DNA of 64,000 nucleotides. Source: Artemia franciscana. Taxonomy: Eukaryota; Arthropoda; Branchiopoda; Anostraca; Artemiidae. Position 1 is the first letter of the stretch; every line of letters starts with the position of its first letter. Below are positions 1 to 64,000 of the stretch, piece after piece. The DNA lies in NCBI RefSeq assembly GCF_032884065.1, contig NC_088868.1, positions 11,408,335 to 11,472,334 of the forward strand. The letters are read 5' to 3'. Position numbers and translations under genes: made by a program. The notes under the pieces were generated by a model, which ran no database searches, was not told where the DNA came from, and saw only the letters and a list, made by a program, of their open reading frames with translations.

Positions 1-265
1 TAGAATTCTCATAGTTGCTAGTTAAATGTGAGCTTTGTGTATTTCTTAGATTCATTCCTGCATTCGAGGACAACACACTTTGTCATTTTTAATTGTTTAC
101 ATCTTTTGTGGAACTGATTTACCTACCTTAAATATTGTTTCCAGTGACCTGACTAGTCGACAAAGATATTATGATCTTTGTGTTCAAGATGACCTAATCT
201 AACCACAACTATTCAATTTTAATTCAAAATAGTCGACAAAGATATTATGATCGTTCCATCACTAA
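1..265. repeat. AT-rich DNA with a short direct repeat
   Basis: No gene seen. A 22-base string beginning TAGTCGACAAAG and ending ATTATGATC occurs at about 153-174 and again at about 231-252, a 78-base offset. This is a partial tandem duplication of unknown origin. Confidence 0.5.
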
Positions 266-556
266 TCTGACAACATTGATCTTAAATCGACTGGTGGCCA
301 ATGGCTAAAATGCAATTTAAGGCTAAGCTATAGATTACCACTCTTTCATAATTCATCTAGTGTCAAAACCCGTCAAAATTTTGTACTTCCTTCCCATATT
401 TTACGACAAATTCACAGATGTTATGCAAATAAACAGGGTAGCTATGGTCGCGGCAGAGGCAATTTTGAGTCTTTAGGAACTTTTGTAGTCAAAGCCCAGT
501 CAAAATATAAACATGGCCACGTTATTGCTTTTGCAAACAGGATGTATCAAAATTAA
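266..556 (+). pseudogene. Unidentified open segment, possible exon or gene fragment
   Basis: This frame stays open for 96 codons between a TAA at 263-265 and a TAA at 554-556, unusually long for such AT-rich DNA. It has no useful start codon. The C-terminal half reads in part NKQGSYGRGRGNFESLGTF and ends IAFANRMYQN, with a small Gly/Arg-rich patch. I do not recognise the family. It could be a last exon of an unseen gene, a fragment of a transposon protein, or chance. A splice acceptor just after 265 would be needed for an exon reading, and I see no strong pyrimidine tract there. Confidence 0.2.
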
Positions 557-1329
557 CCCACTAGCGAGAATTTACGTTATGATTCTTTTGAGATTGAAAA
601 ATCGTAGACTGAATTAAACAACTATGTATATAGCCCTCAGAAAAGACGTATCTTATGTTCACCTATACTCCCATCTATAATATTTTGCATGTCATTTGGT
701 CATATTAACAAAGTTTAACAGGTTTAGCTCAATAACCCAAACCTGTTATATTAAGCCACATTTAAGCTATGTTAAATGACGCTCTGGCCAAGTTTGCTTT
801 TTTTTGACGATTTAATGTCAAAAATATTGATTCTTAACTAGGAACACTCACAACAACATTCCCTTAAATAAACATTTATACCAAAACTAGTAGAAAAATG
901 AATAGAACACGCAATATTTTTTGACGCACTCAAAAAAATCTTTAACATCCTTTACGCCCTATCCTTAAGAGCGTCAGTTAGAGGAGGGATTACCCGCTCC
1001 CTTTAGGTTTCTCCCCTTCCCCTAGATTGGAAAATTTTTTTTATTATCTTCATTAACAAAATCGAAAAAAAAACGAAATCCCTCCTCCACATTTTTCTGA
1101 AGTGCCACCAAGTATTATGCTCTGCATTTAGAATTATTCACAAGCCACCGCTTACAGAAAACACAACAAACTGTTGGTTACTGTATCAATCAGATGACTA
1201 GTCCTCATGTTTTCAGCGTCAGGTACAAACTGCAGCCCATAGTAACCGAAAACTAAAACACACCTTCTGAAAAAACGGTCAAGTAAAGATAAAAGAAAGG
1301 TAAAGAATACGGCATTAGACTTTACAGTC
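557..1329. other. Non-coding AT-rich DNA
   Basis: No supportable gene. A small hairpin is visible: TAACAGGTTT at 716-725 faces AAACCTGTTA at 739-748. The stretch near 1220-1260 (GCCCATAGTAACC) recurs near 21720, so part of it belongs to a dispersed repeat. Confidence 0.5.
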
Positions 1330-1613
1330 CGTACCAACGGTGCTGATCTCCTTTTCTTGGCCTTTCAGCCAGGAAGTGCAATGGGGGGCTGGGGGCCAAC
1401 CATCCTGTGCTTTCGCACACCCTTCCCGTTTACCTTCCCCATATTTCTCCAGGTACCCGTTTAGAGCTGGGTCGACTCTGGCTGAGCTTACAGAGTCACA
1501 CCACTGACCCCCATCCCAAACTAAATAATTGGGTACGCTAGGATTCGAACCCTCGCCCTCTCAGACAAAGGGTCCTGAATCCAGCGCACCAATCCACTCG
1601 GCCAGGACGAGTG
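1330..1613 (-). mobile_element. tRNA-derived SINE
   Basis: Read on the minus strand, the head looks like a tRNA gene with RNA polymerase III internal promoters: an A box TGGCCGAGTGG at 1594-1604 and a B box GGTTCGAATCC at 1541-1551, spaced as in a class II (Ser/Leu-like) tRNA. The downstream body (about 1330-1540) contains GGGTACCTGG and GGGAAGGTAAACGGGAAGGG and is not tRNA. A tRNA head fused to an unrelated body is the SINE layout. It is unlikely to be a working tRNA gene because the 3' acceptor half does not pair with the 5' half. The 3' border near 1330 is uncertain. Confidence 0.65.
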
Positions 1614-2637
1614 GAGTAAAGAGCGATCGTCAAAAATCAAGACCAGCAATAATCTCTTTCTCCAATGGTCATCTTTGTGAAATTTTACGGCAGGCACAGT
1701 CAATTTTCACATACAATCAAAGTTGAATACTTTTTTCTTTTCGCAGGCAAATTTTACTGGGTTGTAAAATTGAAGATCAACTTTCAATTATTATTATTAA
1801 ACCTTTGCTTTGCAAGCAAAGCTTGTGTCGTGTACAAAACCATGTCACGCAGAATGCGAAAACCGCACATCAAACATTTGCAAATTGGCTATGGAGTTTT
1901 TGTCAAATTGGTGGGATCTATGCATTATGGACTGACCTTTAAGCGTGTCGTTTCAATCCCACTGGGAGTACAATTGTAGATTTTTGCTCTTGGCTCATTC
2001 TTCGCCGAAGCAGGGGATATACAATTTTATTCTCGAGAGATTAGATATTACTACTACATTATTAATCACTAGTCAGCATTATAAGTTTCACTTCATCAAT
2101 GTGAAACGTCAGTTTTAGCTGGTTTTAGAGTTATTTCAAGGATTCTATTTTTTTTCTATTTTTCAAAACGTATATGGTTGGGATAGTTTTCCCTTTGCCA
2201 ATTTAAAGAACCGAATTTCAGATTTACTGTCTTTAGTGCTATGAAGTGCAAATTACATCAAAATGAAAATATCTTCTGCTTCCCGGCCAGAGGCGCCATT
2301 TGGGGGAGGGGCAGGGGGGCAAATGCCCACCGCAGATTTCCCAGGGGGCCCAAGCTTTCACCACAAAGGGCCCTTCGCCGGCCATAATAATTACGCTATT
2401 TGCTATTAACCATTGTAAACTTTGAAAGTAGGTTAGATACATAATTAAATTCTCAAATTCAGTCATATGCCCATTTGATTATAATATCAATATTATAAAT
2501 TCTGAATATTTGCAGTAATTCCTCTAAGTTGACCGATTAAAATAGGTCAGTTCCTGGCAAATGTTTCAATGTTTATTTCCTTGTTTTAGTGAATATAAGC
2601 CACCGTTTTAGATTATTTAGCAAGTCTTAGAAAAGAC
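1614..2637. other. Non-coding DNA with repeat fragments
   Basis: No gene supported. Positions 2281-2360 are G-rich and contain AGAGGCGCCATTTGGG, which recurs in reverse complement near 8263-8280, marking a dispersed repeat. The rest is AT-rich with no conserved reading frame. Confidence 0.45.
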
Positions 2638-4812
2638 TTGCTAGTTATAGAAAGAGATGATTTAAGGGTTAATAGAGAAATGGTATTTGAGAGCTTGGTA
2701 TTAGAGGTTAGCAAGAAATCCAAGGTGTTTTATTTGGTTGTTGTTTATAGACCTCCGTCGAGTAATATTAATTAATTTTTTATGTTACTAGAAGAACAGT
2801 TGGACATTATTAAGAGTAGAAATTTACCTATATTTGTTTGTGGTGATTTCAATATTGACCTAATGAATTTGTTTATTAATCGAGAAGTTAGCCAGTTTTT
2901 AAATATTATGCTGAGTTGGGTTGAAGCCTACGATTACAGACCAACTAGGGGTACTATGAATTCAGCATCGTTGATTGATAATATTTTTGCTAATGTCAGT
3001 TACTATAATGCAAGTGTGATAATAAATGAAGTATCTGACCATTTTGGGATATTTTTGTGTGTTCAAATTTTTTTTAGTAAAGGTACTAGGCTTAACTCAA
3101 ATTCACAAAATAGATATAAAAAAGTGATCATTGATAATAATGTGCTCATTCTTTATAAAGTAATGTTAGAGAAATTTAATTTTGAATTTTCAAATAGTAA
3201 TGAACTATATATTAATGCTAAGTTTCAAAACTAGTATTCAATTATAAATAGTTTATTGATTGATTGTAGTATTTGTAAAAATGCAACTCGTCGTAGAGAA
3301 ACTCCAAAGAAACCATGGATCACCCAAGCTCTTTAAAGGCTATTATTAGAAGAAGATATTTGTTCAAAATGTGTGCGGCTAGTAATAGTGTAAGTGATAA
3401 AACAGAATACAAGATTTATAGTAACCAGTTAAATGCACTACTTCGTAAAGCCAAAGCTGATTACTATCGTAATAAATTTAAATCTTGTGAAGGTAACCCT
3501 AGAAAAACATGGCAAATTATAAAATCCGTCGTAAGTCCTAATAATGATGGTATATTTCCTGACGGTATACATAATGATAGTACAACTGCTGATAGAATAT
3601 GCCGTCATTTTGCTAATGTGGGAAAGGATTTGGTCCAAAGTATAGTTATTTCTGAGCATGAAGGTAGTTTTAAGAAATATTTATCGAATGCAAGTGATGT
3701 TTCAGCATATTTGAAGCCAATCAACGCTTCTGAGCTTTCTGAAACATTGAAAAAATTAAAAATTGGAGCTTCAGGCTCTGATTTTGTAACAGTTAAAACT
3801 TTAAAGTATATTTACCCTGTTATTTCCTCAATATGTAAAACTAGGAGATAATATTCCTTCAGTCAGTAGTGTTAAATTTGGAGTACTTCAAGGATCTGTT
3901 CTTGGTCCCCTGTTATTTCTAATTTTTATAAATGATTTATGTAGAGCTTTTAATATGATTTCGTATGATCTTGACATTGGATGTGACGGGGAAAAAGTAA
4001 TTGTTCCCAGCTTTGCGGATGACACTCATATAACTGTGGCTGCAGGAACAGGAATTCAGCTGTTGAGTCGTATTAGTTCTTGTCTGGAGTTTGTACAAAA
4101 TTGGATGAAGCTTAATAAGTTAAATTTGAATTATAGTAAATCTTGCTTTTTATTGTATGGTAGGAGCTCAAATTATTACCCTTGGATAGACCGACTTAAT
4201 ATTGCTGATATGAGTATTTTAAGAATGAATTGTACAAAATATCTAGGAGTTTTAATTGATGAATGTCTCAGCTTTAGAGAACATATAGATTATATTAGTC
4301 TTAAACTCGCTAGGAATGTTGGCATTTTAAGAAAGTTGCAGTATATTTTCCCAAGAGATATTTTAAGCACAATATATTATTCCTTAATTCATCCTTATCT
4401 GCTATATTGTTGCAATGTTTGGGGTAGTACATTTCCTTCTCATCTCCATCGTATTCGAGTTTTGCAGAATAAAGCGCTTCGAGTGTTATGTGGTGTAGGT
4501 TATAAAGACTCAGTACAAAAGAGGTATATAGAATGCAAAATTTTGCCTTTAGCAGGACTTATTATTTTTTATCGAAGCCTGTTTATATATAAATATTTTC
4601 AAAATTGTTTACCAACATGTTTTAAAAGTATGTTTGAATTAGGAAGTGATATTCATACACATTCTACGAGACAGTCAGATATAATTCGTCGTCCGCTTGC
4701 TATTACCCGTAGATCTCAATTTTCTATTCGGCATCTAGGACCCCATGCATGGAATTGTTTACCTACGACTTTGAGAAACATGGATAGTTTTTTGAATTTT
4801 GGCGGGAATTAA
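2638..4812 (+). pseudogene. Non-LTR retrotransposon ORF2 relic (endonuclease + reverse transcriptase)
   Basis: This is a broken LINE of jockey/CR1-like appearance. An apurinic-endonuclease C-terminal part runs at about 2640-3237, with VVVYRPPSS, the catalytic-type CGDFNIDL, SLIDNIFAN and SDHFGIF; an in-frame TAA interrupts it near 2774. A linker and RT N-terminus follow (3240-3850), including PWITQAL and RKTWQIIKSV, broken by a stop and frameshift near 3330. The RT core continues with GVLQGSVLGPLLFLIFINDL (about 3881-3940), the catalytic box SFADDTHIT (about 4009-4035), and the thumb YLGVLIDECLSFREHI, SLIHPYLLYCCNVWG. Roughly 100 residues of RT fingers/palm between IYPVISSICK and GVLQGS are missing, so the copy is internally deleted and cannot be active. 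It sits directly upstream of a pyrimidine-rich 3' tail. Confidence 0.85.
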
Positions 4813-5245
4813 AGCTATTTTGCCTTAATATTTATGGTTTTAATAGTTGAGTGGACCTCAAGTGGAGCCAAGATGTTGGTTTTGATTTTGGCGATACTGG
4901 TAAAGGGGTTTTAGTTTCTTTTTGTTTTGTCTCTTTTGAAGTGTAAATCCGTTTCGATTGAAATGCAGGGTAATTGATTTTTTCTTCTTCTTTCTTTCTT
5001 TTTTCTTTTCTTTTTCTTTTCTTTTTATTTTTTCTTCTTTTTCGTATTGTTTTATTTGTATGTGTATTGGGGTTGTAAGCCCAAACAAGCTTTGCTTCGG
5101 GCCATTCGCTTGTTTTGTTTTGTTATTTATATTAATAAACCCATCTTTCTCTCTCATTTGAGTCAGTTCTTGTTCTGTTTCTGTCCTCGTCTTATGTACA
5201 TTTACTGTATCATATGTGTAAATAAACACTGTAAATAAACATGAA
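4813..5245 (+). mobile_element. 3' untranslated tail of the LINE
   Basis: This follows the end of the RT reading frame. It holds a pyrimidine tract (about 4977-5045, T/C only apart from a few bases) and ends in a short tandem of TGTAAATAAACA-type units (about 5215-5240). CR1/L2-like elements characteristically end in short tandem repeats rather than poly(A), which fits. Lysine-rich or phenylalanine-rich open frames here are artefacts of the pyrimidine tract. Confidence 0.55.
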
Positions 5246-5493
5246 AGTTAGAGCCGCTTGACATCCTCTACCGATCAAACCCCAGATTGTAGGCCAACGC
5301 TACCATAAGACTCTAAAGAACATCACAGTGAAAGTCACACTTTACAGAGAGAAGTAGAAGACTTTACACCATTAAGCCTATTAACCTATGGTATTAATAG
5401 ACATTAGCATTAGTTAGTATAAAGTCATTCTAAGGATTGGAGTGACAGAATTGTTTGTGATCTTGTTGATTCAATATCTTATTTGCTTGTTAT

Positions 5494-7858
5494 CATGAGT
5501 TTGTCAAGAGCCCAAAAGTGGAAATTGGCAGCTTTGAAGAAGGAGAAAGTGGCAGAAAATCAGTCTTCTCTGAGTAGATGGATTAAGAAATAGAAACCGT
5601 CACCATGTGAACCGGTTCAGCGAGTAAGTGCAAGTTTGTGTTTCTGTTCTTTTGGGTTTCAATTTTCTGTGCCACTCACAGTTTTGCGGACTAAAAAATC
5701 CGAATTTGCGTGGAAAAGGATTTTCCGTGTTTTTATGGCGCTTGGTATCTAACAAAGGACATATAGCGATCGCAAATTCTGTCGGTCTGTCTGTCTGTCC
5801 CGGTTTTACTACTTTAGGCACTTCCAGGTCAGTTAGGACGATAAATTTTGGCAGGTGTATCAGGAACCAGACCAGATTAAATTAGAAATTGTTGTTTCCC
5901 TGATTACCATCAGGGGGGAGAGTGGGGGATGGTTAAATCGGAAAAATTAGAAAAAATGAGGTATTTTTAGCTTACGAACGGGTGACCGGATCTTAATGAA
6001 ATTTGATGTTTGGAAGGATATCCTGTCTAAGAGCTCTTATTTTATCTCCCGAACGGATCCGCTGACACTATGGAACACGTAAAAACCTTATTAAAAGTAA
6101 CAGCTCTATTGGGGTGACTCGGCACTGCCTTTAGGGGGCACGACGAAACAGAATCCTCGACAAACAAGGGAAATTCCGTCGAGACGTGCAATCTTCTCGC
6201 AGAATACTCTCCTACGCTCTTCAACGAGCTACAGAGTCGGTACGGTCACTGGACACCCCATGACTACCAGAACGATCTTTTTCGGTGATCGGTTCAGGGC
6301 TTCTGTGCACGATAGGGCAAGAACTAAAAAGCGCCAAATACTTTGCCGTTCTCGTCGCAGAAACTAAGGACAACTCGAAGAAAGAGCAGCTCGCAATTCT
6401 TCTTAGGTACTTCGACGAAGGAAAAGTAGAAGAAAGACCGATCGGATGCTGTTACATGAAGAGCCTGGATGCTGAAAGTCTAGCAAATTTCATTTATGAC
6501 ACAGTGACAAGAATTTGAGTCGATTGGAACTACTGTGTCGCGCAGTGCTACAACGGAGCAAGCGCAATGAGCGGACCATTCTCCGGTGTTCCAGCTCTTT
6601 TGAGAGCGAAATCACCACAGGCATTCTATATTCATTGCCACGCATATAAGCTAAATTTGGTCATTGCGAGCTGCGTTGAATCTGTCGACACTGTTGGTTC
6701 TTTTTTCTCACTGGTCCAGACTCTATACGCATTCATTTCCAACAGCAGCACTCGGCATCATTTGTTTGTTGATGCCCAGAAAGCTGCCGAGTTTGCAAGT
6801 TCTGGAGCTGGAAAGAAGTGCTGCTACACGATGTTCTTACTGGTATCGATCTATATCGAAGGTTAGACACCGATATGAATGCATTTTATCTCAATTGTCT
6901 GCTGTAAGCGAGGGATCATTCCTTGTTATCTTCCAAATGCACTACATAGAAGCAATTATGCGAGCGACGAACTCGCTGTCTCAGCAACTCCAGGCCGTCG
7001 ACTTGGTTATGTCCCAATCGCGCACCCTGATCCAGGCCACAAGAAGCAAACTCGCCGACCTTCGTTCAGATGCTTCATTCGTATCGCTTTTCGTGAAGGC
7101 TAAAGAGTTTGCGACAGAACTCGAAATCAAAGTACCTGCTGTGAATGAACTCGTGACTAGACCCTCCTTTGTTGGTCAGAAAGGACGACCTTGAAGAACT
7201 CAAAAGATCACAAAGCATCTGAAACAATTTGTGAAACAACCGTCTGACAACAATCTGAAACAACTTTGACGCTAGGAAAGAATTCCATCGAATCTGGAAA
7301 TCGGACTACTACTTTGGCGGATAAAATGAAGCGAGAATACTTCGAAACTTTTGACCGTCTACTAGCCGAATTTGACAGAAGGTTCACAGATTGCCAGTGC
7401 TGAGTACACTCGAAGCCTTGAATCCAAGCTCAACCAAGTTTATGGACACAGATATGCTTAAGCGTTTCTCTGCTCTTTACGGCGACCTGGATATCGACGA
7501 CATTCTTCTCGAATCTAAAGCTGGTATTGCCAAGCGTTTCTTGCTCGATGAGGAGAAAAAGCCGGAAAACTTCCTAGACATTGTCGACCATCATCAGGCA
7601 TTACCAGTGGCCTACACATAAGTAATTAAAGTACTTCGTATTGCTGCCACACTTCCTGTGACAACAGCGAGCAATGAGCGTTTGTTTTCTAGCCTAGAAA
7701 TAGTGAAAAACTACCTACGGTCTACAACAGGAGATGATCTTCTCAGTCACCTCCTTTCGATATTTGCAGAGAGGGATTTAGTAAAAAATTTGGATTACGA
7801 CCAGCTTGTTGACGATTTTGCAAAGATGAAACCTCGGCGGTTCCCCTTGTTACCTTGA
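5494..7858 (+). pseudogene. hAT-family (DUF4371-type) transposase pseudogene
   Basis: The coding remains are collinear with hAT transposases of the DUF4371/TTF group. An N-terminal start reads MSLSRAQKWKLAALKKEK (from about 5494) and breaks at a TAG near 5590. After about 450 bases of inserted repeat come the pre-catalytic part (about 6110-6280, with RGHDETESS-like residues) and DUF4371 motifs KDNSKKEQLAILLRYF, SAMSGPFSGVPALL and YIHCHAYKLNLVI (6285-6866). The C-terminal dimerisation segment is at 7640-7858, with TASNERLFSSLEIVKNYLRS. The acidic residue usual in the ADET motif reads VAET here, so a catalytic position appears lost. At least four frame changes and stops separate the pieces. The terminal inverted repeats were not identified. 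The element is dead. Confidence 0.8.
5600..6050 (+). repeat. Dispersed repeat unit inserted in the hAT gene
   Basis: This segment interrupts the hAT coding remains. It has a GTCTGTCTGTCTGTCC run (about 5781-5800), the string TTTTACTACTTTAGGCACTT and, at its end, GAGGTATTTTTAGCTTACGA and ATCTTAATGAAATTTGAT. The last part is the reverse complement of the unit tandemly repeated at 49.2-50.6 kb, so both belong to one family. Confidence 0.6.
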
Positions 7859-8865
7859 GTGTTGTAATGTTTTTTTTTTATCTTGTTATGTTTTTCCTTT
7901 TTGTAAATATATTTGATCTGGAAGATTTCTGCTGAAGGAAAACCGAAATTTTGGTTACAACCCTCAGCATAGCAATGAAGATTACTTTAGCCAGCCTGTA
8001 GTCTGGTTGAATTTTCCACTTTCAATTCAATCACTTAACCTCGTTGATTGCATTCTTCGTTGTTATAATTAATCTTAGAGGTCAGTGTGGCTGAGTTCCA
8101 CATTCGGTTACAGTACATTTCCAAGCAACACACGGGTGCTGAAAATGCCTTTTTACTTAGAATATTCGATCAACGTGCTGCCAAAACCCGCATTTTTATA
8201 ACGCGAAGTGAATCGGGGAGGGGGGAGGCACATAGAGTTCATGCCCACCCCAAGATTTGGCCCAAATGGCGCCTCTGTTCCTGGCCCCTTATTATGTCTA
8301 TTTATACCTGAAAAATGGGATTTTCTAGGGTTTTCTAGTGGCTGTTGATCCGCCACAAGAAACCAGAATTTAAAAGCTTTTTGCAGAGTTTTTGCGCATA
8401 TTATTGTAATGCTGAATCGTGAAAAAAAAAAAGCCAAAATTATTTCCGTAAATTTGATGATACTTTTCGCTTATAAAAATTTAAACTTAAATCAATCTTT
8501 TGATCCACGGTGTATTAATTACATGTTATTCCTGTTAAACAATTTGTGTAGACTGGGTAACAACCCACAAGTCAAGGTAGCTCTTATCTTTCAATAGATG
8601 CTACAGTGAAATTCAAAATGTGCCAAGTCAAGATTTTCATCTTGGCATCAGAATCAGAAAATTGAATTCAATATTTGAGCTTTACATAATATAACTTAAG
8701 TAATAGCAATAATATTTTTAGAAGTAGAACAAAATAAGGATTTTACTGATACCAGAATGAAGTCTGAAATACTAAACTGATAAATATGAAAAAATAGGAT
8801 AATGGTTGGGAAAAAATGGAGGCATTATTTGAAAAACGATCAAGAATTACACAAAAACAAGGCTT
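7859..8865. other. Non-coding DNA, repeat fragments
   Basis: No gene seen. It probably includes the 3' end of the hAT element. A G-rich repeat fragment at about 8210-8290 shares a 16-base core with 2290-2306 in opposite orientation. Confidence 0.4.
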
Positions 8866-9220
8866 TTAAACTGAAAGCAAGGAGCAACGTTAAAACTCGA
8901 AACGAGCAGAAATTGTTCAGTATACGAAGGGGGTTGCCCCTCCTCATTACCTTGCTCTTTACGCTAAAGTTTTAATGTGTGTCCAATTTTTTTAAGAATG
9001 ACTCCTGAAACACAAGGGTCGTTTAATTAGAATAGATGCTTACTCTAAAGAGATGGAAACCTTAGCACTAAGAGCAAGGTATTGACGGGAGGGCATCCCC
9101 TTCATGTACGGAATAATTTCTGTTCGTTTGAGTTTTATTGTTGCATCCCCTTCGTGCACGGAATAATTTCTGTACGTTTTGAGTTTTATTGTTGCTCCTT
9201 ACTTTCAGTTGAAAAAACTT
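8866..9220. mobile_element. Fold-back repeat copy (decayed)
   Basis: The left arm reads AACTGAAAGCAAGGAGCAAC (about 8868-8888), followed by ACGAGCAGAAATT and CTTTACGCTAAAGTT. The right arm is the reverse complement: GAATAATTTCTGTTCGTT, then TTGCTCCTTACTTTCAGTT at about 9192-9210. This is the same family as the palindrome at 13.6-13.9 kb. Near the right arm a 50-base segment starting GCATCCCCTTC is tandemly doubled (about 9094-9143 and 9144-9194). Confidence 0.6.
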
Positions 9221-9249
9221 GATTTTATGTAACTTTTAGAAGCTTCAAC

Positions 9250-9332
9250 AAGTCAATATCATGACATGTCAATATCATGTCATGACATTACATGTCAATA
9301 TCATGTCATGAAATTACATGTCAATATCATGA
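9250..9332. repeat. Short tandem repeat, 26-bp unit
   Basis: GTCAATATCATG occurs at 9252, 9268, 9294 and 9320, giving offsets of 16, 26 and 26. The units are rich in CATG/ATGAC palindromes. Confidence 0.75.
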
Positions 9333-10859
9333 TTATAATGTTTAACAACAGAGCTTTCTGAGATTTTCCAAACGATTCCAGTTTAAGACAATTAATTGTT
9401 TTACCTTAAATATGTATCCAAAGGAAAATGTACTAGGTATCCAAGGGGTGGTGGTGCCGTGGCAAAATTAATTAAGGTGCCCCCCCTCAGACTCAAATAT
9501 AAATAAAAAACAGTAGCCTCGGCCACTGGGCTTCCCTGCCACGACCCCCTAGTAACGGCACCCGGGGTGGCTTTCCCGGCTGCCTTCACCCTATTAATGC
9601 CCGTGCCAGCATGTTAGCAAAAGATTTATTTTCACAACTGATATCTGAAAAATGACCTGTAAAATTCTGCAGATTTGAATTCTCTGGCTTTTTTTCTAGA
9701 AATTGACCAAAAATAATCAAAAGTGTACCTACACGGCTTTTCTTTTTCAGTAGCATTTTGTTAGTCTGAGGCCTAAAAAATTTAGAATTCGAAGAAATCA
9801 AAAGCACTATAAACTCTAGAATGAAATTGACAGGTCTGAAAAATTCTTGATTTTTCAGATTTATTCCTACACAGTTTTCCGACCGGAGAAAAAAAAATTC
9901 AACTTTGATCCGAAAATAAAAACGAAACAAATATACATCCACATGAAAAACACTTTCAAAGAAAATTATTGCCATATGCATCAGCGTTAAAAAAGTGTAC
10001 TCTAGTTCAATTGCTTTATTTCTGCGAAATATTTTCGCAAGCCAGTCATATTGTTAGTTATCCCTGGAGAGAAAACAGCGCCACTTTTTAAAACCGGCTA
10101 AACTGTTTTCACGACATCTCTTACATCTGCAATATTGATTTCAGCAGGTGCTCATGAAATCAAGCGACCGTTTCGGAACTAGACTCCTGTCGTACCTGTA
10201 TATATGTATAGCTTTGTGCAAATTTGTTAAGGCAGGACGGGCTCTCAAGGAATCTTCCTATACCTCCCATGTTAAACATTTGGTGTTTGCCTGACGTTCC
10301 TGAATTAGTGATTTCGGCGGTTTTATTTTAGCAGATATACAAGATCTGGTAATATTTTGATCTAATCAAATCTTAAAGCCGACAATTATTTTTTTTATAA
10401 TTCCAAAATAATTATGAAACCTGTTTCGGGTTTGTATTCTAAATTGCTACCCTTGACACTGTTGTTGTGGGGTATAAAAAAATATAGCAAAAAATAGTCT
10501 ATTCAACAATCAGAAACTTATTTCTATAATATATGCTTGCTGGCTGCAGTCCCTTCAAATGCTTTATATATTTGTGTTCCGAAGTCAAAAATTCCCCTCA
10601 AAAGACTAGATGCAGCTGTAATCGGAGCGCGTGAGAATGTATAAATTAGACCAAGGGACTAACCACTCGGATTGTTCTCGAGCGATTCAGTGAAGTATTA
10701 GTTAGTTGTAACCGGTTTAAACAGAGTCTGGAGAATAAGTAGCGTGCAGACACCAAACTACCGGTTAATAAATATATATAAAAAATTATATTGTATAAAT
10801 AATTACAAGAAGAATTGCTAAGGACAACCTGAGTCTAATCGTAATTTTGAGTGAGAAGC
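9333..10859. other. Non-coding DNA, possible LTR-like end
   Basis: No coding region is supported. At 10640-10790 there is a GTATAAATTAG box, GTTGTAACCGGTTTAAAC and an AATAAA near 10769, which together resemble a retroelement LTR. I could not find a second LTR, a primer-binding site or internal genes, so this is only a suggestion. Confidence 0.3.
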
Positions 10860-12108
10860 CCCTTGAGTTGAATCTTCTCATGTTTGTCTTGTTGAAGCGA
10901 CGAAGAAAACTGATAACTTTGTATTTGACCGAGTTGCGGCCCCTGAAAAAGAATTGACTAGGGAGTAAAATCCTTGGGCTTTTGCTAGGCCTTAAACCTT
11001 TTTAGCTTAGGGGAAGCAGTGCGTTGGAACAACCGTTCTGCCACTATGCCATTTGAATTATTTTTTTAAAAGCGTTAATTCGAAAAGAGGTATGCTAGAT
11101 GACACAAGTTTTATAGGAGAACAAAAACTTGAAAATACGCTTTCAGTTTCCTGACTATTATCAATGACAAATTTTCTGTTCAAGGGGGTAATTCAGGGAT
11201 ACAAAATACGGGGAAACGATTTCCGTTTCAAAATACCCATTTTGCTAATGTTTGTATAAATTAGAAAAGAAGATGCAATACATTATTAAAAATGTAGAAA
11301 TTTCTCAACATCTCGAAAACCAAAACCAGATATGGGAAAACAAAATGGACAGTTTGAAACGGAAGAGATTTGAAATGACCATAGCACTTCAATTTAAGGA
11401 AACTGAGGAAAAATTCTTCATTTTGTAAACAATACCACCTCGCAGCTTTTGAATTATCATACTTTGAATGGCCGTAGTTAAGTTTTCTTTGGCCCTGAAA
11501 TCTGCCTTTATACACCACAAGAATATATCTTACGCTACGATGACGCAGAAAACGCTATGGCCCAATAACTTGCTAAATTACATATTTCTGTTCAGTGTCG
11601 TAAAATAAGAACTAGGAGCACTCTAAATTTGAAAGATGATCATCTCAAAATCCCTATTTCCGGAAATGGCAATTTTGCTCTAACGGAAGAACTAGTAGCG
11701 GTACTGGCCTTTCTTGCACCCGGGGAAAAATCTTGAATAGCGCCCAACCCCTGTCTTTCACAGAATTTTCCGGCCATAATTTAAAAAAAAATTCATTTTT
11801 AACGTTATTAGTTAATTAATAATTTAGTACTTAATTTGATAACTATTTTAATGATTATTATTTAACAGTTTTTTTTAATTTATTAATTATTCTCATTTAT
11901 TAAGTACACGCTCAACTTTATTTTAATAAAAAAAAAAAAATCATTTCAAAAATTAAAAAATGACTACAACCGTCAGATTATTTGTTTGAAAAATAGCACC
12001 CCTAAAATTTCTCCGCCTAGAGCAAGTGCTTCCTCTGTCCCTCCCCTAAAATCCCCTCTGGGGAGAAGGTGTATCTGTGTAACTTCCAGAAATGGTCCAC
12101 GTAAAAGA

Positions 12109-12489
12109 TTACATAGTCTGATTTCGCCATATCAAGTTCGTGTTGTCAATGGTTCTAAAACTAGGTCTACTAAGTACAACTGGCAACTCATCACAATGAA
12201 AATCCACTTGAGGCCAAAACTGCCACTTACGCTCGACCTCCAGCCCCGTCTGTTCAAAGCTTCGCCATTTACTCAATTCCATAAGCTTGCAGCTTCCTTC
12301 CAAGTCTTTTTGATGACCTTTTTCTGCCCGCTTGAAGGCGTCCTGCTTTAGGATTGGCCTCATAAATAGCCAATAGGCACAATTTTTAGCAGCCAACACG
12401 TAATTTAACCAACATTGCATATCGTTTTTTATAGCCTTAGACCGTAAGATGAAGCAACACTTCTCACAAAACTTATCATATAATATTAA
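12109..12489 (-). other. Open minus-strand segment, possible LINE 3' region
   Basis: An open frame (12109-12420) lies directly downstream of the RTE-type LINE relic on the same strand and is preserved in copy B. The residues (for example EQTGLEVERKWQFWPQVDF) are not ones I can assign. It may be the degraded end or 3' tail of the LINE. Two near-identical copies with the same frame are not independent evidence of coding. Confidence 0.25.
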
Positions 12490-12639
12490 AGCAAATAGTT
12501 CAATTCTTTGGAAATTTTCTGGAACACATATAGGACATCTTCCTTTAACTTTCGAAGCGCTAACATTTCACAGCCATGCTTGACCGCCGTAATTGCCCTG
12601 GCTTCCAAAATTCTAATCGAAGTTCCATCGAAAAACTTA

Positions 12640-12986
12640 CCCCTGGTTCCCACTGCTGCGTCAATCCCGACACGATTTTTTCTGGCGGAACGGACGTATG
12701 ATAGAATCGGATGGAGGTTCACAAAGAAACGCAGACTTTTCCGTCGCTGCGACAAACTATAAGAATTCAAATTAGCCAAAATTAGCTTTTCAATCAGCTC
12801 CATGACTTTGGTATTGATTTTTTTTAAATCATAACAACGCATGCGATTTGTCGTATGAGTTGAAATTATTGAAAGCATCTGACATTGCAGCAAAACGGAT
12901 GGTTTCGCGTCGTTTGTCGCACGATTTGTGTTATCTGTCGCATGTCGCAGCATTTTGCGCGAAATCGCAGCAGTAGGAACCAGGGG
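12640..12986. mobile_element. Harbinger-type MITE (347 bp)
   Basis: Terminal inverted repeats of about 21 bp: CCCCTGGTTCCCACTGCTGC at the left end and GCAGCAGTAGGAACCAGGGG at the right end (one mismatch). Both sides are flanked by the trinucleotide TTA (12637-12639 and 12987-12989). A 3-bp TTA/TAA target duplication is the hallmark of PIF/Harbinger elements. It has no transposase. The interior is rich in GCGAC/GTCGC strings. It is inserted in the RTE LINE relic; the right half is deleted in copy B. Confidence 0.8.
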
Positions 12987-13139
12987 TTATAAATCTGAAT
13001 TACAGACTTCGAAAACTTAAATTTTTACTCTCAAACTTATTTTAACCTCAAAATACCTCCTTAAAACTTGTTTACTCTACTCTTTAAAATATTACTGCAT
13101 CCAACATCTTTACCAATAATGATAACAAGCTAAGTAAAG

Positions 13140-13285
13140 CTATCTAATCCCTAGAACATACTTCTTTGGCATCACATACAAGAATAACACAAGCTTTTTT
13201 ATGAGCTGAATCAAATGCCTGCTCATAATCTATGAGCTGAATCTCTTCTATGAGCTTTATCAAATGCCTGCTCATAATCTAAAAA
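13140..13285. repeat. Small internal duplication in the LINE relic
   Basis: The string ATGAGC..AATCAAATGCCTGC..ATAATCTA occurs at about 13201-13233 and again at about 13249-13280. The YEQAFD-coding stretch of the RT is therefore present twice, an indel-type scar rather than a functional feature. Confidence 0.6.
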
Positions 13286-13587
13286 ACTTCAGGCTAAAAG
13301 GGTCGGATGGTTCAGACGCTTCTCGTTTATTAATCTAAGAGGAAAAATTTGGCCCTCTCCTTTTCTTAAAACCTCATCGTTCTTTTCCTGAAACCTTTTC
13401 TACAATGTTTAATATCTCGAAGTTTGATAAGTATCATCATACTACGTAATTTTCTTCCTATGGATATCAAGTTAAAGACTCTATAATTACAACAGTCACT
13501 CTCATCACCTTTCTTGCAAAGGGATATAACTGAAAGTTTCCAAAAATGGCTAGGTACTTCCCCTTTTTTCATGGATCTTTTTCATAG

Positions 13588-13885
13588 ATTAAATAAAAAA
13601 AACTTAGTTTTTTTAACTGAAAGTAAGGAGCGACATTAAAACTTAAAACGAACAGAAATTACTCCGTATATGAAATGGGTTGTCCTCTCCGCAATCCTTC
13701 GCTCTTTACGCTAAAGTTCGACTCTTTGCCACAATTCTGCTTTTAAAACAATTAAAAGCTTTAGCGTAAAGAGCGAGGGATTGCGGAGAGGACAACCCAT
13801 TTCATATACGGAGTAATTTCTGTTCGTTTTAAGTTTTAATGTCGCTCCTTACTTTCAGTTAAAAAACTAAGTTTTTTTATTTAAT
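13588..13885. mobile_element. Fold-back (palindromic) element, best-preserved copy
   Basis: Two arms of about 125 bp (about 13588-13713 and 13757-13885) are near-perfect reverse complements around a spacer of about 43 bp. From the outside in, each arm reads ATTAAATAAAAAAACTTAG, AACTGAAAGTAAGGAGCGAC, AACGAACAGAAATTACTCCG, ATGAAATGGGTTGTCC and CTTTACGCTAAAG. There is no coding capacity. The same arms recur, more decayed, at 8.9, 14.2, 22.7, 23.6 and 48.3 kb. Copy B (about 61942-62150) has lost the outer half of the left arm in a deletion. Confidence 0.85.
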
Positions 13886-14169
13886 TTCTGAACGTTTTTG
13901 AATTAATGCATGTTTGATTTTGGCTTTCCGCACATAAATTATTAAAATAAAATTTGTATATTAATTCTTTTTTTGGCTAAATGACTTTCTCTTAGTTTTC
14001 ATCAGACGATTTTGAGAAATAAGGGGTGGGGAAGGAGGCCTAGTTGCCCTCCAATGTTTTGGTTACTTAAAAAGGCAACTAGAACTTTTAATTTTTACAG
14101 AACGTTTTTATTAGTAAAAAATATACGTAACTTAAGAATTAACTTACGTAACACACTTTTATATTCTTA

Positions 14170-14455
14170 TATTTTATTATGTATACGAGGGGGTTTGTAC
14201 CCTCGTTAATACCTCGCTCTTTACACTAAATCGTAAATTTTGTCCCAATTCTTTAAGAATGACCCCTAGAAAGGCCGTAGAATAAATAGTTGAAATTACT
14301 AAAAATACTTCAGCATAAAGAGCGAGGTAGTTATCTCCTCCTAAATACCTCGCTCTTTATGCTAAAGTATTTTTAGAACCCCTTATATGCGTAATAATCT
14401 CTGTTCGTTTTAAGTTTCAATGCTACTCCTTACTTTCAATTGAAAAAACGTTTTC
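14170..14455. mobile_element. Fold-back element copy with internal hairpin
   Basis: This is a related copy ending GTTCGTTTTAAGTTTCAATG and CTCCTTACTTTCAATTG (about 14406-14445). An inner hairpin, TAAAAATACTTCAGCATAAA facing its complement TTTATGCTAAAGTATTTTTA, lies at about 14299-14375 and encloses GAGCGAGGTA / TACCTCGCTC. It is repeated in copy B at about 62460-62730. Confidence 0.7.
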
Positions 14456-14479
14456 ATGTTTATTTTTTCATTGTTTTTT

Positions 14480-15205
14480 TTATAGTAATGATAGAAAATC
14501 GTGCGCCCTTTTCATTGAATTTTTCTTCCCCCATGACATGTTCCTCCAAGGAAAGATCCTCCCACGTAGGCCCTTCCCTTAAACCCCACCCCCAAACCAA
14601 AAAAAATCCCCCTGAAAACGTCTGTACACTTCCCAATAACCATTACTGTATGTAAACACGGGTCAAAGTTTGTAACTTGCAGCCCTTCCCCCAGGGATTA
14701 TGGAGGAGTAAATCCTTTCTAAAGACATAGTTATTATGGTTTTCGACTATGCGAAACAAAATGGCTATCTCAAAATTTTGATCCGTTGACTTTTGGATAA
14801 AAATGAGCGTGGGAGGGGGCCTAGGTGCCCTCCAATTTTTTCGGTCACTTAAAAAGGGCACTAGAACTTTTCATTTCCGTTAGAATGAGCCCTCTTGCGA
14901 CATTCTGGGACCACTTGGTCGATATGATGACCCCTGGGAAAAAAAAAAAAACGCTGATACGCTGAATGCGATGGTGTTACTGTCGTTAAGATCATATGAC
15001 TTTTGGGTGGTGACTATCTCTAAATATATTTAGAGATAGATCATATGACTATCTCTAAATATATTTAGAGATATATTTTGATATATATTTAGAATCAGCA
15101 TGAAAATCCGATTCTTTTGATGTATCTTTTAGCATCAAAATTCCTTTTTTACAGTTTCGTTTACTATTGAGCCGGGTCGCCCCTTACAACAGTTCGTTAC
15201 CACGA
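14480..15205. mobile_element. Hairpin-ended repeat module, copy 1
   Basis: This is a non-coding module. It begins near GTGCGCCCTTTTCATTGAAT, contains GTGGGAGGGGGCCTAGGTGC and GGTCACTTAAAAAGGGCACT, and ends in GAGCCGGGTCGC followed by the hairpin ACAGTTCGTTACCACGAACTGT-type motif (8-bp arms) at about 15190-15212. Another copy follows at 15.9-16.7 kb, a partial one at 23.1-23.6 kb, and the equivalent of this one is in copy B. Open frames in it are the same meaningless string each time. The precise hairpin at the end recalls Helitron 3' ends, but I see no CTRR terminus. Confidence 0.6.
15005..15080. repeat. Tandem pair of perfect palindromes specific to copy A
   Basis: TATCTCTAAATA followed by its exact complement TATTTAGAGATA (24-bp perfect palindrome) appears twice about 36 bases apart, separated by GATCATATGAC. 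Copy B has at this place the ordinary module sequence (TTTCCCCCTATTTTCC and so on, as in the 16.5-kb copy), so copy A carries the rearranged version. Confidence 0.85.
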
Positions 15206-15212
15206 ACTGTTT

Positions 15213-15894
15213 GAAAGTCTATGCCCATTTGAAATCCGTGTTCTAACTTCTCCATCCATTGTGTCTCTGATTTGCGGCAGTCAAGCATTCATATTTATTG
15301 GAATCTACTAGCTTTTAGGATCAATATTGTACGGCATATTAAAGAAAACTTAAAGCGGGTTATGGTAAAATAGTAGCTAATCGTGGTCATTATTATCAAA
15401 AAGCGCTCGCATTGCTATACACTAGTTTTTGCGACCATTCAATACTTTTCCAATCTGGTATTTCACCTATCCTGAAAAAAAGACAAGATCTGGCTGAATT
15501 GTGTATATTATATTTCCGCTATTGTAAGTTTCTGATTCATTTACCCCGGTCTTATAGGAAAAAGAAAATAATTCGGTATTTCGGGGGTTCTGACATTATT
15601 ACTCCTTTGCGGAAGTTAGGCTCAAAATTGGAAAAGGATTATATTTTTTCTCTGTGCCCCTTCCACCTCTTAGTTCATTTATTTTCCCGTTAGTTTTCCC
15701 CTTTTTTCGCTTTATAGTTGTGTTATCTCTTAGCAGTTCTTTCGTTAGTTGAGTTATGGTTCTGGTATATATGTTTTATTGCTCGTATAGTTGTGTTATT
15801 TTCAAATTATACTCCATAATAGAGAGGCTCCGAACACCCAGCATTGTATATTAAGCTCTGAATTTGACGTTTTTTTCTAACGTGACCAGATTCG
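15213..15894. other. Non-coding DNA between module copies
   Basis: No supported gene. An open frame of 93 codons (15412-15693, plus) is present in both copy A and copy B with one residue changed, but it has no recognisable motif and lies between repeats. Confidence 0.35.
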
Positions 15895-16712
15895 TCCTGC
15901 GCCCTTTTCATTGAATTTGTTTTCCCCCATGACATATTTCTCCAAGGAAAGATCCTCCCACATAGCCCCCTCCTCTCAACCCTACCCCAAAACCAAAAAA
16001 AAATCCCCCTGAAAACGTCTGTACACTTCACAATAACCATTATTATATGTAAACACAGGTCGAAGTTTGTAACTTGCAGCCCCTCCCCCAGGGACTGTGG
16101 GGGAGTAAGTCATCCCGAAAGACATAGTTATTATGGTTTTCGACTATGCTGAACGAAACGGCTATCTCAAAATTTAGATCCGTTGACTTTGGGAAAAAAA
16201 TGAGCGTGGGAGGGGGCCTAGATGCCCTCCAATTTTTTTGGTCACTTAAAAAGGGCACTAGAACTTTTCATTTCCGTTAGAATGAGCCCTCTCGCGACAT
16301 TCTAGGACCACTTGGTCGATAAGATGACCCCTGGAAAAAAAAAAACAAATAAACACGCACCCGTGATTTGTCTTCTGGCAAAAAATACAAAATTCCACAT
16401 TTTTGTAGATAGGAGCTTGAAACTTTTACAGTAGAGTTCTCTGATACGCTGAATCTGATGGTGTCATTTTCGTTAAGATCCTACGACTTTTAGGGGATGT
16501 TTCCCCCTATTTTCCTAAATAAAGCAAATTTTCTCAGGCTCGTAACTTTTGATGGGTAAGGCTAAACTTGATGAAACTTATATATTTAAAATCAGCATTA
16601 AAATGCGATTCTTTTGATGTAGCTATTGATATCAAAATTGCATTTTTTAGAGTTTTGGTTACTATTGAGCCGGGTCGCTCCTTACTACAGTTCGTTACCA
16701 CGAACTGTTTGA
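15895..16712. mobile_element. Hairpin-ended repeat module, copy 2
   Basis: This repeats the 14.48-15.21 kb module in the same orientation, offset about 1.4 kb. It begins GCGCCCTTTTCATTGAAT and ends GAGCCGGGTCGCTCCTTACT plus the ACAGTTCG / CGAACTGT hairpin at about 16689-16710. It is longer than copy 1 because it retains a middle part (ATCCTACGACTTTTAGG and onwards, about 16470-16600). Confidence 0.7.
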
Positions 16713-18600
16713 TTTCGGTATTTTTCATTTCTAGCGTCGTAATCACAACACTTCAAAAAGACATTTACCACACTAATAGCATCTAAAGCCTAATTACTTT
16801 TAAACTCTTTTAGCACCGTCTCTACCTCGTTTTTACAAAAAAAAACTCTTTCGCTTCCAAATTATTGAATGTTTTCTCATTATCTTCGATTTTGTTTTCT
16901 ACAATTTCACCAAGGCTTAACTGATTCAAAAATCAAAGCCTTATGCAGGGGGACCCCTCCATCCCCCAAAATGTTTGTCTAACTCGCAAAAATATAACAA
17001 AAACTAATATGAACAAATTTTCGGTGCGTCTTTTAAAGTTTATTAGTACCCCCCCCCCTCCCAAAAAAAACCGAAGGAATTTAGTGAACACTTCCCCAAG
17101 TCCCAATTTAAAGAGATATTATTATTTATTTTGAGGTTAATTTCGATCGATTCCTGAACAAGCTGTTTTATCCCCAAATCATTACTAATGACAGAAAATT
17201 TTTTTAAAAGTATTTTGTGGCAGTAGTCACTAAATTGTTTATGAAATTTAATTAAAAATGATCTAACAAAATATTTCGTTAAACCAATTTCTAATAGTAT
17301 TGAACAAGTTACAAAAAGACCTTTGAGGCAAACTGCCAAAAAAGCAAGATTAGCTTTGAAAGCTTGTATTCAATTATTATTATTTTTTTTAATGAATTTA
17401 TCATCTCACGTCATTTTATTTATTAGTCCTGGTTGAACTCCGTATAAGTAAGGATGCTAGGGCTGTTTTAAAAAGTTTTTTAAAAACATTTTTAGTTTAA
17501 CTTTCACATTTTAATGTAAGTATATATTTCTGGTGTCGTGCTGAAGACGACCCTTGGACATACGGCTGAAATATTTACTGAATTGAATTCCACTGTCTTG
17601 AAAAATTTCCCAATTATTTCTAAGCTGTGTTTGTTTGATATGAAAAGGCAGTGTGTTCTTCAACGCTATTTATATTACTCTTTCACTATCATATTGACCA
17701 ATCTACTGATTTCAGTTACGTGATTCTATGATTAATAACTGACAGATACCTCAGTTTTCTCAGGAGAAGTTAAATTTTAATTCAATTTAATAGCTATAGA
17801 TACTACAAAAAAGGTACTTAATTTCTTCAGTTAGATCGGAGATGGGTTTCTAAGCCATGGGAGTATCGGAGGTAGACCTGAAAAACGAAATATTTCATCA
17901 GCGACCTTTAGGATAACCAATAAAAAAAATTTTAACGGGTAACAAAATAAAATGTAATGTATTCGATAAAATAGCACAAGCACGTCAATGAAATTATTGA
18001 AATATTTAATACAATTGGAATAATTGGACAATTTAATCATCCCCTATAGAAATTAGCAATAAAATAGGTAAATTTTTTATTTCATTATCGACACAACCAG
18101 ATTCATAACATGACACTTATCTAATTTTGCATTTATTTTTTCTCAATCTTCCCACTCACATGTCTGTAAAGTTAATTTCTTAGGTAGTCTGTCATACAAG
18201 TCCGTCCAACAGGACAATTTGCCAACTTTGGCTGTCCGCAGCCCACATTAAGGCTCCAAAGCTTTAGTGAAGCCACTCTAAAAGGTCCAAAATGGTAGAA
18301 GTAGGACAAACTACAGTACTTCCAAAGACCAGAGGCTCCCTTTGAAGGACAGGTCCTAACAGCATTAGTGACAGTGTTCTAGAAGCAAATCATCTCCCTC
18401 TTCCTGAGCCACTTATTGTTCTTGTGATTATGTTTAGGATTAAAAATCCCGATATTCTTCCTAAAATCCATATGTTTTAAGAAGAAAATGCGTAGGATTG
18501 ACTATTCAAGAAATAGACTCGGTCCTGAGGAAGCTTCTCCCGAGTGACACCCCTGAGGGAGACTATCCCTTCAACGACATCGGCGGATTTCTTTGAATGG
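16713..18600. other. No gene recognised
   Basis: AT-rich DNA with homopolymers (a C run at 17050-17058) and short open frames lacking any motif. Positions 18180-18420 are less AT-rich and could contain old coding remnants, but I could not assign them. Confidence 0.4.
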
Positions 18601-18740
18601 AGATTCAATGACTATATTTATTTTATGACTATTTATTATTTATGACTATTTTATTTATGATTATTTATATTTATTTTTATGACTATTTATTTTATTTTAT
18701 GACTTCAATGACTATTTTTATGTTTATTTAAAATTTAAAT
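18601..18740. repeat. Degenerate A/T tandem repeat
   Basis: Imperfect iterations of TGACTATTTATTTTA-like units. A low-complexity expansion. Confidence 0.75.
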
Positions 18741-20281
18741 AGCAGATCAGATAATTTGGTGTGCTTTGGAAAGCAGTTCTTGTTTAAATAAAAATCTACT
18801 TGATTGTATAACAAAAACCCGATGCAAAAATTCATCACGCAAAATGCATCATTTGTAAAATCAGTCCACGTACACATAAGGATGAGATATAAGCAACCCA
18901 AAATGTCACCTTCGCGAAACTTAGCTAACAGCCACAGATGGGTCAAATATTGGCCGAAGTTCACCGAAGAATTGGCAAAAGGCTGACAATCGTGGGAGAC
19001 CATCGTTCAGAGGTATTGTTCAGATACCGCTTGAGGCGAAAACGCCTGGTCCAGCTGCAAGCAAGTGAGCAAGATTTAACATGGCACTAACATGAATTTA
19101 AAACGGCGAGTGTCATAGACTGCGCATGCTTTACACAGCTGAATAAAAAAAAAAACGATTATAAGATTAGCGTCAAAGGCAGCATAGCACCACAGATTAA
19201 AGTTAATAAGAGTGAACTTCTTTGGCATTCCATTTGTAATGGTTATTTGCATTTGTTTTTGTTGTCACAGACCAACTTGAGTTGTATATTAGGAGTCTCC
19301 TTAAACATTTCAACTCGTACAGTAGGTGAAAAAAGAAACCTTTTTGAGAATTCTGACAAACGTATTAAGCTCTTCAATTGTTTTTAATAAACAATATAAT
19401 ACCACAACCGAATATGATTGTAAAAAAGGTCGTTGTCAGAATATCAAAAGCATAATAATAATATAATGCGAAGTAATGATAATAATACAATAATAATAAT
19501 ATAAATAATAATAATAATGCGAAGTAATAATAATAATGTGAATTTTTCCTGCTTGAAATACTTCCAAAAGGATAGGTGTGTGGAAAGACCTATAATGGGT
19601 GTGCGTGAAAGAAAAAACGCTGAGAACCACATGACGAGGAAGACAAAAATATTTAACTAGTGGCATCCCATCTTTAGGGAGGGAAGTGACATGGGCGAAA
19701 TCGCCCTTGTGAGTATCAAATGGTCTGATTAATAATTTGCTACCGAGTGAATATATAAATTTGATTATATTACCAAATTATATTGCCTATGAAATTCTTC
19801 TATGATTTGAAGATGAGTTTGTGATTTGTTTTTATTACTTTCATGGTGATAGATCAAACTTCGTAAAAAATTGTATCGAGGTAAACATTTTGAAACAAGA
19901 GTCTACTAAGTAGGCTGCTAAGTAGAAATTAAAATTAAATTTAGAAATTGTCTGTGGACAACAGAAATATTATTCCCAGAGAGAAGAAAGAAAAATTACA
20001 ATCATAGGCACATACAACCAACATTTCAGTTTAGTCTCTACGTTTAAAAAGGGCATTTATGTATCGAGTTTTGTAGGGACCCTTCAGATATTTATCAGAA
20101 GGATGAGAGGATTAACAACCCTCCCCTCCCGAGGGTACAGATATGGTGCCAACGTTGATGCACTAGATTCCATTCCTCTCAGGCAAACCGGATGTTCAGT
20201 TAGCAGCGGCTATAACACACTAAAAGGGTGTAACAGTGTAAACACACAAACAAGCTGAAATTATAGTTCCTGGAAAGCTTA
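18741..20281. other. No gene recognised; contains an (AAT)n microsatellite
   Basis: An ATAATA-rich microsatellite lies at about 19447-19540. The frames at 18728-19003 and 18804-18986 oppose one another and neither has a recognisable motif. The remainder is AT-rich and featureless to me. Confidence 0.45.
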
Positions 20282-20715
20282 AGAAAAAGTTTATTTTTTA
20301 AGGCCAAATACCTAACCTCTCGGCAATCACACTTATTTAACAAAAAACCCAAAACTTTTTAGAGATAGGATCCTAAAAAGGATTTCACTGTGCCCTAAGT
20401 TCACGAAAATTTAGGGACTGGGGAAAAAGTTTATTTTTTAAGGGAAGATATCTAACCTCTCGATAATCAAACTTATTTAACAAAAACTACAAAACTTTTT
20501 AGGGATAGGATTGTCTGTGCTGTCTGTGCCCTGTGCCTTGAGTTCACGAACATTTAGGGACTGGGGAAAAAGTTTAAATTTTAAGGAAAAATGCCTAACC
20601 TCTCAACAATCACACTTATTTAACAAAAACTACAAAACTTTTTAGGGATAGGATTATCTCCCTGTGCCGTCAGATCACGAAAATTTAGGGACTGGGGCGA
20701 AATTTATTTTTTAAT
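20282..20715. repeat. Tandem repeat, about 140-bp unit, three copies and a partial
   Basis: Units begin GAAAAAGTTTA at 20283, 20423 and 20566 (offsets 140 and 143) with a partial fourth near 20697. Shared landmarks are CCTAACCTCTC, CACACTTATTTAACAAAAA, CTTTTTAGGGATAGGAT and TTTAGGGACTGGGG. Non-coding. It lies just beyond the DJ-1 3' end. Confidence 0.85.
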
Positions 20716-20966
20716 ATGAAGGGGAGGGGATAAATAGCTCCTTCCCCCATCCCAAAATATATTTTTCAGATCCCAGAGCGGAGTGAAAAATCTAGCGGGG
20801 GGGGGGCAAAGAAACTCCCGATTGAAGTCTCTGTTATATCCCCTTTGTTTTTTAGTTATATTTTTAAAGAATTAAAATGGGGGGATACATATCAACCAAG
20901 ATTAAAAATATTTGACATAAAGATGGCTTACCAGCTCAAAAATGCCCCCTCCCTCTTCATAGTAAA

Positions 20967-20972
20967 TTTATT
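20967..20972 (-). promoter_or_regulatory. Candidate polyadenylation signal of DJ-1
   Basis: AATAAA on the minus strand, about 126 bases after the DJ-1 stop codon. It is the nearest canonical signal I noticed; the true cleavage site is unknown. Confidence 0.4.
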
Positions 20973-21097
20973 AGTCCCAGAGCCTCCTTTAATGATGCAG
21001 TAAGAAAAATGGCCTTCATTTATGAAATATACCTGAATAAGCAAGGAATCCAGCTGTTCCCCCCAAACATGCAAAAGAAAAAAATACCTTTTAAAAA

Positions 21098-21237
21098 TCA
21101 GAAAGCACTATAGTCGACAGGCTGCATAACCATAAACTTCGCAATTTTTTCACAAACTTCAGGTGACAGTAACTCGTGAATTATCAGCAAAGCGAAGTTT
21201 ATCGCAGTTCCAGGTCCACGACTTGTAATTATTTTGC
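21098..21237 (-). CDS. PARK7: DJ-1 last exon with stop
   Basis: Acceptor GGTTTCAG. It encodes KIITSRGPGTAINFALLIIH and ends PVDYSAF with a TGA stop at 21098-21100. The tail after VMQP differs from the KAPLVLKD end of human DJ-1, as often at this terminus. The preceding intron is about 4.6 kb. Confidence 0.92.
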
Positions 21238-24200
21238 CTGAAACCAAAAAATTAACAAATCAATTCAAATTAAAGCCAGATCAAACAGACACTTTCAACA
21301 TATCATAATTTTTGACCTTTAGAGTTATTATTGGACATAGAAAGATGTTCAAAATAAAACTGAATATTTTTAAATCAGACACTAACGAACATCTGTTTAG
21401 TCCAAACCTATTCGTTGTTCGTAGCTAGGCATTGGTGACAAGTGTTGTACAGACCTGAATTCTTCTTCCTTTTTTTTAAGCGTTCTTAATTGAACGTCTT
21501 AACGACTTCCGCACGCCTTAACAGCTTCTGCATAAATTTTCACAACCAGACAATGGTTTTAAAATAGCAAAAGATGACCAGTCTCAGGTGATTAAATGAT
21601 AAGATAAACACTAGGGCGATAGCAACAGGAGAAACGTTACATATTTCATATCTGTATTACAGAAAAAGATACATTATGGTTGCAGCGCAAGCTGCAACCT
21701 AGTAAAGAGCGAACAACAGCCCATAGTAACCAAAAGTAAAAAACGCGTGTTGAAAAAAACTAACTAGTGAAAAAAAATTGTCATCTGACACTGATTTAGG
21801 AATGGCGACTATTATTCCGGTTCGTCCTAAACGTAAAAGTTTATTGCGAAAAGAAATTTATGGTGATTTCGAAAAAAAGTCTGAAACCTCTCGAAAATGG
21901 CAACAGATCAACATGAAAAGTATACCATTGGAATCAGCGTGATCAAAAAGTAGATTTTCCTTTTGCAACAAGGAAAATCACTTTTTTGCATCGGTAGCAC
22001 TGATGTGTCTCCCGTTTTTTTTTTTTTTCTTGTTTTTTTTTTAAGGCCTAGCGGGTTACCAGAACTTCATAGAGAGATGCTTAATGACTCATTCAAAAGC
22101 TATTTCTCATAATCTACGTGTTTCTTATAAATTCCCCCATCTGCAAGTGCCATATGGCACTAAAATCGCACTTTTTGTGCCATTTCTCAAGGGGTGGCAC
22201 TAGCAGGCTACCAGAACACCATAGACAGATTTTTTATGGCTCATATGAAATATATTGCTCATATCTACATTCCTCCTATAAATTCCACCATCTACAAGTT
22301 CCAAATGGCACTAAAAACGGCATATTTGGTGCCATGTCTCAAGTGGAAAAGCTGGGGCTATTGGGCAAGCAGAACTTATAAGAGTTACGTTTAATAACTT
22401 ATTTGAAAGCTATTTCTCATACCTACGTGCTTTTTTTGTCAATTCTATCATTCGTAAGTGCGATATAGCACTGAAAACAACACTTTTGGTGCCACTTGTG
22501 GAAAATCTTAGTTTTTGTTAAGTGGGCTATTGTTTTGTGTATTTTTTGTAATTACTTACTTTTTTCATTTTTATATACTTTAACTTTAATTGACATACTT
22601 TTTCCATTACTATTAGAAGAATGTTAGTCTCTAAGCTTCATGAAATAAAGAAAAAATAAATTTTCAACTGAAAATAAGGTGCAACATTAAAACTTACAAC
22701 GAGAAGAAATTATTACGTATATGAGGGCGGTCACCCCCTCCTCAACACTTCGCTCTTCACGCTACAGTTTTTAGGCACTTACGAAAAAAGTTACTTATTG
22801 TTCTAATTAAACGACCCTTGTGTTTCATGAGTCGTTTTTACATAATTCGGACAAAATTTAAACTTTCGTGCAAAGAGCGAGCAAAAGTGAATCGGTAAAG
22901 AGAAAGCAAGACATATAAAGAAATTTCGTATAGGAATTCTGGCAAACTCAGCCAGAGTATAATTTCCCCTAAAGAAATCACCCCATGGAAACTTCACTCT
23001 CCATGGAAAATTCTCCCAGCAGAAAATTCGTCTTCTCCTCCCAGCCAAAAATATATGCATACTTCTCAATAAAAAATAAAACAATGGGCAATTTTTTCAA
23101 GTTGAAAATCTTTCTCTAGGGCTTTAAGGGGTCATTTTATGTCCAAAGACATAATTATTGGGCCTTTCAACTATGCGAGAAAAAAAAGCTATCTTAAAAT
23201 TTTAATCAGACGATTTTGGGAAAAAGTGGCGTGGGAGGGGGTCTAGTTGCCCTCCAGTTTTTTGGTCACTTAAAAAGGGCACTAGGACTAAAATGAATCA
23301 TTCCCCCGAACGTTCTAGACCCACTGGGACGATACGATCACCCCTGGGGAAAAAAACAGATAAAAAGCATTCGTGATCTTTCTTCTGGCAAAATTCATAA
23401 AAGTCCACATTTTTGCAGATATGAGCTTGAAACCTCTACAGAAGGGTTAGTTGATACACTGAATCTGATTATATGTATTTCATTAGAACTCTATGACTTC
23501 CATAAAAATCCAAATACAGATCATTGAAATATTGACAGTTTTTTCTGCTCTACCAAAAGTTTTGTATTCATAAAACTTTACAGTTTCATAGAATATAGTT
23601 AAACTAAGAGAAAAGGTTTTTCAACTAAGGTAAGGAGCTAAAACTTAAAATAAATATAAATTACTCTGTATACAAGGGGAACACTTTGTTCATTAACCAA
23701 AAGATTTTTTAAGGCTTTGAAATTTTTTTTTCCAATTGTAAATTTTCTTTAAAATTTGAAAAAAGGTAAACTTCACAATAAAGAGTAGGGAGCTAAGGAG
23801 CAGGCAGCCCCCTTCATAAAAAGACTATTCTGTTCAAATAAGTTCCAAATCTGTTCCTTACTTTCAGTTAAAAAGCTTTTTTTATTTAATTTCTGATTGT
23901 TTTCCAAATCACACCAAGGCATATAACCAAGATATAATTAGAGGTACAGGTCCCTTAAATCCCTGGTTAATTGTTTTTAAAATTTGTAAATCATTAATTG
24001 TACGTTCATTAGTACCATTCAACGTTTAAACTTGCAATTTCAATTTTGGACGGAATTTTAATATACTTAAAAATTGGTAATGAATACTAATTTTGGTGAA
24101 AAGTCCTTGTTAATATTACGATTAAAGAATTTCCGTTGGATGAAAAGGAGTATAATTGTTTGAATGGATGGAAATTAAGTGAGACTTTTGATATTCTGCA

Positions 24201-27200
24201 TAACTGAAGCCGTCACAACCTTTATAATATGATTTTCTTATCGATAAATGCATTACATACATTCGTTTAAATACATTGAAGTACTTAATATAAATAGAGA
24301 AAGAAAAATATTACCATTTACAATTGCTGAAAACTACGTTCCTAGCAGTATTTACCACCCCATAGAAATCCCCCCCCCCCTAGAAAAAGCCATCTATGTG
24401 CTTTCAGATATAGGAATGTAACATTTTAGCTGTATAGAGAAACATTTTAATTAATTCCTACACTCCCATACCTCTTTCAACATTTATCTGAAGCTCCTCA
24501 GGCAGAATAAGCCTCAGGAAGAGTATATAAGAATATACCCTATCCCTACCTAGACAATGACTCACCCCATTCATTATAGCTGATACGCAATTACAGATCA
24601 CCAGACATAGCCTAACTTCATTACAAAAAAAGCGCATCAACTTGGTTGAATCCAGTACTGCCATTATTTGGCATTACTTCTTTTGCAACTGGGAAGCCTA
24701 GAATATAGTTATTGATACTTTTAAATCAATTAGCTTCTCAGAATTTTAAACTGATTACAAATTCGTCCTCTTCGGGGTAAAGTCGTAGTCTGGTGTCCTA
24801 AACCACCTAAACTGTCACCCAACCATCACTGCTATTTTGGTGTCTGCCCCCCCCTGGAAAATTTTCTGCCGGCGCCCTTGGAGTTTCATTCTTCATTCCC
24901 TCTCATAAAGTTCTTACTTCCTTTAAATATGTTTTGGTGACCTCTTTTCACACTATTAAAGGATACACTGCGTTTAGCTGGGCCTCCAATAGATTGTCAA
25001 AAAGCATAATTTTTAGCAACTATCCATTCTTCATCCACAAAACGTAACCCAACCATCCTAACTTGCTTTTCTTCTTAGCCAGTTGTCTAAACCGTGTTTT
25101 TGTACAGCATATTGTACGAATACCTAAAACAATCACTAGACAATGTTTTTCAACACCTCTGAAAAATATCTAGCATATTTTCCTAAAGTTTTGGAAACAA
25201 CCATATTTCAGAGCCATATCCGACGACTTTCATTAGCGTGGCTTTTAGCTACCTAATTTTAGCTCTAAAGCTTGTCCTTTTATTTTTCAATACCCTTTTA
25301 AACTACAAAAAAAACTCACTATGCATTGGCTATTCTGCTTTTTACGTTTTACTACAACCACTACCCTTACTAATGACGGTATGTAAAACTATCACTAGGT
25401 ATTTGAAGTTCTCTTCTCTGTACATTTTCTTAGTACCTACAACAAAGTTTACCCAACTTTATTTCAAATCTAAGCCACTTAGTTAACACACAAAAATTTC
25501 TTAACATTATATCTCAAACCTGTTCTTGTCCTCTGAAGTCCCGACAACTCTAAAAATCAAATAATTTTGTTAGCACTTTCACGAAGGACATTCAAACCAT
25601 CTGCGTCATTGAAATCTAAGAGTTTTATTATCCTACTTAATGCCATTCTTTCCCAAAATTCTTGTTTAAAATAGCTCATTAAAAAAAATTTACTTTTTAA
25701 GTTTACCCCCCCCCCATCACAGGAATATTTGTACATACTCACCCCCCCCCCCCTTCTCTCCGAAAATTTTCAATAAGTGACCACCCTAATAATTAAGACA
25801 AAAAAACATAGAAAGTAAAAAAAACACACCATCTTTGCACGCTATTTGTTCTGAATACTGATAGCCACCAGCAACCAGCTTGTCTTGGACACTTGGGTGG
25901 GATGTGACCTTCTTGCCAAGGCCAATGCTATGAGTCATTAGACACAATGGACCTAAAAACAACAATATTTAAATTAGAGATAAACTGTCTCCAAGCTATT
26001 CAAAACTGCTCTATAGTAAAGTAAGCCGTTGATATCAAAGTTAGATAAGTTTCCCGCCACACACAACACTTTTCAAGAGTAAGGAAGGAGCATGTTACTG
26101 ATAGTTGGCACACAATCATAAACGAATCTTAAGACGTGGCATGGCCCGAGTATTGACAAAAGAAAAAAAGTTTTAAATGCAATCTTAAAAAGAGATGTTT
26201 ATTCACTTCCAAGCAGGATACACTATAGCTGAATCTTAGAGCGTGAAAGATAAAAGGGACTTCAATCATAAAAATCAGCACTCATGACGACCACCATGCC
26301 AAAATGTTTCTTCAAAAAAAAAAAAAATCAAGACAAAAAAAATTCAAATATTTGGATAGTACATTGCACTGTCAATGATTTTGAAAACAAGATAGAATAG
26401 AAAATTGGTGATCGCATTATTTTCACTCAAAATATTTGGACGGTACTACAAAAAGGCCTGTTGCAGAAACGAGAGTTAAGCTGGGCAAGCGTACCTAAGG
26501 ATATAGTCCCAAGGCGAGTAAACAAGGATCAGAGGAGATACGCTACTGCACAGCAGCCAGGTAACAAGGGTCTGGGATTGATTAAGTCCCAGGCGGCGAT
26601 TTTGCCACCCCCTTCCATCCCTCCCCCAACAGCCAGCTAGTACAGTGTTTCAACTTTATAATGTAACTCCATTATTTAAGAAGTATTGCTACCTATATGC
26701 CCATCCCAAGCCTCTATTTATTTAAGTAAGGAAATTGTAATAGCATATCGAAGGAAAAAGCTAACACATTGGGCCGTAATGTGTATACCGGAGAGGGTCA
26801 CTCCCAAGTAAATTGGGTCTAAAATATGAAGAGCAGTACATAAAAGAAATCTTTGTTCGTCAGATCTGTATGTAGTTCGAGTTCAAGTATATAGAGTAGC
26901 AATAAAAGAAAAGATGAACTCACCAGCACAGATAGCAGCAATAATAGATCCCCTCTTTTCGTGGTTTTTCAGCAGCCTGGCGACCTTTGGACTCTTAAAA
27001 AAAAATAGCTTTAGTAAAAAGTAACGCTATTGTACCTGCATAAGGTTTATAGTTATTGCTACGTAAAGTAAGATGTTTATAAACCCAGAAAAGCAAGGAA
27101 ATGGTCTCGTTGTACCCCTCCCAATTTATTTTTCAAGAAAAACTTCTCTTTTAATAAAAACTAAACTATTGCAGAATTTGAATATGGAACCTCTGAGCGT

Positions 27201-28162
27201 ATTACTCAGGACAACCAGTAGGGTACTTCATTTTTAACCGACAATCTTTCCAAATTCGACACTTTACTCCTTTTACTAAGTGTTTAGCCACCATCTTAAT
27301 GTTTATTCTTTGCCATTCTCCAATACCCGACAACACTTTGTCGGTTTCCCCTTCCAGTGCTCATATTTTTATCCTTGCAACTTCTCAAGAGAGAAAGAGA
27401 GATGGGGGAGGGGGGTTCATGGAAAGAAAATATTCCACTAATAGCTAAATTGGATGTTTATCAGGAAGTAAAAAAAAATTTGTATTTACACTGCTACATA
27501 AGCTGGGTTGAAGATAGTTTCTGAGCTAAGCTGACAGTTATTGTTAGCCCATGAAAATTGAACTACTACTTTATAGCCATGGTAGTATAATATAACATAT
27601 TTAATTTCTTGAGGTGAACAATTGCTGTTTGTTCCAACAGCTTTTACTTACATAAAAAACTTAGATGAGAAATCTTGACAATCAAAATCAACATAAACCA
27701 TAGACTTAACAATCAGGTTTCAATCAAAAGTGCCAGTCCAGAATTCTGTGATGCACTGCGTCCTGAAAATGACTGGTGAAAACAAGTAATTTTAGTTAAT
27801 TAACCATCTTTGGCCCACCATTAGATGGTGATGTTGCGCATAATAGATAGACGATGCCAGTAACAAAAGTATTGAACTGACAACTCTAGCAAAGCAAACC
27901 CAGAAAAAATTATTTTTTGGTGACAGACCTACCTCAATGGCAAATTTATCTAAGTTCAACCAACCTCAATAAATAACCAAACTCAATAAATGTAACATAC
28001 CTGACTCAGATTTTCAACCCCTTTGAGTCCTCCTGGTACAAGAATAACATCATACACAGCTTCATCATCAATATCATCCAATGATGCATCTGGAACAATA
28101 ATGACCCCACGACTACAAGTCACTGGATCCTTACCATGAAGGCTAGCAAGGGTCACATTTAT
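21098..28162 (-). CDS. PARK7: DJ-1/PARK7-like protein gene, four 3' exons
   Basis: This is the spliced gene for a DJ-1/PfpI-superfamily protein, a cytosolic and mitochondrial oxidative-stress protein whose reactive cysteine sits on the nucleophile elbow. Four exons join in frame into 164 residues that align end to end with human DJ-1 from about residue 31. Visible hallmarks are DPVTCSRGVI (Cys46 equivalent), PDASLDD, VILVPGGLKG, the elbow IIAAICAGP with the Cys106 equivalent, KKVTSHPSVQDKL with the His126 equivalent, and TSRGPGTAINFAL. The usual Cys53 position is Val (IIVPDAS for VICPDAS). The first roughly 30 residues, including the acidic partner Glu18, must lie in an upstream exon that I could not find between 28.2 and 45 kb. 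Introns contain LINE and fold-back debris. Confidence 0.93.
21690..22029. repeat. Dispersed repeat fragment in DJ-1 intron
   Basis: GCCCATAGTAACCAAAAG at about 21720 recurs (one mismatch) near 1224 in the same orientation. The rest reads GGAATGGCGACTATTATTCC and GGCAACAGATCAACATG, with no usable frame. It ends in a long T run at 22013-22042. Confidence 0.45.
22030..22510. repeat. Tandem repeat, about 155-bp unit, three copies
   Basis: Units share ACCAGAAC/GCAGAACTT (about 22058, 22209, 22368), CTCATA..CTACGTG, AATTC..CCATCTGCAAGTG and TTTGGTGCCA. Offsets are about 151 and 160. Each unit contains the small palindrome GTGCCATATGGCAC or a derivative. Two overlapping open frames of 87 and 66 codons are shadows of the repeat. 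Confidence 0.8.
22660..22900. mobile_element. Fold-back element copy, partial
   Basis: The left arm reads TTTTCAACTGAAAATAAGGT, GCAACATTAAAACTTACAAC and GAAATTATTACGTATATGAG. The inner part of the right arm follows (TTTCGTGCAAAGAGCGAG near 22862-22880), but the outer right arm is missing. Confidence 0.6.
23110..23600. mobile_element. Hairpin-ended repeat module, partial copy 3
   Basis: GGCGTGGGAGGGGGTCTAGT, TTGGTCACTTAAAAAGGGCA, TGGGACGATACGATCACCCC and TTCTGGCAAAATTCATAA match the 15.9-16.7 kb module. The terminal hairpin is absent or decayed. Confidence 0.65.
23612..23900. mobile_element. Fold-back element copy, decayed
   Basis: The left arm is TTTTTCAACTAAGGTAAGGA; the right arm ends TTCCTTACTTTCAGTTAAAA then TTTATTTAATTTCTG. 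The interior is degraded. Confidence 0.6.
23901..24869. other. Intronic AT-rich DNA
   Basis: No gene. A C run lies at 24370-24380. The minus frame at 24458-24664 has no clear motif, though it precedes an RTE LINE relic on the same strand and might be its degraded tail. Confidence 0.4.
24870..25642 (-). pseudogene. RTE-like LINE reverse transcriptase relic in DJ-1 intron
   Basis: On the minus strand the order matches RTE-type RT: KLLDFNDADGLNVLRESANK (about 25560-25625) stands where the catalytic YADD box normally reads LDYADDL..L. Then, with stops and frameshifts, come a region corresponding to IGLKINVKKTK, FKYLVIVLHTVISKGSG (YLGSIIS..DGG), LKNKRTSFRAKIR (about 25270), KATLMKVVGYGSE (about 25200-25245), and the LGHVLR-like segment MVGLRFVDEE (about 25030-25060). 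More than five lesions make it non-functional. The relatedness to the 12.5-13.6 kb relic is visible in the SxRxKIRxLxAT..M..V.YG motif. Confidence 0.75.
25708..25755. repeat. Two poly-C tracts
   Basis: C runs of about 10 (25707-25716) and 13 (25741-25754, after an A) are separated by about 25 bases. Such G/C homopolymers in introns are prone to slippage. Confidence 0.8.
25830..25952 (-). CDS. PARK7: DJ-1 exon c
   Basis: Acceptor TTTTTAG, donor GTGTGT. It encodes GPLCLMTHSIGLGKKVTSHP and continues to QYSEQIACKDG. It contains the His126 equivalent. The split Gly codon keeps the frame with exon b. Confidence 0.92.
25953..28000. other. DJ-1 introns between exons a, b and c
   Basis: Apart from exon b, no coding signal. 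Intronic AT-rich DNA with purine or poly-A runs (26308-26330). Nothing else recognised. Confidence 0.6.
26924..26993 (-). CDS. PARK7: DJ-1 exon b (nucleophile elbow)
   Basis: Acceptor TTTTTTTAAG (an AAG rather than CAG/TAG acceptor), donor GTGAG. It encodes SPKVARLLKNHEKRG and SIIAAICA, then one base of the next Gly codon. It carries the reactive cysteine. Confidence 0.92.
28001..28162 (-). CDS. PARK7: DJ-1 exon a (54 codons)
   Basis: Acceptor ...CCTTAACAG, donor GTATGT. It starts INVTLASLHGKDPV and ends GGLKGVENLSQ, phase 0 at both ends. It covers strands beta-2 to beta-4 of the DJ-1 fold by homology. Confidence 0.93.
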
Positions 28163-30051
28163 CTGTTAAGGATAAATATAATTAGAATTCAGGATTTTTT
28201 AAACTCTGTTGAAAGCAAATCAGGCAGAAGTTAATAAAAGGACATGGCATGATTAGTTTTTAGACATGTTCAAAGTAAAGCCCTCTTGATAGTATTAGCA
28301 GGCTACTATAGACTAGCTTTAGAATTTGTATCACAGCTTGAAATTCACTATTGTATAGAGAGAAATAACTGGGTTTCCAGAGTTCATATTATGTTTTATT
28401 TCATCTTCATTTCAAGTCATACTAAAGCATAGAGTCCACAAAAATAGTTCAAAGGTCAGATAAGAAAAACTCCAGTGTTGGCGCAAACCCCAGGGCCAGG
28501 GGGTAGGCGCCAATGATGCAGCAGGTTTCAGACTTTTACAGTGAAAGAAGGAGGCAAACTCCAAACTTTTATTGTAGAGATTTTTGTTTGTTTCAAGTTA
28601 GATTTGCATATTCAATTTAAGTTTCACTCGTTTTAAGATCTATTAACTATTTATATTAGTAGCTATTGTTTGTTTGTTTGCTAAGATTGTTTATTTTATT
28701 TCTGTTCGTTTTGGGTTTCATATATGCCTCAATAGCAAAATATTTTTTGTTCGTTTTAAGCTTGATTTGTATATTCAACTTAAGCTTTACTCGTTTTGAG
28801 ATTTATTTATTCATTTATATTAGTAGCTGTTGCATGTTTTTTGCTATGAATGTTTATTTAATTTCTGTTTGTTTTGGGTTTCATTTATTTTTCAATAGTA
28901 ATTTCTGGTTGTTTTGAGTTTGATTTATTGTAGGTTTCTATTTCTTCATATCTTAAGTTTAACATGACCTTTACTTTTCTTTAAAAAACTTCTTTTTCAG
29001 AAAGTGTTCTTTTTAAATTAACCATAATCAAGTGCTTGCTTTAGCTATACATATTCATCACTAAAATTCTTTGGACGAACTTATGTGATGGGTGCTATAT
29101 GTGACCTACAAGTTTTTATCATCTGACTGAATCCCTCCCACACTGAAGACATACAATCAGCATCTACATAGATAATTAAAACAAAATCCTTGTTACTGCA
29201 TTTCCTTGATAGATTTTTCATATTAGACGGGAGCACAGATAGGAGTATTTACAGCACTGTGAAGGGGAAATATTGTTAATGTTCCCTGACAGCCAACTCA
29301 TGGGCCAGGACAGATAATCAAGAACTGTTTTTGTAGTTCAGGCAGGATATTTTACTTTTACAGACTTTCTGAAGCTAGTATATGTTCTGAATAGCAACAT
29401 GGTTTCAATTATTTAGAATACAAAAGGGTCGAGAACAATGGAATACCTATCCTTTCTGAATTGTGAGGAATGATCCTAAGGAACACAGATATTTGACAGT
29501 AGGCGTATGTTATAGTGCCAAATATCCCCTTCAATTGTGCTTAACAGCAGAATATGGTGGTAGAAACCTCCTGTAGCCATCCTGGGAGTGGCATGGCATC
29601 ATAGTATTTGGAAAACATCCCAGTCTAGTCTCTATTCACGTTTTTACTATTCCTTTACACTGCTGAAGAATTGACAAAGCAATTCAAGCATTTGGTGGTT
29701 TCTGCTTTGTCCAAAAGGACAGTTCAAAGGACAGGCTTACAGTCTTGACAGTGCCATAACTATCAAAACCTTAAATCCACCATGAAAGACAAATTGTGAT
29801 TTTATTTGCCCCTTGGTTTCCATTCTTCTACTCCCAAAAAAAGCAGCATCCATTCTTAGTCATATTCCTGTAATCTGTAAGACTATAGAAAGTATATTTT
29901 ATAGTAAAACTCAATCAACAATCCCTCTCTGTGCAGTGTGCCAAGTACTTTTTCTAAATCAAAGTGAGGATCAACGTGACACTGGTCAGCCTCAGCACAT
30001 TGGAGTCAGGCTTCCAAGTAGTGCCTGGTTGCTGTCTTCTCTATTATATAA
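28163..30051. other. CpG-poor DNA upstream of DJ-1 exon a
   Basis: No gene recognised. This may be DJ-1 intron 1 or 5' flank. It includes a dimeric repeat: GTTTCAAGTTAGATTTG (28590) and GTTTTAAGCTTGATTTG (28753) start two related units of about 163 bases ending near 28915. CpG is very rare across this stretch. Confidence 0.5.
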
Positions 30052-30690
30052 TTTGTCTATGCCAACTTTTCAATTTCTCTCATACTCTGATCAGACTGCA
30101 CCGTTTCATGGAGAATACATGTATCCTTCTTTGGTGTGTGGATGCTGAAATCAAACTCCTTGAGAAAGTTAATAAAGGTCTCCCAGAGAAAGATAGGCTT
30201 CTAAGTTTTTCTGTGGTGTTCAGCATAGAGCCTGAATAGGTTTGCTTATTTTTGAAATTTTGAAACTTACTTCTTTCTAGTAGAAGAATAGCAGTAATAG
30301 AATCCCAGAGCAAGTAAGTATCTTATCCACTTTCTTGGATGCTTATAGACATCCCTTTTTATCTTATTCAGAGGGTTTGATTTCTTATCCATTCTCCAAG
30401 AAAATCCAAAATCGTTGTTCTTAGCTACATTTCTTGAAGAAACTCCACAAGATCTAGGAATTGCCCTAAAAAATTTTAGACAAACTTTCTTCTTATTTTC
30501 ATCATCATACGAACATAACAAGGCACATAATATCTTACAGTGTCATTTCTTTTTGGTTCTGCTTTCAGAGTTTGCTCTGAAACAGGTTCGGAATGAGTGA
30601 GCACACAACCAATCTTTTTATTGGATTTTATTGCCAAGCCCTAAATAGTAAGAAAAGATCCCTTTTCCTTGTTTGTCTGAGAAGGTTTTG
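30052..30690. repeat. Dispersed repeat, about 635 bp, copy 1
   Basis: Direct-orientation match to 44420-45052, at a rough visual estimate 85-90% identical. Landmarks are TTTGTCTATGCCAACTTTTC, GAGAAAGTTAATAAAGGTC, TTGGATGCTTATAGACATCC and TTCTCCAAGAAAATCCAAAA. No coding frame is conserved between copies. Probably a non-autonomous transposon. Confidence 0.8.
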
Positions 30691-32696
30691 CAAAACTTAC
30701 ACCTTGGTTATTCTGAAAGACAAGGGTTTAGTCTGATTTTTCTTGCTTTAATTTTACTCTACCTTTCCGTCAGTTTTCTTTCATCCTCTTTTCCTAACTC
30801 TAACAAGATTTTCTTTCCTTGTTTTATTTGTACACTTTCTTTAAGTGGAAGACATTCTTTGCTTTCTGATGCTCACATGGTCAGATGAAAAGCCTCTTTG
30901 TTGTCTGAGGCTTCCTCATCTGAGTTTTCATATCTGAACTGGTTATGTCTACTTCCTTGCTCTCTGAATCGAAGGCTTGATTTCAGGTACCCTTGCCAAG
31001 CAAAACACTAGCTTCATGTAAATCAAAGTTTACTTCAGACAAATCTTCAGTTCATATCTCCCAGCTGAGGTGGCTTAGCTTCGTTGTTTTCAATGGAAAT
31101 GTAGTCGGATCCTGAAGAACTGTGGCTCAAATCCCCAGAAATTATACACATAACTTACAAAACAATGTGTTAATTGGCATTAGAAATTCAGTAGGAACAA
31201 TGACTATCTTATCTATGATTTTGCTGTTGTTGCTTCACTGCAAAAATTATTTTCTTCTGGAGGCAATATATGCTGCAATTAAGAAGCTGCAAGATATGTG
31301 GTTTCTGCTCAACACCCTTGTATAGTAGTCCCAGATATGTTGTTTCCACCATGTCTATATCTCCTGACATATGAATCGGAAGCAATCAAGATATGCACCA
31401 TTCAACACAGAACTTTTTGGCAAATAGAACTGTGTTAAAAAGTGAAAATCACAAATTTTACAAGATACGCAGTTTCCACTTGACACCAACGATATGACAC
31501 TTCATGATTGCATGAATTGGTCTAGATATAAAATTAGCCTTCAAATGAGCCCTTAAAAATCTCTCTATGATATTATAGTGTCCAGCTACCAGCAAAGAAA
31601 AAATGGACATCAGTGCAACCTATGCAAAAAGTGATTTTCCGTGTCTTAATCTTTAATCTTGATCTTAAGATCTTTTTTCTTAATTCCTGTAGCTTAGTTT
31701 TTGTTTAAATGTTACTATTAAGGATTAACTGAAAAAAGAGTTACCACTCCTGCATCAGGTAAAAATGGTATTAAAAGAAATGTTTTAGAACTTTTGGTTA
31801 ATATGGGCTGTGTTTTGCTCTTTACTAGATTGCAGCCAATACTGCATCCATGGTACATTACAAGATGAAAAATAACAAAGAACCATATTAGAGTCAGCAA
31901 ACATATTGCTGACTCTAGGAGGGAGCATGGGGCAAGCTAAGTCTGACAATTTCTGAAGTGATGATAGAGTTCTAGGAAACTAACTTTAATACTCCATCCT
32001 TAGGTAGCATAGGAAATTGATTGGTGCTTCTCAACACGGCAAAGAGGTCTAAACATTGCTAAGCTTCATGCCAAGCAAAGTCATAGCTGATCTATTGCAG
32101 GGTGACCTTGAAGAGTGGCACCCTTCTAGGAAATTATAGCCTAGTAAATGAGACAGCATTTACATTGGATTCTGATTAATGGATAATTCTTCAGGGTTTA
32201 GTTTATTTTGGGCTGAAAACCCTCTTCCTAGCTAATTTATCCACTATGGACTGCCTCCCTGTAGCAGCATAATATTTCTAGGAATTAACATGCAATGAGT
32301 TGGCAGTAATAGGCTTGAGGTTGTCTGTACAGGATTTCAACTCTTGTTGATAGAAGAGCATCACCAAGTGCTGAAAACCATTTTGTGGCCCAAGATTGCA
32401 TAAAGCCTCCATTCAACCGAGGTCCCAAAAACCTTTTACAATCTGGTTCTAAGCTGGCTTAGGCACTTCTGTGTAGACTTGAGAAGATGTTTCAGGCCCC
32501 ATTCTGCACTGGTTCTGGGACCATGGCTTTTCCTGTAGCCAAAAAAATTCAATGAATTAGAAAATACAAAAATTACAACTTGGAATATTCCAATGTTAAA
32601 AAATGACATATCAACATTTTGACTGACAAATTCAAACACTTCAAACTGCAATTATTTAGAGTTCAGAAACTCATATCCTAGGAATAGAAAACATGA
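30691..32696. other. CpG-poor non-coding DNA
   Basis: No gene supported. A weak tRNA-like pair (TGGCTTAGC near 31068 and GGCTCAAATCCCC near 31122) might mark a decayed SINE. Several medium open frames have no motif. Confidence 0.4.
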
Positions 32697-32957
32697 AATT
32701 GGGTGATAGGAATTTTTTACTCAGGCAGGAAGGATGAGGCAAATAGACAGGGAATAGGGCTCATAATGAATAAAGAATCTGCTAAGTCTTGTTTAGGTTG
32801 GGAAGGTATTAATAATATAATGCAAGCTTCTTATTTTATGACTAAAAAAAATTATTTACAGCTGCAGGAACAAATAGACAGGGTCCCAGGTAGAAATAAG
32901 AAGAACTTATTGGGATATTTTAACACTAAGGCCAGTAGAAATGGAGATAAATGGTAG
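32697..32957 (+). pseudogene. RTE-like LINE endonuclease fragment
   Basis: The frame contains RQGIGLIMNKESAKSCLGWE, GINNIMQASYFMTKK and LQEQIDRVPGRNKKNLLGYF followed by NTKASRNGDKW. This matches the endonuclease of RTE-type LINEs (family motif GLIMN, LQEQIDRVPGRN, LGDFNA). GDFN has become GYFN, so the catalytic Asp is lost. About 25 residues between FMTKK and YLQLQ are deleted. It abuts the left hAT arm exactly, so one of the two was truncated at this junction. Confidence 0.75.
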
Positions 32958-32960
32958 CCT

Positions 32961-35758
32961 AGGTAACCTTGAATGTACAGTTCTAGTCTAGGGACACAAT
33001 GATCCACAATTTAATAACAAGCTTCAGATCGACATGAAAGTCATCAAGAGCTTCGTGAAACTAGATATCCTGAACAGAAATGATGCTTTTGAGTTACCTC
33101 TTGAGCCCCAAAACTACAAAGATGTGAAAGATGTGTTGTGAGGTCCAAATACAGAAGCTTATCTGAATGAAGAAGGACCATCAGGGAAAACTGTTGAAGG
33201 AGTTTAGGCTGACGTGCTTGGGATTCTACATTGAACTGGTGAAGCAGATGAGAAAGCAGGTCAATCAAAAAGATAAGACGTTACAATCTCTTGAGTACTT
33301 ACACCCGAAAGTTGCCGTGAATGGAACTGTTGAAACGATTAGTCCTTTGATCAGCAGATTTAGCAAACTCCTGGGGAAAAGTCAGAGTGAGATAAAGTCT
33401 GCTAGAGACACTCTCAAAAACCAGTGGCTGAGCCTGCCAGATTTCAAAGAAGATATGATCCTGAAGTCTGGTGGTGAAGAGCTAGTGTCCTCACCATCTT
33501 ATTTTTGGAAGCTCTTGTTTGATGTGAAGAACCCAACAGCACCCCCAAATTCTTTGAAATATAAAACTTTTTGTTGAACTTATGCGCGTTACCTCACTCA
33601 CGTGCTGTTGGCAAAAGACAGTTTTCTCAACCAACAAACATTAAAACTATGTTGCAAAATCGGTTGGAAGTGAAAACTGTCAATTCCCTCATCCATGTAA
33701 AGCAGATGGTTACTTGTAGTGCTGCATTGGTGGATTGGTGGCAGATTCCACCAATATCACTTAACAACTTTTCGAGGTGGTACTGCAAGACTGATGACAA
33801 GGATGAGCAAAAAGAGAATAAATCTGAACCTGAACTATTTGACTGACCAATCAGAAAACCAAATAACTGAAATTGGATTGCAGTAGCTGAAGTTTTTTCC
33901 TCCAAAATGATTAACCACTAAAAATTGCTGTTTTTTTCAAAAATGAAAGCCAAAGCTTTAAACATATTTCTTGTGCAGGAATTCTGCATTAAAGTTTCCC
34001 TTCATACTCTCACATTCTTGAAATTTTCTCCTTTCTTTCTTGAAAAACATGGTCTTTTCTGAACCCAGGATGTGGCTGGACCTCTGTATAATGCTTCTGA
34101 ATTGGAATCCAATTCATTATGTATCTGCTTACTTTTCGTAAGCCTTCATAACATGGAATGCACCATATGTGAAAGTCAACACAGTCTTTCCCTTATAAAG
34201 GTCTTTTCATGCTGTCTAGGCTCTTCTGTTCAATCCATCTTGAGCCAAGAAGATGGCAAAGGCCTAGCACAAAATATTTCGGATTTGCTTAGACATTTGT
34301 TGTGCACCATTCTGCTTTTGGTGGAAAGGATTGCGATTATATAAGCCTTTCCATTGTCTTTTACAGAAGCCGTCAACCTCTTCTCAGAAGAAAGAGATTG
34401 GGCAGTGAGAAATGGATTTTCCTCAAAAAACCATAGCTATGACACCAAAAAGCCCTTCTCTTTGGTTTTCTGTGCTTTTTCTTTTTTATTTCAACATTAA
34501 ATTGAGCACATGTGATTTTTGTCTTGTCACTAGATTGACATTTGCAAAGAATTGACATTTCTTTTTTTTTTGAAGAATAAATTATCTTTACACAGAACAA
34601 ATGATATTTGTCTTGTCATTATTTCTCTCCTTATCAAGTTTCATCTCCTAGTTAATTAATCCCATGAATATGTTAATGTTTGGATAAAATAACGATGTGG
34701 TTGTGTATTTTTGCAAGAGCAATGTTACCAAACGCGTTGGCAAAAGCCAGATGAAAAGGATGTGAAGCACGTTCAAAGCCAAGCACCTTTCACTCACTTT
34801 TTGATATCAGTCTGCAGGGAATGGTTGACAAACTTTTGCAGAAGATCTGATATACTACTGAAGGAAAATAGGGGGCAAGGGCAATTAAGCCATGTAGGCA
34901 GCGACAGACATTGTATCTGTGATCTGCTGGTGCAAATCTTTTAAGCCCTGTCTTCATTATGGCATTTTCCAGCCAAAATGGCTGGGGCGGCTCATAGTGA
35001 AGACTGGATTTATGGCTGTTTTCGTTTTCTCACTGTAAGAGTAGACATTTTGGCTGAAAACGTGAAAACTAAATAACACATTTTGTCATTCATCTTAGTT
35101 GTACTCCAACTTTTCTTTACATTCCTGTAACACTGCAAACACAGCACAAATGACTCAAAATCTTCTGCAGTTATTATTATTTAAGAATTAACAAAGCTTC
35201 TTGACTACTAAGGTCTCAGCCCTGCAGTGCATTCCTTCAGCATGATTTGACCTCTGGGTCCCGTATTACCAAGCTAAGGTCAAATCCACTGCACCACCAC
35301 AGGACAAAAATCTTCTGCAGTTCATGAAATAAGACTGTGCTTTCAAATTTTTTGCCAAAAACGACAAAAATGAAAACTGTCATCCAAAAAGTGGCAAAGC
35401 CAGTTCTGGTGCCAGAAAACGCCATAATAAAAACAAGGCTTTACTGAGTTTTTGGAAGAAGAATAACTAGTACAACCAAAGGTTTGAGAAAACCTGAGAA
35501 ATTGTACTGGATTCTTTTTCTTCTTCACGTATAAGGCAATTTGGGGTTTTTCATGGGATTTTACTTATTTTAAGAACCACTTTGCTTTTACTTGAAAAAG
35601 AATAACGTAAATCTTGCCATGGTGTTGTGAGAAAGCCATTTAAAGCCTTTTTTATGTCAACTTTTAAAGTATATTGCCTAATTTTCTAGGGAGACACTAA
35701 AAGTGTCATGTTTTTGCTGAATTTGATACTTTAGTCCCAAAAGGTTTTGGCAACCCTA
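32961..35758 (+). mobile_element. Truncated hAT element, left (CpG-depleted) copy
   Basis: Inverted copy of 36928-39715. Transposase pieces are on the plus strand: the start equivalent near 33010-33200, the middle at 33167-33577 (LTCLGFYIELVKQMRKQ), and the C-terminal dimerisation part at 33571-33846 (LCALPHSRAVGKRQFSQPTN). Frame breaks are at the same points as in the right copy. It ends at the terminal repeat GGCAACCCT (35749-35757), with the outermost base changed. Everything upstream of the transposase (the homologue of 39.72-41.28 kb) is missing, so it is one-ended. It differs from the right copy chiefly by CG to TG/CA changes. Confidence 0.88.
34945..35439. mobile_element. Nested MITE-like element in left hAT copy
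   Basis: The ends are inverted repeats GCCCTGTCTTCATTATGGCA and GCCATAATAAAAACAAGGC. It is equivalent to 37247-37747 in the right copy, so the insertion predates the separation of the two hAT copies. Confidence 0.7.
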
Positions 35759-36132
35759 CTCCTTCTCTCTCTAGAGGGCCCTGACCTTTGATGGCCTTTA
35801 AAAATATGTGTATTATAAAAGTGAAACCTTGCAAAATAGATCTTCTGCTTAATTGAAGTACAACGAAATTGTTTTCAGCTTCATAACTTTGCTCAGTTCC
35901 ATTTTATAAGGTTTTAAAGATATACAAATACATTTCCTAAGTTAAAAAAGAAAAAAACATTGATATGGCTCAAAATTCTACTCAAATAACAGGAATTGCA
36001 TTTTCGGAACTAAAGGCAGAGAAAAAGCAACTAGTAACTGAAAATTAAGGTAAAATGTTGTTTTGTCAAAATTTCAATAGGTATATACTTGTCATGTAGG
36101 CAAATTTAAGGGCCCTCTAGAGGGAGAAGGAG
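35759..36132. mobile_element. Possible small inverted-repeat element
   Basis: CTCCTTCTCTCTCTAGAGGG at 35759 and its inverse CCCTCTAGAGGGAGAAGGAG ending 36132 form 24-bp inverted repeats (one mismatch) around about 326 bases. It lies immediately against the end of the left hAT copy. No target duplication identified. Confidence 0.45.
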
Positions 36133-36510
36133 CAGAGGTAGGTGCTTTAAAATACCTTCCCGGGACATACTTTAGCCTGTAGAACCATCCCTGAAAGTTT
36201 CATTTTCCTAACCTTAACCCTTTCCAAGATCACAAGAAGTCAATTAACTAGAATTTTACCAAAAAATTGAGGTAGGCCTATAATTTTTTTTGTTAAAATT
36301 CTAATAGGCTAGGTAGGCCAATAGACCTGTCAAGTATGCCAGGCAAATTCATAAGACACAGAAATTAGCAGAGAGTTAACATGGTAACTTGGTAATACCT
36401 TCCTGGAGTATTTCTTGGCCTGTGTTTATTGCTGAAATTTTTATTTTAACTTAACCCCTTTCCAAGATAGTGAAATACACCCTGTCTAGAATTTTATCCC
36501 TAACTCTATA
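36020..36510. repeat. Diverged tandem duplication, about 245 bp
   Basis: Two units share TTGTTAAAATT(C/T)..AATAGG, CTTGTCATGTAGGCAAATT / CTGTCAAGTATGCCAGGCAAATT, AATACCTTCC(C/T)GG, CCTTTCCAAGAT and CTAGAATTTTA. It lies between the two hAT copies. Confidence 0.65.
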
Positions 36511-37246
36511 TTATTACCCATTTATCTCATTTATCAATAATGCCAAAAAGGGCATTTTGAAACAGTTATTGGTCCAAAAAGGACTTAATTTTCTTTTCTA
36601 TAGAGAAATGTAGTACCTATGGGTAAATTATTACCACTAGATTTCTTATTCTATGCTCTTTCGACAGACAAAATTGCTTTTGTGACAATTTACAGGTAAA
36701 TTTAACTGTTTTACACACAATAGGCCTACTAGTAGGCTAATTTTAGTTGTTCTTAATAATTTAGAAAAGATCTTCATTTAGGTAACTAAAAACAAGCTTT
36801 AATTACTTCAGCACGTCTAAGAGTATCCACAGAAGCTACTACTTCTGTTTCTTCTGAGCCTTCAGCAAGTAAAACGAGGCAAGTTTTGGCCATTTTGAAT
36901 ATTTTGCTAATTTTGTGGTTTTTCGTACAGGGTTGCCGAAATCTTTTGGGACTAAAGTGTCAAATTCAGCAAAAACGTGACACTTTTAGTGTCCCCCTAG
37001 AAAATTAGGCAATATACTTTAAAAGTTGACATAAAAAAGGCTTTAAATGGCTTTCTCACAATGCCATGGCCAGATTTACCTTATTCTTTTTCAAGTAAAA
37101 GCAAAGCGGTTCTTAAAATAAGTAAAATCCCATGAAAAACCCCAAATCGCCTAATACGCGAAGAAGAAAAAGAATCCAGTACAATTTCTCGGGTTTTCTC
37201 GAACCTTCGGTTGTACTAGTTATTCTTCTTCCGAAAACTCAGTAAA

Positions 37247-37747
37247 GCCTTGTTTTTATTATGGCGTTTTCCGGCACCAGAACTGGCTTTGCCACTTTTT
37301 GGACGACAGTTTTCATTTTCGTCGTTTTTGGCAAAAAAATTGAAAGCACAGTCTTATTTCATGAACTGCAGAAGATTTTTGTCCTGTGGTGGCGCTGTGG
37401 ATTTGACCTTATCTTGGTGATACGGGACCCAGAGGTCGAATCATGCTGAAGGAATGCACTGCAGGGCCGACGCAGGGACCTTAGTAGTCAAGAAGCTTCG
37501 TTAATTCTTAAATAATAATAACTGCAGAAGATTTTGAATCATTTGTGCTGCGTTTGCGGTGTTACAGGAACGTAAAGAAACGTTGGAGTACAACTAAGAT
37601 GAATGACAAAATGTGTTATTTAGTTTTCACTTTTTCAGCCAAAATGTCTACTCTTACGGCGAGAAAACGAAAACGGCTATAAAACTTGTCTTCACTATGA
37701 GCCACCCCAGCCGTTTCGGCCGGAAAATGCCATAATGAAGACAAGGC
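37247..37747. mobile_element. Nested MITE-like element with 28-bp inverted repeats
   Basis: GCCTTGTTTTTATTATGGCG (37247) and its inverse GCCATAATGAAGACAAGGC (ending 37747) extend to 28-bp arms with three mismatches; TTTTCCGG / CCGGAAAA completes them. The interior (37381-37445) contains a tRNA-like A box TGGCGCTGTGG and B box GAGGTCGAATC, so it may include a SINE head. Also present in the left hAT copy. Confidence 0.7.
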
Positions 37748-38831
37748 TTAAAAGATTTGCACCAGCAGGTCACAGATACGATGTCTGTCGCTGCCTACAC
37801 GGCTTAATTGCCCTTGCCCCCTATTTTCCTTCAGTAGCATATCAGATCTTCTGCAAATGTTTGTCGACCATTCCCCGCAGACTGATATCGAAAAGCGAGT
37901 GAAAGGCGCTTGGCTTGGAACGTGCTTCACATCCTTTTCATCTGGCTTTCGCCAACGCGTTTGGTAACGTTGCTCTCGCAAAAATACACAACCACATCGT
38001 TATTTTATCCAAATATTAACGTATTCATGAGATCAATTAACTAGGAGATGAAACTTGATAAGGAGAGAAATAATGACATGACAAATATAATTTGTTCTGT
38101 GTAAAGCTAATTTATTCTTCCAAAAAAAAGAAATGTCAATTCTTTGCAAATAGTGACAAGACAAAAATCACATGTGCTCAATTTAATGTTGAAATAAAAA
38201 AGAAAAAGCACAGAAAACCAAAGAGAAGGGCTTTTTGGTGTCATAGCTATGGTTTTTCGAGGAAAATCCGTTTCTCACTGCCCAATCTCTTTCTTCTGAG
38301 AAGAGGTCGACGGCTTCTGTAAGAGACAATGGAAAGGCTTATATAATCGTAATCCTTTCCACCAAAAGCAGAATGGTGCACAACAAATGTCTACGCAAAT
38401 CCGAAATATTTTGCGCTAGACCTTTTCCATCTTCGCGGCTGAAGATGGATTGAACGGAAAAACCTAGACAGCATGAAAAGACCTTTATAAGGGAAAGACT
38501 GTGTTGGGTTTCACATACGGTGCATTCCATGTTATGAAGGCTTACGAAAAGTAAGCACATACATAATGAATTCCAATTCAGAAGCATTATACAGAGGTCC
38601 AGCCACAACCTGGGTTCAGAAAAGACCATGTTTTTCAAGAAAGAAAGGAGAAAATTTCAAGAATGTGAGAGTATGAAGGAAAACTTTAATGCAGAATTCC
38701 TGCACAAAAAATATGTTTAAAGCTTCGGCTTTCATTTTTGAAAAAAAAATCAATTTTTAGTGGTTAACCATTTTGGAGGAAAAAACTTCAGCTACAGCAA
38801 TCCAATTTCAGTTATTTGGTTTTCTGATTGG

Positions 38832-39677
38832 TCAGTCAAATAGTTCAGGTTCAGATTTATTCTCTTTTTGCTCATCCTTGTCGTCAGTCTCGCAGTACCA
38901 CCTCGAAAAGTTGTTAAGTGATATTGGCGGAATCTGCCACCGATCCACCGACGCAGCGCTACGAGTAACCATCTGCTTTACATGGATGAGTGAATCGACA
39001 GTTTTCACTTCCAACCGATTTCGCAACATAGTTTTAATGTTTGTTGGTTGAGAAAACTGTCTTTCGGCACCAGCACGTGAGTGAGGTAACGCGCATAAGT
39101 TCAACAAAAAGTTTGATAGTTCAAAGAATTTGGGGGTGCCGTCGGGTTCTTCACATCGAACAAGAGCTTCCAAAAATAAGATGGTGAGGACACTAGCTCT
39201 TCACCACCAGACTTCAGGATCATTTCTTCTTTGAAATCTGGCAGGCTCAGCCACTGGTTTTCGAGAGTGTCTCTAGCAGACTTTATCTCGCTCTGACTTT
39301 TCCCCAGGAGTTCGCTAAATCTGCTGATCAAAGGACTAATCGTTTCAACAGTTCCATTCACGGCAACTTTCGGGTCTAAGTACTCGAGAGATTGTAACGT
39401 CTTATCTTTATGATTGACCCGCTTTCTCATCTGCTTCACCAGTTCAATGTAGAATCCCAAGCACGTCAGCCTAAACTCCTTCAACAGTTTTCCCTGATGG
39501 TCCTTCTTCATTCAGATAAGCTTCTGTATTGGGACCACACAACACATCTTTCACATCTTTGTAGTTTCGGGGCTCAAGAGGCAACTCAAAAGCATCATTT
39601 CTGTTCAGGATATCTAGTTTCACGAAGCTCTTGATGACTTTCATGTCGATCTGAAGCTTGTTATTAGTGTGGATCAT
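38832..39677 (-). pseudogene. hAT transposase remnant in right copy
   Basis: Three successive minus frames cover one protein. Frame 1 is 39471-39677 (ELPLEPRNYKDVKDVLCG, PNTEAYLNEEG). Frame 2 is 39101-39511 (RLTCLGFYIELVKQMRKRVN, LEYLDPKVAVNG). Frame 3 is 38832-39173 (FLLNLCALPHSRAGAERQFS, QPTNIKTMLRNRLEVKTVDS), ending in an acidic tail and stop. Frame 3 is the C-terminal hAT dimerisation domain, whose usual consensus is ...A..ER.FS....IKT..RN.L. Frame 2 has the CLNFYIE..KQI..R-type region seen in several animal hAT families. The N-terminal zinc finger and first catalytic Asp were not found. The same shifts occur in the left copy, so the gene was broken before the copies separated. Confidence 0.8.
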
Positions 39678-41289
39678 TGCGTCCCCAGACTAGAACTGTA
39701 CGTTCAAGGTATTTACCTTACCAAGCAAAATGGCAGATCACCAGACATTAGCTGTAAATTGACACTCAGTTTATCCCCAAAGGCTATTTATACAGTGCAT
39801 AGTGATGTTTCCAGTTCACAAAAATTTGTTAAGGTAGTCCATAAGGACTATTATAATAAATTATTATATAAATTATGTGCCTTGAAGGTAGATTTAAACA
39901 ATGGCACAAGAGTCAGAACTTGTCATAACGATTGTCAGAAAGACGAGAAAAACCAATGTTTCATTAGGCCAGCAATAACCACAAAAAAATACTGTTGATA
40001 TGTCAGATTTTACAGCCGAACTAGCAGGCCTTCCTCAGCAAAATAAAAACCTCCCCTTTTCACATCTTCATGACAATGGTATAAAGAGGTCAATATAGAG
40101 TCCTTTCACATTTGAACTTCTTATGTTTAGGGGTGTCCGAGAATCACAACTGAGACACTGAGTAGTTACACAATTACTTCAATCTGAAAAGCTGTCCTAA
40201 CTGAAATAACTCTGTAAAAATTATACTAAAAAAAGGGTGACCACACCTTGGTTAACAACTAGGTTTATAGCTATAGAATCTACAATACTCATAGAATGAA
40301 CATCTGGCCTATACCCTCATGTAGAGATGCATTAAACTGTGAAATGAGGAAAAATCCCAAGTTGGTCAAGTTAGCACCGCCTTCAGCCAACCTGCTTGTT
40401 TACATATCTGTGGTCGATTTAGACGCTTCATAACTTGTTTTGTGTGCGTAACCTTGGAAAGCTTGGTTGGTTTTAATAATAGTCTTCTGTTTCTTCTTTA
40501 AAAAGGCCACCAGGTTACAGCATGTAAAGCGAAACATTTTTAACTGCCATTCTTGCATCCTTTCATTACTTTAGGCAAAAAGCACATTTCGTTAGTTAGC
40601 ACTTGGTACATTGGATGTGATGTTCGGTCTATGACAGTATTACATGTTCTTGACAGCTACCAGAGAATTTTCTAGTGAGTTAGACTGTACCCATACGGGA
40701 CAGGGTCCACCCTCTCAAATGCATGTGAACTTAAACTGCATATTTACTAAAAGCCTAATGTCTTAATTCAGGAAATCAACTGAGGTTCACCCTCATCCAA
40801 AAAAATTTTTAGCAGCAGCAAATCAGATCAGGATCATATAGTTTGCTACTAACTACTATCCAGGCCGCACCTCTGCATACTCCTGTAGACTACAAGTCAT
40901 AAAACAGCTTAAGCTTTTACTTACCAGCAGTCATATGCTTGCTTCAGTTTTTTATCAAATAAACTTTTTTCTAAACTCTCTTGAGCAAGTCACATGTTTC
41001 ACCACGTTTGAATTTTCGTGCTTTTAAAAAGGAAAGTAGTGTGGATACGATAAAAAAAAATCCCTAAGACGAAAACGAACCTGAAAAGCACAAAGTACAA
41101 ATTAAAAGCAGTTGCAGTTAAGAAAAAACTGAAAATAAATACATACGGTGTTGATTTTGAAAAAATGTCACAAAGTGTCCTTTTTCCAAAAAGTTGCCTT
41201 TTTTCACCCAATAGTGGCACGGTGTCACCCAGAGTGAAATAGTGTCAAAAAAGCACTAAAAGTGTCGCTTTGGCAACCCTGGTTTCGGA

Positions 41290-44200
41290 TGCACAGGGAC
41301 AAGATGCACCATTTCCTGGAATTTAATGGATTTTCCATGGGGTTTTAAGGAATTTTAATGAAATTTTAAGGTCCCGAAAAAGCTAAAAAAGAAACATTTG
41401 TAGAAAAGCTTTTCATGGATTAGAGGGTTTCTGGCATGATTCTAAAAACAACCAGTAATAGAAGTCTTTTCAAATGGAAGCGAACTAACAAAACTTTTCA
41501 CTCGGAATCGTTTAAAAGTATCCACATAGGCTACTATTTCCGTCTCTTCTGATGCGAGGCTCCCATGGGATTAATAAAGTTTTTCATGAAACCTTAAACT
41601 ATAAAATTTGTCCCACTCACACAAGAGTTTTACCTTTTTACTTTGCAGCAATTTTTATTGCAAATAACTGAATCAATCAGAAGTGCAGCTGAGGAAATCA
41701 TCATTTTTGACATTTCTTGTCTTTTAACAAGTAATGCTTAGATTAAAATGTTTTTTGTCTAACCATTATTCTGTTACCAAGGAAAATATTTAAACCAGTG
41801 TACAATATTGTATATGTACATACTTATTTGTTAGTAGTTCATTTAAAATTTTCTACGAACCTTCTGCTGTTGGCTGAACTTTGCGGGCTTTCAAGTTTCT
41901 TCCCCTAAAAAGTCCCATAGGTTTGGACCCCAAACGACCTAAATACAGCAATAATTCTCATTATCACACAGTTCGATAGAGATTTGACTTTCTTCTATAT
42001 CAAATGTCATTTATCAACCTAGAACCTACCCTTCTCTTCTTCAAATAATGAATTTCGTCTTGACACCCTTAAGATGCTATTTTTTCTAAAAAATTATAAT
42101 GCAATGAAACAAACGCTTCTTCCTAGATGTTCTGAAGACGAGAATTTGGAGCATCACCCCCTTCCTCGGAAAATTCAGACCGGATATAAACTTTCCAATA
42201 GGTTAACGCATGAATATCCCCCCTTCCCATCTTATTTAAAAAAACCCTACCCCTTTACATCTCTCACAAAGGCTGTTATGAATTCTGACCCCCCCCCCTT
42301 ATCTCACAAAAAACGAGGGTGCTGCAAAAGCGGTGCTGCATCGAGACATTTCTAAAAGCAAAACTAGTACACTCGCTTTCGCATTCAATAACCATAGATT
42401 GAGATCTGACAATCCTTTCTTGTAGATGTGCAAATGACGAAATTCGGAAAAATCATCGTTTTCGCCCTCACTCGAATATAAGTTCAACTATAACAAGACT
42501 TAAGAAGTTCACTTCTTGTAGTTTTATATACACACGGAATTTACGGACATACCCTCAGAATCGAAAATTCCAAAAAAACAAAAAAATTCCAAATTTCAGA
42601 CTTCCAGGATTATTTCCTAGAAAGTAAACAAACGTGCATTATTTTTTAGCTCTGGCTACTAAGAGATAATTTTGTGTTCAGCATGCATCTGATATTGCAT
42701 GATCCGAAAGAATTTTACTTTTAGAACTATGATAGTTCTGTTCCGCTCCCCATTTATCCTATTTGGTTGGCTTGAAAAAGTGTCTCCCTGGAAAATCACT
42801 AAAAATAGCTGACTTTACAATGTTTTGATTTCCTGAAACAGAAATCGAAGCGCATGAAAGATTAGTCAAAGTCCAAGAGGGATTTGCTGGTTGCAAAAAA
42901 AAAATAAAAAAAAACAAAAAAAACAGAAAACTACAAAAGAAATAGTTTTGATGAAAGGCACGTACATATCAGTAGATGTGAGCAATTCCTAACAAAAAGA
43001 GATGCACAAATAGGCCTACTGCGCAATTTTACAGAAAATTACTCGTTGGATCACAACGATTTTGAGATAGCGAAGAAACACACCCACCGTTTCTTTTTTT
43101 TTAGCATATTTTTCTTCTCCGCACATGAATCTTTTCATTCTTCGTTTTCTTTCGATCTTCATTTTCTTATCTCACTTGCAGAAATATTGAAAGTTCGAGG
43201 TGTTGACACCTACATTATTCTCAGCAAATTCTGGATAATTAAGATCGCCGTTGCGCAAATAACTAGTCATTCACAAGAGCAAACCAGCCGAAAAAAATTT
43301 TTAAGTTATTCTCCACTCCTTAAAAATACGTCAAACAACACAACTCATGTTGAATTATGAAATTCGATCTGATTGATTGTCCATTACCAGACAATGGGTT
43401 TTTTTTTTTTCAGATGAAGAAGCCTTAGGAGAATTGGAAAATAAGTCTGAAAACTAAGATTAAAACATTGAAAGCCATGGAAATGACAGTAGTTAAATAT
43501 GGTTGTGATTCTCGATCACTTCAAAAGGCTGAGAAAGATATATTGAATTATCTTTGGGGGAATTGTCTATGGATAGTCTTAGGTACTTGTTTGACTGATT
43601 GTATATAAAGCAAGTACGATTCTCTAAACCCACGTTCGGGAAAAGCCTTAGAGGACATAAGGTAACTCATTTTTCTGTTGAATGCCCCCTTCTTAATATC
43701 CACCCGCCTATTTTTAAAGTTCCTCAGCCAGAAAATTTAGCATTTTTTATACTACTGGAAGAACTTTTTGACTCAACAGTTTCTTTAAATTAACCCTAAA
43801 TTTTCTCTTCTAATGTATTTGTATTTTACACGTTTACACCAGACACAAATTAATTCTACACACATTACAGTATAAATCATCAACGTCTCACAAGGTTGAT
43901 CGCAAGAACTTTCCACTTGAGAGGGGGGAGGGGCCAGGCTGTTAATTTTTTATCCAAAAGGACCATGAAAAAGCCATGTTTCTTCCGAATATTAAAGTAA
44001 TTTACATTAGCCTCTCAATCCGCTGATGCATATACATTCACTATCAACAGATGTTTTTTGAAAATGTCAAAAAATAAAATAAAAGGAAATAATATTTATT
44101 ACTTTTGTTTGTAAAAAAAAAAAAAAAATGAATTGGCTGATAATGCTTTTATTTGCCAGAAGAATGTCTTGTTATGAGTATTGCACAAAATTTGCTTTTT

Positions 44201-44376
44201 ATTTATCTGATATCAAAACAGGGCTTTAAAAATTACAATTTTCCTTTAAGAAATTAATTAATTACTTGGGAAATTCTTTTATGGATGTGTACTACATATT
44301 AGGATTCTAATCATATGTGATCGATTCAACCAACATGCAAACAAAACCATTTTTTGGTTTCCTCTTGCCGCTAAAG
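41290..44376. other. No gene recognised
   Basis: AT-rich DNA with short homopolymers (C run 42289-42297; A-rich 42895-42925; A run 44114-44128). Open frames such as 43046-43360 are low-complexity and lack motifs. This interval separates the hAT element from the next repeat. Confidence 0.45.
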
Positions 44377-45098
44377 GTTGATACCCCGTTTGCCAGATTC
44401 TGCTACGTTACTTTGTGTATTTGTCTATGCCAACTTTTCAGTTTCTGTCATATTCTGATCAGACAGCACCATTTCACAGAGAACACATTTATCCTTCTTT
44501 GGTTTGTGGAAGCTGAAGTCAAATTCCATGAGAAAGTTAATAAAGGTCCCTCAGAGAAGTATAGGCTTCTAAGTTTTTCTGCAGTGTTCAGCATACAGCC
44601 TGAACAGGTTTATTGTTTTTGAAATTACAAGGCAGATACTTCTTTCCTGCTGAAGAACAGCAGTACTGGAATCCCACAGCAAGTAAGTATCTTATCCACT
44701 TTCTTGGATGCTTATAAACATCCCTTTTTATCTTATTTAGAGGGTTTGACTTTTTATCCATTCTCCAAGAAAATCCAAAATCATTGTTCTTAGCTATATT
44801 TCTTGCAGAAAATCCCCAATATCTAGGAATTGCCCTAAAAATTTTAGACAAACTTTCTTCTTATTTCCATCATCATAGAGATAAAATAGGGCCCATAATA
44901 TCTTACAGAGTCTTTTCTTTTTGGTTCTGCTTTCAGAGTTTCCTCTGAAACAGGTTCAGAATGAGTTAGCACACAACCAATCTTTTTTTGGATTTTATTG
45001 CTGAGACCCAAATAGTAAGAAAATGTTCTTTTTCCTTGTTCGTCTGAAAAGGCTGAAGATTGATACCCCGTTTGAAAGATTCTGTTACGTTACTTTTT
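44377..45098. repeat. Dispersed repeat copy 2 between 38-bp direct repeats
   Basis: Positions 44420-45052 match 30052-30690. They are bracketed by two copies of a sequence GATACCCCGTTTG..AGATTCTG.TACGTTACTTT starting at 44380 and 45062. The second bracket runs straight into the minisatellite array. The copy at 30 kb lacks these brackets. Confidence 0.75.
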
Positions 45099-47289
45099 TT
45101 ACATCCTGCGGTTCAATGCGGATTTTTACATCCTGCGGTTCAATGCGGTTTATTACATCCTGCGGTTTCAATGCGGTTTTTTACATCCTGCGGTTCAATG
45201 CGGTTTTTTACATCCTGCGGTTTCAATGCGGTTTTTTACATCCTGCGGTTTCAATGCGGTTTTTTACATCCTGCGGTTCAATGCGGTTTTTTATATCCTG
45301 CGGTTTCAATGCGGTTTTTTACATCCTGCGGTTCAATGCGGTTTTTTACATCCTGCGGTTCAATGCGGTTTTTTACATCCTGCGGTTTTTTACATCCTGC
45401 GGTTTCAATGCGGTTTTTTACATCCTGCGGTTTTTTACATCCTGCGGTTCAATGCGGTTTTTTACATCCTGCGGTTTCAATACGGTTTTTTACATCCTGC
45501 GGTTCAATGCGGTTTTTTACATCCTGCGGTTTCAATGCGGTTTTTTACATCCTGCGGTTTCAATGCGGTTTTTTACATCCTGCGGTTCAATGCGGTTTTT
45601 TACATCCTGCGGTTCAATGCGGTTTTTTACATCCTGCGGTTTCAATGCGGTTTTTTACATCCTGCGGTTTCAATGCGGTTTTTTACATCCTGCAGTTCAA
45701 TGCGGTTTTTTACATCCTGCGGTTTTTTACATCCTGCGGTTCAATGCGGTTTTTTACATCCTGCGGTTTCAATGCGGTTTTTTACATCCTGCGGTTTCAA
45801 TGCGGTTTTTTACATCCTGCGGTTCAATGCGGTTTTTTACATCCTGCGGTTTCAATGCTGATTTTTACATCCTGCGGTTTCAATGCGGTTTTTTACATCC
45901 TGCGGTTCAATGCGGATTTTTACATCCTGCGGTTTCAATGCGGTTTTTTACATCCTGCGGTTCAATGCGGTTTTTTACATCCTGCGGTTTCAATACGGTT
46001 TTTTGCATCCTGCGGTTTCAATGCGGTTTTTTACATCCTGAGGTTTCAATGCGGATTTTTACATCCTGCGGTTTCAATGCGGTTTTTTACATCCTGCGGT
46101 TTCAATGCGGATTTTTACATCCTGCGGTTTCAATGGGGTTTTTTACATCCTGCGGTTCAATGCGGTTTTTTACATCCTGCGGTTTCAATGGGGTTTTTTA
46201 CATCCTGCTGTTCAATGCGGTTTTTTACATCCTGCGGTTTCAATGCGGTTTTTTACATCCTGCGGTTTCAATGCGGTTTTTTTACATCCTGCGGTTTCAA
46301 TGCGGTTTTTTACATCCTGCGGTTCAATGCGGTTTTTTACATCCTGCGGTTTCAATGTGGTTTTTTACATCCTGCGGTTCAATGCGGTTTTTTACATCCT
46401 GCGGTTCAATGCGGTTTTTACATCCTGCGGTTTCAATGCGGTTTTTTACATCCTGCGGTTTCAATGCGGATTTTTACATCCTGCGGTTCAATGCGGTTTT
46501 TTACATCCTGCGGTTCAATGCGTTTTTTTACATCCTGCGGTTTCAATGCGGTTTTTTACATCCTGCGGTTTCAATGCGGTTTTTTACATCCTGCGGTTCA
46601 ATGCGGTTTTTTACATCCTGCGGTTTCAATGCAGTTTTTTACATCCTGCGGTTCAATGCAGATTTTTACATCCTGCGGTTCAATGCGGATTTTTACATCC
46701 TGCGGTTCAATGCGGTTTTTTACATCCTGCGGTTCAATGCGGTTTTTTACATCCTGCGGTTCAATGCGGTTTTTTACATCCTGCGGTTTCAATGCGGTTT
46801 TTTACATCCTGCGGTTCAATGCGGTTTTTTACATCCTGCGGTTTGAATGCGGTTTTTACATCCTGCGATTCAATGCGGTTTTTTACATCCTGCGGTTCAA
46901 TGCGGTTTTTTACATCCTGCGGTTCAATGCGGATTTTTACATCCTGCGGTTCAATGCGGATTTTTACATCCTGCGGTTCAATGCGGATTTTTACATCCTG
47001 CGGTTCAATGCGGATTTTTACATCCTGCGGTTCAATGCGGATTTTTACATCCTGCGGTTCAATGCGGATTTTTACATCCTGCGGTTTCAATGCGGTTTTT
47101 TACATCCTGCGGTTCAATGCGGTTTTTTACAGCCTGCGGTTTCAATGCGGTTTTTTACATCCTGCGGTTTCAATGCGGTTTTTACATCCTGCGGTTCAAT
47201 GCGGTTTTTTACATCCTGCGGTTTCAATGCGGTTTTTACATCCTGCGGTTCAATGCGGTTTTTTACATCCTGCGGTTCAATGCGGTTAC
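45099..47289. repeat. Minisatellite array, 27/28-bp units, about 80 copies
   Basis: The unit is TTTTTTACATCCTGCGG followed by TTCAATGCGG (27 bp) or by TTTCAATGCGG (28 bp); the two lengths are interspersed. Variants have ATTTTT for TTTTTT (clustered at 46.92-47.09 kb, seven in a row), and a few 17-bp units lack the second part (near 45.37, 45.42 and 45.71 kb). No unit contains a plus-strand stop in any frame, so frames of 755, 607 and 399 codons run through it; these are artefacts. Each unit has two CpGs, nearly all intact. It lies about 250 bp beyond the SETD1 polyadenylation signal. Confidence 0.97.
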
Positions 47290-47557
47290 AACGCAAGAGG
47301 ATAAATTTGCTATCAATCGATAGCTGAGATTCTTTTTTAATCACATACTAAATTTTTCAATTCTTTTCTGCTTTTTAAATACTTTTTTTTAAATTTGTTG
47401 TGCATATTTAGACAGAAAAAATAACAACAATTTATTTATGAAGATCGCAATAGTTAGCGATGGCGCATATTAAAGCATGTTGGTCCTTCAAACAGCTAAC
47501 GCTACTTTAAAACATTCACTAAATAAAAACATATATAAAAGAAGTACAAAAATGAAT

Positions 47558-47563
47558 TTTATT
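47558..47563 (-). promoter_or_regulatory. Candidate polyadenylation signal of SETD1
   Basis: AATAAA on the minus strand, 69 bases after the SETD1 stop codon. Confidence 0.5.
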
Positions 47564-47631
47564 ACTCTTGACATTTTTCAAATAAAAAAGATCAGCATAG
47601 CTAAAAAATTAGAGAAACAATTTAAACTGGC

Positions 47632-59691
<12,060 letters not shown>

Positions 59692-59785
59692 CTGAAACAG
59701 GAAAAAATAGTACGCTGATCACCAATAGCAGCAAGGTTATCAAAATGACGTCCTACTTTTCCCTTTTTTTTAAGGCAGCTTAAAC

Positions 59786-59885
59786 NNNNNNNNNNNNNNN
59801 NNNNNNNNNNNNNNNNNNNNNNNNNNNNNNNNNNNNNNNNNNNNNNNNNNNNNNNNNNNNNNNNNNNNNNNNNNNNNNNNNNNNN
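59786..59885. other. Assembly gap (100 N)
   Basis: Exactly 100 N, the conventional size for a gap of unknown length. It lies 95 bases upstream of the SETD1 n-SET exon, and the sequence after it is copy B of the 10.86-kb block. Confidence 1.
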
Positions 59886-62800
59886 CCCTTGAGTTGAATC
59901 TTCTCATGTTTGTCTTGTTGAAGCGACGAAGAAAACTGATAACTTTGTATTTGACCGAGTTGCGGCCCCTGAAAAAGAATTGACTAGGGAGTAAAATCCT
60001 TGGGCTTTTGCTAGGCCTTAAACCTTTTTAGCTTAGGGGAAGCAGTGCGTTGGAACAACCGTTCTGCCACTATGCCATTTGAATTATTTTTTTAAAAGCG
60101 TTAATTCGAAAAGAGGTATGCTAGATGACACAAGTTTTATAGAAGAACAAAAACTTGAAAATACGCTTTCAGTTTCCTGACTATTATCAATGACAAATTT
60201 TCTGTTCAAGGGGGTAATTCAGGGATACAAAATACGGGGAAACGATTTCCGTTTCAAAATACCCATTTTGCTAATGTTTGTATAAATTAGAAAAGAAGAT
60301 GCAATACATTATTAAAAATGTAGAAATTTCTCAACATCTCGAAAACCAAAACCAGATATGGGAAAACAAAATGGACAGTTTGAAACGGAAGAGATTTGAA
60401 ATGACCATAGCACTTCAATTTAAGGAAACTGAGGAAAAATTCTTCATTTTGTAAACAATACCACCTCGCAGCTTTTGAATTATCATACTTTGAATGGCCG
60501 TAGTTAAGTTTTCTTTGGCCCTGAAATCTGCCTTTATACACCACAAGAATATATCTTACGCTACGATGACGCAGAAAACGCTATGGCCCAATAACTTGCT
60601 AAATTACATATTTCTGTTCAGTGTCGTAAAATAAGAACTAGGAGCACTCTAAATTTGAAAGATGATCATCTCAAAATCCCTATTTCCGGAAATGGCAATT
60701 TTGCTCTAACGGAAGAACTAGTAGCGGTACTGGCCTTTCTTGCACCCGGGGAAAAATCTTGAATAGCGCCCAACCCCTGTCTTTCACAGAATTTTCCGGC
60801 CATAATTTAAAAAAAATTCATTTTTAACGTTATTAGTTAATTAATAATTTAGTACTTAATTTGATAACTATTTTAATGATTATTATTTAACAGTTTTTTT
60901 TAATTTATTAATTATTCTCATTTATTAAGTACACGCTCAACTTTATTTTAATAAAAAAAAAAATCATTTCAAAAATTAAAAAATGACTACAACCGTCAGA
61001 TTATTTGTTTGAAAAATAGCACCCCTAAAATTTCTCCGCCTAGAGCAAGTGCTTCCTCTGTCCCTCCCCTAAAATCCCCTCTGGGGAGAAGGTGTATCTC
61101 GGTCCACGTAAAAGATTACATAGTCTGATTTCGCCATATCAAGTTCGTGTTGTCAATGGTTCTAAAACTAGGTCTACTAAGTACAACTGGCAACTCATCA
61201 CAATGAAAATCCACTTGAGGCCAAAACTGCCACTTACGCTCGACCTCCAGCCCCGTCTGTTCAAAGCTTCGCCATTTACTCAATTCCATAAGCTTGCAGC
61301 TTCCTTCCAAGTCTTTTTGATGACCTTTTTCTGCCCGCTTGAAGGCGTCCTGCTTTAGGATTGGCCTCATAAATAGCCAATAGGCACAATTTTTAGCAGC
61401 CAATCATCGCAACACGTAATTTAACCAACATTGCATATCGTTTTTTATAGCCTTAGACCGTAAGATGAAGCAACACTTCTCACAAAACTTATCATATAAT
61501 ATTAAAGCAAATAGTTCAATTCTTTGGAAATTTTCTGGAACACATATAGGACATCTTCCTTTAACTTTCGAAGCGCTAACATTTCACAGCCATGCTTGAC
61601 CGCCGTAATTGCCCTGGCTTCCAAAATTCTAATCGAAGTTCCATCGAAAAACTTACCCCTGGTTCCCACTGCTGCGTCAATCCCGACACGATTTTTTCTG
61701 GCGGAACGGACGTATGATAGAATCGGATGGAGGTTCACAAAGAAACGCAGACTTTTCCGTCGCTGCGACAAACTATAAGAATTCAAATTAGCCAAAATTA
61801 GCTTTTCAATCAGCTCCATGACTTTGGTATTGATTTTTTTTAAATCATAACAACGCATGCGATTTGTCGTATGAGTTGAAATTATTGAAAGCATCTGACA
61901 TTGCAGCAAAACGGATGGTTTCGCGTCGTTTGTCGCACGATATGAAATGGGTTGTCCTCTCCGCAATCCTTCGCTCTTTACGCTAAAGTTCGACTCTTTG
62001 CCACAATTCTGCTTTTAAAACAATTAAAAGCTTTAGCGTAAAGAGCGAGGGATTGCGGAGAGGACAACCCATTTCATATACGGAGTAATTTCTGTTCGTT
62101 TTAAGTTTTAATGTCGCTCCTTACTTTCAGTTAAAAAACTAAGTTTTTTTTTATTTAATTTCTGAACGTTTTTGAATTAATGCATGTTTGATTTTGGCTT
62201 TCCGCACATAAATTATTAAAATAAAATTTGTATATTAATTCTTTTTTTGGCTAAATGACTTTCTCTTAGTTTTCATCAGACGATTTTGAGAAATAAGGGG
62301 TGGGGAAGGAGGCCTAGTTGCCCTCCAATGTTTTGGTTACTTAAAAAGGCAACTAGAACTTTTAATTTTTACAGAACGTTTTTATTAGTAAAAAATATAC
62401 GTAACTTAAGAATTAACTTACGTAACACACTTTTATATTCTTATATTTTATTATGTATACGAGGGGGTTTGTACCCTCGTTAATACCTCGCTCTTTACAC
62501 TAAATCGTAAATTTTGTCCCAATTCTTTAAGAATGACCCCTAGAAAGGCCGTAGAATAAATAGTTGAAATTACTAAAAATACTTCAGCATAAAGAGCGAG
62601 GTAGTTATCTCCTCCTAAATACCTCGCTCTTTATGCTAAAGTATTTTTAGAACCCCTTATATGCGTAATAATCTCTGTTCGTTTTAAGTTTCAATGCTAC
62701 TCCTTACTTTCAATTGAAAAAACGTTTTCATGTTTATTTTTTCATTGTTTTTTTATAGTAATGTTAGAAAATCGTGCGCCCTTTTCATTGAATTTTTCTT

Positions 62801-64000
62801 CCCCCATGACATGTTCCTCCAAGGAAAGATCCTCCCACGTAGGCCCTTTCCTTAAACCCCACCCCCAAACCAAAAAAAATCCCCCTGAAAACGTCTGTAC
62901 ACTTCCCAATAACCATTACTGTATGTAAACACGGGTCAAAGTTTGTAACTTGCAGCCCTTCCCCCAGGGATTATGGGGGAGTAAATCCTTTCTAAAGACA
63001 TAGTTATTATGGTTTTCGACTATGCGAAACAAAATGGCTATCTCAAAATTTTGATCCGTTGACTTTTGGATAAAAATGAGCGTGGGAGGGGGCCTAGGTG
63101 CCCTCCAATTTTTTCGGTCACTTAAAAAGGGCACTAGAACTTTTCATTTCCGTTAGAATGAGCCCTCTTGCGACATTCTGGGACCACTTGGGCGATATGA
63201 TGACCCCTGGGAAAAAAAAACGCTGATACGCTGAATGCGATGGTGTTACTGTCGTTAAGATCATATGACTTTTGGGTGGTGTTTCCCCCTATTTTCCAAA
63301 ATAAGGCAAATTTTCTCAGGCTCTTAACTTTTGATGACAAAGACTAAATTTGGTATATTTAGAGATACATTTTGATATATATTTAGAATCAGCATGAAAA
63401 TCCGATTCTTTTGATGTATCTTTTAGCATCAAAATTCCTTTTTTACAGTTTCGTTTACTATTGAGCCGGGTCGCTCCTTACAACAGTTCGTTACCACGAA
63501 CTGTTTGAAAGTCTATGCCCATTTGAAATCCGCGTTCTAACTTCTCCATCCATTGTGTCTCTGATTTGCGGCAGTTAAGCATTCATATTTATTGGAATCT
63601 ACTAGCTTTTAGGATCAATATTGTACGGCATATTAAAGAAAACTTAAAGCGGGTTATGGTAAAATAGTAGCTAATCGTGGTCATTATTATCGAAAAGCGC
63701 TCGCATTGCTATACACTAGTTTTTGCGACCATTCAATACTTTTCCTATCTGGTATTTCACCTATCCTGAAAAAAAGACAAGATCTGGCTGAATTGTGTAT
63801 ATTATATTTCCGCTATTGTAAGTTTCTGATTCATTTACCCCGGTCTTATAGGAAAAAGAAAATAATTCGGTATTTCGGGGGTTCTGACATTATTACTCCT
63901 TTGCGGAAGTTAGGCTCAAAATTGGAAAAGGATTATATTTTTTCTCTGTGCCCCTTCCACCTCTTAGTTCATTTATTTTCCCGTTAGTTTTCCCCTTTTT
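59886..64000. repeat. Copy B of the large direct repeat
   Basis: Matches 10860-15709 and runs to the window edge. It contains the truncated LINE relic with the left part of the MITE (61502-61941), the truncated fold-back palindrome (about 61942-62150), the second fold-back copy with hairpin (62460-62730) and the hairpin-ended module (about 62770-63505) with the unrearranged middle. No gene of its own. Confidence 0.9.

Follow-up and report, generated by a model that had tools for sequence, protein, structure and literature searches.

Directional CpG loss in one of two inverted hAT sister copies on either side of the DJ-1/PARK7 start codon

Invertebrate genomes are described as methylated over gene bodies, with hypomethylated promoters and methylated intronic transposable elements (PMC11292947, PMC8857917, PMC13345969). 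In most of the arthropods studied, exons carry more methylation than introns, with little difference in two crustaceans (PMC7343188). If the host of the DNA analyzed here is an arthropod, as an arthropod-like look of a COX1-like copy may suggest, this exon bias counts against reading an intron as methylated. The locus that we describe lies in a window (the whole stretch of DNA analyzed) of 64,000 nucleotides and resembles invertebrate gene-body, or mosaic, methylation in its CpG depletion and TpG/CpA excess within a conserved gene, in the lesser depletion upstream, and in a genome with DNMT1 exons and a DNMT3-like frame. However, what is seen here is a mutation footprint at one locus, and two sister transposons provide an internal control that is absent from bulk observed/expected (o/e) CpG values. 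There is also a likeness to the methylated intronic transposons of Cnidaria (PMC8857917, PMC13345969) and annelids (PMC11292947) in that the copy within the gene appears methylated and the others do not; those reports give direct methylation data, whereas the record here is historical and concerns one element. Among the titles and abstract openings of the literature on this theme, we recognised no published two-copy test of such design.

The gene is a minus-strand DJ-1/PARK7, whose joined exons match a PDB DJ-1 entry with an E value of 4.4e-58. Its start codon is flanked by two sister hAT copies, L in intron 1 and R upstream, arranged as follows:

21100..21240, minus strand, last exon of DJ-1 (approximate limits)
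25789..25968, minus strand, open frame with DJ-1 exon 4, untrimmed relative to the splice sites
26927..26996, minus strand, DJ-1 exon 3 (approximate limits)
28001..28162, minus strand, DJ-1 exon 2
28163..36806, minus strand, DJ-1 intron 1, which contains L (splice signals read in the sequence)
32966..35757, plus strand, L, a 5'-truncated, CpG-depleted hAT copy in DJ-1 intron 1
35760..36262, no strand assigned, high-copy repeat of about 505 bp beside L
36807..36893, minus strand, first coding exon of DJ-1/PARK7, 29 codons beginning with the start codon (limits counted by eye)
36920..36927, no strand assigned, TTTTCGTA, candidate target site duplication of 8 bp, flanking R on its inner side (compared by eye)
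36928..41281, minus strand, R, a hAT copy of full length bounded by CAGGGTTGCC terminal inverted repeats; its 3' part, up to 39710, corresponds to L and retains its CpGs
38835..39200, minus strand, hAT C-terminal dimerisation region (PF05699, Dimer_Tnp_hAT) in R, E 6.1e-7

The DJ-1 start codon and the near end of R, which lies upstream of it, are 34 bp apart. The dimerisation domain of R and the short, CAGGG-type CAGGGTTGCC repeats found at both of its ends are those of hAT DNA transposons, from which the pair differs in the missing 5' end of L and in a longest listed transposase-side frame, in either copy, of 136 amino acids; both transposases look broken or may contain introns. The candidate duplication TTTTCGTA equals GTTTCGGA (41282-41289) at 6 of 8 bases, and L has no intact 5' end for a similar comparison. 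A preliminary description had ended the right arm at 39715, short of the 41281 that the full-length element reaches, and had missed the gene context: the position of L in intron 1, with R abutting the start codon, is the likely cause of the contrast between them. The locus is present twice in the genome, at C6:11,436,000-11,452,000 and again at 11,482,000-11,500,000, through a duplication of 49 kb that may be a true tandem duplication or a retained haplotype. We call the arms L and R in locus copy 1 and L' and R' in locus copy 2. In a tree built on non-CpG sites, without the poorly covered family copy L026, the four arms form one clade (ultrafast bootstrap 100).

The inverted arms (L 32966-35757, R 36928-39710) are about 95% identical, with 130 mismatches over 2776 aligned bases, and the aligned block holds 29 CpGs in L and 95 in R. 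As seen in L, 66 of these 95 are TG or CA (26 and 40, respectively), 26 are kept and 3 are otherwise changed. The full alignment, with substitutions sorted by context, thus bears out the claim made earlier by eye that most differences are CG in the right arm and TG or CA in the left. The local counts given then also hold: 11 such changes, 3 other differences and 3 CpGs kept in both arms at 38836-39080, and 10 changes, 4 others and 4 kept CpGs at 37745-37985. The statement that nothing had changed the opposite way needs correction by one site, a CG at 34988 in L that is TG at 37704 in R; two further CpGs of L are AG or GG in R. The two directions are nevertheless far from equal (66 against 1; two-sided binomial p about 1e-18).

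Losses were polarised with hAT family copies from the same genome. From 136 CpG rows, 10 were set aside as having a CG unsupported in relatives and 33 as lacking CG in all four arms (29 scored tttt or xxxx, 4 scored t-tt). At 83 sites CG was present in both R and R', aligned in L and supported by relatives; 53 of these are gone from L and L' alike (from L alone where L' is deleted) and 30 were kept in L or L'. The product differs between L and L' at 3 of the 53, which are possibly later and separate losses. The loss in L that predates the duplication thus amounts to 50 to 53 CpGs out of 83, and R underwent at most one such transition. This set is blind by construction to losses in R, but a scan of all sites found none with TG or CA in R and R' and CG in both L arms; CG was confined to L at one site, and at two it was present in L and L' and otherwise changed in R and R'. 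Changes outside CpGs on the same stems numbered 22 for L and 9 for R (p 0.03), or 18 and 6 under stricter rules. Only 4 of 648 non-CpG sites on the L stem show C-to-T or G-to-A changes, and by rough arithmetic CpGs on this stem were about 45-fold more mutable than non-CpG sites.

The family comparison shows which arm is unusual. Relative to the consensus, L has lost 55 of 84 CpGs (65%) and L' 46 of 74 (62%), whereas losses are 6-17% in the 21 remaining copies that were read, among them R and R', with non-CpG divergence overlapping that of L. The outlier is therefore L with its duplicate L', and R, at 8.3%, is ordinary, like the 20 other non-L copies (6-17%). Three copies, L023, L019 and L028, are about as diverged as L outside CpGs (4.44%, 4.11% and 3.96%, against 4.07% in L) and yet have lost only 8.6-17% of their CpGs. 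The sample rests on 40 scored candidates of 188, with 19 copies (L010-L028) read among 37 listed places outside the locus; L' was absent from the candidate list, probably owing to its 460-bp deletion, and further CpG-poor copies were possibly missed. Across 20 copies (the 19 plus R, without L), the CpG o/e of the flanks was no significant predictor of how many CpGs a copy had lost (Spearman -0.31, p 0.18).

The duplication allows the arms to be compared over equal time. Loss went on with both copies in place: since then L has undergone 7 CpG transitions, L' 4 (5 with a mixed site), R none and R' 4, that is, 11 in L and L' against 4 in R and R' from far more CpGs (Fisher p 1.8e-4, with hand-entered denominators of 68 and 180). 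Without polarisation, CpG transitions separate the two locus copies at 14 of 37 sites in L and at 7 of 99 sites in R (p 4e-5), at practically the same non-CpG divergence (1.02% and 0.97%). The corresponding CpG to non-CpG ratio per site is 18.5-fold in L and 3.7-fold in R; two stretches outside the gene give 1.6-2.4, a little below R, so that R may itself carry some methylation. The L-free part of intron 1 shows only 4 CpG transitions in 29 sites (ratio 5.8), and the stretch at 25.55-28.16 kb, which was left out of the pooled between-copy comparison, only 3 in 40 (ratio 4.3).

Base composition around the gene shows a similar picture, with CpG depletion and TpG/CpA gain in intron 1 and less of both upstream. 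CpG o/e is 0.17 in the L-free intron 1 (28165-32965; TpG/CpA o/e 1.19), 0.60 upstream of R (41282-45000; 1.07) and 0.85 in the window outside 20-42 kb (1.0), and the 3' part of the gene (21.1-28.2 kb) is weakly depleted (0.57; 1.05). The spacer beside L was withdrawn as evidence of methylation, because the repeat of about 505 bp at 35760-36262 is also CpG-poor in 10 other copies read and its poverty is thus uninformative. In a further repeat pair, 30051-30685 in the intron and 44419-45052 outside, the intron member has no CpG loss; at three sites CG in the intron faces CA outside and at one the reverse. This pair has too few CpGs to weigh heavily and leans against a methylation reading. As for the enzymes, the genome has matches above cut-off to PF00145 and to PF12047 (DNMT1-RFD), and the frame C1 matches PF00145 with an E value of 6.1e-12. 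It encodes DNMT1 exons (DNMT1-RFD, plus a catalytic exon that is DNMT1-like) and a frame resembling DNMT3; the labels DNMT2 and DNMT3, and DNMT1 for the catalytic exon, are presumptive and based on motifs.

The earlier proposal that cytosine methylation and deamination acted on one copy gains support from CpG-specific loss that is polarised onto L and continues after the duplication. Very probably, germline gene-body methylation of DJ-1 intron 1 eroded the CpGs of L, with R lying just outside. L and R are sister copies of one hAT family, one on each side of the start codon; intron 1, L included, would be CpG-methylated in the germline by DNMT1 and a DNMT3-type enzyme, and deamination of 5-methylcytosine would have turned most CpGs of L into TpG or CpA. 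R, on the promoter or 5' leader side that is usually unmethylated in such genomes, would have kept its CpGs like other family copies. Methylation itself, its occurrence in the germline and the gene body as its director we infer from the mutation pattern, for a single gene and a single L insertion that the duplication shows in two versions, L and L' not being independent for the stem losses. Counting against this reading are the weak depletion in the 3' part of DJ-1, the few CpG transitions between locus copies in the L-free intron and at 25.55-28.16 kb, the second repeat pair, the flank comparison and the longer non-CpG stem of L. That the insertion of R itself set the methylation edge, a full-length hAT having become the DJ-1 promoter or 5' leader and so fixed the start of gene-body methylation in both locus copies, is a rather unlikely extension.

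Other mechanisms could be proposed. It is improbable that methylation was aimed at L as a transposon, for instance by small RNAs, and not through its place in the gene body. In three cnidarians, transposons within introns show methylation above background, and the youngest show the most (PMC8857917), but the other 21 family copies read, R and R' among them, keep most of their CpGs and the L-free intron 1 is likewise depleted. A mechanism guided by sequence or by hairpin RNA would be expected to strike both inverted arms, and silencing by inverted-repeat RNA was set aside on the same expectation. A still weaker case can be made for an older L, with a longer decay, and an R recently derived from a CpG-rich source, which would require no difference in methylation. 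The longer non-CpG stem of L and its truncation beside a full-length R agree with this very improbable history; against it stand the single clade of the four arms, the slight CpG loss of the three copies about as diverged as L, and the faster loss in L after the duplication at equal non-CpG divergence. Age alone is therefore insufficient and was rejected on the family and equal-time comparisons.

Selection could instead have protected the CpGs of R as the DJ-1 promoter or 5' leader under an equal mutation rate in both arms, and its nearness to the start codon would suit such a role. Yet the retention in R is ordinary for the family and L is the exception, so no special protection is needed, and we consider this slightly less probable again than a difference in age. 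Least probable of all is CpG-independent mutagenesis linked to transcription, or gene conversion between the arms. The excess of CA over TG in L has the direction expected if the DJ-1 coding strand mutates more (p 0.11), but the excess of changes is confined to CpGs, with very few comparable changes elsewhere on the L stem. Kept and lost CpGs in L do not cluster in tracts (runs test p 0.25, not significant), and conversion tracts were rejected on this result.

Gene-body methylation thus remains our preferred reading, and the locus would be a clean instance of a footprint of known kind. In bulk CpG o/e, base composition and past methylation are confounded, as the repeat beside L exemplifies. 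Here, two sister copies separated by about 1.2 kb, of which one lies within a gene body and the other just beyond it, together with 21 little-affected non-L copies in all and a second copy of the locus, allow the two to be told apart. They also give a rough figure for how mutable CpGs presumed to be methylated are in this genome relative to non-CpG sites, about 45-fold on the L stem and 18.5-fold between the locus copies, against 3.7-fold in R. The design could be extended to all intragenic transposons of a genome, so that past germline methylation and its edges might be mapped from sequence.

The two inverted hAT arms, the left copy L and the right copy R, proved real in the 1.27 Gb source assembly (G000), where the window spans C6:11408335-11472334, and are about 95% identical, with 130 mismatches in 2776 aligned bases. 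R holds 95 CpGs and L 29, of which 26 are common to both. At 66 sites CG in R corresponded to TG (26) or CA (40) in L, and at 3 to another dinucleotide. In the reverse direction, CG in L corresponded to another dinucleotide in R at 2 sites and to TG at one, the single exception to the strictly one-directional loss claimed in the preliminary description. Its counts in two sub-windows were confirmed (11 CpG transitions, 3 CpGs kept and 3 other differences in the first; 10, 4 and 4 in the second), and the observation was correct and well seen. The end it assigned to the right copy, 39715, is only the limit of homology to L; R extends to 41281.

Features of the hAT copies and of the DJ-1/PARK7 gene
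36928-41281: R, full-length element bounded on each side by CAGGGTTGCC; carries a hAT dimerisation domain
32966-35757: L, 5'-truncated copy missing bases 1-1571 of the element
36893 (start) to 36806 (donor), minus strand: DJ-1/PARK7 exon 1, its start 34 bp from the R end
28162-28001, minus strand: DJ-1 exon 2
near 26.95, 25.9 and 21.2 kb, minus strand: DJ-1 exons 3, 4 and last

A candidate 8-bp target duplication of R shows 6 of 8 bases equal. The 5' part of R (39711-41281) is poorer in CpG, with 1.34 per 100 bases versus 3.45; the 18 other loci that retain 200 bases or more of this part are all likewise poorer in it, so this is a property of the family. The joined DJ-1 exons matched DJ-1 in PDB (E 4.4e-58) and Pfam DJ-1_PfpI (3.8e-50), and their positions place L within intron 1 and R on the upstream side of the start codon. 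The R transposase and DJ-1 have the same orientation.

Downstream, DJ-1 and both hAT arms occur a second time as part of a repeated unit of about 49 kb, 97-98.5% identical over the compared parts. Window 10.9-15.7 kb (10860-15706) matched 59.9-64 kb (59886-64000) at 97-98.5%, and 25.55-43.28 kb matched two pieces of the second copy, L037 plus L009, at 97-98%. This second copy contains the counterparts R' and L', the latter with a 460-bp deletion. It may be a true (tandem) duplication or a retained haplotype, and either suffices for dating the changes. A tree of non-CpG sites united the four arms in one clade (ultrafast bootstrap 100), whose halves are L+L' and R+R' and whose nearest relatives are L010 and L011, two family copies elsewhere in the genome.

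Changes were assigned to stems (before the locus duplication) or tips (after it), and a CpG was called ancestral when CG was present in L010 or L011, or in at least 20% of other copies. At 83 sites R and R' both have CG and L can be aligned. The CpG was kept in L or L' at 30 of these and lost at 53, a loss being counted when it affected both L arms, or L alone where L' is deleted. The products differ between L and L' at 3 of these 53, which may be later, separate losses. Where all four arms are present, 82 sites carried CG in one arm or more. L and L' had both lost it at 47 of them. At no site did R and R' share a loss by transition while both L arms retained CG; one site was mixed (CG only in L) and 2 were otherwise changed in R and R'. 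Non-CpG stem changes numbered 22 in L versus 9 in R (p 0.03), or 18 versus 6 under stricter rules; those on tips were 7 in L, 8 in L', 7 in R and 8 in R', and positions absent from L' add 3, 4 and 3 to L, R and R'. The loss is specific to CpG: by arithmetic on these counts, the L stem carries about 0.43 changes per CpG base against 18/1885 at non-CpG bases, roughly 45-fold, and roughly 70-fold against non-CpG C-to-T and G-to-A changes only (4/648, small counts). The same arithmetic on tips gave about 28-fold for L and L' and 2-fold for R and R'.

All four arms have existed since the duplication, which allows an equal-time test, and the loss in L persisted. CpG transitions on tips were 7 in L, 4 in L' (5 counting the mixed site), none in R and 4 in R'. 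Between the two locus copies, without an outgroup, they affected 14/37 CpGs in L and 7/99 in R (p 4e-5). Non-CpG divergence was 1.02% and 0.97%, and the per-site ratio of CpG to non-CpG change 18.5 and 3.7, respectively. When pooled, intron 1 with L plus the spacer showed 21/74 versus 17/306 for a pool of R, the flank upstream of it and the distant pair at 10.9-15.7 kb (p 1.9e-7); 25.55-28.16 kb, left out of the pool, showed 3/40. For L-free intron 1 by itself the signal was weaker (4/29, ratio 5.8).

L is also an outlier in its family. The family reference consisted of CpGs shared by 60% or more of the other copies, and of these L has lost 55/84 (65%) and L' 46/74 (62%). The 21 other copies are R, R' and 19 loci elsewhere, these being 19 of 37 places outside the locus from a listing that scored 40 of 188 candidates. 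Because they have lost 6-17% at non-CpG divergences (2.4-4.4%) that bracket the 4.07% of L, the copies read appear, from their sequences, to be as a group without visible methylation, with L as the exception. In 20 copies, L not among them, the CpG o/e of the flanks was no significant predictor of how many CpGs were lost (Spearman -0.31, p 0.18), and two loci, L021 and L023, kept most CpGs despite very CpG-poor 3' flanks (3.7 kb; o/e 0.06 and 0.07), like R.

L-free intron 1 has a CpG o/e of 0.17 and a TpG/CpA o/e of 1.19; its counterpart in the second locus copy has 0.19 and 1.21. For the stretch running from exon 2 through the last DJ-1 exon the corresponding values are 0.57 and 1.05; at 41282-45000 they are 0.60 and 1.07, and in the window outside 20-42 kb 0.85 and 1.0. 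The low o/e of the spacer was rejected as evidence because a repeat (35760-36262; 4061 first-look candidates in the genome) that is also CpG-poor in the 10 other copies read makes up about 505 of its 1170 bases. The first two 500-base bins of a tandem array at 45095-47287 have CpG o/e of 1.43 and 1.47, and the 500-base bin bordering the array, 44501-45000, has zero CpG.

Concerning methyltransferase genes, DNMT1-RFD matches (best E 5.3e-12) and, about 55 kb from them, a catalytic exon were located on contig C2, the DNMT1 label being based on the RFD family. A DNMT3-like catalytic domain on C1 (G000:C1:67116892-67117374, L030) lies in an uninterrupted, possibly intronless, 607-residue frame, and DNMT2-like exons were found on C17; we provisionally label these DNMT3 and DNMT2 by their motifs. 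In the window, a SET-domain exon at 50965-51291 (minus strand; PF00856, E 3.6e-14) presumably resembles a SETD1-type H3K4 methyltransferase. Genome searches also gave 75 COX1 matches on several contigs. Several of them are almost full length and sit on chromosome-sized contigs, and probably represent large segments of mitochondrial DNA copied into the nucleus.

A known process now accounts best for the observation. Intron 1 of DJ-1 would be methylated in the germline, as gene-body methylation, and L would have eroded there, whereas R would lie just outside the gene body and behaves like the other family copies read. The data establish the direction of the loss, its specificity to CpG, its persistence over time, the outlier position of L in the family and the gene setting; the methylation itself is what we infer. 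Two annelids are described as having methylation concentrated in gene bodies with hypomethylated promoters (PMC11292947), and methylation of intronic transposons as possible (PMC8857917; PMC13345969). For arthropods, ancestral methylation of genes and few transposons is described, with exons above introns in most species (PMC7343188); this last feature would count against a strongly methylated intron if the host is an arthropod. The value of the observation lies in offering a clean case with an internal control, and a design open to scaling up.
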